Below, piece after piece: positions 1 through 64,000 of a stretch of DNA of 64,000 nt (position 1 is its first letter; each line of letters opens with the position of its first letter). Source of the stretch: Ruegeria arenilitoris (GTDB taxonomy: Bacteria > Pseudomonadota > Alphaproteobacteria > Rhodobacterales > Rhodobacteraceae); the NCBI RefSeq assembly GCF_013035425.1, contig NZ_WQHX01000002.1, positions 620,001-684,000 of the forward strand, written 5' to 3'. Both the position numbers and the translations under genes were made by a program. The notes under the pieces were generated by a model. The model made no database searches, was not told the origin of the DNA, and was given only the letters and a program-made list of their open reading frames with translations.

Positions 1-141
1 TGGTCACGACAAGCCGCTGGAAATTTTTGGGCAGTCTTTTCTATCCAAGGCAACTTCCGCCTACTTACTCCCAGGACTAAATCACTTCTGACAGGCTCAA
101 CTTCGAAACACAAAACGGTGGTTCCAGACCAACAAAGCCCA

Positions 142-1524
142 CTACACGATTGGCGGTTGGCCTATTAAACTGCCCAGTTTCAGAACACCTGTACCAGTCC
201 GCGCACTCCATCCAGTTTGGGCAACTTGGCGTGATGAATTTCGTATAGCTGCCCGCAGTTCTGCCGGCGAAACCGCTGTAGTACCCCAACCCTGACGAAG
301 CGCAGCAATGCATCCGGCTGTTAGCGCAGAAGCTGCTGATGTTCCACCACTACGCAAGAAATGATCGTGATCCTCGGTAAACCAACTTGGAACACAAAAA
401 TCCGGTTTTTCCACCGTACCATTGCCTATTTGGAAGTCCTCAGGACCAGGACCTTGGGAAGATGCGCCGATCCATGCACCGTCAGCTCTTACTGCTCCGA
501 CCGAAGTGACCTCGGGCAGGCCGTTGGCGCCAAAGATGCTATTACCGGGCCCGGCGTCATAACCAGTCGCTCTTGGGTCCGCGCAAAACTGGCCATTGTT
601 ACCTGCTGCAAAAACTACGTCGTGCTTTTCGGCTATACTGGCAATCATCAAATTCAAAAAGTGATCTCTATTGTTGGTATAGCTTCCCCAAAGCCCTTCG
701 GCGAACCGATCGACCACCCCCCAAGCATTCAAAAGGACCCAAGGTCCCTGTTTGCTTAGATAAAGCGCTTTGATAAACGCGAATGCAAAAAGCGCATGCA
801 AAGCGAAGTATCCAACATCTGTTATTCTTTCTGGAATAAGGGGAATATCACGTATTTCCGCTTTCGGCGCGAGTTTTACCAATGAACGCAAGAGCATGGA
901 GCCATGCCGCTGTTCAAGTGAAGTGTATGGCCACTTACCTTCGCCGGGGATTTTAACCTTACCATCGACGATCCATCCCATGCCACCGCCATAAATACCG
1001 TTTAGGGATCCCAAATAGTCCTTATTAAATCCCTGATCGATAACCAAGATTTTCACACCACGACCAAATAACTCATTGTCGACCAGTGCTTCGGATTCAA
1101 TGAGCTGATGCGCTCGTCGGCGAGTGGCGTAGCTGTAACCGCGCCCTGAACCCGCACACCAGTGCTGCCCTTGCGGAGCAAGGTTCATTGAGTACGGGGT
1201 GACGTCCACGCCGGCAACTCGGGCAGCCCTAGGATTTCCGTTGGCGGTAGCCTTTTGCAGCATCTGGTCAAGAAGGTTCCGCGCTTTGGTCTTGTCTGGC
1301 AAAAGCAAAGGAATCCCGTATCCCAGGTTTTCAACAGATCCACTAGAATCCACTGATCCGTCGCGATTGTGTGCTCTCCAAGGGTTGTTGCTCGGTCCGG
1401 GGGGAATGATGAATCCTGGCACCCCAAAATCGACGATCAAGTCGTTCAGATCTTGTCCGCAGATAGCCAGGTTGCTGATAAGTGCATCCTTGCTTAGGTC
1501 AAACAAAAAAAGTTTCTCTGCCAT
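142..1524 (-). CDS. Subtilisin-like (S8 family) serine protease, cytoplasmic type
   Basis: A 460-residue protein with the ordered S8 catalytic triad: Asp163 in VIDQG, His207 in RHGSM, the oxyanion Asn309 in AAGNNG and the nucleophile Ser396 in GGTSAAS. The first ~150 residues form an extra N-terminal region that I do not recognise. It shows no signal peptide and no obvious propeptide, so the enzyme may act inside the cell or leave by a route not visible here. The ATG is preceded by GAGGA at a good distance, which fixes the start. It is transcribed away from the cyclase and haloperoxidase genes, with an 11-C run in the shared intergenic region. Substrate unknown. Family assignment is firm because all triad motifs are present in order; the link to the neighbours is only inferred from position. 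Confidence 0.85.
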   Translation of the reverse strand: MAEKLFLFDLSKDALISNLAICGQDLNDLIVDFGVPGFIIPPGPSNNPWRAHNRDGSVDSSGSVENLGYGIPLLLPDKTKARNLLDQMLQKATANGNPRAARVAGVDVTPYSMNLAPQGQHWCAGSGRGYSYATRRRAHQLIESEALVDNELFGRGVKILVIDQGFNKDYLGSLNGIYGGGMGWIVDGKVKIPGEGKWPYTSLEQRHGSMLLRSLVKLAPKAEIRDIPLIPERITDVGYFALHALFAFAFIKALYLSKQGPWVLLNAWGVVDRFAEGLWGSYTNNRDHFLNLMIASIAEKHDVVFAAGNNGQFCADPRATGYDAGPGNSIFGANGLPEVTSVGAVRADGAWIGASSQGPGPEDFQIGNGTVEKPDFCVPSWFTEDHDHFLRSGGTSAASALTAGCIAALRQGWGTTAVSPAELRAAIRNSSRQVAQTGWSARTGTGVLKLGSLIGQPPIV

Positions 1525-1551
1525 TTCGCGTCCTCAAACCTGAGTATGACG

Positions 1552-1562
1552 CCCCCCCCCCC
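1552..1562. repeat. Homopolymeric tract of 11 C
   Basis: An uninterrupted run of 11 cytosines lies in the 173-bp region between the divergent protease and cyclase genes, about 27 bp upstream of the protease start codon. Tracts of this length are prone to slipped-strand mispairing, so it could change spacing in the protease promoter or leader. It is also a place where assembly length errors are common. Confidence 0.8.
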
Positions 1563-1697
1563 AAAGACCGCGGCATTCTAAGCCATAAGCTCACTGACAG
1601 CGGTCAGATGCGGGTTTCGGGCCAGCTATGTTCCTTTGTCTTTTAATTAACTTTTACAACGAATCGACGCATAATGCACCACAGAGGGTATTTGATC

Positions 1698-3584
1698 ATG
1701 CGTGTTGATTATTACACGAGTAAACCATCCCCGCCACGATCGAGCTCTCAAAGCTCGATTATTGAGGGCGGTGGCGGTTTAGGATCATCTGTGCCGGGCA
1801 ATGGTGGATCAGACATATCCGCAGACGTGATTTCTGGTGAAAAGTGGCTGGCTGACGAAGCTGAGCGTCAATTGCTGTGCGTGAGCTTTGTTGACGTGGT
1901 CGGCTTCTCGGCCTTGATGCGTAAGGACGAGGAAAGCACATTTTTCAGGTGGGTCGACATGCGGCAGGAACTCGTGATGCCGCTTTTGAAAGAATTTGGA
2001 GGCAGCCTTGTCAAGTCGACCGGAGACGGGATTCTTGCCACATTCGATAACCCCGAGGCAGCCGTGCGTTGGGGGCAGGAATTACAGATCCAGGCGCGAC
2101 AACGACGTCAGGGGTTGGCTCTCAGGATTTCGCTAAATTACTGCCGGGTATTGCGAGACGGCCAAGATCTGCTGGGCGACGGTGTTAACGTGGCAGCAAG
2201 ACTGCAGGAACATGTGGCCGCTGGTGGGATAATTCTAACGCAATCTGTTCAAGACAACATCTCACACCTTAGCGAGATTCAAACGCGTCCTGTTGGCGAG
2301 CTGGAGCTGCGTAAAATGGGCGTCAAAGTCGCAGCCTTTGAACTCACGACTGATGGGCGGCACATGGTTGCCGAAGAACGCCAGTCTGGGCTGCCTTCAA
2401 TTGCGGTGCTACCCTTTACCAATATCAGCGGCAAACAAGAGGATGAATACTTCGCCTGGGGCATTGTCGAGGACATAGTAGCCCAACTTTCCCAGCATCA
2501 TGACCTTACAGTGATTGCCAGATCGTCGACCCTTTCATTCGCCCGACAAGCTGTAGATCCGCAGGTGGTTGGACGAACGCTTGGAGTTCGTTACCTGATC
2601 ATGGGCATGCTGCGTCGTCGGGACGGAAGGGTGCGCGTTTCCACAGAGCTTTTGGATACAGAGAACGGCCAGATACTGGCTGCATTGAAGCGGGATTTTG
2701 ACGAAATTGACACCTTCGGCGTACAGGATGAAATCGTCGAAACGACACTGATCAACCTTTTGCCTAAAATGCTTCAGGCCGAGCGCAGACGCACGATGCG
2801 AAAACGTCTGGCTTCGTTTTCGGCTTATGACATGTACCTGAAAGCACTGGACACTATTGGCAGCCTCGAATTCGAAACTTTCGAACAAGCAGGTGCCTTG
2901 TTAGAACGCGCGATTGAGGCGGACCCTGAGTTCCCTTCACCGTTGGCTTGGGCCGCGCGTTGGCACAGTCTGAAAGTCGGACAAGGTTGGTCCACTGATC
3001 CCAAAGGAGATTCCCGCAAGGCAGCTGATTTGGCGGCACGCGCCATTCGACTTGACCGTCAAAATGCACTTGCTCTGGCGACTTATGGGCATGTTCAATC
3101 ATACATGTTCGGGGATTTTGAAACGGCGATCGATTATTTGGATCGCGCGCGCGAAGCAAACCCCAGCAGTTCAATAGCTTGGTTGTTGTCCAGCGTAACA
3201 TTGTCCAGCATTGGCCGTAACGACGACGCAATCAAAGCAGCGGAGCGAGCATTAAGACTTTCGCCATTCGATCAAAGATTATTCGTTTATTACGCTTTTC
3301 TAGGCACGGTCTACTACGATGCCGGGGAATACGAAAAGGCCATTTCCTGGCTTCAACGGGGTTTGGCGGAAAACCCGCGTTACACCAGCGCTCTTAGAAC
3401 GCTTGTGGTTGCCCAAGTTGCGGCTGGAAAAGCGGGAGAGGCGCAAAAGAGCGCGGCGGACTTGATGAAGTTAGAGCCTGCCTTTTCCCTAGCCAAATAC
3501 AAAGAGACTCACAAACACTACAGCGACCCGGCAAAGTCGGTGTTGTTTTGCGAACGGTTGCGTCAGGCAGGGTTGCCTGACTAG
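1698..3584 (+). CDS. Class III nucleotide cyclase with TolB-like and TPR regions
   Basis: A 628-residue soluble protein. The N-terminal cyclase domain (roughly residues 55-215) has the first metal Asp in VSFVDVVGFS, the second in KSTGDGILATF with the adenine-type Lys just before it, and the Asn/Arg transition-state pair in GVNVAARLQ. A TolB-like N-terminal domain follows, starting at SIAVLPFTNISG, as in many alphaproteobacterial cyclase-TPR proteins. The C-terminal ~250 residues are alpha-helical TPR repeats ending in LAENPRYTSALRTL and similar. An upstream in-frame ATG exists at 1674, but AGAGGG sits well before the ATG at 1698. Expected product is cAMP, with the TPRs giving protein contacts. 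The haloperoxidase gene follows after 27 bp, probably in the same transcript. Confidence 0.85.
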   Translation: MRVDYYTSKPSPPRSSSQSSIIEGGGGLGSSVPGNGGSDISADVISGEKWLADEAERQLLCVSFVDVVGFSALMRKDEESTFFRWVDMRQELVMPLLKEFGGSLVKSTGDGILATFDNPEAAVRWGQELQIQARQRRQGLALRISLNYCRVLRDGQDLLGDGVNVAARLQEHVAAGGIILTQSVQDNISHLSEIQTRPVGELELRKMGVKVAAFELTTDGRHMVAEERQSGLPSIAVLPFTNISGKQEDEYFAWGIVEDIVAQLSQHHDLTVIARSSTLSFARQAVDPQVVGRTLGVRYLIMGMLRRRDGRVRVSTELLDTENGQILAALKRDFDEIDTFGVQDEIVETTLINLLPKMLQAERRRTMRKRLASFSAYDMYLKALDTIGSLEFETFEQAGALLERAIEADPEFPSPLAWAARWHSLKVGQGWSTDPKGDSRKAADLAARAIRLDRQNALALATYGHVQSYMFGDFETAIDYLDRAREANPSSSIAWLLSSVTLSSIGRNDDAIKAAERALRLSPFDQRLFVYYAFLGTVYYDAGEYEKAISWLQRGLAENPRYTSALRTLVVAQVAAGKAGEAQKSAADLMKLEPAFSLAKYKETHKHYSDPAKSVLFCERLRQAGLPD

Positions 3585-3611
3585 CAGTCGCCAACACAAG
3601 GGGAGAACGAT

Positions 3612-4694
3612 ATGACAGGACCGTCAGGCCCGATCAGTTCATTAGACGCCAGAGATGCGAGGGATGCACGCGACGCGCGGGATGCCAGGGATGCGCGGGA
3701 TGCCCGTGACGCCGGTTACGGCGGCAGTCCCGTTAATCTTAGTATCGGCATATCGCCGCACGCGGAACACGACGGTGTAGGTGGAATACCTGTCGAGGAC
3801 CGTTGGTGGCCCGGAAATCAATGGCCGCACACGCATCCGGTCGCAACTGGTGGCCTTGCTGATCCAGACCCGGTCCGTCTTCATGAAATCTATAGCTCTT
3901 TCAATACTGCAACTTTCAGAAGCTGGTCGCCCGGGAACAGGGCAATTGCCTTTCTGTCAGAATTCACCACGCAGGATTCAGATGGTGACAATGTTCCGGA
4001 TTGGCTGTCGCTTCTGCCACTGGGTGCTGTCCTTACAGAACCTGCACGCACAGGATCAAATGTATCAAATACAACAACGGTCGCTGCTGTTACATGGACA
4101 ATCGAAGAAGAACTGACCGAGCTTGTAGGCCTGATCGAGTATCGACCCGGTGTTCTGCAAGAGGCGTTGCAACAACGAGGCACTTTAATTGGGTATTTTC
4201 AGGGGATAATGCCTTTCAATTACCTGTCGCATCCCAACACCTTTCAACTTTGCCATATTGCACTAACTGTTGCACAGTTTTTGGCCTTTCACTTCAAAAT
4301 GAGATTTAACCGTCCCAGGCCATCGCAATTGCATCCGGCCCTTTTTCCGCCGATCGATGTTCCGCATCATTCAGCCTTCCCCAGCGCTCACGCAACCGAA
4401 GCCTGGCTTGTGGCCCTGTGTTTGGACACGGTCATGCTGGATAATTCGGGCAACAAAATCTTGCAGACGACCCATCCCGATGGCGTGGTCCGCAATGCGT
4501 TGGAAGACATGGCAAGCCGAATCTCTCGTAACCGAGAAGTACTTGGCGTTCACTATCCTTCTGACAGCCGCGCCGGGGAAGTACTGGCCCGAGCCGCGCT
4601 TCCGTTAATTCTGGCTTGCCCAACCGTCGGTACTATTGCCGGCGGTGGTTTGGCAGCGAGGGCCAGGGCAGAGTGGCAAAACGTTGGTATTTGA
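3612..4694 (+). CDS. Vanadium-dependent haloperoxidase / PAP2-superfamily protein
   Basis: A 360-residue protein whose C-terminal half carries the vanadate/phosphate-binding signature of the PAP2 superfamily: Lys229-x6-Arg236-Pro237, then PSAH with His260, then Arg308-x5-His314-x3-Asp318. The long helical region before it (residues ~85-230) resembles vanadium haloperoxidases rather than small PAP2 lipid phosphatases. Between residues 122 and 130 there is a DxDxDNxxD loop of the Ca-binding type. The N-terminus is unusual: residues 12-32 are seven consecutive Asp-Ala-Arg triplets. No signal peptide is visible. A GGGGAGAACGAT-type Shine-Dalgarno precedes the ATG. Haloperoxidases oxidise halides with hydrogen peroxide; halide preference cannot be read here, and an acid phosphatase activity is the main alternative. 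Confidence 0.78.
   Translation: MTGPSGPISSLDARDARDARDARDARDARDARDAGYGGSPVNLSIGISPHAEHDGVGGIPVEDRWWPGNQWPHTHPVATGGLADPDPVRLHEIYSSFNTATFRSWSPGNRAIAFLSEFTTQDSDGDNVPDWLSLLPLGAVLTEPARTGSNVSNTTTVAAVTWTIEEELTELVGLIEYRPGVLQEALQQRGTLIGYFQGIMPFNYLSHPNTFQLCHIALTVAQFLAFHFKMRFNRPRPSQLHPALFPPIDVPHHSAFPSAHATEAWLVALCLDTVMLDNSGNKILQTTHPDGVVRNALEDMASRISRNREVLGVHYPSDSRAGEVLARAALPLILACPTVGTIAGGGLAARARAEWQNVGI
3645..3707 (+). repeat. Seven tandem 9-bp units encoding Asp-Ala-Arg
   Basis: Seven consecutive 9-bp units encode (DAR)7 near the N-terminus of the haloperoxidase-like protein, followed by one DAG. Third positions differ between units (GAC/GAT, GCC/GCG/GCA, AGA/AGG/CGC/CGG/CGT), so this is not a fresh slippage product. 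The peptide is conserved while the codons have drifted, which suggests selection for the charged repeat. Confidence 0.9.
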
Positions 4695-4760
4695 TCCCAC
4701 AATTTTTGCGTAATTTCTGCTAAAATTGATTAAGACAAGAACAGCTACCCACGGAAATAT

Positions 4761-6227
4761 TCAATTATTAATAATAATTGGACGAAATGCGATTACCGTC
4801 AAATCGTCGAGGCGGTTTTCGTCTTTGGTGTAGTTTTTAAATACTCGGTCGATGGCTTCTAAGAGGTCTGCCGAGCTCGACCAGTCTCCATGCTTCATCG
4901 TCGAAATCACCCTTTGAAATCCAAATGCCAGACGTTTTTCTCCACCCAATTGGTCGATCAATCCGTCTGTAGCAATCGCGAGAAACGTGTTTTCGTCGAA
5001 TTGGAAATTTTGTTCAGAAAGCTTTGGTGATTTTGGGGTGTCCATGTAGCCCAAACTCAATTTGTCTCCGCGCAACCGTTCCACTTTTTCCCCTTGTTTG
5101 ATCAACAACGACATATGTGCTCCGGAAAAGATCGCTGTTCCTTTGTTTACATCAATTTGGCAGATTGCAGCATCCATACCGTCGTTGGAGGTCGCACCAG
5201 ATTGGTCTTGGTTCAACAACGTTCTGGTCAAATCGCTCAGTTTAGAAAGTGCCGATGAGGGGCTGAGTGTGCCATCTTCAAAATACAGTCGCTCAAGAAT
5301 TCCGATCGCCAGCATTGTCATGAAACCGCCCGGAACACCGTGTCCCGTACAATCAATAACGGCGAGTGTAGAAATTGGTCCGTCCTTTCTCAGCCAATAG
5401 ATGTCGCCGCCGACCAAATCGCGGGGCTCCCATTTGACCGCAAAATCCGAAAAAGCTGTCTTGCACTGTTTAGTTGTCGGCAAAAGGCTCTGCTGGATTC
5501 GCGTGGCGTAATTCACGCTTTCAACAATTTGGTGATGAGCTTCCCTTATCGCAGAGACGCGCTCGACTTCACGGTCCAACATCGAGTTGTAGCTTTGAAC
5601 AACTTTGCCAATCTCGTCCTCGGATCGATATGTAACCCGCTGAGGATCGTCGTACAGTTCAAACTTCTCAATCGCGCTTAACATTTGACGAAGAGGTCTG
5701 TTGATAAGCCACAAAAACGCTGCCGCACCTGCAAGGACCAGTGCAAATCCCCCAAGAACGCCCAAAAGGACCACCACGCCAACTTCTGTTCGCAATTCCC
5801 TGTTGAGAATTTCCTGGTCTATTCGCGCCAACATAACGGCTGGTCCTGCTGCCGTTGGCACGGAAACGGATATATCCAAACCAGTTTTTTTAATCTTTTC
5901 GCACCCGATGGCGGGCCACGATACAAGTGTTTCCGGGTTTTGCTCCAGCCGTTGTTCAGCGCATATCAAATAGGGAAACCCAGAATAAACTGCTAACAGG
6001 CTTTGAGCCTGTGCCTGATTTCCTGCCATTACAAGTTCTGCCAATGGGCGCGCAATACGATTAGCTATTGTGGCCATTTCAGCGGCAACTTGATCAGTCT
6101 GCGCTTGTCTTTTGAATTCATAGTAGAATAGGAGCACTACGGCATTTAGCGCGCCTCCGATCACGAGGGTCGCCAGAATGTGCTTCAAAAATATTCGGCG
6201 CGTTAAAAAGTCCCAGACGTTACGCAC
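4761..6227 (-). CDS. siaA: SiaA-like membrane PP2C/SpoIIE serine phosphatase with HAMP
   Basis: A 488-residue sensor phosphatase. A transmembrane helix at about residues 16-38 and a second at about 148-175 bracket a ~110-residue periplasmic sensing domain. HAMP follows (~176-230), then a linker containing ESVNYATRIQQSLLP, typical of SiaA-type proteins. The C-terminal PP2C/SpoIIE domain has metal-binding motifs DLVGGDIYW, DCTGHGVPGGFM and ATDGLIDQLGG. In Pseudomonas, SiaA dephosphorylates SiaC so that SiaC can activate its cyclase partner; the same role is inferred here. The start is GTG with AGGGG upstream. The gene lies 25 bp after the small periplasmic protein gene and diverges from siaB/siaC/cyclase. 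Gene symbol is by analogy. Confidence 0.82.
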   Translation of the reverse strand: MRNVWDFLTRRIFLKHILATLVIGGALNAVVLLFYYEFKRQAQTDQVAAEMATIANRIARPLAELVMAGNQAQAQSLLAVYSGFPYLICAEQRLEQNPETLVSWPAIGCEKIKKTGLDISVSVPTAAGPAVMLARIDQEILNRELRTEVGVVVLLGVLGGFALVLAGAAAFLWLINRPLRQMLSAIEKFELYDDPQRVTYRSEDEIGKVVQSYNSMLDREVERVSAIREAHHQIVESVNYATRIQQSLLPTTKQCKTAFSDFAVKWEPRDLVGGDIYWLRKDGPISTLAVIDCTGHGVPGGFMTMLAIGILERLYFEDGTLSPSSALSKLSDLTRTLLNQDQSGATSNDGMDAAICQIDVNKGTAIFSGAHMSLLIKQGEKVERLRGDKLSLGYMDTPKSPKLSEQNFQFDENTFLAIATDGLIDQLGGEKRLAFGFQRVISTMKHGDWSSSADLLEAIDRVFKNYTKDENRLDDLTVIAFRPIIINN

Positions 6228-6252
6228 TGAACGCCCCTACTTCTTCAGGCAT

Positions 6253-6630
6253 CTAGTTCCCGATTTTCTTCATTGCGGACTGCAGGGCCGCCCGGTTGTT
6301 GACTATCATCTGCACGACTTTGTAGTCCCCGGAAATTTCGCGTACGAGAAAGTCTGCCGTTACCGTATCTCCGCCTTCCGTTATCATTTCTGAACAGACG
6401 AAATAGTCACCTCCGGCTGGGATAACCATTGGGTGAACATTTGCTGGATAAACAGTCGCAATCTCGTTGGTGGTAGTATCCAGATAAGTATAAGCACCAT
6501 CAACCATTACTCCGTCGACATGTGCAATCATGGCAGATTGAAGCTTTGCTTTTACTTCCGTTGGTATATCGGCGGCGAGGACCGGGCCAGAAATCAATAC
6601 GCCGGTAACCCACGATAATATCCTGATCAT
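6253..6630 (-). CDS. Small predicted periplasmic protein of the Sia locus
   Basis: A 125-residue protein starting at the ATG preceded by GGGGAGGTAGAT; a longer reading frame upstream lacks such a site. The N-terminal stretch MIRILSWVTGVLISGPVLAA is a clear signal peptide with an AxA-like cleavage region. The mature part is ~105 residues, acidic, and ends in a Lys-rich helix. I recognise no family with certainty. It is co-directional with the SiaA-like phosphatase 25 bp downstream, whose sensing domain faces the periplasm, so it may be a ligand-binding partner of that sensor. That role is an inference from position and predicted location only. Confidence 0.65.
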   Translation of the reverse strand: MIRILSWVTGVLISGPVLAADIPTEVKAKLQSAMIAHVDGVMVDGAYTYLDTTTNEIATVYPANVHPMVIPAGGDYFVCSEMITEGGDTVTADFLVREISGDYKVVQMIVNNRAALQSAMKKIGN

Positions 6631-6661
6631 ATCTACCTCCCCAATCAATTCTAAGCGCAAT

Positions 6662-6692
6662 TGATACACTAAAAATGCACAAATGTGTATCA
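6662..6692. promoter_or_regulatory. Candidate operator: perfect 8-bp inverted repeat in divergent promoter
   Basis: TGATACAC at 6662-6669 and its exact complement GTGTATCA at 6685-6692 are separated by 15 bp. The dyad occupies most of the 81-bp space between the divergent periplasmic-protein/siaA-like and siaB-like genes, where a regulator could control both directions. No adjacent gene encodes an obvious repressor. Confidence 0.45.
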
Positions 6693-6711
6693 TGTGATAT
6701 TAAGGCTTGAA

Positions 6712-7305
6712 ATGAACTTGGTTCTTTTCGTGCGCGATCAAGGGGAACAAATGCTTGCCAACGAAGTTTACGAGCTGCGCGCCAGTCTACGCAAACAAGG
6801 TGTTGTTTTTGCCTACAGTGGCTATGTGACCGAAGGTATTCTCAGCGGCGTTGGCGACGCATTGAAACAAAAACTGGTTTCCGAAGACGCGGACACAAAA
6901 ACCCTTCGCAGTGTCTTCGCGGTTTTCGTCGAACAAATGCAAAATATTATACGATATTCCGTTGAACGGTTGCCCGCCGACACGGATTCAGATGGGTTGG
7001 ACATAAGTTATGGCATCCTGACCATTGGGAACGAAGCCGGCAGTTATGTGGTTCATGCCGGAAACCTGATCCTTTCGAGCGATGTAGAAAACATGCAAAG
7101 CCGACTGTCAGCTTTGCGAAAAATGAACCGAGAAGAACTTAAAGCAGCCTACAAAGACCAACTTCGTTCAGAACCCGATACTGTCAGCAAAGGTGCAGGC
7201 ATAGGGCTGATTGAAATTGCGCGCAGAGCATCAAAACCAATTGAGTTCGACTTTATGCGAGTTGATGATCAACACGCATTTTTTGCACTTAAAGCTACAG
7301 TTTAA
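6712..7305 (+). CDS. siaB: SiaB-family protein kinase
   Basis: A 197-residue soluble protein with GHKL-type features of the SiaB family (DUF6272-like). An N-box-like helix FVEQMQNIIRYSVE lies at about residues 80-93 and a glycine-rich loop GAGIGLIEIARRASKPIEF near residue 165. The start at 6712 follows TAAGG; an earlier in-frame ATG lies inside the inverted repeat and is less likely. In Pseudomonas SiaB phosphorylates SiaC and thereby blocks it from activating the cyclase, opposing SiaA. The siaC-like gene begins 10 bp after the stop codon, so the two are almost certainly co-transcribed. Family assignment is from recognised motifs and from gene order; kinase activity is inferred. Confidence 0.8.
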   Translation: MNLVLFVRDQGEQMLANEVYELRASLRKQGVVFAYSGYVTEGILSGVGDALKQKLVSEDADTKTLRSVFAVFVEQMQNIIRYSVERLPADTDSDGLDISYGILTIGNEAGSYVVHAGNLILSSDVENMQSRLSALRKMNREELKAAYKDQLRSEPDTVSKGAGIGLIEIARRASKPIEFDFMRVDDQHAFFALKATV

Positions 7306-7315
7306 GAGGGGACTT

Positions 7316-7705
7316 ATGGAAAAAATTGAGATCCCCGCCACAAACCGTACACCGACAGTCGAATTTGACTTTGACTCAGGTCGCTTGAAGCTAATCGGAG
7401 AATCCTATCCCGAAGATGTTACCACGTTCTACAACCCGTTGTTTCAAGCCCTGAAAGAATGGTTATCGGGTGACGCAAGTTCTAAATGTCGGTTTGATTT
7501 TGAGCTCATCTATTTCAATTCGTCGAGCGCAAAAGCCATAATGATGATAATGGAACTCTTGGACTCAGCGGCCGAAAAGGGAAAAGAAATAGAGGTTTTC
7601 TGGTTTCACGATCCAGAAGATGAAACCATGGAAGAGCTTGGGGAAGAGTTTGGTGAGGATCTTCAGCACGCCAAGTTCACGTTAAAAAAGTTGTCGGATA
7701 GATGA
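7316..7705 (+). CDS. siaC: SiaC-like regulatory protein (DUF1987)
   Basis: A 129-residue protein close to the usual length of SiaC. The core IYFNSSSAKAIMMIMELL followed by FHDPEDETMEELGEEFGEDL is the DUF1987 hallmark. Ser69-Ser71 fall where Pseudomonas SiaC carries its phosphorylated Thr68, so a serine is the likely switch site here. The start at 7316 follows AGAGGGGACTT; the longer in-frame extension overlaps siaB and has no such site. Its stop codon overlaps the cyclase start in ATGA, giving translational coupling and implying a fixed ratio with that cyclase. Predicted role: when dephosphorylated by the SiaA-like phosphatase it binds and activates the cyclase; when phosphorylated by SiaB it does not. 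Confidence 0.85.
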   Translation: MEKIEIPATNRTPTVEFDFDSGRLKLIGESYPEDVTTFYNPLFQALKEWLSGDASSKCRFDFELIYFNSSSAKAIMMIMELLDSAAEKGKEIEVFWFHDPEDETMEELGEEFGEDLQHAKFTLKKLSDR

Positions 7706-8760
7706 CACTCGACGATCTATTTTCTCGGGAACAACAGGTTCTCGAGAGCGCCGAATCTGCCTTGGACAGCGGAAAGTTCCCTAGTGACGAGACACGAGAT
7801 CCAATTCGACGGCTCGTCGTGGAATACCGAAAACTGTTAAAAACCACGCGGCGCATGATGCGATTGAGTGATCGCAACGAACGGGAGCTGAATGCCTTGG
7901 CAGAAAAGCAGCGTATCGCTGCAGAGGAAATCTCGCGTAAAAACAACGAACTTGAGGCCTTATCGGGCAAACTCGCAAAGTATCTCTCCCCCCAGGTATA
8001 TAATTCTATCTTTTCCGGTCGTCAGGAGGTGAAACTTGCGAGCCAAAGGAAAAAACTAACCGTGTTTTTCTCCGACGTAGCGGGGTTTACAGAGCTTACT
8101 GATCAGTTGGAGTCCGAAGACCTAACTCAACTTCTGAACAGTTATCTAACAGAGATGGCGCAAGTCGCGCTGCAACATGGCGCCACCATTGACAAGTTTA
8201 TCGGTGACGCCATCCTAATCTTTTTCGGTGATCCCGAAACAAAAGGGGTGCGCGAAGATGCGTTGGCCTGTGTACGCATGGCGATCGCGATGCGGGACAA
8301 GTTGGCTGAATTGCAGGTCGAATGGAAACGCCAAGGAATAAGACAAGAATTGCAATGCCGAATTGGCATCAACACAGGCTACTGTACTGTCGGAAATTTT
8401 GGCAGCGAAGACCGAATGGATTACACCATTATTGGCGGAGCGGTGAATATCGCTTCTCGGCTTGAACATCAGGCCGATGAGGGAGAAATATTTATCTCTT
8501 ACGAGACTTGGGCACACATAAAAGACGAAATCAGTACCGAAGAGGTGGGACCGATACAGGTAAAAGGTGTTACGCAGCCCGTCATGACCTACCGCGTTTT
8601 AGGTCAAAAAGGGGCACCCACTCTTTCTACAAAAGTCCGATGCGACAAGCCGAATTTTCAATTGGTCTTGGACCCAGCAGCCATGTCGCCAGAAGAGCGT
8701 GCTGAAAGTACCAGTATCTTACAATCCGCTCTTACGTCATTGCGCAACTTTGATTCATAA
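7702..8760 (+). CDS. Class III nucleotide cyclase, predicted output of the Sia switch
   Basis: A 352-residue soluble protein. Residues 1-95 form a long helical stalk with RRMMRLSDRNERELNAL, similar in style to the coiled-coil stalk that precedes GGDEF in SiaD-type proteins. The cyclase domain (~115-300) has metal Asp125 in FFSDVAGFT and Asp169 in IGDAILIFF. Adenine-type Lys165 and Asp240/Thr242 in DYTIIGG, and Asn249/Arg253 in VNIASRLE, are all present. All residues expected of an active adenylate cyclase are therefore seen. The ATG overlaps the siaC-like stop (ATGA). Product cAMP is inferred; cGMP is possible. No GGDEF gene is present in the locus. Convergent with the prepilin peptidase gene 132 bp on. 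Confidence 0.88.
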   Translation: MTLDDLFSREQQVLESAESALDSGKFPSDETRDPIRRLVVEYRKLLKTTRRMMRLSDRNERELNALAEKQRIAAEEISRKNNELEALSGKLAKYLSPQVYNSIFSGRQEVKLASQRKKLTVFFSDVAGFTELTDQLESEDLTQLLNSYLTEMAQVALQHGATIDKFIGDAILIFFGDPETKGVREDALACVRMAIAMRDKLAELQVEWKRQGIRQELQCRIGINTGYCTVGNFGSEDRMDYTIIGGAVNIASRLEHQADEGEIFISYETWAHIKDEISTEEVGPIQVKGVTQPVMTYRVLGQKGAPTLSTKVRCDKPNFQLVLDPAAMSPEERAESTSILQSALTSLRNFDS

Positions 8761-8892
8761 ATCTGGAAACCGGATGGAATTCCCTCGTAACCGCAGACAA
8801 TGGTCGGAAATTGTTAAGCGCCAATCTTCGAAAGAATAATCTAGGCCGTAAACCTATATGTTTCGCCATTTTTCTTTCTTTGTAAAAACAGC

Positions 8893-9378
8893 CTACGCAG
8901 CAAGCATCAACGAAGCAAAAGGCAACAGAATACCGGCCATAGCTATTGATACCCCCATCGGATAACCCGCTTTTGGACGCAATGCGCTCCAAACGCACTG
9001 CGGCAAGACAAGAAAGCGACAAGAAACAACAACGAACATGCCGATACCCATCGAAGCAGCAAAGCAAAAGAAAAATAATAACAGGCTATAGCTCGGTACG
9101 AAGAGCACCAATGCGGCAATTGCCTTTACGTCTCCCCCTCCCCAAAGGCGAAACGCAAAACCAGCGAAGCCAAGGAAGAACACGGCGACCGCAAAAAGAA
9201 TTCGATATGAAATCTCTTGCCACGTAAGAAAGAATGGCGCCGAAAGCAAGAAAACTGCGATCATCGCAAGCACCAGAAAATTTGAGATCTTTAGGAACTT
9301 CAAATCGTGCAATGCCATAATGATCAATAAAGGCGCGATCAATATCAGTGGCCCCAACTGAACGAACTCAGGCGACAT
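8893..9378 (-). CDS. tadV: Prepilin peptidase of the Tad pilus (A24 family)
   Basis: A 161-residue membrane protein with about five hydrophobic helices. The two catalytic aspartates of type IV prepilin peptidases are visible: Asp25 in ALHDLKFLKISN and Asp83 in GGGDVKAIAAL. It is the short TadV/CpaA form without the N-methyltransferase domain. It should cleave the Flp pilin and the TadE/F-type pseudopilins encoded upstream. AGGAGG precedes the ATG. The gene overlaps the end of the LuxR gene by 11 bp, so the two are probably co-expressed, at the downstream end of the tad locus. Confidence 0.85.
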   Translation of the reverse strand: MSPEFVQLGPLILIAPLLIIMALHDLKFLKISNFLVLAMIAVFLLSAPFFLTWQEISYRILFAVAVFFLGFAGFAFRLWGGGDVKAIAALVLFVPSYSLLLFFFCFAASMGIGMFVVVSCRFLVLPQCVWSALRPKAGYPMGVSIAMAGILLPFASLMLAA

Positions 9379-10234
9379 ACGCGCCTCCTGCCGATGCTGG
9401 CTTGGGATTCACAATCGGAGTAAGCAAGTCGTGAATTAGTTCCGTTTGTGAAGACGTTCCGGTCTTAATGTAGATATTGCGCAAATGTGTACGAAGGGTC
9501 GAAATCGAGATCGAGAGCTCGGAAAGCAACGCGTTGTTGTTCAACCCCCGAGCCAATAGCAGACAGACCCTATATTCAGCTCTGCTCAATCTGCACGGAT
9601 TTTCCATGGACAAAATCTCTTTGACATCCGTACGCACAGATTTTCTACGCGCGTTCACAAGCTGTGTTTCAGAGAATCTGCCAAGAGACCTTTTTTTCCA
9701 GCAGTCCGAAAGAACTGGGCCCATAAGCGTCAAGGCGTTCGCTAAAGCCGAAGAAATAGGACGGCAAAAATGCAATTCCAAAAAGTCCGATACTCCATTC
9801 TGCCTTTCGAGCAATATGGACACTGACTCTGACAATCGGCGGTTTTTATAAAGTTCGGACAGACGAGCGTGATCAGCAAAATCGTTCATTGATCCGAACC
9901 ACGCCGATCCCGACTTGGCGCGTTTCATATTCACCCCGCAGACGGCTGGCGCTACGCAGAAATCAAAACTTCCCGAGGAGCTGGGCCGCTGATGTCTGAC
10001 ATCGGCGCTGAGCACCTTTGCAGAACCTTTTTCGCAGGACAGATCAACGCGACTAATTGAGATAACATCTGCCCCAATCGCCAGGGCTGTTTCACGCAGT
10101 GCGTTTAACAGTGGAACTTTCCCTTGCGAAGCCTGACACAGGACAGCGACAACCTTTAGCAATTCTGGTGTAGGAGCCACCGCAGCTGACGCAGAATTAT
10201 GCGCCGAAAACATAACACTCATACCATTTACCAT
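9368..10234 (-). CDS. LuxR-type transcriptional regulator
   Basis: A 288-residue protein with a C-terminal LuxR/GerE helix-turn-helix (about residues 215-275): LSRAEYRVCLLLARGLNNNA then ISISTLRTHLRNIYIKTG, ending in a short tail. The first ~200 residues give no autoinducer-binding or receiver motif that I can name, and the phospho-acceptor pattern of REC is absent. It sits between the tad genes and the prepilin peptidase, overlapping the latter by 11 bp, so pilus regulation is a reasonable inference. The start used here lies one base from a perfect 15-bp palindrome, so a Shine-Dalgarno is lacking; ATG at 10222 is an alternative start. Confidence 0.8.
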   Translation of the reverse strand: MVNGMSVMFSAHNSASAAVAPTPELLKVVAVLCQASQGKVPLLNALRETALAIGADVISISRVDLSCEKGSAKVLSADVRHQRPSSSGSFDFCVAPAVCGVNMKRAKSGSAWFGSMNDFADHARLSELYKNRRLSESVSILLERQNGVSDFLELHFCRPISSALANALTLMGPVLSDCWKKRSLGRFSETQLVNARRKSVRTDVKEILSMENPCRLSRAEYRVCLLLARGLNNNALLSELSISISTLRTHLRNIYIKTGTSSQTELIHDLLTPIVNPKPASAGGAYVA

Positions 10235-10235
10235 C

Positions 10236-10250
10236 GGTCAAACTTTGACC
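10236..10250. promoter_or_regulatory. Perfect 15-bp palindrome at the LuxR gene start
   Basis: GGTCAAA, one central base, then TTTGACC: a perfect 7-bp dyad directly abutting the predicted start codon of the LuxR-type regulator. Its position over the ribosome-binding region or promoter suggests an autoregulatory operator. Confidence 0.5.
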
Positions 10251-10450
10251 AACACCTTTCGACAGACGCCCCCACCCGTCGATATGTCTCGGTTTTTTTT
10301 GTGTGGCCGGACTCCACATATTCACAAAATTAACTTTGAACTAATCTCCGTACCTGCGCAAAAAGTGGAAGAAGAAGACCTTCTTTTGTTCACAAAATTG
10401 GCAACATAGGTGCACTGAAGGGCCTATTGTAGCGCGGTTGGGGTCGAATA

Positions 10451-11452
10451 CTACGCCCCAAAGCCGCGGAAGTATCGAATCATAGAAGGCGCCGCCGTGA
10501 TAATTATCAACGTGGGCAGCATCAGCGCCGCCAATACAGCCGACATTTTCACGGGCAGCTGGTTAGCCAATTCCTGCGCTCTGGTCTCACGCCAGTCTCT
10601 CATTTCCGAGGCATAAGTAGTCAAAGCCTCTGACATACTGGTTCCGTAACGCATGGATTGCTGCACAACGGTCGCAAATGACCGGATCTCGTCGATGCCA
10701 GTGCGTTTTGCCATGTCAGACAGCGCTTCTGCGCGTGGTCGCCCAGCCTGGATTTCGTGTTGTGTGTTCAAAAACTCAAAGGCGAGGTCCGGTGAGGCAA
10801 CGGCCAACTCATTTCCTACACGTGTCATCGCAGCATCAAAACCAAGTCCGGCTTGCAGCGATATCTGCAGCAGATCGAGCGCATTTGGAAAAGCGTCACG
10901 AATCTTTTGTTGGCGTTCTTTTTGACGTCGGTTCAACCAGAAAGCCGGAAGAAAATAACCGACTGCCGTCAGCAACCCGATAAGCTGGATCGCATTCGCT
11001 TTGCTAATGGATTCAAATGTTCCTGCAATCGACCTTGGGAAAGGAATTCCCGGTGTTTTTGACGCGACTATCAGCAAGGCTACGATCATAGGAACGAAAA
11101 TACCCAGCCAAACACGTGTCAGCGTGTAGATACGTAGTGTATTTGGACCAGTCAGGCCCGCCTGGAGCAGCTTTTCTTCGATCTTGCGCCGCTCGGACTG
11201 TCTGCTTGGAAGCGCCGCTTTGAAAAGGCCCTTGGGGGTGGCAACTGTTTCGCGCAACAGACCGCGATCATTGCGTGAATCGAACCTTTGGGCACGCAGG
11301 TTAGCAATGCGGACTGCTGCAGGGTGGCGTCGGCTCAGGGCCGAACTCACCGCAAAGAAAACCAGCAACACGCCCAGCCCAAAAATTGTAAGCAATATAG
11401 TTTCGGTAGGAAGTCCGAAACGCAGCGATATCATTTCCAAAATACGATCCAT
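10451..11452 (-). CDS. tadC: Tad pilus inner-membrane platform protein TadC
   Basis: A 333-residue T2SF-type membrane protein. An N-terminal helix (about 15-38), a second pair of helices around 110-180, a cytoplasmic T2SF domain containing LQISLQAGLGFDAAMTRVG and MRYGTSMSEAL, and a C-terminal membrane segment LAALMLPTLIIITAAPSMI fit TadC. It pairs with TadB to form the platform on which the TadA ATPase assembles Flp. The ATG follows GAGGACAG. It lies 10 bp downstream of tadB in the same direction and is the last structural tad gene before the LuxR gene; no tadD follows. Confidence 0.9.
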   Translation of the reverse strand: MDRILEMISLRFGLPTETILLTIFGLGVLLVFFAVSSALSRRHPAAVRIANLRAQRFDSRNDRGLLRETVATPKGLFKAALPSRQSERRKIEEKLLQAGLTGPNTLRIYTLTRVWLGIFVPMIVALLIVASKTPGIPFPRSIAGTFESISKANAIQLIGLLTAVGYFLPAFWLNRRQKERQQKIRDAFPNALDLLQISLQAGLGFDAAMTRVGNELAVASPDLAFEFLNTQHEIQAGRPRAEALSDMAKRTGIDEIRSFATVVQQSMRYGTSMSEALTTYASEMRDWRETRAQELANQLPVKMSAVLAALMLPTLIIITAAPSMIRYFRGFGA

Positions 11453-11462
11453 GGAACTGTCC

Positions 11463-12434
11463 TCAAATCCGAAAGTTAACGAGTCTGTAAAGGATGATGA
11501 CGTTAGAGATCATCAAAACGACGACCAAAATGGCGAGTTTGATGAACGCCGGGTCGTCGCTGACGTCGGTGTAGTATCCCGGCGCATTGATTGACATCAG
11601 TCCCATGATCACCAACGGGATGATCGAAAGAAGAACTCCGGACAAACGTCCTTCGGCCGAGATTGCTTTGATCCGGGCGCGCAATGCGATCCGTCTTCTG
11701 ATCACGTTGGCCAAGACGGAAACGATCCGTTCAAGATCACCACCGGTTCCATGCTGGATTGCCATACTGGCGGCCAGATATTGCGCGTCTTCGGAACCTA
11801 CACGGTCTGCAAAATCTTGAACGGCATCGGTCAATTCGTCACCGAAACTGATCTGATCGAAGATGATCCCAAATTCTGACCCGATGGGATCTTGCATCTC
11901 ATCCGCGACGGCCTTGATCGACGTATTAACCGGATGACCGATCCTAAGACCCCGCGCCATCAGTTCCAATGCATCGGGCAACTGACCCGTCAGCAACTTT
12001 TGGCGCTCTGCCTGACGCGATTTGACAATCAACGCGGGCACGACTGCACCCAAGAGGAACGCAATCGGAACAGCCTGCCAAGCAGGAAGGAAAAAGACGC
12101 CGGCAACGGCCGCCGCTGCTGTTCCCATTGCTGACAGCAGCAGAAAGTTCTGCGGGGATATATTCACTCCCGCTTGCAAAAGCGTTTCTGGCAGCTTTCC
12201 AAAAAACGGAACCCGTGCCCAAATGCCCGTCTGGTTATCTGGAAGCAAGATTGAAAGGCGCTCTTCATCTGAAACGCCCTGCTGAACCATGCGCAGACGG
12301 CGATTTCTGGCCTCAGCTCGGTTTTCTCCACGCTTGGCAAAGTGGGTCAACCCGGTTACCAGCATGAATATTCCGACGAAGACGCATGCCAGCGTCAGAT
12401 AATTCAGCAATTCGGCGGTATATACGCTGTCCAT
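11463..12434 (-). CDS. tadB: Tad pilus inner-membrane platform protein TadB
   Basis: A 323-residue T2SF-domain membrane protein with an N-terminal helix, a paired hydrophobic region around residues 100-140, the cytoplasmic T2SF part with LMARGLRIGHPVNTSIKAV and ASMAIQHGTGGDLERIVSVL, and C-terminal helices GVLLSIIPLVIMGLMS and LAILVVVLMISNVIILY. The length and gene order are as expected for TadB, between TadA and TadC. It is separated from tadA by 3 bp and has GAGGG before its ATG, so coupling with the ATPase gene is likely. Confidence 0.92.
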   Translation of the reverse strand: MDSVYTAELLNYLTLACVFVGIFMLVTGLTHFAKRGENRAEARNRRLRMVQQGVSDEERLSILLPDNQTGIWARVPFFGKLPETLLQAGVNISPQNFLLLSAMGTAAAAVAGVFFLPAWQAVPIAFLLGAVVPALIVKSRQAERQKLLTGQLPDALELMARGLRIGHPVNTSIKAVADEMQDPIGSEFGIIFDQISFGDELTDAVQDFADRVGSEDAQYLAASMAIQHGTGGDLERIVSVLANVIRRRIALRARIKAISAEGRLSGVLLSIIPLVIMGLMSINAPGYYTDVSDDPAFIKLAILVVVLMISNVIILYRLVNFRI

Positions 12435-12437
12435 GGC

Positions 12438-13826
12438 TTACCCTCTCGATACACGGAAAGTTTCTGGCGCAAGATCGACACCGGCGGATGTAAGGAAATC
12501 AAAGCACTTTGGACGAATTCCCGTAGGAACAAATTGTCCGATGACCTCTCCACTTTCCGAACGGCCCTTTTTCTGGAAAACGAAAATGTCTTGCATAGTG
12601 ACAATCTCGCCTTCCATTCCCGTAATTTCCGAGATGCTGGTAACGCGACGTGATCCATCCGCCAGTCGCGACAGGTGCACGATAAAGTGCAAACCCGATG
12701 CGATTTGTGATCGAATGGCCGAAGCAGGGAATTCTATTCCGGTCATGGTAACCATTTGCTCCAAGCGACCCAAAGAATCTCGCGCTGAGTTTGCATGCAC
12801 GGTCGTCATGGAACCATCGTGGCCAGTGTTCATTGCCTGGAGCATGTCAAAGGTTTCAGCGCCGCGAACCTCACCCACGATAATTCTGTCTGGACGCATA
12901 CGCAGTGCGTTGCGCACTAAGTCACGCTGAATGACTTGGCCGTCGCCATTCGGCGATGGCGGGCGCGTCTCCAAACGCACGACATGGTCTTGCTGGAGTT
13001 GCAGTTCTGCCGCGTCTTCAATCGTGACGACACGTTCACCGTGGTCAATATATGAAGACAGCGCGTTCAGCATGGTCGTTTTCCCCGACCCTGTACCGCC
13101 CGCAATCAAAACGTTCAGTCGTGCATATACCAGGGATTGAAGGAAACGCGCCGCCGCTTCGTTCAGCGCTCCACTTTCCACAAGTTTTTCCATCGTCAGT
13201 TTCGACTTGGCAAACTTTCGAATGGATACGCTTGGACCGTCGATCGAACAAGGGCGGATGATAGCGTTGACACGGCTGCCATCTTCCAGACGAGCGTCCA
13301 CCCAAGGCTGGCGTTCGTCGACGCGGCGGCCGATCTTGCTGACAATCTTGTCGATCACACGCAACAAATGTTTTTCGTCGCGGAAACGGACAGGTACTCT
13401 TTCAAGCAAACCAGAACGCTCGACGTACACGGTTTGATATCCATTTACGAGAATATCGTTGATCGTCGGATCAGCCAAAAGCGGTTCAAGGGGACCGAAG
13501 CCCAGAATTTCATCCAAAAGCTCATCAACGATTCGATTGAAATCGTCGGTGTTAAGCGGACGGCCGGTCTGAGAAAGGGCACTACTGACAACACCGGCAA
13601 CTTCGCGGCGCAACACATCATTTTCAACTTTTTCAATGACCGAAAGGTTCAACCTTTCAAGCAATGCCTCGTGCAGAGTGCTTTTTAGTTCCAGCCATTC
13701 AGCCAATTCTTTTTCTTCAACGGCCATCTCTTCCAACATCTCCTGAGATTTTTGCTCAGCGTGTTGATTCAGATGAATAACTTCGGCCTCATCGGTGCGT
13801 CCGGCGCGTGTAAACTTTTCAAACAT
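12438..13826 (-). CDS. tadA: Tad pilus assembly ATPase TadA (CpaF)
   Basis: A 462-residue secretion ATPase of the CpaF/VirB11 class. The Walker A motif GGTGSGKTT is at residues 243-251, an Asp box in VVTIEDAAELQ follows, and a Walker B-like RIIVGEVRG and His box TTVHANSARDSL complete the set. The N-terminal 110 residues are the helical region typical of CpaF. It powers polymerisation of the Flp pilin through the TadB/TadC platform. The ATG follows GGAGTC. It lies 14 bp after tadZ and 3 bp before tadB within the operon. Confidence 0.95.
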   Translation of the reverse strand: MFEKFTRAGRTDEAEVIHLNQHAEQKSQEMLEEMAVEEKELAEWLELKSTLHEALLERLNLSVIEKVENDVLRREVAGVVSSALSQTGRPLNTDDFNRIVDELLDEILGFGPLEPLLADPTINDILVNGYQTVYVERSGLLERVPVRFRDEKHLLRVIDKIVSKIGRRVDERQPWVDARLEDGSRVNAIIRPCSIDGPSVSIRKFAKSKLTMEKLVESGALNEAAARFLQSLVYARLNVLIAGGTGSGKTTMLNALSSYIDHGERVVTIEDAAELQLQQDHVVRLETRPPSPNGDGQVIQRDLVRNALRMRPDRIIVGEVRGAETFDMLQAMNTGHDGSMTTVHANSARDSLGRLEQMVTMTGIEFPASAIRSQIASGLHFIVHLSRLADGSRRVTSISEITGMEGEIVTMQDIFVFQKKGRSESGEVIGQFVPTGIRPKCFDFLTSAGVDLAPETFRVSRG

Positions 13827-13840
13827 CTCATAGACTCCAA

Positions 13841-15049
13841 TCAGGCAGCTTTGTTTCTCTGGTCGTTACTTCCGACCTCTGTTTCACTCATTATTTTGTG
13901 ACCCATCGTGCGGATCGATTTGGACAGGGCGCAGCTTTTGGCTGTCTGCGACAGCAGTTCGCCCCGGTCCAATGATTGCTTTGCGTGGCGCTCGTCGTTC
14001 GGCAGCCAGAATTTCAGATCGCGGCCCAATGCTTTTTGGGCTTCGATGTGGTGACTGGACCGAAAGGTCGGCTTCCTTTCCCGGCTGAACACGATCTCGA
14101 CCGGAGGCTCCAAGCGTTCCTTGGCAAAAAAGTCAATCAGACGGCAGGCTTGGCGAACCGAAGAAACCGAGCTGTCACTGACCATCAACATCCGATCAGA
14201 AGCGTTGACTACAGCACCAACCCAATCAACCAAAACACGCGGCAGATCGACGACGACATAATCAAATTCCATGCGCAAAGTCTCGATCAGTGCAGCGATT
14301 TGCTCACGGGTCAGAACGTCCAAAGGCATGAAGCTTTCGGGTGCGCTAAGCACTTCCAAACCGGATGAATGTTGCACCATCGATTGTTGAATAAATGTCC
14401 GATCCGGCGTCACACCTTGCTGAGCCATTGTCATAAGCCCGGAGGAGGGTTGCAGATCCAACGCCGTTGCAATTGTTCCGAATTGCAGATCCAGATCGAC
14501 AACAGCAACTTTGTTTTTGGTCGTTTTTCTGAAAAAGCCTGAATGTCCCTGCAACTGATCCGCCAAGTTTATCGCGAGGGTCGAGGCACCAATACCTCCG
14601 CGCGCGGGGCAAACGCTGATGACATGCCCCAAACGATGCATCTGCGGATTATAGATCGCTGGTAGCAAGGACTTGTCCAACGTGAGGCGCTGAATCTGTT
14701 CGGTCAGCTCGTCTTGTGCTATCGGAAAGGGCAAGATTTCGTCTACGCCCAATTTGTTGAGCGCGCGGGCTTCTGACAGCGTAATGTCGCGATCGCTAAG
14801 GGCGAGAATTGTGCCGCCAGGGCCCGCGCTGCGACGCAGATCGCTGACGACGTCCACATCCAGCTCTTCTGGTAGGCTGAAAACCAACAGATCATTGTCA
14901 CACAGCAACTGGCTTGCGTGTCCGTTGACCGACGACAACGTACCGGAAAGCGTCTCCAGCGAATGATCATCTAATCGGTCAACCGCGCGGGCGACAGAAC
15001 TTTGTATCGCCTCGTTGTCTGAAATCAGGGCTAATGATTTGTGGGTCAT
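13841..15049 (-). CDS. cpaE: Tad pilus localisation protein TadZ/CpaE
   Basis: A 402-residue protein. The N-terminal ~130 residues form an atypical receiver-like domain (SLALISDNEAIQSSVARAVD) without the usual phosphorylation pocket. The C-terminal ParA/MinD-like ATPase carries a deviant Walker A RGGIGASTLA and a later DLDLQFGTIATALDL, as in TadZ proteins that mark the pole for pilus assembly. The start at 15049 has AGGAGC upstream; the longer frame beginning at 15157 would overlap the TadE gene and lacks support. It lies between the pseudopilin genes and tadA. Confidence 0.9.
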   Translation of the reverse strand: MTHKSLALISDNEAIQSSVARAVDRLDDHSLETLSGTLSSVNGHASQLLCDNDLLVFSLPEELDVDVVSDLRRSAGPGGTILALSDRDITLSEARALNKLGVDEILPFPIAQDELTEQIQRLTLDKSLLPAIYNPQMHRLGHVISVCPARGGIGASTLAINLADQLQGHSGFFRKTTKNKVAVVDLDLQFGTIATALDLQPSSGLMTMAQQGVTPDRTFIQQSMVQHSSGLEVLSAPESFMPLDVLTREQIAALIETLRMEFDYVVVDLPRVLVDWVGAVVNASDRMLMVSDSSVSSVRQACRLIDFFAKERLEPPVEIVFSRERKPTFRSSHHIEAQKALGRDLKFWLPNDERHAKQSLDRGELLSQTAKSCALSKSIRTMGHKIMSETEVGSNDQRNKAA

Positions 15050-15074
15050 TGTACAGCTCCTATGGCTAGAACAT

Positions 15075-15770
15075 TCAACCGCTGGTTCCCGAGGCGAGGT
15101 CTTCGCCTGGAAGCGTTGCGCTGAAATCGGAAAAGATCTTGAAGCCCGTGGTGGCATTCGTCAGATCATCGGTTTGCGGCGTTGCCCCACCAATCGCCAA
15201 AGCAGCAAGCGCTCCTAGTGGGGATACAAAACGGAACGGAAGCTCTTCGATGGTCACGGTGACCATCGGCACATAGGGGCCGCCAAGAAAATTCATTTGC
15301 GGGTCGAATTCGTATGCAAACGTAATGTTGCTTTCATCAAAGGTTGCAGTTGGATCGTTGGGAACGGCAAACTGCAGCATGTTCCAAATACCGTCGACTG
15401 TGTCTTGCGCCGCGGCATTTGGCGGATTCGCGCCGGTACAAATTGTTGCAGCCGGTTCCACACAAACGCCGGATGCAAAGTCGCAATTCGTCCCAAAACG
15501 CGGACCAGTTATGTCTGTGTAACCACCCCTGCTGTTGGTTATTGGAACGCCTCCGCAGGCCGCGGGCAACACCGCGGCCATGCGGGCAGCGACCTGCGCT
15601 GTTTTTTCCGCGGCCACGTAATGAAATGCCAATCGGCCAAAATCTATCAGACCCAAGAAGATAAGAAGGAAAATCGGCATGACAAACGCCATTTCGACAA
15701 TGGTCGAACCATCTTCTTTACGGAAAAATCGTGACAATTCACGGGTTATGCTGTGAATGCGGCGGTTCAT
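15075..15770 (-). CDS. tadE: TadE-like pseudopilin
   Basis: A 231-residue protein with a type IV prepilin-like N-terminus: a short basic leader, then GSTIVEMAFVMPIFLLIFLG with the conserved Glu after the processing Gly, and one hydrophobic helix. A Cys-containing periplasmic domain follows (ACGGVP, NCDFASGVC, TICTG). TadE and TadF are minor pseudopilins needed for Flp assembly. Its ATG overlaps the stop of the upstream TadE-type gene (ATGA), and it is 25 bp before tadZ. Confidence 0.85.
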   Translation of the reverse strand: MNRRIHSITRELSRFFRKEDGSTIVEMAFVMPIFLLIFLGLIDFGRLAFHYVAAEKTAQVAARMAAVLPAACGGVPITNSRGGYTDITGPRFGTNCDFASGVCVEPAATICTGANPPNAAAQDTVDGIWNMLQFAVPNDPTATFDESNITFAYEFDPQMNFLGGPYVPMVTVTIEELPFRFVSPLGALAALAIGGATPQTDDLTNATTGFKIFSDFSATLPGEDLASGTSG

Positions 15771-16282
15771 GGTCCAAACACCCGGCTGCGGTCAGTTACA
15801 GTGGTCTGGATCTGAGTCATCCCCGCACCGCCTACAAGTTGGAACAACGGCGCAAAGGGCAGATCCGAAATTGTTAGTGATGCGGAAAGTACTGCCACCG
15901 GAGTTGGAGAAACCCGATATTCTCCAGCGGCTCCTACACATTCCAGGGACAGATCGTCTAACCCAATGGTGATATTTGTGGTTGAAAGAGACGTTAGCGT
16001 GGTCGCTACGGATGCCTGAAAGTCTCCGATCGAGGCACTTGGTGAAGCAGAGCACAAGTCCGCCGGAGCAATCCGCCCAACGTAACGTGCAGTGTCGCGA
16101 ACACCAGTGATCGCGTTCTGATACGACCAGAACAACCGGCCACCTTCGGCTATCAGGGCGAAGGTCGCCAACATGATCGGAAGCAGGATCGCGAATTCTA
16201 CTAAGGCAGCGCCTGCCTCATCTCTGCGAAAGCGGCGGATCACTCTTTGAATATGTTGAGACAAACCAGACATGACCCTCAC
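15767..16282 (-). CDS. Second TadE/TadF-like pseudopilin
   Basis: A 171-residue protein with a prepilin-like segment: basic region RFRRDEAGAALVEFAILLP with the processing Gly and Glu, and a single helix LPIMLATFALIAEGGRLFW. The remainder is periplasmic and includes two cysteines (DLCSAS, LECVG). It is the TadE-domain partner of the following gene, likely TadF in function. The start is ambiguous: a GTG at 16282 overlaps the previous stop in GTGA, and an ATG at 16273 lies nine bases later. The 3' end overlaps the next gene by 4 bp. Confidence 0.82.
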   Translation of the reverse strand: MRVMSGLSQHIQRVIRRFRRDEAGAALVEFAILLPIMLATFALIAEGGRLFWSYQNAITGVRDTARYVGRIAPADLCSASPSASIGDFQASVATTLTSLSTTNITIGLDDLSLECVGAAGEYRVSPTPVAVLSASLTISDLPFAPLFQLVGGAGMTQIQTTVTDRSRVFGP

Positions 16283-17847
16283 TCGTAAAGCTGAACCAGA
16301 TCGTGAACGATGCCCCCAACACCCAACCCGCCAATACCTTCAGAGACGTTTTGAATAACCTCTCCGTAGATTACGGCGTTGGCACCGGTGTTGCCGGATT
16401 CCGAAGGTCTGATCAGGAACATCTCGATGAAGCTTGTTACCGGAATGGTGCCCGATCCGCCGTTGAGTTCGGACTCGTATGTGATGCAATCGATACCAGC
16501 CACGGTTATGACACGACGACGTGGATCTTCACGCCCAACCGAAGGTGCCTGGCAAGAGGGCAAGCTGCTTTCGGCTTTACCGCCTGCTGCCAGGATGGCT
16601 TCCAGCGCAGCTTGGTTGGTCACCTCGGCGTTGTAGATGTCGTACCGAGTACCATTCATCGGGAACCAGGCAGGAATTCCTGTGGGAACCGGATTGCTGA
16701 AATCAGCCCCGTAATTGATGGTCAGGTAGTCTTCCAGACCATCATTGAACATTCCATTACCTATTCGGGACGTCGGACATGAACCGTCGGCAAAGCAATC
16801 GTCCAGAGGCAAACCCACCGTTGCAGTCGGGTCGATAACTCCATCGACTTCGTACGCGGGCGCCAATTCGCTGGTGCAATTGTTACCCTGCGCAGCGGTT
16901 ATCCAACCATCAAGAACATGTGGCGAGGACGCAAAGTTGTCTACATCGTAGCGTGCATCATTCTGAAATTGACCAGCGCTGGATTCAAATCTGTCAAACC
17001 GTGTATTAAATCCCGCAATCATATTACCGATGCTGATACCTGGGCGGGTTTCTACCCCCCTTTGGCTAAAGCACATTGATACGGCACGAGACGCGGCTAG
17101 GGCGCAGGCGTCCTCTTGACCCGGAGGAGCAGGAGAGCACGCGCCGGCATCATCAATCGCAACAGCTTGATCTGATGAAAGAAAACCGAAGTTTCCAGGT
17201 CCCCATTGGTCATCTCCACCACCTTGGCTGACCATCTGCACAAGCTGACCTTCTGCAAGGTCAAGGCTTGGCGGCAGGCAAATGAACATGGGTGTGATGT
17301 CGCAGGCCAACAGTGTAAATCCTGCCACGGCGTCCGCGCTCACACTTGCAAAGGGACGCGCATCACCTAGCAGTGCCGCTGCGGCCGCAGCCAGGGGCGT
17401 TCCAACTTCGTGGACGTCAACGGTTACCCGGACGAAAGCCGCGATTGGTCCACTTGCCGCATCGGACGGATCAAGCAGTTGAGCCGGTTGGGCAGGCTCT
17501 ACCGTATCGTTGGGTGGGTTCTCATAAAACTCCAGTTGGTAGTCTGTGTCACCAGAAAGAAGCTGATCTTTGTTGCGCACCCCAAAGGTTTGAGTGTCAC
17601 TGATCATGTTGGCCGCGGCGTTTGTAGCCCGAGTGATTGAATCTGGGCGGCCGTCCAGTTCACCAGCCGCGGCAAGTGCCACGTTGTCGGCAAAACTTTG
17701 CAGTTCAGACTGCGTGGTCGTAACCCGCCCAATATCAAAGGCAATAGCGGCCATGCCGACCATCACTGAAAGTGCCACGGCGACAAATACCAAAATCGCA
17801 CCGTCTTCGGACTTGCGGAACTGACTTATGATTTTTGGGCGGGACAC
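16279..17847 (-). CDS. tadG: TadG-like pilus assembly protein
   Basis: A 522-residue protein starting with a basic region and the hydrophobic TadE/TadG-type segment GAILVFVAVALSVMVGMAAI followed by AFDIGRVTTTQSELQSFADN, the signature of TadG-related proteins (domain often named Flp-Tad). The long C-terminal periplasmic region has several paired cysteines and Gly/Asn-rich loops; no MIDAS-type von Willebrand motif is obvious. Start is GTG with AAGGAAA upstream. It is located between cpaB and the two TadE-like genes, overlapping the next gene by 4 bp. Confidence 0.85.
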   Translation of the reverse strand: MSRPKIISQFRKSEDGAILVFVAVALSVMVGMAAIAFDIGRVTTTQSELQSFADNVALAAAGELDGRPDSITRATNAAANMISDTQTFGVRNKDQLLSGDTDYQLEFYENPPNDTVEPAQPAQLLDPSDAASGPIAAFVRVTVDVHEVGTPLAAAAAALLGDARPFASVSADAVAGFTLLACDITPMFICLPPSLDLAEGQLVQMVSQGGGDDQWGPGNFGFLSSDQAVAIDDAGACSPAPPGQEDACALAASRAVSMCFSQRGVETRPGISIGNMIAGFNTRFDRFESSAGQFQNDARYDVDNFASSPHVLDGWITAAQGNNCTSELAPAYEVDGVIDPTATVGLPLDDCFADGSCPTSRIGNGMFNDGLEDYLTINYGADFSNPVPTGIPAWFPMNGTRYDIYNAEVTNQAALEAILAAGGKAESSLPSCQAPSVGREDPRRRVITVAGIDCITYESELNGGSGTIPVTSFIEMFLIRPSESGNTGANAVIYGEVIQNVSEGIGGLGVGGIVHDLVQLYE

Positions 17848-17870
17848 GGTCGCTACTTTCCTTCTAGGGT

Positions 17871-18683
17871 TCAGTTGATAATTGCTTCGGTCACGTCGGT
17901 TCCGCGACGAACGCGGACGATCGTGCGGACAGGCTCTTCGTCCGACCCAGTTTCCTGAGGTTCATCCACCAAAAGATCGTTCAAGCGGGTCATGGTCAGC
18001 GCCTTGTCCTCGGTGTCATTGACTGACCGAAGCGTCAGGCTTAGCCGACCCGCACGTTGGGCCAACGCGAGGCGCTGAACCTGATCCGGAGTAACTGCAA
18101 CTGTGACCGTCCGCGCCACTACGGGCTGGTCGGTTTGCTCATCGGATTCCTGGTCAACACCAATAACCCTGATATTTTGCAATATCGTAACGGCGTGCAT
18201 GTCCCTTTTCTCGCCAGTCGTCATGACGATATCGACGCGATCACCCGGCGTGACAAATCCGCCAACTGCGGTTTCGGCATCCACTTCAATCGCCATTGCG
18301 CGGTGATCATCGCCAATTGTCTGGACGATGGTGACCTTCTCACCAAAGTCGGAAACTTTGTTGTTCAGGATCAATTCACCCTGGGCAATCGCTCTGCGCG
18401 CGCGTCGCGAGGGCATGCTGGCGGCGGCAATCAGGTCGTCATATTCCGTAAACACGCCGACTGGAACAGACCCACGAGGCCATTCGATCGTCGTCAGTGA
18501 CCCCGGCTCAATCTCTTCGCCAAATGAAATGTCTCGTGAAGCAACAACTACGCTGACAGTCTCGCTCTCGACAGCAGCACTTGCAGTTCCGGTGTCGAAC
18601 TGAATGTAATCGCGTGCGACGTAAACCGATCCGCCAGCTACAGCCAACCCCGTTAATGCAGTGAAAATGGCAGAAAATCTCAT
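17871..18683 (-). CDS. cpaB: Flp pilus assembly protein CpaB/RcpC
   Basis: A 270-residue protein with an N-terminal membrane/signal segment (IFTALTGLAVAGGSVYVARD) and an SAF domain (about residues 42-105: VVVASRDISFGEEIEPGSL). An RcpC-type region with AIEVDAETAVGGFVTPGDRVDI follows. CpaB works with the outer-membrane secretin in most Tad systems, yet no secretin gene follows it here. AAGGAGAAC precedes the ATG. The gene is downstream of flp and separated from it by a strong inverted repeat. Confidence 0.9.
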   Translation of the reverse strand: MRFSAIFTALTGLAVAGGSVYVARDYIQFDTGTASAAVESETVSVVVASRDISFGEEIEPGSLTTIEWPRGSVPVGVFTEYDDLIAAASMPSRRARRAIAQGELILNNKVSDFGEKVTIVQTIGDDHRAMAIEVDAETAVGGFVTPGDRVDIVMTTGEKRDMHAVTILQNIRVIGVDQESDEQTDQPVVARTVTVAVTPDQVQRLALAQRAGRLSLTLRSVNDTEDKALTMTRLNDLLVDEPQETGSDEEPVRTIVRVRRGTDVTEAIIN

Positions 18684-18777
18684 CTGGTTCTCCTTCGCTA
18701 CTTCTTAGCTTTCAACGAATGAAATGCTTTGAACGGTTGCACTATGCCGATAGATCAAGAAGTCTTGTCTTGGTTGG

Positions 18778-18810
18778 AAAGTACGCGGCGCGAATTGCAC
18801 CGCGTACTTT
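18778..18810 (-). terminator. Inverted repeat between flp and cpaB (attenuator/terminator)
   Basis: AAAGTACGCGG at 18778-18788 pairs perfectly with CCGCGTACTTT at 18800-18810 around an 11-nt loop, 17 bp after the flp stop codon. The stem ends in three U on the coding strand. Such a partial terminator would let flp be transcribed far more than the assembly genes downstream. Confidence 0.6.
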
Positions 18811-18826
18811 GAGTGCAAGCAGGTGA

Positions 18827-18997
18827 TTACATCAGGCCTTCTGCCGCGGTGAACTGGCCGTTAACGTCGCCGCCCAAAGCTGTGAGGGTCGCAACTGCAA
18901 TTGCCGTGACAATGGTCAGGGCAACACCGTACTCGACGATGGTCGCACCGCGCTCGTCACGTGCCAGGGTTTTCATCATTACATAAAGCTTCAACAT
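18827..18997 (-). CDS. flp: Flp-type major pilin
   Basis: A 56-residue prepilin read directly from the sequence. The leader MLKLYVMMKTLARDERG ends in the processing Gly, followed by ATIVEYGVALTIVTAIAVAT with the class-typical Glu5 and Tyr6 and a hydrophobic helix, then a short tail ending GLM. AGGAGAG precedes the ATG at ideal spacing. It is the first gene of the tad locus, as is usual, and is followed by an inverted repeat before cpaB. Processing is expected from the A24 peptidase at 8893-9378. Confidence 0.93.
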   Translation of the reverse strand: MLKLYVMMKTLARDERGATIVEYGVALTIVTAIAVATLTALGGDVNGQFTAAEGLM

Positions 18998-19470
18998 TTT
19001 ACTCTCCTAGTTAACTCACTAGATACACACTGATGCCGTACAAACTGACGGCGCTAACAACCCCCCCTTAAAGACGGAGCCTGCATTAAAACTACGCTTC
19101 ATGGATCAGGGCGCGCATCATCCAAACTGTGGAAAAACACACGTATAAGGTGAAAGAATTGGCGCTTTGACTGTTGCTTTGCCCCAGATTCGCCTTTTTT
19201 GGCTATTGGTCCAGCCGACCCAGATCGCGATTCGTGCACTGTTTGAACCCGATGGAATTCGGCCTTCGAAGAAAATACCGAAGCCGCCCTGCCCGGCTAA
19301 CTCTGGCCGGAACAGGCGTTTCTGCCGGTTGGAAAAGCCGATTGCCTTCGTCAATTTACATTCAATTTGTGAAAGCTGTTGACAGGGAAACCTTACACAG
19401 AACTTCGCCGATGCCTTTCAATGAACGACGTGCGAATTGTGGCAAAAGTGTGCTCTTGGATCTGTCTTTT
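18998..19470. other. Gene-free region upstream of flp
   Basis: About 470 bp without a credible gene between the flp start and the metallo-hydrolase end. It should hold the flp promoter. A run of seven C lies near 19061-19067. The short open frames here lack ribosome-binding sites and family features. I see no recognisable RNA or repeat. Confidence 0.5.
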
Positions 19471-19503
19471 CTGCGGGCGCCGCGGATTTTTGCGCGCCCG
19501 CAG
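19471..19503. terminator. GC-rich hairpin after the metallo-hydrolase gene
   Basis: CTGCGGGCGC at 19471-19480 pairs exactly with GCGCCCGCAG at 19494-19503. It begins 8 bp after the stop codon of the minus-strand metallo-hydrolase gene. No U run follows on that strand; a short T run follows on the plus strand. A terminator is likely but not certain. Confidence 0.5.
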
Positions 19504-19511
19504 AGCTGTTT

Positions 19512-20768
19512 TTACTCTTTGAACGGCAGACTAGTGTAAGCGCCAACCTCGTTGTTACCCGAACGCTCATTGAAGGCTTCGATCATGTCGTTAGTAGCCT
19601 CGGCAGCTCCTAAATCCATGCTTTCAAGATCGAACTCGGAGAATGGGAACTCTGCAGCAGAGTCTGGCGGCTGTTTGGCCATCTGCACCGGGGCCGGAAA
19701 TGACTCTTCATTGGGCACTCCCTGACGGGTGCGAATGCTGTCCTTTGTTACGTTCCAAGTCATAAAATCTGCCGCCAAATCCAACGGGCCGTCGTAAGTT
19801 TCCCGTATTGCAGAATACACTGCCAATGCGATGTCATGGTCATTTTGGAAGTGATAGCAGACCGCCAGCCTCGGCTCAGTCTCGGACATGATCTTGCCAA
19901 AAGCCTGCGCCGCTGTGTGACCCTGTGAACCGACGAAAATCGCCTCTGACGGTTCAAAACCGTATTTTTCGATCATGAACTCAGGGGGGGTAAAGCATTC
20001 GTGGATGGCGAGATCAGCACCAGCTGCGTGCTCTCTCCACCATCGGGTCGGAAGAGTGTCAGAGGAAAACGCAAACTTGAGACCGTTCCATTCCAGCAGA
20101 AAACTGACTGCTTGCTCGCCATGGATAGCAGGGAGCGTTCTGACTTGAACACCGTTTTCGTCAAAAATGACATTGTTGACGGCTTTCCAATCAAATTCGT
20201 TCACCTCCAGTTGCAGTCCGCGCGGATCAACTGCCGCGCCACGGGTCGCTTCCTCCCAGGCCCACATCTTCATCATGTGATCGGCCCAGGATTTGGTACC
20301 CCATTCTGGCTTAATCCCTTCTGGTCCCCACAAGCGGACTGGAGTCAAACGGTTGTTCACTGGGCCTGTAAAATAGAACGCTGGAAAATCACCGGCGTGA
20401 TCAAGATGCAAATGTCCCAGGAACACTTTGTCTAGCTGATCCAAAGGTATCCCTAGCGCCATGATCCGTTCATAAGAGCCCTCGCCCATATCGAATATAA
20501 ATTTCTCACCATTTCCCAATTCAACAAGGAAACACGCTGCAGCTTGTTTCAAACGCGGCTGGGGCATCCCGGTTCCACAAGCAATTACCCGCATTTCGTC
20601 CGCCCCAAGGGCTTCTGTTCCTGGGTAATAAACTGTTTGATGGGGATATGGGTCGGTTCTCGACCACTCAGCAGGTTCTTTATCTTGCGCGATCGCAGCA
20701 GCTGCTGAACTTGCTAATATTACGGCGCCAAGCGCAATTGCCCGAGCAGTCTTGCCAACAAATATCAT
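19512..20768 (-). CDS. Secreted metallo-beta-lactamase-fold hydrolase (GntH-like family)
   Basis: A 418-residue protein with a signal peptide (ARAIALGAVILASSAAAAIA). The metal motif HLHLDHAGD is at about residues 118-126, and further ligands are likely in HTAAQAFG and CYHFQNDHD. The opening YPHQTVYYPGTEALG and MRVIACGTGMPQPR are typical of the RNase Z-like MBL group that databases often name after GntH of the guanitoxin cluster. None of the other guanitoxin genes is nearby, so a role in that toxin is not supported. GGGGGAGAA precedes the ATG. It stands alone between two gene-free stretches. Substrate unknown; a periplasmic hydrolase is the safest description. Confidence 0.75.
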   Translation of the reverse strand: MIFVGKTARAIALGAVILASSAAAAIAQDKEPAEWSRTDPYPHQTVYYPGTEALGADEMRVIACGTGMPQPRLKQAAACFLVELGNGEKFIFDMGEGSYERIMALGIPLDQLDKVFLGHLHLDHAGDFPAFYFTGPVNNRLTPVRLWGPEGIKPEWGTKSWADHMMKMWAWEEATRGAAVDPRGLQLEVNEFDWKAVNNVIFDENGVQVRTLPAIHGEQAVSFLLEWNGLKFAFSSDTLPTRWWREHAAGADLAIHECFTPPEFMIEKYGFEPSEAIFVGSQGHTAAQAFGKIMSETEPRLAVCYHFQNDHDIALAVYSAIRETYDGPLDLAADFMTWNVTKDSIRTRQGVPNEESFPAPVQMAKQPPDSAAEFPFSEFDLESMDLGAAEATNDMIEAFNERSGNNEVGAYTSLPFKE

Positions 20769-21206
20769 TGCTATTCTCCCCCACTGGGATTCCGATTAAA
20801 CCCAAAGTTACTCAATGTCGTGTCACTCAAGGATCGCAGTTTTTGAATGCGTATTGCAAGTCTTTGTGTGCAGATCGGGAACAGCGCAGTTTGTATCGAC
20901 AAAAGCTGGATAGGATAATATTTAGGCGTCGACAGAGATTGGACCAAGCTAACCAAATTCGATTTTATCGAATTGATTCAACTTTGCCTCTAAAACCCTT
21001 TTTTCTCGCTGGCCTAAATACTGAACACTAACTGCATTTTGATTGCCTTCGCGTTTTTGCCGATGAAGTGATCCGATGCCTTTGCGAAATTGCGCCGGGG
21101 TTTTATTTATTGGCAGTTTATGAAGCGGCTTCGGCCGAACAAATTAATCAAACTGCCGCCCAATAGAAAACCACCGCTGACTTCGATATCAACTTTTAGA
21201 CTATAT
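20769..21206. other. Gene-free region between metallo-hydrolase and REC-cyclase
   Basis: About 440 AT-rich bases between two minus-strand genes. It presumably holds the metallo-hydrolase promoter and the 3' end of the phosphorelay transcript. Small open frames lack support. No clear hairpin or repeat was seen. Confidence 0.45.
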
Positions 21207-22238
21207 CTAATTCCGGATTGAGAACACTTCGGTCAGCTCCGAAAATCCTTTGAAAAGTGCTTCCTCTAATTGCTCGCAATCGGCAGAGGCTGAAAGGTTC
21301 TGTCGTGTTTCCGCATCAAATAGAATGGCCCGATCCACGATCTTGGTGTGTGCTTCTAGTCGGGCGGCAAGATTAACTGTTTTACCGATGCACGTATACG
21401 TGGCGCGCGTCTGCGTACCTGCATAACCTGCTACTACCTCGCCGGTAGCCACACCAAAGCCCACTTTCAGCCTCTTCTCGCCCAAGGCTGTTCGCTCTTC
21501 GTTTAGCATATCGATCATTCTACTCATTTCTTGCGCCGCAGAAATCGCGCTTTGCGCTGAGTTATCAACAGGTTGAGGCGCGCCAAATAAGGCCATCAAG
21601 CCATCACCAACCATCAAGTTCACTATACCACCATGACTCGTAACTGCCTCGAACATCAGGGTATAATAGGTGTTCAACAGTTCAATCGTCGCTTCGGGTG
21701 GCATGGGTTCAGACAACGCGGTGAAATCTCGAATATCACAGAACAGGACTGTCGCAGTTATCCGGCTACCGCCGATAGCAAAACCCGACGCTTGCAGATC
21801 CTGAGCGACCTCTTCGGTCGCAAATCGCCCTAGAAGCCGCTTTTGTTCGTCGTATAGCTGCTTTCTTTCGAGGCTGGAATTCAGGCGTGCCTGGAGCAGC
21901 ACTTTGTTCACAGGTTTGGCGATATAATCTTCAGCCCCCAGTTCGATGCAACGAACGACGTTTTCGAGCCCCTCAACCGAAGATGTAACGATGACTGGCA
22001 AATCGCGAAGTGTCGGATCGCCTTTAAGTGCTTCAAGCACTTGAAACCCGTCCATTTCCGGCATCTCTATATCCAGTAGCAGGACATCATAATCATCCTC
22101 GGCAAGCATTTGCATTGCGACTTTGCCATTGTGTGCAACCGATGCTCGATGTCCCAACATCTCGACACTTCGAGTCATCAAAATTCGATTGACCTTGTTG
22201 TCATCGACAATCAGAAGATGCCCGGTTTTCTCAACCAT
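21207..22238 (-). CDS. Response regulator with class III cyclase output
   Basis: A 343-residue two-domain protein. The N-terminal receiver (1-120) has acidic VDD at 11-13, phospho-acceptor Asp56 in LLLDIEMPEMDG and Lys in YIAKPVNK. A helical linker leads to a cyclase domain (~160-320) with metal Asp168 in VLFCDIRDFT and Asp212 in LMVGDGLMALFG, and VNLAARLEAHTK. The adenine-specifying Lys before the second Asp is replaced by a hydrophobic residue, a variant seen in other cyclases. It overlaps the Hpt gene by 8 bp, which itself overlaps the hybrid kinase gene, so phosphate should flow kinase, Hpt, this receiver, with cyclic nucleotide as output. Confidence 0.88.
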   Translation of the reverse strand: MVEKTGHLLIVDDNKVNRILMTRSVEMLGHRASVAHNGKVAMQMLAEDDYDVLLLDIEMPEMDGFQVLEALKGDPTLRDLPVIVTSSVEGLENVVRCIELGAEDYIAKPVNKVLLQARLNSSLERKQLYDEQKRLLGRFATEEVAQDLQASGFAIGGSRITATVLFCDIRDFTALSEPMPPEATIELLNTYYTLMFEAVTSHGGIVNLMVGDGLMALFGAPQPVDNSAQSAISAAQEMSRMIDMLNEERTALGEKRLKVGFGVATGEVVAGYAGTQTRATYTCIGKTVNLAARLEAHTKIVDRAILFDAETRQNLSASADCEQLEEALFKGFSELTEVFSIRN

Positions 22239-22563
22239 TCAAAAGCCCTGTGAGCGCCGTCGCAGTTTGGTCAAATGTAGCCCTGAGGACATCCACCGCC
22301 GCACCGTCGATTTCGCCTGACAATTCGATATCACGAGCCCGTTCGGACAGAGTTATTGCACCAAAGGTTTGCGCGTTCGACTTGATGGAGTGAGCCGCAC
22401 GGCGATAGGTGTCGGCGTCTTGGTTTTTGACCGAGCCTTTCAGCTCGGCAAACATGTTTTCTGCGTCATCTAAGAAAGTGGCCGCCAATTCTCTGGCGAA
22501 ATCTTCACCCATCGCTGCGCAAAGCTCTTCAAAAACAGTAGGGTCAATGATGTCTTTGGTCAT
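22231..22563 (-). CDS. Histidine phosphotransfer (Hpt) protein
   Basis: A 110-residue helical protein with the Hpt signature [16 protein letters not shown]; the phospho-accepting histidine is His58. The start at 22563 overlaps the stop of the hybrid kinase gene in ATGA; the longer frame that begins at 22668 lies inside the kinase gene and is not credible. Its 3' end overlaps the REC-cyclase start by 8 bp. The three overlapping genes form a complete phosphorelay with a free-standing Hpt. Confidence 0.88.
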
Positions 22564-25500
22564 TTGCGTTTCCTTGGAGACCGAGCAGGAGTGCGGGAAA
22601 GTGCATCGATCAGGCGATCCACGCGGATTGGCTTTGCGATGTAGTCGTCCATTCCGGCAGCCAAACACATTTCGCGGTCTCCTTGCATTGCGTTTGCGGT
22701 CATCGCAATGATCCTAGGACGGTCATCGGGATGGGATGCGTTAATTTTTCGAGATGCTTCAAGCCCGTCCATTTCCGGCATTTGCACATCCATTAAAATG
22801 ACGTCATAGGTTTGACGAGCGACACTTTCGATGGCCTCAATACCGTTGCTGGCCAGATCGGTACGATAGCCCATTTGTTCGAGCAGGCGTATCGCGAGCT
22901 TCTGGTTTACCAGATTATCTTCCGCCAAAAGAATGCGAAGTGGATGCCACTTCGCCATATCGGGATCAATTTTGGGTTTTTGGATCCTCCTGTCTTCCTT
23001 TGGGGCCTCTGACGGCGCAAAGAGAGTGACCAACGTATCGAATAGCTGAGATTGGCGTAATGGTTTAGTAATATAAGCCGAAAACAAACCTGCTTCGGCT
23101 TCGACATCGCGAATGCCGAGTGAACTGAATAGGATCATTGGGATATTTTCGTTCAGTTTGCGAATGGCACGGGCCAGCGCAAGCCCGTCCATCTGAGGCA
23201 TGTGCATATCCAATATTGCGAGGTCGAATTGTGCGCCCTTCTCTAGCGCCCCTATGGCGTCTTCCGGATTTTTGTATGCGGTCGTTTCGGTTCCCCATTT
23301 CAAGGTCTGCAGGGAAAGCACCTTCAAGTTTGTCGCGTTGTCATCGACAACCAGAATTCGCTTGCCTACCAGTTCAGATTGCACACCGATCAAGTCACGA
23401 GATTTGGATTTTGGTAATTGGGCGGGTTTAGCCCGGATAGAGAAATGAAAGGTCGAACCTTTACCGACGCCTGCGCTCGTTGCCCACATGGTGCCGCCCA
23501 TCAGTTCGGCAAGTCGTTTTGAGATAGCAAGTCCCAATCCTGTGCCACCATATTTTCGAGTTGTCGAGCTGTCAGCCTGGCTGAAGGATTGGAACAAACG
23601 ACCCATCCCCTTCTTGCTCAAACCAATACCTGTGTCGCGAACCGCGAAGTTGATCAGAACGTGCTCGTCTTCCGTCGGCGTTGCGCTCACTTTCAAAAAG
23701 ATCTCGCCCTTTTCCGTAAATTTCACTGCATTCGACAATAGGTTGAGCAGGATTTGCCGCAGCCGAGTGAGGTCGGCACTGATGCCGGGCGGAACGTCAT
23801 CCTCCATCAGATATGCGATCTCAAGATGCTTTTCTGCCGCCTTGTTGCCGATCAAATCTTGTGCTGACTCAATACAATCTCGCAAGTCCAATGGATGATA
23901 TTCGATATCCATCTGGCCTGCTTCGATTTTCGAAAAATCTAGAATCTCGTTGATTATTCCCAACAACGCATCGCCGCTGTCGCGAATGGTTCGGGCGTAG
24001 TCATTTTGCTCATCGTCCAACTTAGTGTCCATCAGCAGGCCGCTCATCCCAATTACCGCATTCATAGGCGTGCGAATTTCATGCGACATCGTGGCGAGAA
24101 ATGCGCTCTTGGCTTCGTTGGCGGCCTCGGCCGCCTCGCGCGCCGCTTGGGCTTCGCGAAACAAACGAACATTCTCGATGGCAATTACGGACTGATCAGC
24201 AAAGGATTCCGCCATAGCAATATCGTCGTCCGAAAACGGCGTCTTTGTTTTTCTAATGAACACAAGTCCACCCAAACATTTGCCACTGCGCATCAGCGGC
24301 ACACCGAGAAAAGCTTCGTAACCGTTTTCCTCCTGCAACTTTTTCGCCAAACGCGGCAGTTCATGCGACGACAAGTCGTGCATATGCATCGTTTTTCCGG
24401 ACAAAAGCACAGACGAAAGGAAATTGTCTTCTGGGTCAAGCGGATGGCGCGTTTGTCCAAAATTGCGAATTAAACCTTCAGGAGAAGCCAAAGCTACTTG
24501 CCACCAATTGTTATCATCCGCCAGTGTTGCGACAGCCAAGTCACAAGAAACAAGCCTTGTCGCGGAATTAACGATGACTTCAAAAACAGGCGTTGTATCG
24601 GTCGGTGATTGGCTTATTACCCTGAGCACATCGGCGCTCGCGGTCTGTCGCGCAAGTGACGTTTGGTTATCTTTGAACATACGCGCGTTCTGGATGGCGA
24701 TAACTGCTTGATCAGCGAAATTCTTTAGTATCTCAATTTCACGCCCAAGGAACGGAAGGTCGCTGCCATCTTCTGCAATTTTGCGTGCAAGAAACAGCGC
24801 TCCGACTGCCGTTCCCTTCCACACAATCGGAGCGATAAGGCAGGAGAAATTCCCGACCTTTTCTGCAACCTTCTGAATTACCAGAGATGTGTCGGGACCA
24901 CGCATCGCATCCGGGCAATGCACGACTCTTCGTTCACTGATCGCAGTCGCTACAATCGTTTTCGCCACTGGCAGCGGCTCATATCCCCTTGCGCTTAACT
25001 CGCCAATTGGACCACGTACCGCGCCCAATAGAATCCGGTCTTCTTCGCCCAGTGTCAAAATTGACAGATCGTTGCACTTTATCAGCTTTTGGCAGCTGTC
25101 CAAGATCTTGTCAAAAACCGGTTTTGCGTCCTCCACAGAGTTAGAAATAACTTCCAGAACTTCGGACGTCGCTGTTTGTCGTTCCAGCGCTTCTTCGACC
25201 TCGGCAGTCCGATCCTGAACTTCTTGGAATAGCTGTGTGTTGTTAATCGCAATAACCGCCTGCGAAGCAAATGTCTCAAGCAAGCCTATTTGTTTTTCGG
25301 AAAAGGCGTCGGCCTTGCGGTGGGCCATAACAATAACACCTACCGTCACATTGTTGCTGATCAGAGGCACACCCAACGTCGTAAGGTAGTCGCCAATTTC
25401 TGCCGCTTTTTTCCAAGTATAGGTAGGATCGTTACGTGTATCGCGAATATACACGGTTTCACCATGCAAGGCCGTTCGTCCGATGCATGATCCCTCTTCC

Positions 25501-27977
25501 GGCTTAATCGGATTCTCCGCAAGAAAGGTCAGGAAATCGTCGCTGACGTTTTTGGACATGGCTACACGATACAGTCCATCTTCTGGGTTGATCATGGCGA
25601 AAAAGGCGTATTCAGGCTGGCAGATGCGCGAGGCAACATCCAAGATTGAATTAAGGACTGGCGGCAGGTCATTAGGTGATCGCGAAATGACGTCCAGCAC
25701 CTCGGAGGTTGCGGTCTGGTATTCAAGCGCCTCTTCCACTTCGGCAGTACGACGCTGTACTTCATCGAACAGGCTTGCATTGTTCAAAGCGATTACAGCT
25801 TGCGCGGCGAAAGTTTCGAACAAGGCAATTTGTTTCTTCGAAAAAGCATTGGTTTCTGTGTGGGCGACTGTGATGACACCTACTGTGCGACCATTGTTGT
25901 TCATTGGAACGCCAACCGTCGAGGCATAGTTGCCGACCCGCGCTTTATGCGCCCAGCCATAGTCGGGGTCGTTTTCCAGATCAGGTATGTGGACCGTCTG
26001 ACCTGACATCGCAACACGGCCCGTGGTGGTCGTCTCGTCCGCCGCAAAAGGAGTGCTTCGAACGATTTTGACCATTTCTGGCGACGCATGCCGAATGGCC
26101 CGTGCCTCATAAAGCCCGGTATTTTCGTTCAGCAATGCGATGTATCCACCTCTGTGCCGAATTATGCGCTCAACAACTTCTAGTATCGCATCCAGAACTG
26201 GCTGAACTTCGTTGGGCGAGCGAGAGATCACCTCCAGCACGTCTGAGGTCGCGGTCTGATACTCTAACGCCTCTTCCACTTCGGCGGTGCGCGCCTGCAA
26301 CTCGCGGAATTGGCGCACATTTTCAATCGCGATAACGGCTTGGGCAGCAAAAGTTCGCACCAGATCGACGTCATCGTTGGAAAATGGTGCAACCTCGCGA
26401 CGGTACAGAACGATAACCCCCAGCCCTTTTCTGTCTTTCATTAAGGGAACCGCCAGAACCGACCGAGCGCCTTCCACTTCAACCATTTGAACACGTTTGG
26501 GATCACGGTCGCGATAATACAACGGGTCATCTGCTATATCATCCTGCCGGATTATCTGCCCATCATGGATCGGCCGGATTGCCACCAGCTCTTTGCGGCT
26601 TAGGGGTTCGTCGAAACCCTTTAAGTTTTCATTGAACTCTGCGCGGGCGCCTACATTGGCCGGTATCGTGACCCGCCCCTTCGCATGATCTGCAACAGAA
26701 AGAAAAGCCAGTTGTGCATTGCACAATCGACAAGCATTTTCGAGGATCGTTTTAAAAACAGGTTGGTCATCGTCGCGCGTTTGACTGATGACTTCTAGAA
26801 TGTCGCGCGAAGCCGTTTCCCGTTCAAGACGAGTTTGGATTTCCCGAAACTGGCGTACGTTTTCGATAGCGATTACAGCCTGCGCTGCGAAGGTCTCGAC
26901 AAGAGAAATCTCATCTTCGGAAAAGGCCCGCACCTCTTTTCTGTAAATTCCGATGCAGCCAACGGGCGTCCCGTCCGGCTTTAAGAGTGGTACTGTCAGA
27001 AATGTGCGAACGCCTTCGTCATCGGCAAGCTGCCTTCGCCACTTGTCCCCTTGAAGATAAAGATCAGTCTCGCGTAGGTCGACCGAGTGTACAATACGCT
27101 TCTCGCGAACTGATTGAGCAATCTGAAGGTTGGAGCCCACAGACCAACGGTCGACGCCGACCTCATAGGTCGACAGCGTATCCCCGATATGGGCCGCATA
27201 TTCCAGATGCGTACCCTCTGTGTTCATCAGGGAAAGAGTGGCAACATCTGTTTCGCAAAGCTGTGCCGTGTTTTCGAGAATGGTGTCGAACACAGGGCGC
27301 TCGTTATCGCGCGATGTGCTGATGACCGATAGCACCTCGCCTGTTGCACGTTCGCGAGCGCGTCGATCTTGAAGCGCCTGATATTGTCTGACGTTATCAA
27401 TTGCGATCGCGGCTTGTGCGGCGAAGGTTTGTGCCGTCGCGATATCGCTGCCGGAAAACGGATTTACTTCGTCGCGATACAGCGCCAATGACCCTACTGC
27501 GGAGCCATCAAGTACAATTGGGACAAACAAAACGCTACGCAAACCGATCTCATCAGTCATTGATCGTACGATCGGGTTGCCACCATTGTAGAGTGGGCTG
27601 TCGGCAATGTTCGCCCATGTCACCAGTTCGCATCTCACTATGCACTGGGCAAGGTAAGACCCGTCTGCGTTCAAGTTCATTCGCTCAACATCGAATAATT
27701 TGATTGCATTAGGTGGAAGCCCGATCTGGGCGGCAAGCTGCATTGCGTCGCCTTTTACCGCCGCCAGAAAAAGCCCAACCATTGGTGCATCGCATATGTC
27801 CCGGCTGTGTTTCAGGATCGCGTCAAAAACCGGCCCTTCATCGTGGCGCGAAACTGACATCCGGCTCAGAATGTCTGACATAGCATCGAGCCGCACCTTC
27901 AGCTCAGATGCGACCTCTGAGGAAACATCAGGTTTGGCGACATCCGAGTCGGAGAAAGAATCTGTCGTCCGTTTCAC
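22560..27977 (-). CDS. Giant hybrid histidine kinase with seven GAF domains and two receivers
   Basis: A 1805-residue soluble protein. Seven GAF repeats of about 170-180 residues fill the first ~1250 residues, each opening with a PVFDxIL-type helix and joined by linkers such as [19 protein letters not shown]. HisKA follows with His1299 in [10 protein letters not shown], then HATPase_c with an N box [14 protein letters not shown] and G boxes DTGIGL and GGTGLGLAI. Two receivers close the protein with Asp1590 ([10 protein letters not shown]) and Asp1730 ([10 protein letters not shown]). No membrane helix is seen, so the signal is cytoplasmic. The GTG start has no clear Shine-Dalgarno; an internal ATG near residue 32 is possible. 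Together with the Hpt and REC-cyclase genes it forms one overlapping operon. Confidence 0.92.
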
Positions 27978-28412
27978 ATCAATTAATTTAGTATCAGGGC
28001 CTAAAGTTGAGTCTTATCCAACGTTAACCCTTTATCGAAAGTGAGAACACTAATTACTCGCCGCCAATATTACCGGATTCTTTGCGGAACGTGGTTTGGA
28101 ACTTATCGCGTTGTTGAATGCTTGCATTTACATCGCTCCTATCGCCGCGCCTAAGCGTTCTTTCGTATCAAATCACAACACGTCGGTTCCTAACTCATGA
28201 TGCCAAGAAAGGCATCGCAGAACATTCAGGACATCGTTGCGATATTGCGTATTTTTAGCTTTGGCTTGTTTACAAGTCAGACGGCGCTGCTCTCTCTTAC
28301 TAATTCAACAAACAGCGTGGTTAATTGATTTTTTGCGTAAATTAGTGCATTGTGTTGCCTAACTTTTTTTATTTTTTCTGTCTGATGCGTTGTTTAAAAT
28401 TGGGGGGCGAAC
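27978..28412. other. Divergent intergenic region with a small hairpin
   Basis: About 435 bp between the divergent hybrid kinase and DUF3604 genes, so it should carry promoters in both directions. A GATGCC/GGCATC hairpin lies at 28199-28216. The stretch before the DUF3604 gene is strongly AT-rich with T runs near 28364-28380. No gene is credible here. Confidence 0.45.
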
Positions 28413-30326
28413 ATGAATAGCGTGAAAACTTTCCCGAATATGGTTAGTGCTTCAATTGTCTCGGTTTTGCTAGCGGCCAACACTGCGCTTGCTTTTGAAG
28501 GCGAAGTTCCGCCAGACAATGTGGTTCCAATGCAGAACTACTCGCCGTTCGTAGACAGATCTTATCCTGATCGTGTTTTGTTCGGTGATCTGCACTTTCA
28601 CACTGAAATCTCATTTGACGCTGGACTAGTTGGAACTTCGCTGAATATTCATGACGCATTTCGCGTGGCACGAGGCGAACGAATTACATCGAACACCGGG
28701 CAACCTGTTCAGCTCATTCGACCACTCGACTTCCTCGCAATTACCGAACACGCGGAAATGTTAGGTTTGGCAACAGCCGTGCGTGCAGCGGATCCGCGAC
28801 TGTTAGCAGACGAATGGGGTCGCCTGACCTACGAGCGGTTCAATTCCGGTCAGGAAGGTCGCATGGCAGCTTTTGCAGACATTATCGAAATTGCATCAGT
28901 TGAGGGGCGCGACCCGACGGCTGGGCTGGATCTGGATGGTGACCTTTGGCAGCAGATTGTAGAGACCGTTGACGATTACTATGAACCCGGCGTGTTCACC
29001 TCTCTTGCCGGATATGAATGGACGTCCACACCGCTTGGCAACAATCTGCATCGCGTCATAATCTTTGGGGATGGCGCGGAAAAAACAAGCCGGACCCGAC
29101 CATACACATACTTTGAAAGCGAAGATCCTGAACCTTTGTGGGATTATCTGGCAGCCTACGAAGCCGGGACGGGCGGAAGCGCAATTTCCGTTCCGCACAA
29201 TGGTAACATATCAAACGGGATAATGTTTGCGCCGACAAAATTTGACGGTTCTCCTATGGATGCAGAATACGCCGCCAAACGTATCCGCTGGGAGCCAATG
29301 CACGAAGTGACACAAATTAAGGGTGATGAAGAAACGCATCCAATTTTGTCGCCTGACGATGAATTTGCGGATTTTGAAACCTGGGACGTTGCGAATATTT
29401 CTGGAACTGTCGCAAAGACGCCTGAGATGCTGCGCTATGAATATGGCCGATCTGCTTTGAAGGTCGGATTAGAGGTTCAACGACAGGTTGGCGTCAACCC
29501 GTTCAAATTCGGATTTTACGGGACGACCGACACACACACCGCACTGCCGACCACGCGGGAAGACAATTATTTTGGCAAGTATCAACACACCGAACCCTCT
29601 GCGAACCGCCATAACTTTGATGTTATTCCTGCAGAAGATCCGGCACTTCGGATCATCACAGCACAGGAATCCGCTGCCGGCCTTACGGCAGTTTGGGCGC
29701 GTGAAAATACACGAGAGGAAGTTCACGGTGCGATCAAACGCAAAGAAGCTTACGCCACAACCGGGCCGAGAATGCTGGTCCGGGTTTTTGGTGGTTGGAA
29801 CTTTGATGCGGATGACCTTAGTTCATCAGATTTTGTCTCAAATGGCTATCAAAATGGCGTGCCAATGGGTGGTGAACTTGCGAACGCACCGGACGGAGCT
29901 TCACCCGGTTTCCTTATCCGCTCCCTACGCGATCCTGACGGTGCAAACCTGGACCGCGTCCAAATCATCAAAGGTTGGATTGACGAGGCGGGCGAAACTC
30001 ATGAGCGCGTTTATGACGTCGCCGTTTCAGATGATCGTGAGATCGGTGCCGACGGGCGGGCTCGTGAACCGGTTGGATCAACAGTAGACATCGACGCTGC
30101 GACTTATAGTAATTCTATTGGATCTGCCTCGCTCGATGCATATTGGCAAGATCCGGAATTCGATCCGGCTCATAATGCGTTTTACTATGTCCGAGTAATC
30201 GAAATCCCAAAACCCCGTTGGACGACGATCGACGCGGCATTTTACGACATTCCCTTGCCTGAATCTGTTCCAGCTGAAGTTCAGGACCGCGCTTACACTT
30301 CACCGATTTGGTACACCTCGAACTAA
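28413..30326 (+). CDS. DUF3604 protein, secreted PHP-like hydrolase, copy A
   Basis: A 637-residue protein with a signal peptide (VSASIVSVLLAANTALAFEG). The mature protein starts near YSPF and has a PHP-like metal motif GDLHFHTEISFDAG (His61, His63). Family blocks follow: AGYEWTSTPLGNNLHR, VPHNGNISNG, DEETHPILSPDDEFADFETW, GTTDTHTALP and a C-terminal AYTSPIWY. DUF3604 proteins belong to the PHP phosphoesterase/amidohydrolase-like metal enzymes, but their substrates are not known to me. GGGGGG lies before the ATG. Two paralogues occur at 48477-50351 and 57350-59260. It is monocistronic as far as can be seen, with a hairpin 35 bp after the stop. Confidence 0.85.
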   Translation: MNSVKTFPNMVSASIVSVLLAANTALAFEGEVPPDNVVPMQNYSPFVDRSYPDRVLFGDLHFHTEISFDAGLVGTSLNIHDAFRVARGERITSNTGQPVQLIRPLDFLAITEHAEMLGLATAVRAADPRLLADEWGRLTYERFNSGQEGRMAAFADIIEIASVEGRDPTAGLDLDGDLWQQIVETVDDYYEPGVFTSLAGYEWTSTPLGNNLHRVIIFGDGAEKTSRTRPYTYFESEDPEPLWDYLAAYEAGTGGSAISVPHNGNISNGIMFAPTKFDGSPMDAEYAAKRIRWEPMHEVTQIKGDEETHPILSPDDEFADFETWDVANISGTVAKTPEMLRYEYGRSALKVGLEVQRQVGVNPFKFGFYGTTDTHTALPTTREDNYFGKYQHTEPSANRHNFDVIPAEDPALRIITAQESAAGLTAVWARENTREEVHGAIKRKEAYATTGPRMLVRVFGGWNFDADDLSSSDFVSNGYQNGVPMGGELANAPDGASPGFLIRSLRDPDGANLDRVQIIKGWIDEAGETHERVYDVAVSDDREIGADGRAREPVGSTVDIDAATYSNSIGSASLDAYWQDPEFDPAHNAFYYVRVIEIPKPRWTTIDAAFYDIPLPESVPAEVQDRAYTSPIWYTSN

Positions 30327-30361
30327 CAGTCTCAGGGAATTCAACGCAGCTTAGCTTGTTA

Positions 30362-30387
30362 GCAAATGGCTGGATGCAACCATTTGC
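30362..30387 (+). terminator. Hairpin after DUF3604 copy A
   Basis: GCAAATGG at 30362-30369 pairs exactly with CCATTTGC at 30380-30387 around a 10-nt loop. It lies 35 bp after the stop codon. There is no U tract, so termination is uncertain. Confidence 0.35.
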
Positions 30388-30522
30388 CGAGTGTTCATTA
30401 GTGCCGGCCTTTTGAGTAAACCTGGCACGCTCTCATGGTGATGAACTTTCTAAATTCCACTTCTTGGATCAGGGTTCGTAATCTCAGACGGGAACCATGC
30501 TGCAAGTTTTTGAAAACCCTGA

Positions 30523-31644
30523 CTAACTGAGTTCCATCAACAACTTTGACATCCGATCCAACCCTTTGTCCAGATTTGTTGCGGTGCCGCCCCCTACTCC
30601 TAAACGAATATGGTTTGGCATTTCATAGGATGATCCGGGTAACAGAAAAGTTCGGTAGGGTTCAGCCAAAAGTCGTTTTGCGAATGTGTCGCCATCAATT
30701 CCAGTCAACCTTGCCAAACCGATCAGACCTGCCTCAGGTTTAACCCAGTTAAGCTGAGGTTGATGGGCAACAAATTGATCTAAGTGATTAAGCGTCTGGC
30801 TGCCAGCAGCCCGAGCCGACTGAATTTTTGCCTTGTATCGTTCAGGACGCAGCGCGATTTCCGCAATTGTCTCTCCCAAAATATTCATGATTTCACTTGA
30901 GTTTTCCCGCAGTACAATGGCGTCCCAAATAAGATCAGGGTCGCGGCAGATCATCCAACCTGTGCGTAAACCCTGCATTCCAAGAGCCTTCGAAACACTA
31001 CCTGTGGTTATCCCCCGCTCATACATGCCGGCGATCGATGGTGCGCGTTCACCTTCCCATTCTAGGCCGGCATAAACCTCATCCACAAGCAGCCATGCAC
31101 CGACCCGCTCCGCTATTTTGACCAAACGCTCTAATTCGTCACGCGGCATGAGTTTGCCGGTCGGGTTATTGGGGTTTGTGAGAAAAATCATACGTGTACG
31201 ATCGGTGACCGCTGCCTCTACAGCGTCGAGTGGAAGAGACCATCCCAAAGCTTCATCTCGATTAATCACCTTTAATTTGGCCCCCACAGCGTCAGCCAGC
31301 ACACCGGCTTGTGGCCAGCCAGGACGCTCGGTCACGACCTCGTCGCCTCGTTGCACCAATTGCATAAAGGCAAGGTAGTTCGCTTCGGCCGTCCCTGCTG
31401 TAATCAAAACGTCATCGGGCTGGCAAGCATCTGCCAAGTCAGTGTTTTCCAGCACCCGCTCGCGCAACCTAGGAAGGCCGCGAAAACTTTTCTGGTTCCA
31501 ATCCAACGGCAATTCGGGGTCAAGCGCATCCAAAAACTCACCCAAGCGGGGCGGTTCAGAAAGCGAGAAGCCAATAAACGCTTCTGGCTCAGCTTCGGTA
31601 GTATCCAGCAGATATTGAAAAAGTGTATGTATCTTGACTTTCAT
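30523..31644 (-). CDS. Class I/II PLP-dependent aminotransferase
   Basis: A 373-residue fold-type I PLP enzyme. Motifs include the FLTNPNNPTGKLMP loop, the PLP-ring Asp in LLVDEVYAGLEW, the Schiff-base Lys in TGSVSKALGMQGLRTGW and a C-terminal substrate Arg in HIRLGVGGG. The N-terminus resembles the group that includes capreomycidine-synthase-like enzymes, but only distantly, so the substrate cannot be named. AAGGTGGGG precedes the ATG. The gene diverges from an MBL-fold hydrolase with only 42 bp between starts, so the two may be co-regulated and act on related compounds. Confidence 0.82.
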   Translation of the reverse strand: MKVKIHTLFQYLLDTTEAEPEAFIGFSLSEPPRLGEFLDALDPELPLDWNQKSFRGLPRLRERVLENTDLADACQPDDVLITAGTAEANYLAFMQLVQRGDEVVTERPGWPQAGVLADAVGAKLKVINRDEALGWSLPLDAVEAAVTDRTRMIFLTNPNNPTGKLMPRDELERLVKIAERVGAWLLVDEVYAGLEWEGERAPSIAGMYERGITTGSVSKALGMQGLRTGWMICRDPDLIWDAIVLRENSSEIMNILGETIAEIALRPERYKAKIQSARAAGSQTLNHLDQFVAHQPQLNWVKPEAGLIGLARLTGIDGDTFAKRLLAEPYRTFLLPGSSYEMPNHIRLGVGGGTATNLDKGLDRMSKLLMELS

Positions 31645-31686
31645 GCCCCACCTTCAATGCTTGCTGTGTACCAAAGGAGAGCTTGC

Positions 31687-32442
31687 GTGAAAGCTGAAGG
31701 TTTTGTCAAAGGGCGACCCGCGGAACTGGCCGTTTTGGATTACGGGCTTTTTAAGGTCCATGCCAATGGTCGTGTTATAGGTATCTGTGGGTTCGCGATC
31801 CGAACGGATGCGGACGAGACTATACTTATCGATACCGGTTTCCCTGAAAAATACGCAATCGATACAGATGCGGCTTCGAAAGAAGACCGGTTGTACGAGT
31901 TCGGCGAAGTGCTTGAATGTGGGCCAGGCAATCTACCGAATGCACAATTGGCTAAACTTGGATTGAGTTCAGACGACATAACACTGCATGTTTGCACTCA
32001 TACTCATATTGATCACGTAGGAGGCCTGGATGCGTTTCCCAACGTACCCATCCTGATATCGGCCAAAGAACGAACGCTGCCTCGGCCACTGTATTGGGGC
32101 GGTGTTCAGCCTTTGGAATGGCCAGACCGAAACTATCTTCAGGTTGAAGGTGATGTCGCGATTGGACCAGGACTGACGGTGCTTGAAGCCTCTGGTCATG
32201 CGCCGGGACAAATCGCGTTGATGGTCGAATTACCTTCCGGCCCGGTTTTATTAACAAGCGACGCGATTTCACGGCCCGCGGAGATCGATGAAAAATTCGT
32301 GGGCTCGTGGGACGAAACTGTTGCAATTGCAAGTGCTAATCGGCTGATGGCACTGGCTGCAGAACAGGGCGCTTTTGTGATTTATGGGCATTGCCCGGAG
32401 CAGTGGCCCAAATTACGAAAAGCCCCCGAAGTTTATACCTGA
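31687..32442 (+). CDS. MBL-fold metallo-hydrolase, lactonase-like
   Basis: A 251-residue protein of the N-acyl-homoserine-lactonase-like MBL group. The metal motif is CTHTHIDHVGG (about residues 104-114), with an Asp ligand near LLTSDAIS and a late His in IYGHCPEQ. The GTG at 31687 is preceded by AAGGAGAG at ideal distance; an ATG at 31657 has no such site. No signal peptide. It diverges from the aminotransferase across 42 bp, and converges with the SDR gene. Quorum-signal lactonase is one possibility; other lactone or thioester hydrolases fit as well. Confidence 0.78.
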   Translation: MKAEGFVKGRPAELAVLDYGLFKVHANGRVIGICGFAIRTDADETILIDTGFPEKYAIDTDAASKEDRLYEFGEVLECGPGNLPNAQLAKLGLSSDDITLHVCTHTHIDHVGGLDAFPNVPILISAKERTLPRPLYWGGVQPLEWPDRNYLQVEGDVAIGPGLTVLEASGHAPGQIALMVELPSGPVLLTSDAISRPAEIDEKFVGSWDETVAIASANRLMALAAEQGAFVIYGHCPEQWPKLRKAPEVYT

Positions 32443-32479
32443 GTATAATCAAAACATGGGTGATGCAGCTGTTTGTTAT

Positions 32480-33208
32480 CTAACGAACATCTCTTCCTTG
32501 GTTGAGTATGATAACATTACCGCTGCAAATATCGCCTGCAGGCGAGATAAGAAAGCTGACCCAATCTGCGACTTGTGCAGGTTGCATCGCTTGTCCGTGT
32601 GGCATCGCTTCAATTGCACTTTGCAGTACTTGTTCTGACAAGACTCCGAATAGCGGTGTTTCGGTCATGGCAGGCGCGATGGAGTTCACACAAATTTTTT
32701 CGCGGGCGTAGCGGCGCGCGAGGTCTTTGGTCAACGTATCCATCGCCGCTTTGGACGCCCGATAATGCGGTGGGTCAAAAACATCGAAATTATAGGCTCC
32801 GTTGGAAGAGATATTGACGATCTTTTTGACTCCTTCCCGTGCCAGCATCAACGGAACCGCCTCTTGGCAGCAATAAAATGCAGAGGAGAAGTTTATTGCC
32901 ATTTGCTGGTCGAATTCGCTGCTTGGGATTTCTGGAAAATCCGACATAAAACACGTGCCTGCATTGTTGACGAGCACATCCAAACCACCATGCTTATCCT
33001 TGATGTCGGAAAACGCGGCTGCAATTTCGTCTGGTTGTGTCAGGTCAAGACAAACTGGTTCGAAATACGCGCCGATTTCTGTCTCCAACTTATTCAGTGT
33101 GCCGGCATTTATGTCGATACCGACCACATGCATGCCATCAATTATTAGTTTACTACAGATGGCCTGCCCCATCCCGCCAGCAGCTCCGGTTACAATCGCT
33201 GTTTTCAT
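32480..33208 (-). CDS. Short-chain dehydrogenase/reductase
   Basis: A 242-residue classical SDR. The NAD(P) motif TGAAGGMG is at residues 8-15, NNAG occurs in VLVNNAGTCF, and the catalytic Ser, Tyr and Lys appear in VNISSNGAYNF and HYRASKAAM. After the first beta strand an Asp (VVGIDINAG) suggests preference for NAD(H). The start at 33208 has AAAAAGGA upstream; the longer frame lacks a site. It converges with the MBL hydrolase gene 37 bp away. Substrate unknown. Confidence 0.85.
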   Translation of the reverse strand: MKTAIVTGAAGGMGQAICSKLIIDGMHVVGIDINAGTLNKLETEIGAYFEPVCLDLTQPDEIAAAFSDIKDKHGGLDVLVNNAGTCFMSDFPEIPSSEFDQQMAINFSSAFYCCQEAVPLMLAREGVKKIVNISSNGAYNFDVFDPPHYRASKAAMDTLTKDLARRYAREKICVNSIAPAMTETPLFGVLSEQVLQSAIEAMPHGQAMQPAQVADWVSFLISPAGDICSGNVIILNQGRDVR

Positions 33209-33471
33209 TGTAAATCCTTTTTTCCGCATCAAAATAATTGGTTTGAGTTTCTGATACGAAGCTAGAGTGTTCAAGGTTCATCCGCGAAAACTTCGGTCGG
33301 CACTTGTAGAGCTGAATCTTGGCAAATTTTCAAAATGTCAGACTGAAGGCACATCCAAAAACCAGATCTCCTGAACATAAAGATTGAGCTTGCCACTGTT
33401 GTTGAGCCAAACAATTTTCCTGGATTCATGTTCGTATTTTACCCTCATAATAGCTGACGCGCCAAAGCTGT

Positions 33472-34407
33472 TCAGGGGCTTGAGAGTGGAGGCGGTCTTC
33501 GCACTACCCCTGTAATCGCATTTCCTATGATGGCTGCCAAAAGGACAACACCGCCCAAAAGAGTATTTGTTGTCGCAGTCTCACCGAGAAATATCCAAAC
33601 CCAAACCGGGGCCAGAACGACCTCGGCTAAGGACAGTAAGGTTAACTCTGCAGCAGGCAAGCTGCGGGACCCAATGGTATAAAGGATCAGGCCCGCGCCC
33701 ACTTGGAATATGCCCATTCCCACGGAAATTCCGCCGTCACGTGGTGACAGAACCAGCGGCAAGTCAGTCGCAATACATATCACGAGTGTCAGCGCGATTG
33801 CGAAAAGTCCGGAAAGAAAAACAGCTGGCAGCATTTCGCCAGACTTTCCCCACCTCAAGGAAATCGTGAAAAACGCGAAACCAAACGCAGAGCCCAAAGC
33901 TGCAAGACTGCCTTTAATCACTCCGCCAGACGATTTGTCGGCGACCATGATGGCTACCCCTGCGATTGCGACAATGCAGGCAATCCAGGTCGCCTTCCTG
34001 ACGGCTTCTCCAAGAATGATCCGTCCCAGAATAGCGGCTATAAAAGGCGCAGTTGCAAACAATAACATCGCGTTTGCCACTGATGTCGTTTGAATGGCGT
34101 ATATTCCGCCGGAAAAAGCTAAAACAAGTGCCATTCCAGCTAAGACAACTGGCAATCCGACTTGGCGTATTTGAACAAACGGACTTTCACCTGATCTGAT
34201 GCGAATGACGACATACAAAAACAAGCTCAGACTGATGGATCGGTACAGGAGAATTTGCCAGACCGTCGCGTCTTCGATCAAGCGTACGCCCAACCCCATG
34301 GTGGACCAAAGAACACCTGCCGAAAAAACAAGGAGCAAACCTCGTTCTCGCTTGTCTGGTAACGTTGATGCTTCACTCGACAACATTGGATAACCCGCCG
34401 CGCCCAT
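33472..34407 (-). CDS. DMT-family (EamA) membrane transporter
   Basis: A 311-residue protein with about ten hydrophobic helices in two EamA repeats; the first starts at LLLVFSAGVLWSTMGLGVRL and the second near GSLAALGSAFGFAFFTISLRW. These are drug/metabolite exporters of the RhaT/EamA type. The start at 34407 has only GAGCGGA nearby, and ATG at 34386 is an alternative. It lies alone between the SDR gene and a membrane cyclase gene. Substrate unknown. Confidence 0.83.
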   Translation of the reverse strand: MGAAGYPMLSSEASTLPDKRERGLLLVFSAGVLWSTMGLGVRLIEDATVWQILLYRSISLSLFLYVVIRIRSGESPFVQIRQVGLPVVLAGMALVLAFSGGIYAIQTTSVANAMLLFATAPFIAAILGRIILGEAVRKATWIACIVAIAGVAIMVADKSSGGVIKGSLAALGSAFGFAFFTISLRWGKSGEMLPAVFLSGLFAIALTLVICIATDLPLVLSPRDGGISVGMGIFQVGAGLILYTIGSRSLPAAELTLLSLAEVVLAPVWVWIFLGETATTNTLLGGVVLLAAIIGNAITGVVRRPPPLSSP

Positions 34408-34491
34408 TCCGCTCGAAGTCGAAGTTAAGACAAAACCAACAGGTATTATCGCTCAATCGCGACGTCCAAACCTTTTGCCGACAAAAGTAAA

Positions 34492-35673
34492 TCAATCAGA
34501 AAAACCCGAAATGCTTAATACGCGGTGAACTTGTACCGGGGTGGCAATCCCCTTTAATTCCACATCACCGAGCTCTTCGGTTTGCGCTGTATCTTCAATA
34601 TCCATCAACGCCCTTTGGTTTATGAGTATTTGCCCATCACTCGCAACATCACAGAGCCTGGACGCAGTGTTAACCACGCCACCTATCGCGGTGTAATCGG
34701 CCCGACCATGAAACCCAATTAGCCCGAGCGTTGCGTATCCGCTACTGACTCCAATACCCAGACCCATTTTATGGCCAAGTTTCTGCCAAGGTGCGCGGAT
34801 ATTTTCAAAGGCAGCTCTGATGGACATCCCCAGCCTCACTGCCTCTAGTACAGGTTGATCACATGGCACAGGGTCGTTGAAAAAAACCATTAAGCCATCC
34901 CCTGCACGATAACCAATCGTCCCTTTGTGCTGGGCAACCAGATTTCCCACTTCGTCGTGGAATCGCTGCAGAACCGCGATTACTTCTTCTGGTTCAATGG
35001 CTTCTGAAACAGCTGTGAAATTTCGAATGTCGCAAAAAAGACAGGCAATGTATCTCCTATGCGTCTTGAGAAGTTCGTCACTGTCATTTTCAACAACAAG
35101 TTCTGCTACCTGCGGGGCAAGAAACTGTTTCAATCGGCCAAGCCTGTCTATTTCGGTTTCCTGACGCCGCACCCTCTCGGTTAATCTTTCGTTCAGTGCT
35201 CTTATCTCTTGGGTTTGATTGCGAACCGTGTAGTTCAAAGCATCAAGGATGAAATTCTGGTTCAGTAGGGCTGCTATGACTAATAGAACATAGGCCAACG
35301 CTTCGACGCGTTCATCATAACCAAAGTAAAGCGTTACGATGAGTGTCAGGGCAGCAATCCCGCCAATTACAAGCGGGAGTTCTTTGGAATGCCGCTTTCT
35401 GTCTCTCCACAGGAAAGCAACCGCCAACAGTGCGAGAACCCACATCAGCACCGCTTGCGCATGAGGGTTAATTGAAAATGACTGAAAGCCAAAAATATAT
35501 GTCGCCAATATCCCTGAATAGCATGTCGCCAATGAGGCCAGCGCAGCCACCACAGCTCCGAACCCAATCGGCATTGAAATTCTGAACTCCTCGGTCGCCA
35601 CCCCGAACCCATCTGAAACAGCACGGGTTACGGAATCTGATGTGGAGTTTTTTGCGTTTTCTGGATCAGACAT
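34492..35673 (-). CDS. Membrane-anchored class III nucleotide cyclase
   Basis: A 393-residue protein. After ~35 N-terminal residues, about five hydrophobic helices (FGAVVAALASLATCYSGILA through ALAYVLLVIAALLNQ) form a membrane domain. A coiled coil TQEIRALNERLTERVRRQET leads to the cyclase domain. It has the first metal Asp in LFCDIRNFTAVSEAIEPEEV, the second in RAGDGLMVFFND, plus DYTAIGG and VNTASRLCD. The usual adenine Lys before the second Asp is replaced by Tyr-Arg, so substrate should be tested. ACAGGAACA precedes the ATG. It is the fourth class III cyclase in the window. Confidence 0.86.
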   Translation of the reverse strand: MSDPENAKNSTSDSVTRAVSDGFGVATEEFRISMPIGFGAVVAALASLATCYSGILATYIFGFQSFSINPHAQAVLMWVLALLAVAFLWRDRKRHSKELPLVIGGIAALTLIVTLYFGYDERVEALAYVLLVIAALLNQNFILDALNYTVRNQTQEIRALNERLTERVRRQETEIDRLGRLKQFLAPQVAELVVENDSDELLKTHRRYIACLFCDIRNFTAVSEAIEPEEVIAVLQRFHDEVGNLVAQHKGTIGYRAGDGLMVFFNDPVPCDQPVLEAVRLGMSIRAAFENIRAPWQKLGHKMGLGIGVSSGYATLGLIGFHGRADYTAIGGVVNTASRLCDVASDGQILINQRALMDIEDTAQTEELGDVELKGIATPVQVHRVLSISGFSD

Positions 35674-35871
35674 TGTTCCTGTCAGCTATCGATCCACATC
35701 AGAGTACGTTTGTTATTTGAATACGTCAAAAACAGGAGCGCCCGGCGTCCTTGCGGTGGCAAAGCTGCACTAAAAACCGAGTAATGCTTGTATACCAGAG
35801 ATAAATAAGTTTGGCGGCAAGCCTGTTAATTTGGCGCCCAAACTTAGTTGATACAACTTGGTTCAAACTCT

Positions 35872-36561
35872 TCAACCTTCGGCACGACCAACCAGTTGAT
35901 GCGTATCCGGATAACGGAAATGCAAAACGCAATAAATGTACACGGACAAAATCGCCGCAACAAAACACCAGATCGATGTGAAAGCATGAGAAGCAAAAAA
36001 GAACCCCACGACAACAGATACTACGATAAGAAAACCAAACCCTCGCAGACCTTTGTCGCTTGATCCTACCAGTGGTATGCAGATCACCAACGCATAAAAC
36101 AGGCGCGCGATATTTTTAGTCGCCTCTTTCGGATACAGCTGCGAATTTTCGTATTGAATTGAGTGTTTTGCGATACCAATGTTGAGGCTTTCCGGTGAAA
36201 AAAGTACCGGCAAGTACAGGAACATACCCAAGCCGACCCCTATGCCACAGATCGCTTGAAAGATTTGCTGACGCCTTCGATCCACTTCGATCAATGAAGC
36301 TGACAGGGGTACCCAGGTCGGCCAAAACAAGTAGGCGAAAAACAAGAACACCAACGCCGCCGCTGCCGAAGGACTGGAATACGAGCTGTTAATAGACACC
36401 CACAGGAAACCTTCGGACATTTGCTGAACCCCGAAGAAAAACGGAAAGCTGGCCAACGGAAGAAATCGGACACCTTTTTGAAATGCCTCTCGAATAGTAA
36501 AGCCACTGAAAGCCACGAGCGCGGCACCGGCTATAAAGCTGGCTTGGGACGAAAAGCACAT
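35872..36561 (-). CDS. DUF6629-type membrane protein
   Basis: A 229-residue protein starting MCFSSQASFIAGAALVAFSG, the conserved opening of DUF6629 proteins. About seven hydrophobic helices follow, with FFFGVQQMSEGFLW early and CVLHFRYPD at the end. The start at 36561 is preceded by GAGGAGGTTCTTT; the longer frame has no such site. Function unknown. It is expressed alone, facing away from the sulfur operon. Confidence 0.72.
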   Translation of the reverse strand: MCFSSQASFIAGAALVAFSGFTIREAFQKGVRFLPLASFPFFFGVQQMSEGFLWVSINSSYSSPSAAAALVFLFFAYLFWPTWVPLSASLIEVDRRRQQIFQAICGIGVGLGMFLYLPVLFSPESLNIGIAKHSIQYENSQLYPKEATKNIARLFYALVICIPLVGSSDKGLRGFGFLIVVSVVVGFFFASHAFTSIWCFVAAILSVYIYCVLHFRYPDTHQLVGRAEG

Positions 36562-36945
36562 AAAGAACCTCCTCTTCCCTTTTTTACATAGCCGTTCCGA
36601 TCGAAGCAAAATTTACGTTTAGTTCCAAGCAACATTTGACCTCGTTATAGGAAAAATTTCTTTGCTGAATTGTGATTGCCATCGGAAATGCGATCTCGTC
36701 GGACACATATCGCCAGATAAATATGATGCATTCGCAATTGGGCGCTGGTCGAAATGCCCAGATGCCAGAAGTTGTTCCCAGGATACAAACACTTTTATTT
36801 GGATCTATTTTTTTGTGACCAACTTCCCACCGAACCGAAAGGTTTATTGGTCAATTCCCTTATTTTTCCATTCGTTGGCCGTTGGTATAATACTTTGAGG
36901 CACCATTATCCGAAAATTATAATTGTTGCCCAAGGAGGATAGTCT
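36562..36945. other. Divergent intergenic region before the sulfur locus
   Basis: About 385 AT-rich bases between the DUF6629 gene and the small secreted peptide gene. A plus-strand extended -10 element lies near its end. Nothing else is recognised. Confidence 0.45.
36883..36891 (+). promoter_or_regulatory. Extended -10 promoter element (TGGTATAAT)
   Basis: TGG directly followed by TATAAT, a textbook extended -10, 55 bp before the ATG of the small secreted peptide. The -35 position is poor, as is common for this promoter class. It could drive the peptide, the Crp/Fnr regulator and perhaps the operon beyond. Confidence 0.5.
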
Positions 36946-37170
36946 ATGCCGAGATGTAAGCTGCCAACTGCTCTTGCTATCTCGATTGCTGTAATGGCTT
37001 TCTCGTCTGCCTATGCAGATGAATTTGATCCTTCAGTTCTTTTTCCTCCTGCTTCTAATTTTCGGGACGGATGGTTGCGTACGGCAGATTTGGTTTTCTC
37101 TTCGGTTCAAAGACTGGCCGTTTACAACACTTACTCTTTGGGTGCTTTGTATAAGACTCATGCAAACTGA
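36946..37170 (+). CDS. Small secreted peptide
   Basis: A 74-residue product with a strong CAAGGAGGATAG site before the ATG. The signal peptide is LPTALAISIAVMAFSSAYA, leaving a mature peptide of about 50 residues with aromatic and proline content (DPSVLFPPASNFRDGW) and no cysteine. I recognise no family. It precedes the Crp/Fnr regulator gene by 27 bp in the same direction and lies behind an extended -10 promoter, so it is very likely expressed. Its role is unknown. Confidence 0.6.
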   Translation: MPRCKLPTALAISIAVMAFSSAYADEFDPSVLFPPASNFRDGWLRTADLVFSSVQRLAVYNTYSLGALYKTHAN

Positions 37171-37197
37171 CTGAAATCTAGTAGAAGTGGACGACTA

Positions 37198-37869
37198 TTG
37201 GCGAATTCCGTTGGAGATTGGACAGAAAGCTTTCTTGGCACCCGAAACCTGCCCCGCCGGGTGCGTGACAAACTTCTACGCGAAGCGCGCGTGGTCACGT
37301 ACAGGCAAGGACAACAGGTATTTGGTCCTGAGAATATCCCTGACAGTCTGATGTTTTTGCATACCGGTCGGATTCGGGTGTCGCAAAGTTCTGATGTCGG
37401 ACGTGAGATCGTTCTTTATCGTGTCGAGGCTGGTGAGAGCTGCGTACTAACGACGGCCTGTATGTTGTCAGAAGAGGCTTACAACGCCGAGGGAATTGCC
37501 GAGACAGATGTTACGGCTATCACGTTACCCAAGAATTCGTTTGACCAACTTGCTGCCGAAGAAGATAGCTTTCGTCGCTTTGTTTTCTCGGCATATTCGC
37601 GTCGCTTGATTGATCTGCTGCGCGTTGTTGATGATGTCGCCTTTGGCAGGATGGACGTCAGATTGGCTGAACGCCTTCTTGTATTAGAGGGTGGGCAAGA
37701 CGAAATCCAAACAACGCACCAGGCTCTTGCGAATGAGCTTGGAACCGCGCGAGAGGTTGTTTCCCGCATCCTTAACGACTTTCAAAAACGAGGAATGATC
37801 CAGCAAACAAGGGGGCGGATAACTCTGCAAGACAAAGCTGCACTAGAGCATTTGGCACAAAGCGAATGA
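37198..37869 (+). CDS. Crp/Fnr-family regulator of the sulfur operon
   Basis: A 223-residue protein with an N-terminal cyclic-nucleotide-type sensor domain (about 20-140) and a C-terminal winged helix with recognition region ELGTAREVVSRILNDFQKRG. The only two cysteines are Cys82 and Cys88 in AGESCVLTTACML, within the sensor domain. No Fnr-type iron-sulfur cysteine cluster is present. Translation appears to begin at a TTG. Next to YeeE-type transporters and a persulfide dioxygenase, it is a good candidate for a sulfane-sulfur-responsive regulator, a role played by ArsR-type BigR/SqrR in related operons. A dyad 13 bp after its stop is a likely operator. Confidence 0.8.
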   Translation: MANSVGDWTESFLGTRNLPRRVRDKLLREARVVTYRQGQQVFGPENIPDSLMFLHTGRIRVSQSSDVGREIVLYRVEAGESCVLTTACMLSEEAYNAEGIAETDVTAITLPKNSFDQLAAEEDSFRRFVFSAYSRRLIDLLRVVDDVAFGRMDVRLAERLLVLEGGQDEIQTTHQALANELGTAREVVSRILNDFQKRGMIQQTRGRITLQDKAALEHLAQSE

Positions 37870-37882
37870 ATTCGTCAGTTAG

Positions 37883-37895
37883 GTGACATTGTCAC
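37883..37895. promoter_or_regulatory. Candidate operator between the regulator and the sulfur genes
   Basis: GTGAC, three bases, then GTCAC: a perfect 5-bp dyad whose right arm extends to match an outer TCAGT/ACTGA pair at 37875-37898. It lies 58 bp before the first transporter gene. The half-sites resemble Crp/Fnr-family boxes with shorter spacing. Confidence 0.5.
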
Positions 37896-37953
37896 TGAAA
37901 TAGCGCCGCTCGACCGGTAATCAGGTTTCAACTTGAACGACCGGAGACTTTGT

Positions 37954-38385
37954 ATGGAAACCGCATTTACACCCTTCGCTTCGTTTGGAGGTGGGCTCGC
38001 GATCGGCCTTGGCGCTGTTCTTCTTATGCTTGGACTGGGGCGTATCATGGGCGCCACGGGCATCTTGTCTGGCTTGGCATTCCCTGAAAGCCGCGAAGAA
38101 TTCGCGTGGCGAATTGCCTTGACAATCGGCATGATCTTAGCCCCTGGGGTAATTTTTGTGGTGACCGGGGCCATGCCTTCGCTTTCGGTTCCAGTCAGCC
38201 CGGCAATGATCGTCATCGGCGGCGTTATCGTTGGCCTTGGCGGTAGCCTTGGGTCCGGCTGTACATCAGGTCACGGTGTTTGCGGATTGTCGCGCCTTTC
38301 GGTCCGTTCCCTGGTGGCTGTTCCGACATTCATGGCCACCGGAGCAATCACTGTTTTTCTCATCCGTCACGTCTTTGGAGGTTAA
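37954..38385 (+). CDS. YeeE/YedE-family sulfur-compound transporter subunit
   Basis: A 143-residue membrane protein with about four helices. The YeeE/YedE signature GLGGSLGSGCTSGHGVCGLS contains cysteines that in this family relay thiosulfate or sulfane sulfur. The start at 37954 has GGAG at good spacing. It forms a pair with the next gene, together equal to one full-length YeeE-like transporter. First gene after the putative operator. Confidence 0.87.
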   Translation: METAFTPFASFGGGLAIGLGAVLLMLGLGRIMGATGILSGLAFPESREEFAWRIALTIGMILAPGVIFVVTGAMPSLSVPVSPAMIVIGGVIVGLGGSLGSGCTSGHGVCGLSRLSVRSLVAVPTFMATGAITVFLIRHVFGG

Positions 38386-38389
38386 TCCC

Positions 38390-38818
38390 ATGAAGATGAT
38401 ATTCGCGCTTTTCACGGGTCTCGTGTTTGGCATTGGCATTGCTATCTCGGGTATGATGGACCCGGCCAAAGTACTGAATTTTTTTGATATCGCCGGAACT
38501 TGGGACCCAAGTCTTGTCTTTGTAATGGGAGGCGCCTTATTGGTGACGTTCATCGGCTACCGTTTGGTTTGGCGTCGTTGTGCCCCTATGTTCAGCGACG
38601 GCTTTCAGTTGCCTACTTCGAAAACAATTGATGCGCGTTTGATCGGCGGTTCAGCGCTGTTCGGCATCGGCTGGGGGGTCGCTGGCTTCTGTCCCGGCGC
38701 CGCGATTCCGGCGCTTGGTACCGGACGATGGGAAGTCGCCCTATTCCTTGTTGCCGTTATTGCCGGTTTCGGATTGCGTCGATTGCTGTTCGGTCAAGTC
38801 GCCAAGGCGACCGCCTAA
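38390..38818 (+). CDS. DUF6691 (YeeE/YedE-like) transporter subunit
   Basis: A 142-residue membrane protein beginning MKMIFALFTGLVFGIGIAIS with GMMDPAKVLNFFDIAGTWDP, the DUF6691 hallmark, and a second motif GIGWGVAGFCPGAAIPALG containing one Cys. TTTGGAGG lies before the ATG and only 4 bp separate it from the previous gene. The split pair is common next to persulfide dioxygenase genes in proteobacteria and is thought to move reduced sulfur compounds. Confidence 0.87.
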   Translation: MKMIFALFTGLVFGIGIAISGMMDPAKVLNFFDIAGTWDPSLVFVMGGALLVTFIGYRLVWRRCAPMFSDGFQLPTSKTIDARLIGGSALFGIGWGVAGFCPGAAIPALGTGRWEVALFLVAVIAGFGLRRLLFGQVAKATA

Positions 38819-38853
38819 GGCCCTTACTTGATAGTTTTTTAGGAGTAAGAACG

Positions 38854-39735
38854 ATGAACTACCCCGTGAACATGCGGATCAAGCCACAAGTACAAGCCTT
38901 CTTTGATGAGGCTACAAACACCATCAGCTATATCGTTAAAGACCCGACCTCAAACTCGTGCGCCATCGTCGATAGCGTGATGGACATCGACTACGCGGCT
39001 GGGCGTATAACATACGATCACGCGGACGAGCTGATCCACCAGATCCAGACGCAGGGGCTGAAGTTGGAATGGGTCATCGAAACCCATGTCCATGCGGATC
39101 ACCTGAGTGCAGCTCCATATATTCAGGAAAAGCTCGGCGGGAAAATCGGCATAGGCTCGAAAATTTCGATAGTGCAGGACACTTTCGGAAAGGTCTTTAA
39201 CGAAGGAACCGAATTCCAGCGCGATGGAAGTCAATTCGACCAGCTGTTTGGGGACGGCGACACCTATATGATCGGTAATATGCCGGCCTTCGCCATGTAC
39301 ACACCAGGCCACACTCCAGCTTGCATGGTCCATGTCATGGGTGACGCCGCTTTTGTTGGGGATACGCTGTTTATGCCCGACGGAGGTTCGGCTCGTGCGG
39401 ACTTTCCCGGAGGCAACGCGGCTACTCTGTACGACAGCATTCAAAAGGTTCTGGCACTACCTGATGCGACGCGGTTGTTCATGTGCCACGATTACGGCCC
39501 AGGCGGTCGTGACATCCAGTGGGAGACAACTGTTGCTGAAGAAAAGGCGAATAATATCCATGTCGGTGTCGGCAAAACAAAAGAAGATTTCGTCAAATTC
39601 CGCACAGAACGTGACGCCCAACTTGCGATGCCAAAACTGATCATTCCATCGCTGCAAGTGAATATGCGCGCCGGGGAAGTTCCAACCGATAACGATGGCA
39701 ACCCCATGCTCAAAGTGCCTGTGAACCAGCTCTAA
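38854..39735 (+). CDS. blh: Persulfide dioxygenase-like MBL protein (Blh type)
   Basis: A 293-residue cytoplasmic MBL-fold protein. The metal motif THVHADHLSAA gives His78, His80, Asp82 and His83; further ligands lie in YTPGHTPACM and FVGDTLFMPDGGSARADFPGG. This matches the Blh/ETHE1-like group found with BigR and TIGR01244 proteins, which oxidise persulfides to sulfite. AGGAGTAAGAACG precedes the ATG; the longer upstream frame overlaps the transporter gene and is rejected. Mononuclear iron and the reaction are inferred from the family. Confidence 0.85.
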   Translation: MNYPVNMRIKPQVQAFFDEATNTISYIVKDPTSNSCAIVDSVMDIDYAAGRITYDHADELIHQIQTQGLKLEWVIETHVHADHLSAAPYIQEKLGGKIGIGSKISIVQDTFGKVFNEGTEFQRDGSQFDQLFGDGDTYMIGNMPAFAMYTPGHTPACMVHVMGDAAFVGDTLFMPDGGSARADFPGGNAATLYDSIQKVLALPDATRLFMCHDYGPGGRDIQWETTVAEEKANNIHVGVGKTKEDFVKFRTERDAQLAMPKLIIPSLQVNMRAGEVPTDNDGNPMLKVPVNQL

Positions 39736-39756
39736 ACTTTTGAAAGAGATCGATTT

Positions 39757-40095
39757 ATGGACATCAAGAAACTCTCTGGTCAATTTGCGACCTGCGGTCA
39801 GGTTGTGCCCGGCGACATGGACGAGATCAAGAAGCTCGGATTTAAGTCCCTGGTTTGCGCCCGCCCGGATGGTGAAGCAGAGGGCCAGCCACCATTTGCC
39901 GAAATCGATAAGAGTGCACGCGCACAGGGTCTTTCGATGCAATATATTCCTGTAAGCCCGTCTGGCCCGACCGACTACAACCATGTTGCTTTTGCCGCCG
40001 CATTAGCAGAGTTGCCTGGGCCCGTCTTAGGGTATTGCCGCAGCGGACAGCGGGCGGCGAAGCTCTGGCAAGCTCATCAAAATGCGCTGGGATAG
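39757..40095 (+). CDS. TIGR01244 (DUF442) sulfur transferase/phosphatase-like protein
   Basis: A 112-residue protein with a C-terminal active-site loop GYCRSGQRAAKLW (Cys94), which resembles both dual-specificity phosphatases and rhodaneses. In sulfur operons this domain is usually fused to, or next to, the persulfide dioxygenase and probably hands it sulfane sulfur. It follows that gene by 21 bp and precedes the SulP gene by 6 bp. Confidence 0.85.
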   Translation: MDIKKLSGQFATCGQVVPGDMDEIKKLGFKSLVCARPDGEAEGQPPFAEIDKSARAQGLSMQYIPVSPSGPTDYNHVAFAAALAELPGPVLGYCRSGQRAAKLWQAHQNALG

Positions 40096-40101
40096 CAAAA
40101 G

Positions 40102-41835
40102 ATGTTGATGCGGGCGGCGCAATTTTTGCCCATCCTTGGCTGGGCGCACAGCTATGGTCGGGAACAGCTTTCCAACGATCTGATGGCGGCGGTTATCGTC
40201 ACGATAATGCTGATTCCGCAGTCATTGGCCTACGCGCTGTTGGCTGGGCTCCCACCAGAAGCCGGTCTTTACGCCTCGATCGCTCCTATCATCCTTTACG
40301 CGATATTCGGTACCAGTCGCGCCTTAGCCATTGGGCCAGTTGCCGTTGTCTCACTTCTGACAGCGTCGGCGGTTGGTCAAGTCGCCGAACAGGGTTCGGC
40401 AGGCTATGCCGTCGCGGCCTTGACCCTCGCGTTCCTCTCAGGCGGGTTCTTGTTACTCTTAGGTCTATTTCGCTTGGGCTTTCTGGCTAACTTTCTGAGT
40501 CACCCAGTTATTGCTGGCTTTATCACAGCATCCGGCATTTTGATCGCCGCCAGCCAACTGAAGCATATTTTTGGTGTGAATGCCCACGGCCATACACTGC
40601 TCGAGATCCTATTATCGCTTGCTTCCCATCTGCATGAGTTAAATTGGATCACGTTATTAATCGGCGTCAGTGCGGCGGCTTTCCTATTTTGGGCCCGTAA
40701 GGGGCTAAAGCCTGGATTGCTGCGCCTGGGTGCTTCAGGGCGTTTGGCCGACGTTCTAACCAAGGCGGGACCCGTTGCCGCTGTCGTCGCCACGACAGTC
40801 GCTGTCTGGGCTTTGAATCTAAGCAGTCAAGGTGTGAAAATCGTTGGTGAGGTCCCCCAAAGTTTGCCACCGCTTACTATGCCTGGTTTTGCGCCCGATT
40901 TGCTAGGAGCGCTCTTGGTTCCAGCAATTCTGATTTCAGTGATCGGCTTTGTCGAATCCGTATCGGTTGCCCAAACACTTGCAGCTAAGAAACGTCAACG
41001 TATCGACCCGGATCAGGAACTTATTGGGCTTGGAGCAGCCAACATCGGTGCGGCATTCACAGGTGGGTATCCAGTCACGGGTGGGTTCGCTCGCTCGGTC
41101 GTCAATTTTGATGCCGGCGCAGAAACTCCAGCCGCGGGAGCCTTTACCGCATTTGGTCTGGCAGTTGCTTCGCTGGTCTTGACGCCGCTGGTCTATTTCC
41201 TGCCCAACGCTACTCTGGCAGCAACGATCATCGTCGCTGTTTTGAGCCTTGTGGACTTTTCAATCCTGCGCAAAACGTGGGAGTACTCGCGCGCGGACTT
41301 TATCGCAGTTTCAGCCACCATTCTGCTTACACTGGGTCTTGGCGTTGAAATTGGCGTGGCCTCTGGTGTGGCAATTTCAGTGTTGTTGCACCTTTATAAA
41401 ACCTCGACCCCACACGTTGCTGAGGTTGGTCGCGTCCCCGGAACAGAACACTTTCGCAACATTCTACGTCATGAGGTCGAGACTAACCCGACGGTGCTAA
41501 GTCTGCGGGTGGACGAGAGCCTCTATTTCGTAAATGCCCGTTTTCTTGAGGATCTTGTATACAGTCGCATTGCCGACGGCTCAGAACTGAAGCACATCGT
41601 TTTGATGTTCTCCGCCGTTAATGAGGTGGATTATTCCGCGCTGGAAAGTTTGGAAGCGATCAATCACCGACTTAAGGATCTTGAGATTGGCCTGCATTTA
41701 TCTGAAGTTAAAGGGCCTGTAATGGACCGGTTGAAGAGGTCTCATTTCATCGACGATTTAAACGGCCAAGTGTTTCTGTCACAGCAGAATGCATGGAACG
41801 CGTTGTCAGGGGTAACAACGTCTAGGGATGCGTAG
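40102..41835 (+). CDS. SulP-family anion transporter with STAS domain
   Basis: A 577-residue protein with 11-12 membrane helices. The SulP signature LIPQSLAYALLAGLPPEAGL is near residues 37-56, GYPVTGGFARSVVNFDAGAE is midway, and a C-terminal STAS domain (about 450-565) includes IVLMFSAVNEVDYSALESLE. As the last gene of the sulfur operon it probably exports sulfite or imports/exports sulfate after persulfide oxidation; direction cannot be read from sequence. Confidence 0.92.
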   Translation: MLMRAAQFLPILGWAHSYGREQLSNDLMAAVIVTIMLIPQSLAYALLAGLPPEAGLYASIAPIILYAIFGTSRALAIGPVAVVSLLTASAVGQVAEQGSAGYAVAALTLAFLSGGFLLLLGLFRLGFLANFLSHPVIAGFITASGILIAASQLKHIFGVNAHGHTLLEILLSLASHLHELNWITLLIGVSAAAFLFWARKGLKPGLLRLGASGRLADVLTKAGPVAAVVATTVAVWALNLSSQGVKIVGEVPQSLPPLTMPGFAPDLLGALLVPAILISVIGFVESVSVAQTLAAKKRQRIDPDQELIGLGAANIGAAFTGGYPVTGGFARSVVNFDAGAETPAAGAFTAFGLAVASLVLTPLVYFLPNATLAATIIVAVLSLVDFSILRKTWEYSRADFIAVSATILLTLGLGVEIGVASGVAISVLLHLYKTSTPHVAEVGRVPGTEHFRNILRHEVETNPTVLSLRVDESLYFVNARFLEDLVYSRIADGSELKHIVLMFSAVNEVDYSALESLEAINHRLKDLEIGLHLSEVKGPVMDRLKRSHFIDDLNGQVFLSQQNAWNALSGVTTSRDA

Positions 41836-42040
41836 ACGTAGAAAAAAGACCTCTCCTAAGCCCACCAAGCCAATTGCCGTGATCTTTGAACGAATGCAGG
41901 TTCAATCAAAGTGCAGGGATGGCAGAGTGAGGGCTTGAGGAACTGGCAACTGTTAACCCTGTGCATTTTACCTGTAAGGAGGCAGTGCAAGTATGGGGCG
42001 AACGGCACACTTAACCCAAGTTCTTCTCTTCCCTGTGCGG

Positions 42041-42502
42041 TCAGTTCTTTTTGTCTTTCAGCACGGCAGTCAGAATGGGCAACAGAAGCGTCGACAGTGA
42101 CCCTAAGGGATTTGATCCTAAGTTCTTCAGCGCCATGACAATGTCGCGCGCTTCGTCAGCCATACCTTCAAGGTCCGCCTCGATATCTGCAATCGCCATG
42201 TCCCGCACTTCAACAGCCGGAGCGATTTCCTCTTCCACACTGGTGCGCTTGGCGGTCAACGCCAAAAAAAACGCCAACAACAAATTGGCTACGGCAAGCA
42301 CGGCTGCAGATCCGGCAAACGGCAACCATGTTTTCAAGACGAAATACATGGAGATGTTCAACAGCACCAATCCGGCCATCGCGGCAATACCTGCTAAGGC
42401 AAGCATCACGGTTTGCTGTTGTACCACAGCCAAACGACGGCGGGTAATCAGGCGCTCGGTCCGATAAATCGTGGTAAGGTTCCTACTAATCCGGTTCATC
42501 AT
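42041..42502 (-). CDS. Small phage-holin-family-like membrane protein
   Basis: A 153-residue protein with two central hydrophobic helices (VMLALAGIAAMAGLVLLNIS and SAAVLAVANLLLAFFLALTA) between a basic N-terminus and an acidic C-terminal half. This layout is typical of the Holin-X/YqjE-like group, usually envelope stress proteins rather than phage lysins. AGGGAAAA precedes paired ATG codons. It sits 6 bp after the DUF883-like gene, matching the YqjD-YqjE pairing in other bacteria. Confidence 0.65.
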   Translation of the reverse strand: MMNRISRNLTTIYRTERLITRRRLAVVQQQTVMLALAGIAAMAGLVLLNISMYFVLKTWLPFAGSAAVLAVANLLLAFFLALTAKRTSVEEEIAPAVEVRDMAIADIEADLEGMADEARDIVMALKNLGSNPLGSLSTLLLPILTAVLKDKKN

Positions 42503-42508
42503 TTTTCC

Positions 42509-42796
42509 CTATCTTTGTGCCCTGCCAACAGCGTATCCCAATGCGAACGCTGCAAGAATAACGGTGATTGGGTAGTCCTTTTGCAAACGGCCGATTTCCT
42601 CGACCAACGCCTCTCCAACATTCTCGACTTTGCTCAGGTCTATTCCTCTTTCGGCCAGAAGCTTATGAATGTCATCCGCTGACCCGTCTTGTTTTTTTGC
42701 ATTAGTCTCGGTAGCTTGTTCTGTCTTGGATTCCAGTTCTGCATTTCGTGCCCGGAGTCTCTTCAGTTCAGTTTCAAGTTCAGCCTTCGAAGTCAT
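42509..42796 (-). CDS. DUF883/YqjD-like tail-anchored protein
   Basis: A 95-residue protein: an N-terminal coiled coil (ELETELKRLRARNAELESKT), a linker with Lys/Asp, an amphipathic stretch LVEEIGRLQKDYP and a C-terminal helix ITVILAAFALGYAVGRAQR ending in Arg. This is the plan of DUF883/YqjD proteins, which anchor to the inner membrane and in E. coli bind ribosomes in stationary phase. A Crp/Fnr-type dyad lies about 75 bp upstream. Confidence 0.68.
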   Translation of the reverse strand: MTSKAELETELKRLRARNAELESKTEQATETNAKKQDGSADDIHKLLAERGIDLSKVENVGEALVEEIGRLQKDYPITVILAAFALGYAVGRAQR

Positions 42797-42869
42797 GACT
42801 TGGCGGTCCCTTGGTTTCAGGTTGGGAATTCGTGAACATTAACTCACATGTCCAAAAGGACAGAAGACA

Positions 42870-42887
42870 TTTGTGATATTTCACAAA
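42870..42887. promoter_or_regulatory. Crp/Fnr-type operator upstream of the DUF883-like gene
   Basis: TTTGTGA, four bases, TCACAAA: a perfect 7-bp dyad. Half-sites TGTGA/TCACA are those of Crp/Fnr-superfamily proteins, with the four-base spacer seen in Fnr-type sites. It is 74-91 bp before the minus-strand start codon, a position suited to activation. Confidence 0.55.
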
Positions 42888-43788
42888 GAATAATTAGGGC
42901 TGTTTTTTGCCGCTGTAACACAATGGTTGCGAAAATGAACGTAGCCTAAATTTGGACACACACTTTGCACGCAAAACAGTGGTTCATAACGTTTAGGTTT
43001 CTGATTTTAAATCCTAAAATAACCGCGACCCAAGAAGAAGTGCTAATCAATCTTGACAAGAAAACCCATCGAAATTCCGTCGACGCTCGACGTCTAAGTC
43101 AGTAGAGGGGTTGTTATTGGTACGTCCCTCACCATAGCTGATGAATTATAGGTATCGACCGACAGCGATCCATGAACGAACGGCTGCAGGTAGCTTCCAA
43201 TAAACCCGCCGGCAATGCCGCGCTATTTCCGGATTAGCATTCCCACTTCGAGACCTGGCTCTTCGAAATGTTCCAACCCCGCCTTAGCACAGGTACAAAT
43301 TCGGCCCTCTCCGTCGTGCGCCCATATTACGCTTTAGGTAGAGTAGCCGACCAAAACATTGACAGGTTCAATCCTGCTCTATCCTCTCCCAACCGCGTGC
43401 AAAGCTGAGTAAGGAAAATGTCTAATACAAACGGAATATTGCGCCACGCATCGACAACTTTATTCCTTTTGTAAATTTGACCCATGCGCGGAAGCTAAAA
43501 ACATTGTTCACCTTGTTAACAAGCCTTGCAAAGTTTCCATACAACGAGACAGTGGTTCAAAAATCGCCTGCCATTTAAGCGGAGAAGAGCATCGAGGGAT
43601 TACAATCAAATGCAAGTTTGGACTCGTAACAGACGAACGATGCTTTCTTTTGAATAGCCGCTTTGCCCGAAACGGGACACAACGCAGCGCTAATTTTCTC
43701 GCCCAAGCGTAAGTTCTTGAAAAACTAATCGGCGATGGGTCAAATTCAGGAACAAAGCAAACTAACGTACCAAACCACGAGGCTAGGA
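42888..43788. other. Long gene-poor region
   Basis: About 900 bp with no credible gene, rich in stops in all frames. A 42-codon minus-strand remnant near 43099-43220 reads as a Gly-rich hydrophobic piece after a stop codon, but no family can be assigned. It may be a decayed locus. The 3' end should include the promoter of the phospholipase D gene. Confidence 0.45.
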
Positions 43789-45330
43789 ATGCGGCTGATC
43801 AAGATTTTTTTGATTTTGGTGGCGGTGATCGCAGTTGCCATATTCGGGTTAAGGTTGGCATTCCCTCTTCCCAAAGAAAACTTTTCCGAACGAACACTGA
43901 AACAAGATCCCGATTGGACCGGTCCCTTGGGGGCGACTATTCAAAATGCGCTTGAACGGAACCCCGGGCTTGACGGGGTACGACCGTTAGGTAACGGGCG
44001 CGCAGCCTTTGCGGCAAGAGCAATCCTTGCGAGAGAGGCAGTCTCGTCAATCGATGCGCAATACTACATTTGGCAAGACGATGTAACAGGCCTGATGTTA
44101 CTAGACGAGCTGAGATCAGCCGCAGAACGCGGTGTGCAGATTAGATTGCTGGTCGATGACAACGGCATATCTGGGTTGGATGATTTGCTTGCTGAGTTAG
44201 ATGCACTGCCGACTGCCAATGTACGCATATTCAATCCGTTTACACTCAGGCGGCCCAAGCTCCTGTCTTACGCATTTGATTTCAGCCGCCTTAATAGGCG
44301 CATGCACAACAAGTCAATGACAGTAGACGGCGTTGCCACGATTGTCGGAGGTCGTAACATAGGGGATATTTACTTCGACTACGGAGCAGGAACTCATTAC
44401 CTTGATGTAGATGCGATAGCAATTGGCCCGATTGTGGACGAAGTTTCACAATCCTTCGATTCCTACTGGAACAGTGCTTCATCTTATGATGCAGACCTTT
44501 TTTTGAGTGTTCCAAAAGGGCAAAACCTTCAAGCCAGAGCAGAATCTGCGCGCCAGACTGCCGCTGGGGCTGGTTATCAGAAAGCGATCACCGAGAACGA
44601 ACTGGCTGATCGAATAGCGGCACACGACCTTAAATTCGAGTGGAGCGAAGTCACTCTTTTTGTCGATGATCCGGCAAAAGGCTTGGGCGAAGTCAAAAGC
44701 GAAAACTTAATCGTTGAGCAATTGATTGATTTCGCCAATGGTTCTCAAACCTCACTTGACCTGGTGTCAGCATATTTTATTCCCGGTGAAAGAGGCGCCA
44801 ACGTTCTGGAAGAATTAGCCCGATCAGGTGTGAAAGTTCGAGTTTTGACCAACTCACTGGACGCTACAGACGTAATGCCAGTCCACGCCGCTTACATGCG
44901 GTATAGGGGCGATCTGCTGAAAAGCGGTGTGGAATTGTTGGAGCTTCGAGCTTTAAGGCAGGAACATCGTGACCGGAGCCTGCCAGAGATATTAGCGGGC
45001 TCAGCGTCGGGTTTGCACGCGAAAGTCTTTGGATCGGATGGCCAAAGGGTCTTTATTGGCTCGTATAATCTCGATCCCAGATCGGCACGTCTCAATACTG
45101 AAATGGGACTGTTGGTCGAAAGCCCTGCGATTGCAGCGTCGCTTGCTTCGCAATTGAACAAACCCGACTTTGCGTATCGCGTTGAACTCGACAACGATGG
45201 TCAGATGATCTGGATGCAAGAAGAAAAAGACGGGACAGTTATCGTTCACGCCACAGACCCAGAAACTAATGGCGTCCAGCGCGCGCTCACAGCTGTCGTT
45301 CGTTGGCTGCCAGTCGAATGGATGCTGTAA
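43789..45330 (+). CDS. Phospholipase D family protein (cardiolipin synthase-like)
   Basis: A 513-residue protein with an N-terminal membrane anchor (LIKIFLILVAVIAVAIFGLR) and two HKD motifs: MHNKSMTVDGVATIVGGRN and GLHAKVFGSDGQRVFIGSYN. The order and spacing fit the PLD superfamily group that includes ClsC-type cardiolipin synthases. The start at 43789 has GAGG six bases upstream; the longer frame from 43735 lacks a site. It acts at the membrane on phospholipid head groups; synthase versus hydrolase activity cannot be told apart here. Confidence 0.85.
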   Translation: MRLIKIFLILVAVIAVAIFGLRLAFPLPKENFSERTLKQDPDWTGPLGATIQNALERNPGLDGVRPLGNGRAAFAARAILAREAVSSIDAQYYIWQDDVTGLMLLDELRSAAERGVQIRLLVDDNGISGLDDLLAELDALPTANVRIFNPFTLRRPKLLSYAFDFSRLNRRMHNKSMTVDGVATIVGGRNIGDIYFDYGAGTHYLDVDAIAIGPIVDEVSQSFDSYWNSASSYDADLFLSVPKGQNLQARAESARQTAAGAGYQKAITENELADRIAAHDLKFEWSEVTLFVDDPAKGLGEVKSENLIVEQLIDFANGSQTSLDLVSAYFIPGERGANVLEELARSGVKVRVLTNSLDATDVMPVHAAYMRYRGDLLKSGVELLELRALRQEHRDRSLPEILAGSASGLHAKVFGSDGQRVFIGSYNLDPRSARLNTEMGLLVESPAIAASLASQLNKPDFAYRVELDNDGQMIWMQEEKDGTVIVHATDPETNGVQRALTAVVRWLPVEWML

Positions 45331-45605
45331 CGGGTCGCCGATTCCAATATTTAACATCTCATTCGCCCACCTTATCGACATGTGAGCTCATTGATTATTG
45401 CAATCGTTGCCAAATCTGCTGCACCACTAAAGTTTCTGTATTGTACTTTACAAAAGAAAACCATTCGCAAAGCCAAGCGAAGTTAAACCGATCCCTTAAT
45501 CTTTGTTTCTAAACATTAAATTGTCTCACTGTGCGTCCGCGACTGTTCAAAATAGCCCGCTGGCTTTACTCAATCAACCGACTGCCCTGAACCCAGATTA
45601 ATCGC

Positions 45606-46493
45606 CTATTTGGGAACGGCCTTTAGGTAAGCGGCAATTGCCAATCGATCACTATCGGTGAGCCGCGATGTGTTCTCGATGACTTCCACCATTTCTCCAC
45701 CGGCGCTATCGTAGTCCGGGGTGAAGCCCGATTTCAGATATTCTGCGATGTCGGCTTCGGACCAATCAAGCTGGTTAGTGGTCAAGCCGGGAATTCGACC
45801 TTTTCCATTGGGATTTGGCGCACCTGCCAGCCAAAGATCACGCTTCAAACCACCTAAACTGTTACGTGGTGTATGACATTCAGCGCAGTGGCCCAGCGCC
45901 TCAACCAAGTATCTACCTCGCTGTTCTTGATCGTTCAGATCTTCTTGAACTACCCAACCGGGTTTCAAATACAGAAATTTCCATCCTCCCAAGCTGCGCC
46001 GAATATTGAAGGGAAAGCCAATCTCGTGCGGGTCGCTCTCGGTGGCGACAGCTGGAAGTGTGTTCAAAAAAGCATGAAGCGAAACAATGTCTTCGGCGGT
46101 CATGTTGGTGTATGAGGTATACGGAAAGGCCGGATAATAATGTTCCATCTTAGGACCCGTGCCATGGATTAGCGCATTTGCCAAATCCAGCGCGGACCAG
46201 GAACCGATCCCAGCCTCAGGATCGCTGGAAATGTTAGGCGCTACAAATGTACCGAAATCCGTCTGAAACCGGCGACCGCCGGTTAGTACAAGCTTTTCAT
46301 CCCCGCTGGCGTCTGGCGCCGAGTGGCAAGATGCGCATCCTGCCGCATAGAAAACCGACTCACCTCTCGTAAGGTCTGGCGAGATTCCGGCTAGTTGCGC
46401 CTCGTCTACTCTCTGTGGTCGGGTTAGCATCAAACCAGTCAACCCAACCACAGTAACAACGCCTGCAGCGAAAAGAAGAATTCGCCGCGCCAT
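45606..46493 (-). CDS. Di-haem c-type cytochrome
   Basis: A 295-residue protein with an N-terminal membrane anchor or signal (LLFAAGVVTVVGLTGLML) and two haem c sites: CASCHSAP (Cys53, Cys56, His57) and CAECHTP near residue 200. Conserved blocks such as TGGRRFQTDFGTFVAPNI and GWKFLYL resemble the cytochrome subunits of membrane dehydrogenases. It follows the cytochrome c' gene by 10 bp, so it probably passes electrons in the same periplasmic chain. No dehydrogenase subunit is adjacent. TGAGGCGC precedes the ATG. Confidence 0.85.
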   Translation of the reverse strand: MARRILLFAAGVVTVVGLTGLMLTRPQRVDEAQLAGISPDLTRGESVFYAAGCASCHSAPDASGDEKLVLTGGRRFQTDFGTFVAPNISSDPEAGIGSWSALDLANALIHGTGPKMEHYYPAFPYTSYTNMTAEDIVSLHAFLNTLPAVATESDPHEIGFPFNIRRSLGGWKFLYLKPGWVVQEDLNDQEQRGRYLVEALGHCAECHTPRNSLGGLKRDLWLAGAPNPNGKGRIPGLTTNQLDWSEADIAEYLKSGFTPDYDSAGGEMVEVIENTSRLTDSDRLAIAAYLKAVPK

Positions 46494-46503
46494 CAGCGCC
46501 TCA

Positions 46504-46971
46504 TTATTCTTTTGGCGCTCTGTAAGCTTTGTGACATGCCGAGCAGGCTCCGCCTAGATCACCCATCGCTGCCTTTAACGCTTCGACATCTTGTCCTGCT
46601 GCGGTTTGCATGGCAACAGCGGCGTCGGCCATCGCCTGCCCCTTGGCACCAACATCCGCGAAGTTCTCCCAGATAGCAGGCAAAGCGCGCGAGGAAGGGT
46701 CTGACGCATTGTCGGAACCGGCAGGCCACATCGCGGATTGATCGATCTGGGTCAGAACGACCAAATTATTCGCGGCTCGGGTTGCCGCTTCGGCATCATA
46801 TTCCACGTCTCCCTTGGCCATGCCGCCGAGCGCACCAAGGTTGAAGGCATAAAGTTGCATTATCGAAGTCCGAGCTTTGACAGCTGGGTTTTCACTTTCA
46901 TGGGCAATGGCTGTTCCAATCACGGCTACTGACAAAAGACCTGCCGTGAAGATTGAGAACTTCTTCATCAT
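46504..46971 (-). CDS. Cytochrome c' (class II c-type cytochrome)
   Basis: A 155-residue protein with a signal peptide (FSIFTAGLLSVAVIGTAIAH) and a C-terminal haem site CSACHKAYR, the hallmark of class II cytochromes c'. The rest is a four-helix bundle rich in Ala. Members bind NO or serve as small electron carriers. AGGGAGACACATC precedes the ATG at 46971. It diverges from a LysR gene across an 86-bp gap containing a palindrome, so it is probably controlled by that regulator. Confidence 0.85.
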   Translation of the reverse strand: MMKKFSIFTAGLLSVAVIGTAIAHESENPAVKARTSIMQLYAFNLGALGGMAKGDVEYDAEAATRAANNLVVLTQIDQSAMWPAGSDNASDPSSRALPAIWENFADVGAKGQAMADAAVAMQTAAGQDVEALKAAMGDLGGACSACHKAYRAPKE

Positions 46972-46994
46972 GATGTGTCTCCCTGTTGAATACA

Positions 46995-47004
46995 TAGAAT
47001 TCTA
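46995..47004. promoter_or_regulatory. 10-bp palindrome in the LysR/cytochrome c' divergent promoter
   Basis: TAGAATTCTA lies 24-33 bp before the cytochrome c' start and in the region where LysR proteins usually bind. LysR sites are interrupted T-N11-A dyads, so this may be only the core of a larger operator. Confidence 0.35.
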
Positions 47005-47057
47005 GCTTGAACGAATTTTCTTGTAATTGTTTGTTATTCGGCGTCAGTTGTCAATTT

Positions 47058-47906
47058 ATGAACAGCCAAAACTGGGATGATATTCGATACGCGCTTGCCG
47101 TGAACAAATACGGTTCTTTGAATGCTGCTGCGACGGCCTTGGGCGTCACGCATGCCACAGTTCTTCGCAGGGTTGCTGCATTCGAAGAGCGCAATGGTTG
47201 CGTGATATTTCAGAAGAACCCGTCAGGATATTCCGCGCTGCCTGAGGCTAGAACAATTCTGTCAGCGATGGAAAGTGTTGAAGATGCGGTACTTTCTGTA
47301 GAGCGTGCAATTGTAGGAGCAAACCAGTCACCAGTGGGCCAAGTACGTATTGCGTCCACTGACAGCCTCTGTCAACTCGTGCTGCCCAAGGTAATAAGCG
47401 ATATTTCTGCGCTTTATCCCGGTCTGGAATTGACACTGTTGAGCGGAAATAGCCACCATGATTTGTCAAGATTGACTGCGGATATCGCAGTGCGTCCGTC
47501 GGTTCAACTTGGGGAAGGTCTGGTTGGAGAGCGCTCGGGAACATTGTCGTTTGGAGTTTATGATGACGGTTATCCAAATCGAAAATGGATGAAGCTTGAT
47601 GGGGCGTTGAGCCGCTCGCTTCCAGCTAAATGGCTGGCGGAGCACGTCGATGCTGACGAAATAACCACCGGGGCAGACAGTTTTTTGGTTCTTCAGCAGA
47701 TGGCTGCTAAGGGAGTGGGCAAAACGTTTCTGCCCGCATTCATTGGCGACGCGGACCCCCGACTTCAAAGAACAAAGAACGTAGAACCCAAAATCGAGGT
47801 GCCACTCTGGGTCGCGACATTAGAAGAAATCGCGCATACACCCAGATTTGCCGTCGTACAACGGGCTTTGGTGGAACGCATATCTTTGCTTCACCTTGAA
47901 ACCTGA
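47058..47906 (+). CDS. LysR-type transcriptional regulator
   Basis: A 282-residue protein. The N-terminal winged helix reads DDIRYALAVNKYGSLNAAATALGV with THATVLRRVAAFEERNG, and a shortened effector domain starts at VRIASTDSLCQLVLPKVI. The start at 47058 is chosen because the helix-turn-helix begins a few residues later, as normal for the family; the longer frame reaches into the divergent promoter. It diverges from the cytochrome c' and di-haem cytochrome genes and probably controls them. Confidence 0.82.
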   Translation: MNSQNWDDIRYALAVNKYGSLNAAATALGVTHATVLRRVAAFEERNGCVIFQKNPSGYSALPEARTILSAMESVEDAVLSVERAIVGANQSPVGQVRIASTDSLCQLVLPKVISDISALYPGLELTLLSGNSHHDLSRLTADIAVRPSVQLGEGLVGERSGTLSFGVYDDGYPNRKWMKLDGALSRSLPAKWLAEHVDADEITTGADSFLVLQQMAAKGVGKTFLPAFIGDADPRLQRTKNVEPKIEVPLWVATLEEIAHTPRFAVVQRALVERISLLHLET

Positions 47907-47957
47907 CTTTAGGCGTTCTTCCGCAACTCGGAAAAGCAACGTAGATTGGACACTTTT

Positions 47958-48278
47958 CTAACCGCACTCGGTCAGACTGTTCGCTGCGATCCAGCCGAAG
48001 GTGCCGCTTTGCCAAATATTAGCTTGGGTTTTGTCGTGCCGAACCCATGTCCAGCCTTCGGCTTGAGCAGGCGCCAAACTCTGATCCGGAAATAGAACCA
48101 AATCGCCGACTGGTATCTTTCTTAGAACCTCAGATGTTGCAACAGGAAACGCGAAAAGATCAATAACTTCAACTGCAGCGGCATTTGAAGAAACAGTGCA
48201 GGCCACAGTTGCACCTGCGGCCAACGGCGTGGAACACAGAAAAACCAAGCCAATTAAACCCAGTGAACGCGAAACCAT
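47958..48278 (-). CDS. Secreted SH3-like small protein
   Basis: A 106-residue protein with a signal peptide (LGLIGLVFLCSTPLAAGA). The mature part has two cysteines (ACTVS, TECG) and a motif order VLRKIPVGDLVLF, WTWVRHD and GTFGWIAANSL that resembles bacterial SH3 (SH3b) domains of periplasmic proteins. The start at 48278 follows GGAGAGGCAGC. It is convergent with the LysR gene and lies downstream of DUF3604 copy B. Function unknown; binding of cell-wall peptides is typical of SH3b. Confidence 0.6.
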   Translation of the reverse strand: MVSRSLGLIGLVFLCSTPLAAGATVACTVSSNAAAVEVIDLFAFPVATSEVLRKIPVGDLVLFPDQSLAPAQAEGWTWVRHDKTQANIWQSGTFGWIAANSLTECG

Positions 48279-48476
48279 GCTGCCTCTCCACGCGCTTTTG
48301 GTAAGTGCCTGCCTAATTGCCAGTGACAACGTCAGGTTAGCGGGTGCCTGACCAATGTTAAAGCGGGATGACAGTGATTAGTTTTTCTTTGACTGTCCAA
48401 AGTGCTTGACCACATATCGCCCCGTAAGTTGTCGGGTGCCCGTACCATACGAAAAATTGGGATTGTATTTCCAGGC

Positions 48477-50351
48477 TCATTCGTAACCGACATGCCAAAT
48501 GGGCGACGTATATGCACGTTCCTGAATGGACAGCGGCGCACCTTCCGGTATCGCAACACCAAAGACTTTTGCATCATAAGTTGTCCAGCGCGGTGTCGGT
48601 ATTTGAAGAACCCGAACGTAGTAGAATGCTTTTTGTTTAGGATCATAATTCGGGTCTTCCCAAAAGCCCGCAAGGACGGCTTGGCCAATATCATTTGTCC
48701 ATGTTGAAGCAACACTATCAACGGTGTTGCCGACTTTGCCGTCGCAAACTTGGTTGATCAATTCGCGCCCTCCGCAAGCCACGTCATATACCTGCTCTGA
48801 CGTTGACCCATCTGCGTTCAACCAGCCTTTTATGATCTGAATACGATCAAGGTTTGCCCCGTCCGGATCGCGCAGCGCCCGAACAACAAACCGTGGTGCT
48901 CGACCTTCCGCGTCTGGAAACAAATCGGAACCCATTGGAACGCCGTTGTCGTAACCGTATGCGTCAAAATCAGCACGCGGTAGATCAGCCTCCAAGAAAT
49001 CGTAACCAGCGAAAACTCGGACTCGGATGCGAGGGCCAGTAGTGGCAAATACCTCTTTGCGAGCTAGCGCGTCCCAAATGGCTTCTCGCGTGTTTTCCCT
49101 GGCCCAAACGGCCGCGAGTCCGGATGCGGATGTCTGCCACGCATACTGCGCGACCGAGTCGTCCCCCCCGATGCCGCCAACCACCTCTTCAAATCGAATG
49201 GGATCTGCGGTTGGTTCCACTGCCGCAACTTTGCCAAAGAAGTTATCCTCACCGACCGTCGAAAGCGAAGTGTGGGAATCTGTGGATCCTATCACGCCAA
49301 ATTTGAACGGGTTAACCCCCATCTCCCCTTCATATGCCAGCCCTCTACGCAGCGCTGATCTGGCATACTCGCGCGGTAGCATCTCGGGTGTCTTAGGCTC
49401 TGGCCCTAGCTGACCCTTATCCCATGTTTCAAAATCAGCGAACGCGTCGTCCGGAGAAAGCATTGGATGGGTTTCCCCATCTCCTTTCATTTGCGTGATT
49501 TCATAAATGGGTTCCCAACGAGCACGTCGCTTAAAGTACTCAACATCGAATGCCTCTCCTGAAAGCCGAACCTCGTCGAACATTAAGCCATTAGACAAGT
49601 TTCCGTTATGGGGAATAGCCAGAAGCTTCTGACCTGTCGTAACTTCGGCTTGCTCCATCCATTGCCAAAGGTCTTCCGGGTCGAAACTGTCAAAATTCGA
49701 AAACGGTATGATCTTGTCAGCCCCTTCCTTACCCCCTCTAAAAATGACATTGCGATGCAAGTTGTTTCGACCGGGATTAGAAGTCCACTCAAAGCCAATT
49801 AATGCCGTGAAGAAACCCGGGCTGTTGTGAGCTTCGGCCGCTTCGGTAATATTGCTCCAGGCGCTTTGGTAGATTTCCGGGTAATCCGCCAAAGGGTCCA
49901 CGCCGCCCGACTTTGCTTGGCTCCATATGGACCACGCGCCCGCCGGATCACCCGCTTCGACAGCAGCGTCAAGCTGTTGACCAAATTCTGTTGAAAGAAG
50001 GACTTCGTCCTTAGCCATCAGAAGTGGTGCAAGACCGAGATTCTCAGCGTGATCGGCAATAACGAGAAAATCCAAGGGACGTCGCAATCTTGCCTGTACA
50101 CCCGTGCTTGAAGCGACAATTTGGCCCTTTGCAAAACGATATGCCTCATCAGGACCAAGAGTATTCCCAATCATACCGGCATCGGCAGAGTAAGTCGTGT
50201 GAAGATGTGTATCGCCAAAGAAGACCTGATTAGGAAAATCCTGCTGCGGGTACGGAGAATAATTTCGATCCCCCGGCTGTGTCGCTGGCGTATCTTCGGC
50301 GGCAGCCGCACTCAAAATCATAAAATACAAAAAAAATATCAAACGGAGCAT
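48477..50351 (-). CDS. DUF3604 protein, secreted PHP-like hydrolase, copy B
   Basis: A 624-residue protein starting at 50351 after GGAGGGACAC, with signal peptide MLRLIFFLYFMILSAAAA. It shows the same blocks as the other two copies: GDTHLHTTYSADAG near the N-terminus, IGFEWTSNPGRNNLHR, IPHNGNLSNG, GETHPMLSPDDAFADFETWD, GSTDSHTSLS and AYTSPIWHV. The Cys-containing loop VACGGRELINQVCDG near the C-terminus is a difference from copies A and C and could form a disulfide. It is close to the di-heme peroxidase operon, in the same direction but 237 bp away. Confidence 0.85.
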   Translation of the reverse strand: MLRLIFFLYFMILSAAAAEDTPATQPGDRNYSPYPQQDFPNQVFFGDTHLHTTYSADAGMIGNTLGPDEAYRFAKGQIVASSTGVQARLRRPLDFLVIADHAENLGLAPLLMAKDEVLLSTEFGQQLDAAVEAGDPAGAWSIWSQAKSGGVDPLADYPEIYQSAWSNITEAAEAHNSPGFFTALIGFEWTSNPGRNNLHRNVIFRGGKEGADKIIPFSNFDSFDPEDLWQWMEQAEVTTGQKLLAIPHNGNLSNGLMFDEVRLSGEAFDVEYFKRRARWEPIYEITQMKGDGETHPMLSPDDAFADFETWDKGQLGPEPKTPEMLPREYARSALRRGLAYEGEMGVNPFKFGVIGSTDSHTSLSTVGEDNFFGKVAAVEPTADPIRFEEVVGGIGGDDSVAQYAWQTSASGLAAVWARENTREAIWDALARKEVFATTGPRIRVRVFAGYDFLEADLPRADFDAYGYDNGVPMGSDLFPDAEGRAPRFVVRALRDPDGANLDRIQIIKGWLNADGSTSEQVYDVACGGRELINQVCDGKVGNTVDSVASTWTNDIGQAVLAGFWEDPNYDPKQKAFYYVRVLQIPTPRWTTYDAKVFGVAIPEGAPLSIQERAYTSPIWHVGYE

Positions 50352-50588
50352 GTGTCCCTCCAAGCTTGGAACAAACTATACACTGAACGTTCGATTTTCC
50401 GATGACATTTAAAACCGCCTGCTTTGTTGGCAAAGCTGCTTTTGTCTGCGACAGAAAAATGACGGCACTGAGCTTGATCCTCTGTCAATTTAGGCCCTGA
50501 CAGTTGCCATGCAGCGATGGCTAGCTCTGACACCAAATCGCAAATTTCGAAAACACTCTGGGACCTGATCAGAAATAAAATTCCAAGG

Positions 50589-51713
50589 TTACGGAGAGCT
50601 AGACAGGGTCTCCAAAAACGCCACCAAATCAGAGACTTCCTGCTCAGACAAATTCAATTCGGATAGTATGGCTTCACCGTCGGCATGAAGTCTTTCCACA
50701 TCAATCTCGTTGTAATGTCGTACAACAGCTTCTAGGTCGTTCAAGCTGCCGTCATGCATATAAGGAGCAGTTTCGGCCACATCCCGCAGGGATGGCGTAC
50801 GGAAAGTACCAAAATCGGAATGGCTTCGGCGTATACTACGAACGGCCCATGCACCTTGCTTAGCAGGATCGTCGCTCCAATCCCCATCTAGCGTGTAAGC
50901 GCTGGAGAGTAAAAAGTTCAATCCACCAAACCGACCTTCGTCAACTTCGGTTTCACTAAGAAAATACGGCACGCCAGCGTCATGGAATTCGTTATTGGAA
51001 AACCTGAGACCGTTATGGCACAACGAACAATTTCCGCGTCCCAGAAACAGCTGAAGACCTCGCTGAGCAGCGTCAGGATAATTTGAAGCGGCGGCCATAT
51101 CGCCGCGCTCTAGCGCATCCCGAAAATCGTCAAATTGGCTCCTCTCGGTAGTTAAAGTTTCCAAGTAGGATGACAGAGTTTTGGCAATATTTACTAATAC
51201 TAAATCGGCTCCTTGGTTTTGGGTATCACCGAAAATGGCTTCAAAATCATTAATATAAGGACTCGCAACAATAGCGTCTTTTAGACTTTCCTTGCTGTGC
51301 GCCATCTCCCTTTTTTCGATGATCGGATGCAAACTGGCTGCCCAAAGACTATCACTCTTACCTGCCCAGCCATACCAACGTAGGCCTGCCAGGTTCTTCA
51401 GTGTTGGCGTGTTCCGATCTAATAAGACGCGTCCGACCGCACGGGGCTCGGAGGTGGTAAATGCCTGCTCTGGGTCGTGGCAACTTGCGCACGCGAATGC
51501 ACCGTCGACAGAAAGAATGGGATCACTGAATAACGCCGCTCCCAGCGCAATCGCCCTTGGATTATTCGAGACTCTGTTGCTGGGGTCAGCTTGGAATGAC
51601 GGTGGCCACGGCCCAAAAGATAGTGTTTGTTGAATTTCATTCCGCGACAAGAGCACTTCTGCGTGCGCCGTTCCCGGCATTGCCAACAATGCGGCTGTCA
51701 CCCACCGCTTCAT
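50589..51713 (-). CDS. Di-haem cytochrome c peroxidase / MauG-like protein
   Basis: A 374-residue periplasmic protein with signal peptide (RWVTAALLAMPGTAHA) and two haem sites: CASCHDPEQAF in the N-terminal half and CSLCHNGLRFSNNEFHD in the second, followed by FRTPSLRDVAETAPYMHDGS, a block shared by di-haem peroxidases and MauG. Family members reduce peroxide or carry out post-translational or substrate oxidation. Its ATG overlaps the stop of the YtkA-like gene (ATGA), which in turn overlaps the amidohydrolase gene, so all three are one translation-coupled unit. Confidence 0.88.
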   Translation of the reverse strand: MKRWVTAALLAMPGTAHAEVLLSRNEIQQTLSFGPWPPSFQADPSNRVSNNPRAIALGAALFSDPILSVDGAFACASCHDPEQAFTTSEPRAVGRVLLDRNTPTLKNLAGLRWYGWAGKSDSLWAASLHPIIEKREMAHSKESLKDAIVASPYINDFEAIFGDTQNQGADLVLVNIAKTLSSYLETLTTERSQFDDFRDALERGDMAAASNYPDAAQRGLQLFLGRGNCSLCHNGLRFSNNEFHDAGVPYFLSETEVDEGRFGGLNFLLSSAYTLDGDWSDDPAKQGAWAVRSIRRSHSDFGTFRTPSLRDVAETAPYMHDGSLNDLEAVVRHYNEIDVERLHADGEAILSELNLSEQEVSDLVAFLETLSSSP

Positions 51714-52087
51714 TTCAGCTCAATTTCGGAAGTGTAAGACAATGACTCTCCCCTAAATTCGACGTCGATCTGCAACTGCCATAATCCCGGCATATGAAAC
51801 AGAATCTGGTCCACCCGAAACACACCGTCGCCCAGCGCGGTAACCTCGGGTACATAGTTCAATCCGTGTTGGTGAGCAGGCATAATTGCATCGACACGTA
51901 TGTCACCCACTGTAATTTCATTGCAGATCGAAACCAGAACAGAAAACGGTTGGGCCAACAGAATTTCATCAACAACCAAATGCACTTCGGGCGCATTTTG
52001 AGTTTCTTCCACCATGCGTTGACCGTTAGATTCACAGGCCATGGCCGTGCCGGAAAAAATTAGAAACCAGAAAAACCAGCGGATCAT
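51710..52087 (-). CDS. YtkA/FixH-like small secreted protein
   Basis: A 125-residue protein with signal peptide (IRWFFWFLIFSGTAMA) and a beta-sandwich-like body. The sequence DAIMPAHQHGLNYVPEV followed by HMPGLWQLQIDVEF is the pattern of YtkA-like domains, with His/Met residues able to bind copper. It overlaps both neighbours by 4 bp. A copper or redox accessory role for the di-haem peroxidase is plausible but inferred. Confidence 0.65.
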   Translation of the reverse strand: MIRWFFWFLIFSGTAMACESNGQRMVEETQNAPEVHLVVDEILLAQPFSVLVSICNEITVGDIRVDAIMPAHQHGLNYVPEVTALGDGVFRVDQILFHMPGLWQLQIDVEFRGESLSYTSEIELK

Positions 52088-52890
52088 TCTGATGCCAACA
52101 ACCTTTCTGCGTTAGCAAACGCGATGTTGTCCGCAATCTGGTCAGGTAGCAAATTCAACCAGCCGCGTGAAAAATCGGCATGCGGCCCCACGTAATACCA
52201 ACGCTCCGGCGCGAAAGTATCCGTGCCGACCATGAACCGATCAGGGTGCGCCTCGAATGCGGTTTTCCAATCAGGGTCAAGAACGCCGCGTGAAACCATA
52301 TCTGATCGATATGCCAGATCGGCCCAAAGCCTGGGATACGCGTCCAAAGCCTCAACAACATTTGCCGGATCGTCAAAGCCAGAGTGGGCCCATAGCACCC
52401 GAGCCTCCGGCCAGGTTTCGAAGATCAAGTCGACCGCCTCACGATCTCCGTGGTGGTGAAGAATTAGGTTCCGCTCTTTTGCAAGTTCGATCATACGCTG
52501 GATAACCGATGTCTTGATATCATCCCCGTATGCATGAAACTCGCCTATTGCTTCGTATTCATTTTTCGCCAGATTTTCTTCCAGATAGTCAATGACAGTG
52601 TCATCGTGCATCCATGTGTTGATCTCACCACGACGACGATAAGGCCGAAGCGCCGGAACAACGATGTCAGGCGCCGCTGCCGCCAGCAGTTGAGTGCCGT
52701 TGTCGTCCGAACTGGAAACTAACGCCTTTCGTACGCCAGCATCCCTGAGGATTTTGGCCACCTGTTCGGGTGGCACCAGTTTCACGGCATCATGACTGTA
52801 GTGAATATGTGCATCGAAGATTGGCCGCTCGTCGGCCTCCGCACCATTGCTTAGCACAATTGCGGCTATTGGGAGGAGTATTTTTAGCAC
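52084..52890 (-). CDS. Secreted amidohydrolase-family (TIM-barrel) hydrolase
   Basis: A 268-residue protein. The GTG at 52890 follows GAGG and opens directly onto a signal peptide VLKILLPIAAIVLSNGAEA; the longer frame to 52953 would place extra residues before it. The metal motif FDAHIHYSHD is followed by ILHHHGDRE, LWAHSGFDDP and MVGTDTF, the order of the amidohydrolase superfamily group Amidohydro_2. First gene of the overlapping unit with the YtkA-like protein and the di-haem peroxidase. Substrate unknown. Confidence 0.8.
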   Translation of the reverse strand: MLKILLPIAAIVLSNGAEADERPIFDAHIHYSHDAVKLVPPEQVAKILRDAGVRKALVSSSDDNGTQLLAAAAPDIVVPALRPYRRRGEINTWMHDDTVIDYLEENLAKNEYEAIGEFHAYGDDIKTSVIQRMIELAKERNLILHHHGDREAVDLIFETWPEARVLWAHSGFDDPANVVEALDAYPRLWADLAYRSDMVSRGVLDPDWKTAFEAHPDRFMVGTDTFAPERWYYVGPHADFSRGWLNLLPDQIADNIAFANAERLLASE

Positions 52891-53526
52891 CTTATGGGTC
52901 CTCGAAATGGCAATATCAATTCGGAAACTGGAGCATCTTAACCCAGCGTCCATATTGGACCGAAGATTTTATTTAAGATAGCTGACATCGACGTACTAGA
53001 TTTCAGTGTTCAAGATCAATTTGGCTGAATTATTCGCAAAGTAGATTTTGCCGCCCACCTTTTCAGCCATTGGTATGAGCGAAAAGCTAATTTTATCATA
53101 TGGTTACAAATTCGCTCCATTGATAGAATGCTAGCTTTAATCGTTCGGTTTCACTCGACTTCAACCATGTGTGGATTCTAAAAAATAGCGCTTTGTCTGG
53201 GCCAACGGGCGGGAAACGTGCTCAGGACACCATCAGGAATTGAACAAAAATACCAGCGTCATAACCTGAATTATCTGGATCGCTCGCGTGACTGATCAAC
53301 CCATCTCTACTCGCATTATGACCTTTGACTCCGAAATTACTCTTGGGTTTTGGATAGGCGCAGTTCCAAACACCAAATGTCGGATACTAAGTTGAGGCCA
53401 CGGAAAAACTCGGTGGTTGGATCGTGGAACTTCTGGAACGATCTGAACAATCGGATAATAAGACAATTGTCTCTATGCGAGATAACGGAAATTTCACCAA
53501 GTATGCGCCGTCAGCAGGTGAACGGT
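52891..53526. other. Gene-free region between amidohydrolase and acetyltransferase
   Basis: About 635 AT-rich bases between divergent genes. It must contain both promoters. Open frames here are short or are N-terminal extensions of neighbouring genes without ribosome-binding sites. Nothing else is recognised. Confidence 0.45.
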
Positions 53527-54153
53527 ATGAAGATTAACGTACATGCGTTTGAACAGGAGCACTTAGAGTCGGCATTCGATCTGGCGACCCGCGTATTTGT
53601 AGCATCTAGCACGTTACATCGGGCCTTGGGGATCGAGTTGAATGAGTATCAGGATTACCTCCGCCGCCCGTTCGAAAAAATGGTGGAAGAAGGCTTATCG
53701 GTTGCTGCAACAGACCTCAGATCTAACAAACTTGTCGGGTGTCTCATAGTAACAGATTTCACGAGTCTGCCGACCAAAAATCCTGCCCTAGCACAACGTT
53801 TTGCGCCAATGCTGGCTCTTACAGCGGAGTTATGCCGTCGGTATGAACTCAAACGAAAGGTTTCCGTTGGTGACGCGGCGCTGGTCGATATGGGAGCAGT
53901 ATCGGCAGAGGCAATTGGGCAAGGCATCTACCAACAAATGCGCAACGCCGCTCACGAGGTTGCAAGGAATAAAGGCTATAAAATAGCATTGGGGGAGCTA
54001 TCATCTGCAGCAACCCAACGCGTCGTTCTGAACAAACTCATGCATAGCAAAATGGCAGAAATTCAATTCGCGGATTTTCAGTTTTCCGGCGAGTATCCGT
54101 TTTCAGCCATCAAGGAGCCGCCAAGCATTATTTTGTCCGAAGGCGCCTTATGA
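53527..54153 (+). CDS. GNAT-like acyltransferase
   Basis: A 208-residue protein resembling GNAT acetyltransferases: an N-terminal helix pair (LESAFDLATRVFVASSTLHR), a central strand VAATDLRSNKLVGCLIVTDF, a cofactor-region helix IGQGIYQQMRNAAHEVARNKG and a strand ALGELSSAATQRVV. The classical Q/RxxGxG loop is weak (AEAIGQGIY). The start at 53527 is preceded by AGGTGA; an open frame from 53350 adds 59 residues without a site. Substrate unknown. Confidence 0.65.
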   Translation: MKINVHAFEQEHLESAFDLATRVFVASSTLHRALGIELNEYQDYLRRPFEKMVEEGLSVAATDLRSNKLVGCLIVTDFTSLPTKNPALAQRFAPMLALTAELCRRYELKRKVSVGDAALVDMGAVSAEAIGQGIYQQMRNAAHEVARNKGYKIALGELSSAATQRVVLNKLMHSKMAEIQFADFQFSGEYPFSAIKEPPSIILSEGAL

Positions 54154-54170
54154 CGCGCCCCTAGCAACAA

Positions 54171-54201
54171 GCCGCTTCCTGTTCTATGAACCCGAAGCGG
54201 C
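54171..54201 (+). terminator. Hairpin after the acyltransferase gene
   Basis: GCCGCTTC at 54171-54178 pairs exactly with GAAGCGGC at 54194-54201, 17 bp after the stop codon, followed by CCTTT. It is likely a weak intrinsic terminator. Confidence 0.5.
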
Positions 54202-54439
54202 CCTTTGTGCAAAAACTCTGCTGAAACTGCGATAGTCCTGAATTTTTGACTTTTCCCATGACGCCTTTTCTAATCACCTTCGACCTACCAATTGGACAAC
54301 AGATCAGCCTCACACCTTGTACAATTGACTGTTTCGTTGCGGTAATAAACAAGAAAAGGCAGAAACTTGGCGAGCTTTTCATTTAGGCCTCTCAAATTCT
54401 AAGGGCATCCAACCTCGACGAAACAGTTGGGGGAATCCT

Positions 54440-54685
54440 TTAGGCGAATACCCGGTCAAATGCCAAAATCGGTCCCCAGATCGCAAGTATCAAAATCCCT
54501 GTGACCAACCATCTTTGGCGGCGGCGAGCTGCCTCAATCTGGATGCTTTTCGATACCCGCTCAATACCGCACAACGGGCAATGCCAAAACGTGTAAAGGT
54601 CACCGTCCTGGTCATCAATAAAATGGTCAAGTGGTAAAAACCAGTGGCCCAGCCGCCGGCAAATGCGTCTTTTTGATATGAGCAT
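54440..54685 (-). CDS. Small zinc-ribbon-like membrane protein
   Basis: An 81-residue product: a basic N-terminus with Cys (RRICRRLGHW), a motif YTFWHCPLCGIER that could bind metal, then a helix RWLVTGILILAIWGPILAF. No clear Shine-Dalgarno precedes the ATG, and the upstream DNA is very AT-rich. I recognise the general plan of DUF1660-like small proteins but cannot assign a family. Expression is uncertain. Confidence 0.45.
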   Translation of the reverse strand: MLISKRRICRRLGHWFLPLDHFIDDQDGDLYTFWHCPLCGIERVSKSIQIEAARRRQRWLVTGILILAIWGPILAFDRVFA

Positions 54686-54875
54686 CTAACAAAATTATAG
54701 TAATTTAAATCAGTGCGAATACTAACACTGTATTGTATATAATTAAAGGTATCTTTGTTAGTTAAAAGAAAGCTATACGCTTGTTTTGGCTGCAGGATAA
54801 GCCTTGGAGCCGGTCACAGCGAACGAAAACAAGGCTTGTAAAACTCTGCAGCACATCCCAGGCCGAATGACTATT

Positions 54876-55817
54876 TTATTCAAGATGTTGAAGGTATTTT
54901 GTAACCAGACGTCTGAAGGTTTCGATGAAACGCGTATTTCTTTCCAGACCACCGGGTTCGTCCACTCTGGTAATGACCCACCCAACGTAGGTTGCAGCTC
55001 TGATCGACAGAAACAGATCCAATTCAGAAACATCCAGAGGGCGAATTGACCGATAGCCATCGAACAGGCGGCTTTGAAGCATTCGATAGTCGGCGTCAGA
55101 AATATGCTTGAACAGCGCTGTTGCAACGTCGAACAAACGATAGCCATAGCCACCATCATCGAAGTCGATCATTTTCAGAAAACCATTATCTACTAATATA
55201 TTATCCGGCACGAGGTCTGCATGCACCAATCCATAGTCAAGCGATTTTCCGATCCGGTTGAGTTTAGCTGATGCGTGATTTCTGAATTTCACAAAGACGG
55301 CCCGGTCGGCATTTGTGAGAGAGGGGTTTTCCCAGAACCTGCCCCATAGCGGAGCGTCGCCGACTAACCCGTCACGATCCCAGTGGACCCGGATGAATCC
55401 TGATTGGGCATCCCACGCGTCGGTCACTTGATGAAGGCGTGCCATTTCGCGACCAAGTTCAAAAAAAAGCTGCCTTCGCTCCGTAACGCAGAGTTTTGGC
55501 AAAGCAGAGGTCATTGTTTCGCCTGTGAGCCAGGTCAAAACATCCACTTGAAACCCATCGATATGGCGCAGAACCTCACCTTTAGGAGTTGGAACCGGCG
55601 CGGGCACAGAGAGTCCCGCTTCGGCCATCGCCGCCATCCACTCCAGTTCCGATCGCAGCTCACCATCGGTGCGATAGCTTTTCCGGTGTACGCGAAGCGC
55701 CAGGCGAATGGTTCCCAAACGCACTTCGTATACCGTGTTTTCTCGCTCAGCGACCAAGCTGACGTCGGCGCGTTCCATACCCCATACACGTAAGGCGGTA
55801 TCAACGACATGTTTCAC
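54876..55817 (-). CDS. Phosphotransferase (APH/hydroxylysine-kinase-like)
   Basis: A 313-residue kinase of the APH fold. It begins at a GTG that overlaps the stop of the aminotransferase gene (GTGA). Key motifs are the catalytic loop LVHADLVPDNILVDNG and the metal motif MIDFDDGGYGYRLFD. An N-terminal ENTVYEVRLGTIRLALRVHR fits the nucleotide-binding lobe. Relatives phosphorylate small amino alcohols such as hydroxylysine, homoserine or ethanolamine. Translational coupling to a class III PLP enzyme of the phospho-lyase kind suggests phosphorylation of an amino alcohol followed by elimination of phosphate. Confidence 0.82.
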   Translation of the reverse strand: MKHVVDTALRVWGMERADVSLVAERENTVYEVRLGTIRLALRVHRKSYRTDGELRSELEWMAAMAEAGLSVPAPVPTPKGEVLRHIDGFQVDVLTWLTGETMTSALPKLCVTERRQLFFELGREMARLHQVTDAWDAQSGFIRVHWDRDGLVGDAPLWGRFWENPSLTNADRAVFVKFRNHASAKLNRIGKSLDYGLVHADLVPDNILVDNGFLKMIDFDDGGYGYRLFDVATALFKHISDADYRMLQSRLFDGYRSIRPLDVSELDLFLSIRAATYVGWVITRVDEPGGLERNTRFIETFRRLVTKYLQHLE

Positions 55818-57157
55818 GATGGCGCAAGGGTGCCCAGAACCTCGTCCAAATTGTCGAACAATAGGTCTGCGTTTTGACAAGAGAAAGGCATGGGGGGACG
55901 GATTTTTAGGGTGTTTTTGTACCGCCCCAGTTTTGAATGGATGATCCCGCGTTGGCGCATTTCGTTGATGACGCGGTCAGTGAAATCACTGGCTGGGTCT
56001 TTTGTTATTCTGTCACACACCATTTCTGCGCCGAAAATCAATCCAGATCCACGGACATCTCCGATATAGTCGTACTTTTCCTTCAACGCCGCCATTCGCG
56101 TGCGCGCATAATCACCGACCCGCTTGGCATTCGCGACAAGTTCCGCTTCTTCCAGTTCTTCCAGTACGGCAATGGCCGCCGCACAGGATACAGGGTTGCC
56201 CCCAAATGTATTAAAGTACCTGTACCCTTGGCGGAATGCAGCAACGATATCGGTGTCAGCTACCACTCCGCCCATAGGGTGCCCATTTGCCATTGGCTTT
56301 CCCAGTGTCATTATATCAGGGACGATGCCCATTTTTTCGTGCGCCCACATGTGCGTACCAGTGCGGCCAAATCCCGATTGCACCTCATCGCAGATCAAGA
56401 GACCCCCAGCTTTGCGGACTGCATCTGCCGCAGGTCGTAGCCAGCCGTCGGGATTGTCCGGAAATCCTTCATTCAGAAAAAAGGGGCAAACAATGAGTGT
56501 GGCAAAACCAATTCCATCTTTCTCAAGCACGTCGATTTGTTCGGTCACTGCCGTTGCAAAGTGCTGTCCATCTGTATCGGGGTAGCGATAACTGTCCGGC
56601 GCGTTGACGAAGCGAACGTATTTGTCCAGCCCGAAACCGACATCCGGTACGTTCGACCTGCTGAGCTGACTGACAAGTGACGTGTTGCCATGATAGGTCG
56701 CGTCCGTCGCGATGATCCCGCGTTTACCGGAAACGGCTTCCGCCATCCGCAAGGCGATGTCGTTTGCCTCTGATCCGGTGCAGGTCAGAATGGCTGTATT
56801 CAAAGACGGTGCCATCGTGTCGGTTAGTTTCTCAAGGTATTCGATTATCCCTTCATGCAAATACCGAGTATGCGTATTCAGCTTGCCGGCCTGACGGCAA
56901 ATCGCTTCAACAACCCTTGGATTGCAATGTCCGACATGCGGCACGTTGTTGTAACAGTCCAAGTACTTTCGACCATCAGCGTCCCAAAGCCAAACGCCCT
57001 CACCTTTCACAAAGTGGACAGGGTTATCATAAAAAGTGGATACGTTGGGCCCAAGCAATCGTGCCCGGTCTTCCAAGAGTTGTTGCGTCGTGCGTGCCAA
57101 AGCGAAGTTGATCCATGTTGCTTGGAACAAACTTAACAAGGCAAACGTTGTTTGCAC
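55814..57157 (-). CDS. Class III PLP enzyme, amine phospho-lyase-like
   Basis: A 447-residue fold-type I PLP enzyme. Recognisable motifs are RKYLDCYNNVPHVGHCNPRV near the N-terminus, FTCTGSEANDIALR-like ILTCTGSEANDIALRMAE, LLICDEVQSGFGRTGTHMWA and the PLP lysine in IMTLGKPMANGHPMGG. The N-terminal block is that of the AGXT2-like group containing ethanolamine-phosphate and phosphohydroxylysine phospho-lyases. The start is uncertain: the frame opens with a GTG at 57157 without a good site, and the conserved region starts near residue 28. It overlaps the kinase gene at GTGA. Confidence 0.84.
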   Translation of the reverse strand: MQTTFALLSLFQATWINFALARTTQQLLEDRARLLGPNVSTFYDNPVHFVKGEGVWLWDADGRKYLDCYNNVPHVGHCNPRVVEAICRQAGKLNTHTRYLHEGIIEYLEKLTDTMAPSLNTAILTCTGSEANDIALRMAEAVSGKRGIIATDATYHGNTSLVSQLSRSNVPDVGFGLDKYVRFVNAPDSYRYPDTDGQHFATAVTEQIDVLEKDGIGFATLIVCPFFLNEGFPDNPDGWLRPAADAVRKAGGLLICDEVQSGFGRTGTHMWAHEKMGIVPDIMTLGKPMANGHPMGGVVADTDIVAAFRQGYRYFNTFGGNPVSCAAAIAVLEELEEAELVANAKRVGDYARTRMAALKEKYDYIGDVRGSGLIFGAEMVCDRITKDPASDFTDRVINEMRQRGIIHSKLGRYKNTLKIRPPMPFSCQNADLLFDNLDEVLGTLAPS

Positions 57158-57318
57158 AGAAGCACGACGTTGCTTAAGGCTCAGAACTATTTTAGCAAGA
57201 GGTATTTATCGGTCGATTTGGTCGCGGTGCAGTCGTTTGATCCATAGGGACCAACGCAGATTCGACGGCTTTTCGGACAACCGAATTCCAACCGAAGACA
57301 TTTTCTATCGTGAATATG

Positions 57319-57327
57319 TGATATAAT
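57319..57327 (+). promoter_or_regulatory. Extended -10 promoter element (TGATATAAT)
   Basis: TGA directly followed by TATAAT, 23 bp before the TTG start of DUF3604 copy C. It overlaps the upstream in-frame ATG at 57326, so that ATG would lie inside the promoter and could not be translated from this transcript. Confidence 0.5.
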
Positions 57328-57349
57328 GCCCCCAATTAGGGAGGAAAAG

Positions 57350-59260
57350 TTGTTTCGTTTAATATTTCCCGCCGCTCTTATTCTTGGGAGCCCAGCCTTT
57401 GCTCAGGACGCTATTAACCCATTCGGGCTTGCCGGACCTTCTGGGCGACCTTATTCGCCTTACGCCGAACGCGCGTTTCCGACCCAAGTCTATTTTGGCG
57501 ACACGCATGTTCACACAGGATTGTCAGGGGATGCCGGCGGAGGGGGCACACGGCTCATGCCTCGCGACGCATATCGGTTTGCGCGGGGCGAGCAGGTGAT
57601 GTCAAACACCGGCCAACCTGTCAAACTATCCCGACCTCTCGACTTCTTCATGATAACAGATCATTCGGATGCGATGGGTGCCATCACCGACATTATCGGT
57701 GGCGCGCCGAACATCCTTGCAGATGAGCAAGGCAGATACTTTCACGAAGAGTTCAATAAAGGTGGAGAAGCCGCATTAGCAGCGGCACTTGAGTTGACTG
57801 CGGCATTCGCGCAAGGGCAGGTTTCCCCTGCGCTGAACTATCAACCGGGAAATCCCGCTTATGCTCGCGTTTGGGACGACATTATCGATTCGGCCGAAGA
57901 GTATAATGAACCCGGCGTATTCAGCACGTTCATCGCCTATGAATGGACGTCCCTCGTCGCAGGCAACAATCTGCATCGAAACGTGATTTTCCGAGATGGC
58001 CCCCAACGCACACGGCAAATACTACCATACACCACGACGCCGCCCGTAGGCTCCCCGAACCCTCGTGACCTGTGGAATTGGTTGGAAAATTATGAGCAAA
58101 CGACCGGCGGACGCGTACTGGTGATCCCTCACAATGGTAATCTGTCGAACGGTTGGATGTTTCCGCTTGTCGATGACTTTGCAGATGGCGCACCACTGGA
58201 CCCCACCTATGCGGAGGCTCGAAACAGATGGGAAAGACTTTACGAACCAACGCAGATAAAAGGCGACGGTGAGGCGCACCCATTCCTGTCCCCTGATGAT
58301 GAGTTTGCTGACTTTGAGACGTGGGATTACGGGAACCTGGATGCTTCGGTTCCGAAAAAGCCAGATATGTTGCCCGGTGAATATGCTCGATCTGGGTTGC
58401 TTCGAGGCCTGTCACTGGAACACAAATTGGGGACGAACCCTTTCAAATTTGGCTTCGGCGGAGCCAGCGACACGCACACTGGCTTGACCGCGCCCGACAA
58501 CGACAATTTCTTTGGTAAGTTCACTGGGTACGAACCCAGTGAAGAACGTAGCCAACATGTAAGCAAGACATATTCTGATGGAGCAGTCGCGCTGCGGTCC
58601 TCGCAATACATTACCGGAGGCCTGACGGCAGTGTGGGCGGAGGAAAACTCCCGCGAGGCAATTTGGGATGCAATGCATCGGCGTGAAACCTATGCAACCA
58701 CAGGACCCCGTATACGCGTCCGAATGTTCGGAGGTTATTCCTTCAAAGAAGACGACGCGTTGCGACGGGATTTGGCACTAGTAGGCTACACCAAAGGTGT
58801 GCCGATGGGTAGTGATCTAGGTACAGGAGAAGGCGCCCCTTCTTTTCTAGTTTATGCGCTTCGTGATCCGGTGGGTGCCAATCTGGATCGCATTCAGATC
58901 ATCAAGGGTTGGCTGGACACCGAAGGCCAGCAACAGGAAAAGGTTTATGATATCAGCTGGTCGGGGGACCGTGAACCTAATGCCAATGGGAAGTTACCAC
59001 CCGTGGGAAATACCGTGGACCTCTCAATTCCATCTTGGACAAACACAATTGGGGCCTCTGAGTTGGGGACCGTGTGGAAAGATCCTGACTTTGATCCTTT
59101 GGAAAGCGCGTTCTACTACGCTCGAGTGATTGAAATTCCTACCCCACGATGGACAGCTTATGATGCTGTAAAGTTCGGAATAGAAATGCCCGAAGACGTC
59201 CAATTGATAACACAGGAACGCGCCTATACTTCACCAATATGGTACGTGCCAGTACAATAG
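57350..59260 (+). CDS. DUF3604 protein, secreted PHP-like hydrolase, copy C
   Basis: A 636-residue protein with signal peptide LFRLIFPAALILGSPAFAQ. The start is a TTG at 57350 with GGGAGGAAAAG directly before it; an upstream in-frame ATG lies in a likely -10 box. Family blocks match copies A and B: GDTHVHTGLSGDAG, IAYEWTSLVAGNNLHR, IPHNGNLSNG, GEAHPFLSPDDEFADFETWD, GASDTHTGLT and AYTSPIWYVPV. Divergent from the phospho-lyase/kinase operon; convergent with the SLC13-type permease. Confidence 0.86.
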   Translation: MFRLIFPAALILGSPAFAQDAINPFGLAGPSGRPYSPYAERAFPTQVYFGDTHVHTGLSGDAGGGGTRLMPRDAYRFARGEQVMSNTGQPVKLSRPLDFFMITDHSDAMGAITDIIGGAPNILADEQGRYFHEEFNKGGEAALAAALELTAAFAQGQVSPALNYQPGNPAYARVWDDIIDSAEEYNEPGVFSTFIAYEWTSLVAGNNLHRNVIFRDGPQRTRQILPYTTTPPVGSPNPRDLWNWLENYEQTTGGRVLVIPHNGNLSNGWMFPLVDDFADGAPLDPTYAEARNRWERLYEPTQIKGDGEAHPFLSPDDEFADFETWDYGNLDASVPKKPDMLPGEYARSGLLRGLSLEHKLGTNPFKFGFGGASDTHTGLTAPDNDNFFGKFTGYEPSEERSQHVSKTYSDGAVALRSSQYITGGLTAVWAEENSREAIWDAMHRRETYATTGPRIRVRMFGGYSFKEDDALRRDLALVGYTKGVPMGSDLGTGEGAPSFLVYALRDPVGANLDRIQIIKGWLDTEGQQQEKVYDISWSGDREPNANGKLPPVGNTVDLSIPSWTNTIGASELGTVWKDPDFDPLESAFYYARVIEIPTPRWTAYDAVKFGIEMPEDVQLITQERAYTSPIWYVPVQ

Positions 59261-59388
59261 TCCTGACTGCAAAATCTGATTTGCGTTAGGTTCAGCGCAC
59301 GGTCTTTGCAGCCAATGCATACGCCAGTTGAGCGGAAAAAGCTGCGTTGTAGCTTTTGCTGAACGTCGATGACCTTACCAAAAACGGA

Positions 59389-61278
59389 TTAGAAAAAGAG
59401 CGCTAACCCGGTCATGGAGACAATCAAGAAAAGCAACGTCATGATGCCGCCAGAACGAAGGAAGTCAACCACCCGGTAACCTGCAGGTCCCATAATTAGA
59501 GCATTCACCTGGTGGGTCGGGATCAAAAATGAATTGGACGTTGAAATTGCCACCGTCAAGGCAAACACAGCTGGGTTTCCTCCCGCTGATACCGCAATAG
59601 AAACAGCTAGCGGAACCAATAAAACAGTTGCGCCTACGTTGGACATAACCAGCGTGAACGCTGTAGCCAAAACTGCTATTCCAGCTTGCAACGACCATAT
59701 TGGCCAACCTTTCAGGAAAGCTAGTACGTGCGCAGCGATCCAATCCGCGGTGCCGGTGTTTTGGACCGCCTGACCAAGCGGGATCAGAGAGGCGAGCAGA
59801 AAAACCGTGCTCCAGCTGATCGATTCATAGGCTTCATCAATCGACAGTACTCGGCTCAGCACCATCCCAATAGCACCGATCAACAGACACAAAGACAGAC
59901 GCAAATCGGAGAAGAGGATCAAACTCAACGCTATGATAAAAAAGGCGACTGCCCAGCCGACTTTGTGCGGCCGCAATTCCTCCTGCGGAAAGTCCGAGGT
60001 TACTACAACAAAATCTCTGTCGGACTTTAGTCGGGTCAGCCGATCCCACTGTACATGGACGACACAAGTGTCCCCTGCCTGCAAAGGCACCTGCCCGATA
60101 TGTGTGGCCGCATGATCCTCAGTTTCCACATGGCTTAAAGTTTCCTCGCCACGTTGAATAGCCAACAATGACAGCCCATGTGTTTGACGCAGACGAAGAT
60201 CAATCGGGGTCTCACCAATAACCGAAGAGCCAGGCGGAATAACGACCTCTGCCACCCCTGATTGAGTTGCGGCAAAATCATCTGCAAATACATCCAGTTG
60301 CGGCAAAATTTCCAGTCCGTACGGTTCGGCAAACTCCCTCTGAACAACTCGACGCAGGCCAAGCACCGCCAATCGCGCTGGCGCCTCTATCTTGGTGTCA
60401 GCCATTGGTGCGATGACCTTGTGGCCTCGATAGGATGTGCCGAGGATATACATATGATGGGCGACCATCAGATCCGCGAGGGTCTGTCCGATGATGATTG
60501 AGCCTTCCGGAACTCGAACTTCGAACATATCCGCCCGAAGACCATACGTATTTTCAATATAAGCCTGCATGGATCGAGCTGAGCTGGCATCCTCTCCCCG
60601 TTCGCGGTGCGCAGGCAGAACCCAACGTCCGACCAGCACAAAGTAAAGTACTCCGGTCAAAACCAGCATCACGCCGATAGGTGTAACGGAGAATAAACCG
60701 AATGTTTCCATCTGCTGATCCGCGGGCAAAGACGCATTTGCCGAGACAATAAGGTCGTTCAAAAGGATTAATGGTGAAGAACCCACCAGAGTGATGGTGC
60801 CGCCAAGTATTGCGCAAAACCCCATGGGCATCAACAATCGGCTCATCGGGATTTCTGTACGCGCTGAGATACGGCTAACAACCGGTAGAAAAAGCGCTGC
60901 CGCCCCGACGTTCTGCATAAACGAGCTAATAATGCCGACAGTTGTTGAGACAATTGGAATAATACGTGCTTCTGTGGTCCCTCCATTTTTTAGGATCACG
61001 GCAGCAACTTTTGACATCAGTCCAGTCTTGTCGAGCCCCGCACCAAGAATCATAACCGCAATAATGGACATCACCGCGTTAGAGGAGAAGCCTTGAAAAA
61101 GTTCGGTAACATTGGCCAGATTTCCCAATCCAGGCAGATAACTCAGCGCGCCCAACAGTACCATCACAAGAACGGCCGCCACATCAATCCGCACGACTTC
61201 GGTTACGAAAAGTAAGACCGTGAACGACAGCAAGCTCAGCACTGCGATCATTTCATAGGTCAGTGTAGGTAATTCCAT
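59389..61278 (-). CDS. SLC13-type permease with RCK-C (TrkA-C) domains
   Basis: A 629-residue membrane protein. Helices cover residues 5-205 and 410-629, with two cytoplasmic RCK_C/TrkA_C regions between them (about 235-310 and 320-400: RVPEGSIIIGQTLADLMVAH and VIPPGSSVIGETPIDLRLR). Membrane motifs such as MQNVGAAALFLPVVSRIS and VMSNVGATVLLVPLAVSIAV are typical of the SLC13/DASS-like permeases. Substrates in this group include sulfate, dicarboxylates and citrate; the sequence does not decide. AGGAGTACGCT precedes the ATG. Confidence 0.87.
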   Translation of the reverse strand: MELPTLTYEMIAVLSLLSFTVLLFVTEVVRIDVAAVLVMVLLGALSYLPGLGNLANVTELFQGFSSNAVMSIIAVMILGAGLDKTGLMSKVAAVILKNGGTTEARIIPIVSTTVGIISSFMQNVGAAALFLPVVSRISARTEIPMSRLLMPMGFCAILGGTITLVGSSPLILLNDLIVSANASLPADQQMETFGLFSVTPIGVMLVLTGVLYFVLVGRWVLPAHRERGEDASSARSMQAYIENTYGLRADMFEVRVPEGSIIIGQTLADLMVAHHMYILGTSYRGHKVIAPMADTKIEAPARLAVLGLRRVVQREFAEPYGLEILPQLDVFADDFAATQSGVAEVVIPPGSSVIGETPIDLRLRQTHGLSLLAIQRGEETLSHVETEDHAATHIGQVPLQAGDTCVVHVQWDRLTRLKSDRDFVVVTSDFPQEELRPHKVGWAVAFFIIALSLILFSDLRLSLCLLIGAIGMVLSRVLSIDEAYESISWSTVFLLASLIPLGQAVQNTGTADWIAAHVLAFLKGWPIWSLQAGIAVLATAFTLVMSNVGATVLLVPLAVSIAVSAGGNPAVFALTVAISTSNSFLIPTHQVNALIMGPAGYRVVDFLRSGGIMTLLFLIVSMTGLALFF

Positions 61279-61386
61279 AGCGTACTCCTGACCTTACCCT
61301 AACCTACTGGGAGTAAATGCGAAGGACCAACTGTGCGCGGAAGATAAGGCCAAAAGCATTCTGACCGGTTTGCCCCAACCAATTGC

Positions 61387-61623
61387 TTAGCAGTTTCTGC
61401 AGTTCAGGACAGGGTAAGCCGCGCATGCGAACGCAGGTTTACCGCCGTATTCGCAGGCGCGCTCTGTTTCCGCCGAATGGAGACCGCAAACCCGGCAGGC
61501 ACGTTCGAACGCGGATCGGAGCAACGCAGAGATTTTCTTCCGTTTGAGATCTGAAGCAGAAACGGATGCGACGCCAGTTTCCACTTTAAGAACAATGTGT
61601 TTCCAAGTGCACGGTGGACACAT
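61387..61623 (-). CDS. Cys-rich small hypothetical protein
   Basis: A 78-residue open frame beginning MCPPCTWKH, with three further cysteine groups: CRVCGLHS, ACEYGGKPAFAC and a C-terminal CRNC. The arrangement could bind zinc. No convincing Shine-Dalgarno precedes the ATG, and a GTG lies three codons earlier. An overlapping frame on the same strand is also open. I give it low confidence and recognise no family. Confidence 0.35.
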   Translation of the reverse strand: MCPPCTWKHIVLKVETGVASVSASDLKRKKISALLRSAFERACRVCGLHSAETERACEYGGKPAFACAAYPVLNCRNC

Positions 61624-61825
61624 TTTTGACACAATGTCAGTCTGAAAATATTGGCGACGAACTTAAAAATTTTAGAAAGTACGACCTTTTCTATTGGCTT
61701 TATGGGGGACGTTTCGTCGGGTCGCCCTACGAGCGACCGCCTAATAATGCTGAAGTGTTACCCTACTGGATCCACAGAAGCTTCATTTAGTCCAACGCGG
61801 GGCTTGCGATGCAGAGGAAACGCTG

Positions 61826-62317
61826 ATGCAAAAAATACTGACCCACTGCTACCTTGAAAGGCGTCGGATTGCGTTTGCGAGCTTCATGGCCTCATTGGCG
61901 GGTTTTGTTCTTTACTCGCACTTGGTCGGTACCGTTTTCGGATTGCCCTTCCCCGTATTTGCCGGACTGTTGTATATGGTTGTCGTCGGCTTCGCAGCGG
62001 CGCTAACAACCTTTATTTTCCCAAAGCTTCGCAGACTTGTCGATGGCATCGCATTTGCCCGCGTAAGTCTTGCAATCTCGGTTGTAGCTACACAGAATTA
62101 TCAACTGGTAAAGGCACCATTGGCCAGCGCGATCACAGTAGTTTTAGGCGCCATTTTCTTATTGGCCATAGGCAGACGCATTGGGCGTCTTGCCCAGAAA
62201 GAAAGCGCACCGCAACTGTTAGTGGCGTTCGTTGCGCCAATTGGAGCTTTGTTGCACTGGCTCGACAACTCTGATGGGTATGCTGAAGCGGTCAATCCGG
62301 AGACTACTGGCGCATAA
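61826..62317 (+). CDS. Small multi-helix membrane protein of unknown function
   Basis: A 163-residue protein with about four hydrophobic helices: MASLAGFVLYSHLVGTVFGL, VFAGLLYMVVVGFAAALTTF, LASAITVVLGAIFLLAIG and LVAFVAPIGALLHWLD. GAGGAAACGCTG precedes the ATG. No family is recognised. It stands alone in the plus orientation after the Cys-rich frame. Confidence 0.6.
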   Translation: MQKILTHCYLERRRIAFASFMASLAGFVLYSHLVGTVFGLPFPVFAGLLYMVVVGFAAALTTFIFPKLRRLVDGIAFARVSLAISVVATQNYQLVKAPLASAITVVLGAIFLLAIGRRIGRLAQKESAPQLLVAFVAPIGALLHWLDNSDGYAEAVNPETTGA

Positions 62318-62610
62318 TCGGCTCCTGCTAAATCTTAGTTTCCGATATATTCAGGATTTGACTTCAATCTTTGGGTAATGCGCAACTTGGAAGCTTTGCT
62401 TCTTTACTCTGACGCTTTGAGCTTCCTGCCACGCTGACAGCAGCTGCATTATGCTGCCCCGTGAAATGATACCAAGTTTCTGGATGTACTCGTTTTACGG
62501 AAGAAAAATTGCGCAGCAGGCCGAAACCCGCGCATTGAGTCTCAAGGCTATTGAATATCAGCCGCTGATAGGCAGTGATTGCATCAAGTTTCAGTACGTT
62601 GAGAGGTCGG

Positions 62611-63078
62611 ATGCGATACCTGATCCTAACCGTAGCATCGTCTTTGGCTGCTTGCAGCAGCGCGCCAAAGGAAACAGTGACTCGACTATATCCTAATGAA
62701 ACGGTCGAGCTTCGCGTGATGATCAACGAAACGGCGGACGCCCACGGCGTGCCGCGGAGCCTTGTTCACCGCGTGATCCAGCGGGAAAGCGATTACCGCC
62801 CCTACGCACGCAACGGTCCCTACTACGGTTTGATGCAAATCCTTCCAGCTACGGCGCGCCAAATGGGGTTTCAAGGCGAAGCCTCGGACCTATTGGACGC
62901 ACAGACCAACCTTACCTATGCGGTAAAATACCTGCGTGGGGCTTGGATGGTTTCTGACGGAAGCGAACCCGAAGCTGTGATGTGGTACGCGCGTGGATAT
63001 TATTACGAGGCACGGAACCGCTGTATGCTTGTGGACACTGGGCTTAGGGATACCGAGGTGCGAAAATACTGCGGCTGA
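62611..63078 (+). CDS. Lytic transglycosylase, lipoprotein (SLT domain)
   Basis: A 155-residue lipoprotein: signal LILTVASSLAACSS with the lipobox LAAC. The SLT domain follows with the catalytic Glu in RVIQRESDYRPYARNGPYYG and the GLMQILPATARQMGF motif, ending in ARGYYYEARNRC. The start at 62611 has GAGAGGT right before it; the longer frame is rejected. It cleaves peptidoglycan between MurNAc and GlcNAc; a compact SLT like this is often part of a secretion or envelope system, but no such neighbour is seen. Confidence 0.87.
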   Translation: MRYLILTVASSLAACSSAPKETVTRLYPNETVELRVMINETADAHGVPRSLVHRVIQRESDYRPYARNGPYYGLMQILPATARQMGFQGEASDLLDAQTNLTYAVKYLRGAWMVSDGSEPEAVMWYARGYYYEARNRCMLVDTGLRDTEVRKYCG

Positions 63079-63447
63079 GGGAATACCGAAGTTTCGGAAT
63101 CAAAATACTTTCGGCTTCCGATTCCTCTGCAATGACCAATCCATTGCTCTTTTGTGTTTGCAGTCAGATCAGAAAGGCACCCAGCGCTTTCTATCAAGTG
63201 ATATTGGAATTAGTTCTAAGCATTTTTGACAAGATCGATATACCTCAAGCACAATAATTCGGATCCTCAATTGGCCTGCTGTTGAGGGTTCAGAAGTGAG
63301 CGGCAACTTCGAAAACAGATTGGGATATTTTTGGATCAAAATTTTATGTTCTGGTTTCGAATTGGTTTAGTGTAGCATTTTGTCGCAGACTGTTGAAATT
63401 CGTCTGTAACAAAAACTCCACCTCGGGAACCAAGCAGGGATGGGAAC
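63079..63447. other. Intergenic region before the ammonium transporter
   Basis: About 370 bp. A CCGAA/TTCGG short hairpin lies just after the transglycosylase stop and a GGAATC/GATTCC pair follows, possibly terminating that transcript. The rest should carry the ammonium transporter promoter. No sigma-54 site could be confirmed. Confidence 0.4.
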
Positions 63448-64000
63448 ATGGAAGAGCAACTAGCGGAACTAGCGGCGAAAGTCGCGGAACTGGAAGCAGC
63501 GGCTTCTGTAACGAACACAATGTTTGCAGAAACCTACTACTACCTAACAATACCTTTGATGGTTATCATACACGCCGGATTTTTGGCATACGAGATGGGT
63601 GCATCCCGTCAAAAAAACGTGCTTGCGTCGGGCATTAAGAACATTCTCGCATTCGCGTTTATGATGCCCACATTTTATTTCTTTGGGTGGTGGGTCTACT
63701 GGGGGTTCCCAACCGGCATCACGTTCTCAGAGGGCGCCATGGGCATTTCCGGAGCCGAGTACGCTGCATTCGCGTGGCCATGGACCGAAAGTGCAGGACC
63801 CAATCTGGATGATCAGGCGACAGGTGTGTTCTGGGGTGCTTTCGCACTTTTTGCAGCAACCACAGCGTCGATCTTCTCAGGCGCGGTAATCGAGCGAATT
63901 CAAGTTGTTGGATTTGTTATCCTTGCCGTTGTTCTGGGCTCGTTCGCATGGGTTGTTGCAGCAGCTTGGGGCTGGCACGCAGACGGATGGCTAGTAACCC
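63448..64000 (+). CDS. amt: Ammonium transporter (Amt family), partial, with N-terminal coiled coil
   Basis: The frame is open from the ATG at 63448 to the window end, giving 184 residues of the N-terminal part. After a short coiled coil (EEQLAELAAKVAELEAAASV) membrane helices begin. LTIPLMVIIHAGFLAYEMGA is followed by RQKNVLASGIKNILAFAFMM and FFGWWVYWGFPTGITF, the Amt first-to-third helix region. Then FWGAFALFAATTASIFSGAV and ERIQVVGFVILAVVLGSFAW follow. Amt channels take up ammonium under nitrogen limitation. AGGGATGGGAAC precedes the ATG. No glnK gene lies directly upstream. Confidence 0.85.
   Translation, partial: MEEQLAELAAKVAELEAAASVTNTMFAETYYYLTIPLMVIIHAGFLAYEMGASRQKNVLASGIKNILAFAFMMPTFYFFGWWVYWGFPTGITFSEGAMGISGAEYAAFAWPWTESAGPNLDDQATGVFWGAFALFAATTASIFSGAVIERIQVVGFVILAVVLGSFAWVVAAAWGWHADGWLVT

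Follow-up and report, generated by a model that had tools for sequence, protein, structure and literature searches.

The closest described system is the SiaABCD partner switch of Pseudomonas aeruginosa, consisting of the PP2C phosphatase SiaA, the kinase SiaB, SiaC and the diguanylate cyclase SiaD. SiaC grips SiaD via the motif R80-I-S-D-R-Y-Q86, as seen in the crystal structure 7E6G, and activates it by a change from pentamer to dimer; the affinity of the two proteins, measured by ITC, is about 50 nM (PMC8457831). The authors of that study suggested that SiaC-type proteins modulate adjacent proteins and left open the reason for a separate activator. In the pairs HsbA-HsbD and BgrV-BgrR, a STAS-type partner protein likewise controls a nucleotide cyclase, but the partners belong to the STAS and not to the SiaC family, and the outputs are diguanylate cyclases with GGDEF domains (PMC8457831). 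Sensor kinases and receptor cyclases reportedly contain an S-helix, in which about 40 helical residues connect the input to the output part (PMC1592074).

We analysed a window of 64,000 nucleotides from Ruegeria arenilitoris, which carries the following Sia locus:

4761..6227, minus strand: siaA-like PP2C (SpoIIE) phosphatase, 488 aa, with a HAMP and a phosphatase domain
6253..6630, minus strand (end approximate, the ORF extends to 6693): small protein gene with a signal-peptide-like start, as judged by eye
6712..7305, plus strand: siaB-like SiaC kinase (DUF6272), ATG at 6712, ORF opening at 6685
7316..7705, plus strand: siaC, 129 aa, PF09345
7702..8760, plus strand: class III nucleotide cyclase of 352 aa, predicted to be an adenylate cyclase, bearing a putative N-terminal SiaC-docking stalk
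7852..7881, plus strand: core of the putative SiaC-docking motif, R51-E60 (R-M-M-R-L-S-D-R-N-E), aligned with K77-Q86 of SiaD

A previous sequence-only reading had described a siaA-like gene that diverges from siaB, siaC and a class III cyclase gene, with the last two overlapping in ATGA. The coordinates and the Pfam matches agree with this arrangement, and the ATGA lies at 7702-7705. The four genes were placed correctly, but the small gene between siaA and siaB, which shares the strand of siaA and lies immediately upstream of it, had been missed. As in P. aeruginosa, the SiaA, SiaB and SiaC families are present and the output gene adjoins siaC. In contrast, siaA is divergent, is shorter than the 658-position SiaA model and is accompanied by the gene for the small exported-looking protein; the output is a class III cyclase instead of a GGDEF protein.

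The siaA-like product matches SpoIIE/PP2C (E 3.8e-19) and HAMP (E 1e-8) in Pfam and has two membrane helices with an outside region between them, as judged by eye. It contains GGD273, DCTGHG292, DGMD349, TDGL420 and DDLT474, which we take to be the phosphatase motifs. With these domains, motifs and helices it has the make-up of a membrane PP2C phosphatase of the SiaA type; its top match in NCBIfam is SiaA, at 198.9 bits and under the cut-off of 700. The siaB-like product matches DUF6272 (E 2.4e-44) and, above the cut-off of 85, the NCBIfam SiaB_fam_kinase model (199.5 bits), and thus belongs to the SiaB-family kinases. Since the P. aeruginosa equivalog models NF038263, NF038264 and NF038265 score under their cut-offs, we assign the Sia proteins to their families and do not claim orthology.

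The siaC product is a member of the SiaC family (PF09345, E 1e-40, 138.5 bits against a cut-off of 24.5) and matches the solved SiaC chain 6kko/7e6g (E 1.2e-20). S69 in N68-S69-S70 is the putative phosphosite, where serine replaces T68 of P. aeruginosa; a serine or threonine occupies this position in all 91 paired siaC-stalk loci, and Y65, N67 and S/T68 are kept in 91/91. Most of the interface is shared as well. The contact residues Y66, N68, S69, S70, M76, E80, L108, E111 and D115 are kept or conserved, and the differences are R103 to T104, I71 to A72 and Q10 to N10. The mean covariation of the contact pairs exceeded that of 100/100 within-type shuffles, yet it did not stand out against random pair sets, 766/5000 of which were as high.

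The cyclase falls into PF00211 (E 3.1e-29) and hence outside the GGDEF outputs of the P. aeruginosa type. Its closest solved relative is the CyaB domain of P. aeruginosa (3r5g, E 2.3e-72, residues 111-301), a fragment of 198 residues without a Sia stalk. That all catalytic residues are retained, as previously read, was borne out: D125, D169, K165, D240, N249 and R253 are invariant in a 51-row alignment. By analogy with other class III cyclases, we presume that D125 and D169 bind metal, that K165 and D240 select adenine and that N249 and R253 stabilise the transition state. With this set the protein is assigned to the class III adenylate cyclases, and cAMP is its predicted product.

The earlier reading also compared the N-terminal stalk with that of SiaD. 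AlphaFold2 indeed predicts a helix of 66 residues (29-94), with a pLDDT of 82-89 in blocks to residue 80 and of 56-65 thereafter. As in SiaD, the long helix bears a SiaC-docking motif, since R-LSDRNE of the cyclase aligns with R80-I-S-D-R-Y-Q86. The cyclase residues R54, S56, D57 and R58 equal the SiaD contacts R80, S82, D83 and R84 (contacts from PMC8457831), R51 stands for K77 and E60 for Q86. The stalk differs from SiaD at R74, Y85, M88, R90 and D91. D57, R58, N59 and E60 are invariant in the 51-row alignment, and over the 91 paired loci D83 is kept in 91, S82 in 87 and R84 in 84. When a 24-row stalk profile, termed A6, was searched against the PDB, SiaD (7e6g) was the best match (E 1.2e-12), falling in two stretches that are both known SiaC sites; 2 of the 24 rows (L125 and L132) resemble SiaD and carry the motif twice. 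A PDB search with a profile of cyclase stalks alone, run to E 10, did not recover SiaD, and a profile without any GGDEF row found SiaD at E 0.61 on rank 9, after designed coiled coils and others. The link between the cyclase stalk and SiaD therefore runs via the GGDEF stalks of siaC loci. A single docking copy per chain is present in the window cyclase and likewise in all 39 cyclase rows (three of them duplicate loci), whereas P. aeruginosa SiaD has two; two copies were found in 6 of 29 GGDEF rows.

We consider it probable that the locus encodes a SiaA-SiaB-SiaC partner switch with a class III adenylate cyclase as its output, which unphosphorylated SiaC would activate by docking to the stalk. 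In response to a putative signal, the phosphorylation of S69 in SiaC would be set by the kinase SiaB and the membrane phosphatase SiaA, the latter perhaps aided by the small exported-looking protein. The alpha2/alpha3 face of unphosphorylated SiaC would then lie on the cyclase stalk near R51, R54, S56, D57, R58 and E60, with one site per cyclase chain and presumably a 2:2 stoichiometry. Docking would fix the parallel two-stranded stalk in register and join the two catalytic domains, leading to cAMP synthesis. Phosphorylated SiaC would be unable to bind, leaving the cyclase off.

The stalk might instead be a mere general dimerising signalling helix, with the target of SiaC elsewhere and the cyclase just co-transcribed. 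A large number of kinases and receptor cyclases reportedly contain signalling helices (PMC1592074), and genome G208 has a stalk-like motif on an apparent histidine kinase and no siaC match. The helix here differs from the S-helix in its docking motif, which goes together with a phosphoprotein encoded by another gene. Against a general helix, the stalk profile hits both SiaC sites of SiaD. The stalk was also not found in 490 control ORFs, among them 26 matches to class III cyclases as well as the four GGDEF genes of this genome. In a survey of 385 genomes of the class, in which at most 15 first-look candidates were scored per genome, the stalk was found in 13/13 genomes with siaC over the cut-off and in 1/372 others; genome G317, with a siaC fragment under the cut-off, had no stalk match. 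When 84,980 genomes were searched with the stalk motif alone, siaC lay immediately upstream in 27 of the 29 loci found, so the association is more than chance. This genome has a single siaC and a single stalk. A SiaD-type GGDEF gene elsewhere, which would have spoken for another partner of SiaC, was not found among the four GGDEF matches. We therefore regard a general helix as very unlikely; the motif match, the co-occurrence and the lack of another stalk support the earlier proposal that the Sia switch drives the cyclase, which agrees with most of the sequence-based tests.

It is also conceivable, though unlikely, that SiaC docks yet inhibits, with bound SiaC separating the catalytic domains and phosphorylation by SiaB freeing the cyclase. 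The docking site alone is conserved, and the sign of the effect is fixed by no sequence feature. Furthermore, the cyclase has a single docking copy against two in P. aeruginosa-like SiaD stalks, so the pentamer-to-dimer activation need not hold for it. Class III cyclases function as dimers, and a clamp on the stalk should thus help activity, which argues against inhibition. In the sole solved system unphosphorylated SiaC activates (PMC8457831), and by this analogy we assume activation of the cyclase. That the same switch yields cGMP or both nucleotides seems highly improbable to us: the Pfam family spans adenylate and guanylate cyclases, but the presumed adenine-selecting K165 and D240 are invariant and the closest solved relative is CyaB.

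The cyclase had been read as standing in place of a diguanylate cyclase. This holds for the present locus but understates the range of outputs, as HD-GYP and histidine kinase outputs exist too. Beside siaC in 90 loci, the stalk-bearing proteins were 28 GGDEF, 21 HD-GYP (proteins matching Pfam HD_5, most with GAF), 12 class III cyclase and 4 histidine kinase proteins, counts that rest on profiles built from the loci they label and on Pfam checks of 18 output proteins. In 25/90 loci a recognised stalk gene was not adjacent, and in 20/90 there was none in the stretch read. Several survey genomes share a genus, so these counts are not independent; counted by genus, there were 19 GGDEF, 10 HD-GYP, 9 cyclase and 5 histidine kinase outputs. 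Some clusters, such as L083 and L097, have three stalk outputs beside one siaC.

In 32/36 cyclases, the spacing between the docking residue and the metal Asp is 69, 62 or 55 residues, values that differ by whole heptads. Four cyclases from a different lineage have a spacing of 66, which does not differ from 69 by a full heptad. Inside each main lineage, the distance from the docking serine to a conserved anchor varies solely by whole heptads. This rule was seen post hoc, with two minority lineages, one of cyclases with a spacing of 66 and one of kinases with a spacing of 53, set aside on sequence grounds, and it fails if they are included.

The same docking handle on several kinds of signalling enzymes makes the Sia switch look like a reusable plug-in, and its coupling to the cyclase is, judged by the sequences, a well supported case of a portable docking module. 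We think it reasonably likely that the stalk of about 65 residues is a portable adaptor, which, set a whole number of heptads ahead of the catalytic domain, brings enzymes of four or more classes under one Ser/Thr partner switch, and that bacteria have swapped the outputs repeatedly. These classes would be at least the diguanylate cyclases, HD-GYP-type c-di-GMP phosphodiesterases, class III cyclases and histidine kinases. Whereas the known switch controls the biofilm signal c-di-GMP, here it is paired with an enzyme whose expected product is cAMP. If true, a defined and portable docking helix would link cAMP signalling to Ser/Thr partner switching. This would suggest a role for SiaC (DUF1987) proteins where SiaD is absent, and a shared plug-in stalk would be a concrete answer to the separate-activator question of PMC8457831. 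The motif and the heptad rule would make SiaC targets predictable from sequence and provide a design rule for chimeric cyclases.

A search for natural SiaC-cyclase fusions with a joined query returned three proteins, each a single sequence on one contig, and all were rejected. P0123 (477 aa, both domains) is an out-of-frame reading from inside the SiaC end (MQGTRRGVWRG), P0122 leads from SiaC into the stalk but then leaves the reading frame, and P0121 joins SiaB to SiaC instead. A weak stalk match in genome G734 (E 1.9e-4) was taken as chance, being a non-protein-like ORF between dehydrogenase-like and aconitase-like frames, as judged by eye. Tad pilus genes lie downstream of the Sia locus, and LuxR, PAP2 and S8 genes are neighbours too; none of them recurs beside the Sia loci of relatives (roughly 3 to 12 kb inspected per locus, E 1e-6), and we therefore propose no functional link. 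The small protein gave no Pfam match at E 0.01. Its homologues adjoin siaA in 12 other loci, all with a cyclase output and two of them copies of one contig, and we regard this exported-looking protein as a candidate co-sensor.

The Sia locus at 4761-8760 lies in a genome of 4.79 Mb (26 contigs). The sequence-only reading described a siaA-like PP2C gene diverging from siaB, siaC and a class III cyclase gene, and both the strands and the Pfam/NCBIfam families agree with this arrangement:

within 4761-8760, minus strand: siaA-like PP2C gene, SpoIIE family
within 4761-8760, plus strand: siaB, SiaB-kinase family
within 4761-8760, plus strand: siaC, SiaC family
within 4761-8760, plus strand: class III cyclase gene, Guanylate_cyc family
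6253-6630, minus strand: gene of a small exported-looking protein adjoining siaA, no Pfam match

The ATGA overlap that it had noted between siaC and the cyclase gene was located at 7702-7705, where the stop of siaC overlaps the cyclase start. All three NCBIfam equivalog models of P. aeruginosa scored under their cut-off on the window Sia proteins. The closest named loci in a motif scan of 84,980 species came from Roseobacteraceae, genus Ruegeria. Homologues of the small protein were found at 12 other loci (two are copies of one contig), in all cases with a cyclase output, and the protein is a candidate SiaA co-sensor.

The window cyclase has 352 residues and consists of an N-terminal stalk and a single catalytic domain, which is closest to P. 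aeruginosa CyaB (3r5g, E 2.3e-72). The claim that all catalytic residues are kept was borne out for six residues, which are invariant across a 51-row alignment and whose roles we take to be those of other class III cyclases. From these residues the enzyme is predicted to convert ATP to cAMP. A single-chain AlphaFold2 model computed with the same 51 rows (mean pLDDT 79.9, pTM 0.57) showed helices at 8-22 and 29-94, followed by the cyclase fold. The source genome contains 58 class III cyclase-like stretches, seemingly many, and only the window cyclase aligned from before model position 59.

PMC8457831 lists the SiaD residues gripped by SiaC as R74, K77, V78, R80, I81, S82, D83, R84, Y85, Q86, M88, R90 and D91, and places a second, similar SiaC site upstream. 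In the cyclase, one docking site per chain was found, with the motif R51-M-M-R54-L-S56-D57-R58-N-E60. The pattern recurred in 101 of the best 120 listed homologues (8000 scored) and the SDRNE core in 18 of the remaining 19; P0029 is the listed homologue that has no stalk. The stalk had been likened to that of SiaD, and besides the predicted helix 29-94 this was supported by a 24-row stalk profile (7 cyclase, 9 GGDEF, 3 kinase and 5 HD-GYP rows, among them the loci L125 and L132, themselves SiaD-like). Its top PDB match was SiaD (7e6g, E 1.2e-12), and the two stretches matched cover both known SiaC sites. Against the PDB sequences, a profile of cyclase stalks only missed SiaD, and the profile without GGDEF rows matched it at E 0.61. 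When the full cyclase profile was run on the first 15 siaC loci, seven of the proteins matched were GGDEF proteins, at E 4.4e-9 to 2.3e-4, and two were kinases, at E 5.9e-10 and 1.3e-8; where displayed, the match fell on the stalk. To judge by these profiles, the link between the cyclase stalk and SiaD therefore runs via GGDEF stalks as a bridge.

For the interface, 91 loci that pair a SiaC with a stalk were compared (35 cyclase, 29 GGDEF, 22 HD-GYP, 5 kinase). On the stalk, D83 was kept in 91/91, S82 in 87/91 and R84 in 84/91 (SiaD numbering). On SiaC (P. aeruginosa numbering), Y65, N67 and Ser/Thr 68 were present in all 91, as was Glu or Asp at residue 110. Contacts at the periphery of the interface were variable.

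The motif scan, with one genome per species, turned up 42 stretches, from which 29 loci were confirmed, and siaC lay directly upstream of the stalk gene in 27 of the 29. The siaC gene of L079 and the cyclase gene of L095 are frame-broken. In L082, a stalk-bearing kinase is followed by siaA and, at the stretch end, the siaB start; no siaC was seen within the stretch fetched. L086 had no siaC within its 408 upstream bases. In the class, PF09345 scored over cut-off in 13 of 385 genomes, and the stalk profile matched at least 14 of 385, namely the same 13 and G208; the stalk counts are lower bounds, since up to 15 first-look candidates were scored per genome, and the sameness of the two genome sets was judged from the listed handles. 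Profile rows had been drawn from 7 of the 13, and the remaining 6 were found without contributing rows. A 14th siaC match (genome G317) was a fragment under cut-off, with no stalk match among the up to 15 candidates scored. G208 (locus L204, 1486-2448, plus strand) carries the Sia-like motif RHFRKIAKISDGLQ on a protein that by eye reads as a histidine kinase, with no siaC match in the genome; the motif may stem from a switch since lost or serve a different partner. A control set of 490 ORFs, taken from 29 loci that lack siaC, gave no stalk match at E up to 10, although it included the source genome's four GGDEF genes and 26 class III cyclase matches. The source genome holds one siaC, one stalk and four GGDEF genes lacking a stalk match, and the SiaD-type GGDEF gene that might have partnered this SiaC did not emerge. 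A convincing stalk was found in 1/292 genomes of the order, the source genome, and siaC in 2/149 genomes of the family including it, which makes the module accessory.

To survey the outputs, 90 siaC loci were compiled from the window and 89 loci fetched by family, class and phylum searches, leaving out partial matches (genomes G649, G586, G317). The next same-strand gene bore a stalk in 65 of the 90. Cyclases accounted for 12 of these outputs versus 28 for GGDEF proteins, the comparison suggested initially, and a further 21 were HD-GYP proteins and 4 histidine kinases; a Pfam check of 18 representative proteins confirmed each class. No recognised stalk gene adjoined siaC in the other 25 loci. 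Five of them (L112, L129, L155, L158, L172) have a stalk gene elsewhere or one dropped by the overlap rule, and 20 showed none within the stretch read. One of the 20, L140, has an HD-GYP gene adjoining siaC (2534-3934, minus strand) with the divergent motif-like RQERIMARSDKRQ, which the profile missed, so the stalk counts are low estimates. A SiaB+SiaC tree of 91 rows was built by a quick method from loci that have both genes and a stalk output of assigned type; two repeated rows had been merged, and L098 was left out because it duplicates L088. Output type required 14 changes versus a possible minimum of 3, indicating that outputs were swapped more than once. The cyclase label alone required 11, of which well supported branches force at least 5. 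The window locus fell inside a clade of 17, all cyclase.

At two loci, L083 (1413-7017) and L097 (1518-7017), the stretch read shows one siaB-siaC pair surrounded by three stalk outputs, namely an HD-GYP protein, a histidine kinase and a cyclase, so that all three enzymes may be driven by the same SiaC; for L083, two genes were checked with Pfam. In L174, a stalk cyclase adjoining siaC (2763-4460, minus strand) has a C-terminal PilZ domain, which would join c-di-GMP sensing to cAMP output.

In the stalk genes, the spacing between the docking residue, which is nearly always Ser, and a conserved anchor was measured. The measurement covers 97 of 99 genes (102 minus 3 duplicate loci; 2 truncated genes left out). 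Anchors were the metal Asp in cyclases, the DxLT motif in GGDEF proteins, the H-box His in kinases and the Arg-Thr just before the GAF domain in HD-GYP proteins. Cyclase spacings were 69 (n=17), 62 (n=13, one with the anchor masked to X) and 55 (n=2), with 66 in four cyclases of a different lineage. The GGDEF proteins gave 21 (n=11), 28 (n=10), 35 (n=3) and 49 (n=5), the HD-GYP proteins 42 (n=20) and 35 (n=4), and the kinases 23 (n=4) and 44 (n=2), with 53 in two kinases from a separate lineage. Inside each main lineage the lengths are equal modulo 7; the rule breaks once both minority lineages are pooled with the rest. A control distance within the GGDEF domain showed no such agreement (76, 71, 77, 74, one outlier). 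Had the 11 distinct lengths of the four lineages been free to vary, the chance of agreement would be 7 to the power -7, but the rule was noticed post hoc. The spacing fits a continuous coiled coil that transmits the docking state at a fixed phase.

According to PMC8457831, the SiaC of P. aeruginosa in its unphosphorylated form activates SiaD by a pentamer to dimer transition, and PMC9239204 names SiaABCD as a merger of partner switching with c-di-GMP. In the proposed mechanism, SiaA and SiaB would set the phosphorylation of SiaC at S69, and free SiaC would clamp the cyclase stalks at one site per chain and turn cAMP synthesis on; we infer binding, sign and product alike. As far as can be judged from sequence, the original reading is correct, and the window locus is one case of a wider class, the SiaABC partner switches whose output is not SiaD. 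In the literature searched (subscription papers and preprints lay outside), no title or abstract start described a class III cyclase, HD-GYP protein or kinase linked to SiaC, and 'DUF1987' occurred in one paper. PMC8125075 reportedly deals with cyaA in P. putida.

Directly downstream of the window cyclase lie Tad/Flp pilus genes (8893-16282, minus strand) for a prepilin peptidase, T2SSF and T2SSE proteins and TadE, an adjacency not seen in the stretches of relatives compared (about 3 to 12 kb). Near the Sia locus, at 1674-3584 on the plus strand, lies the gene of another class III cyclase-like protein, which has TPR repeats and no stalk.
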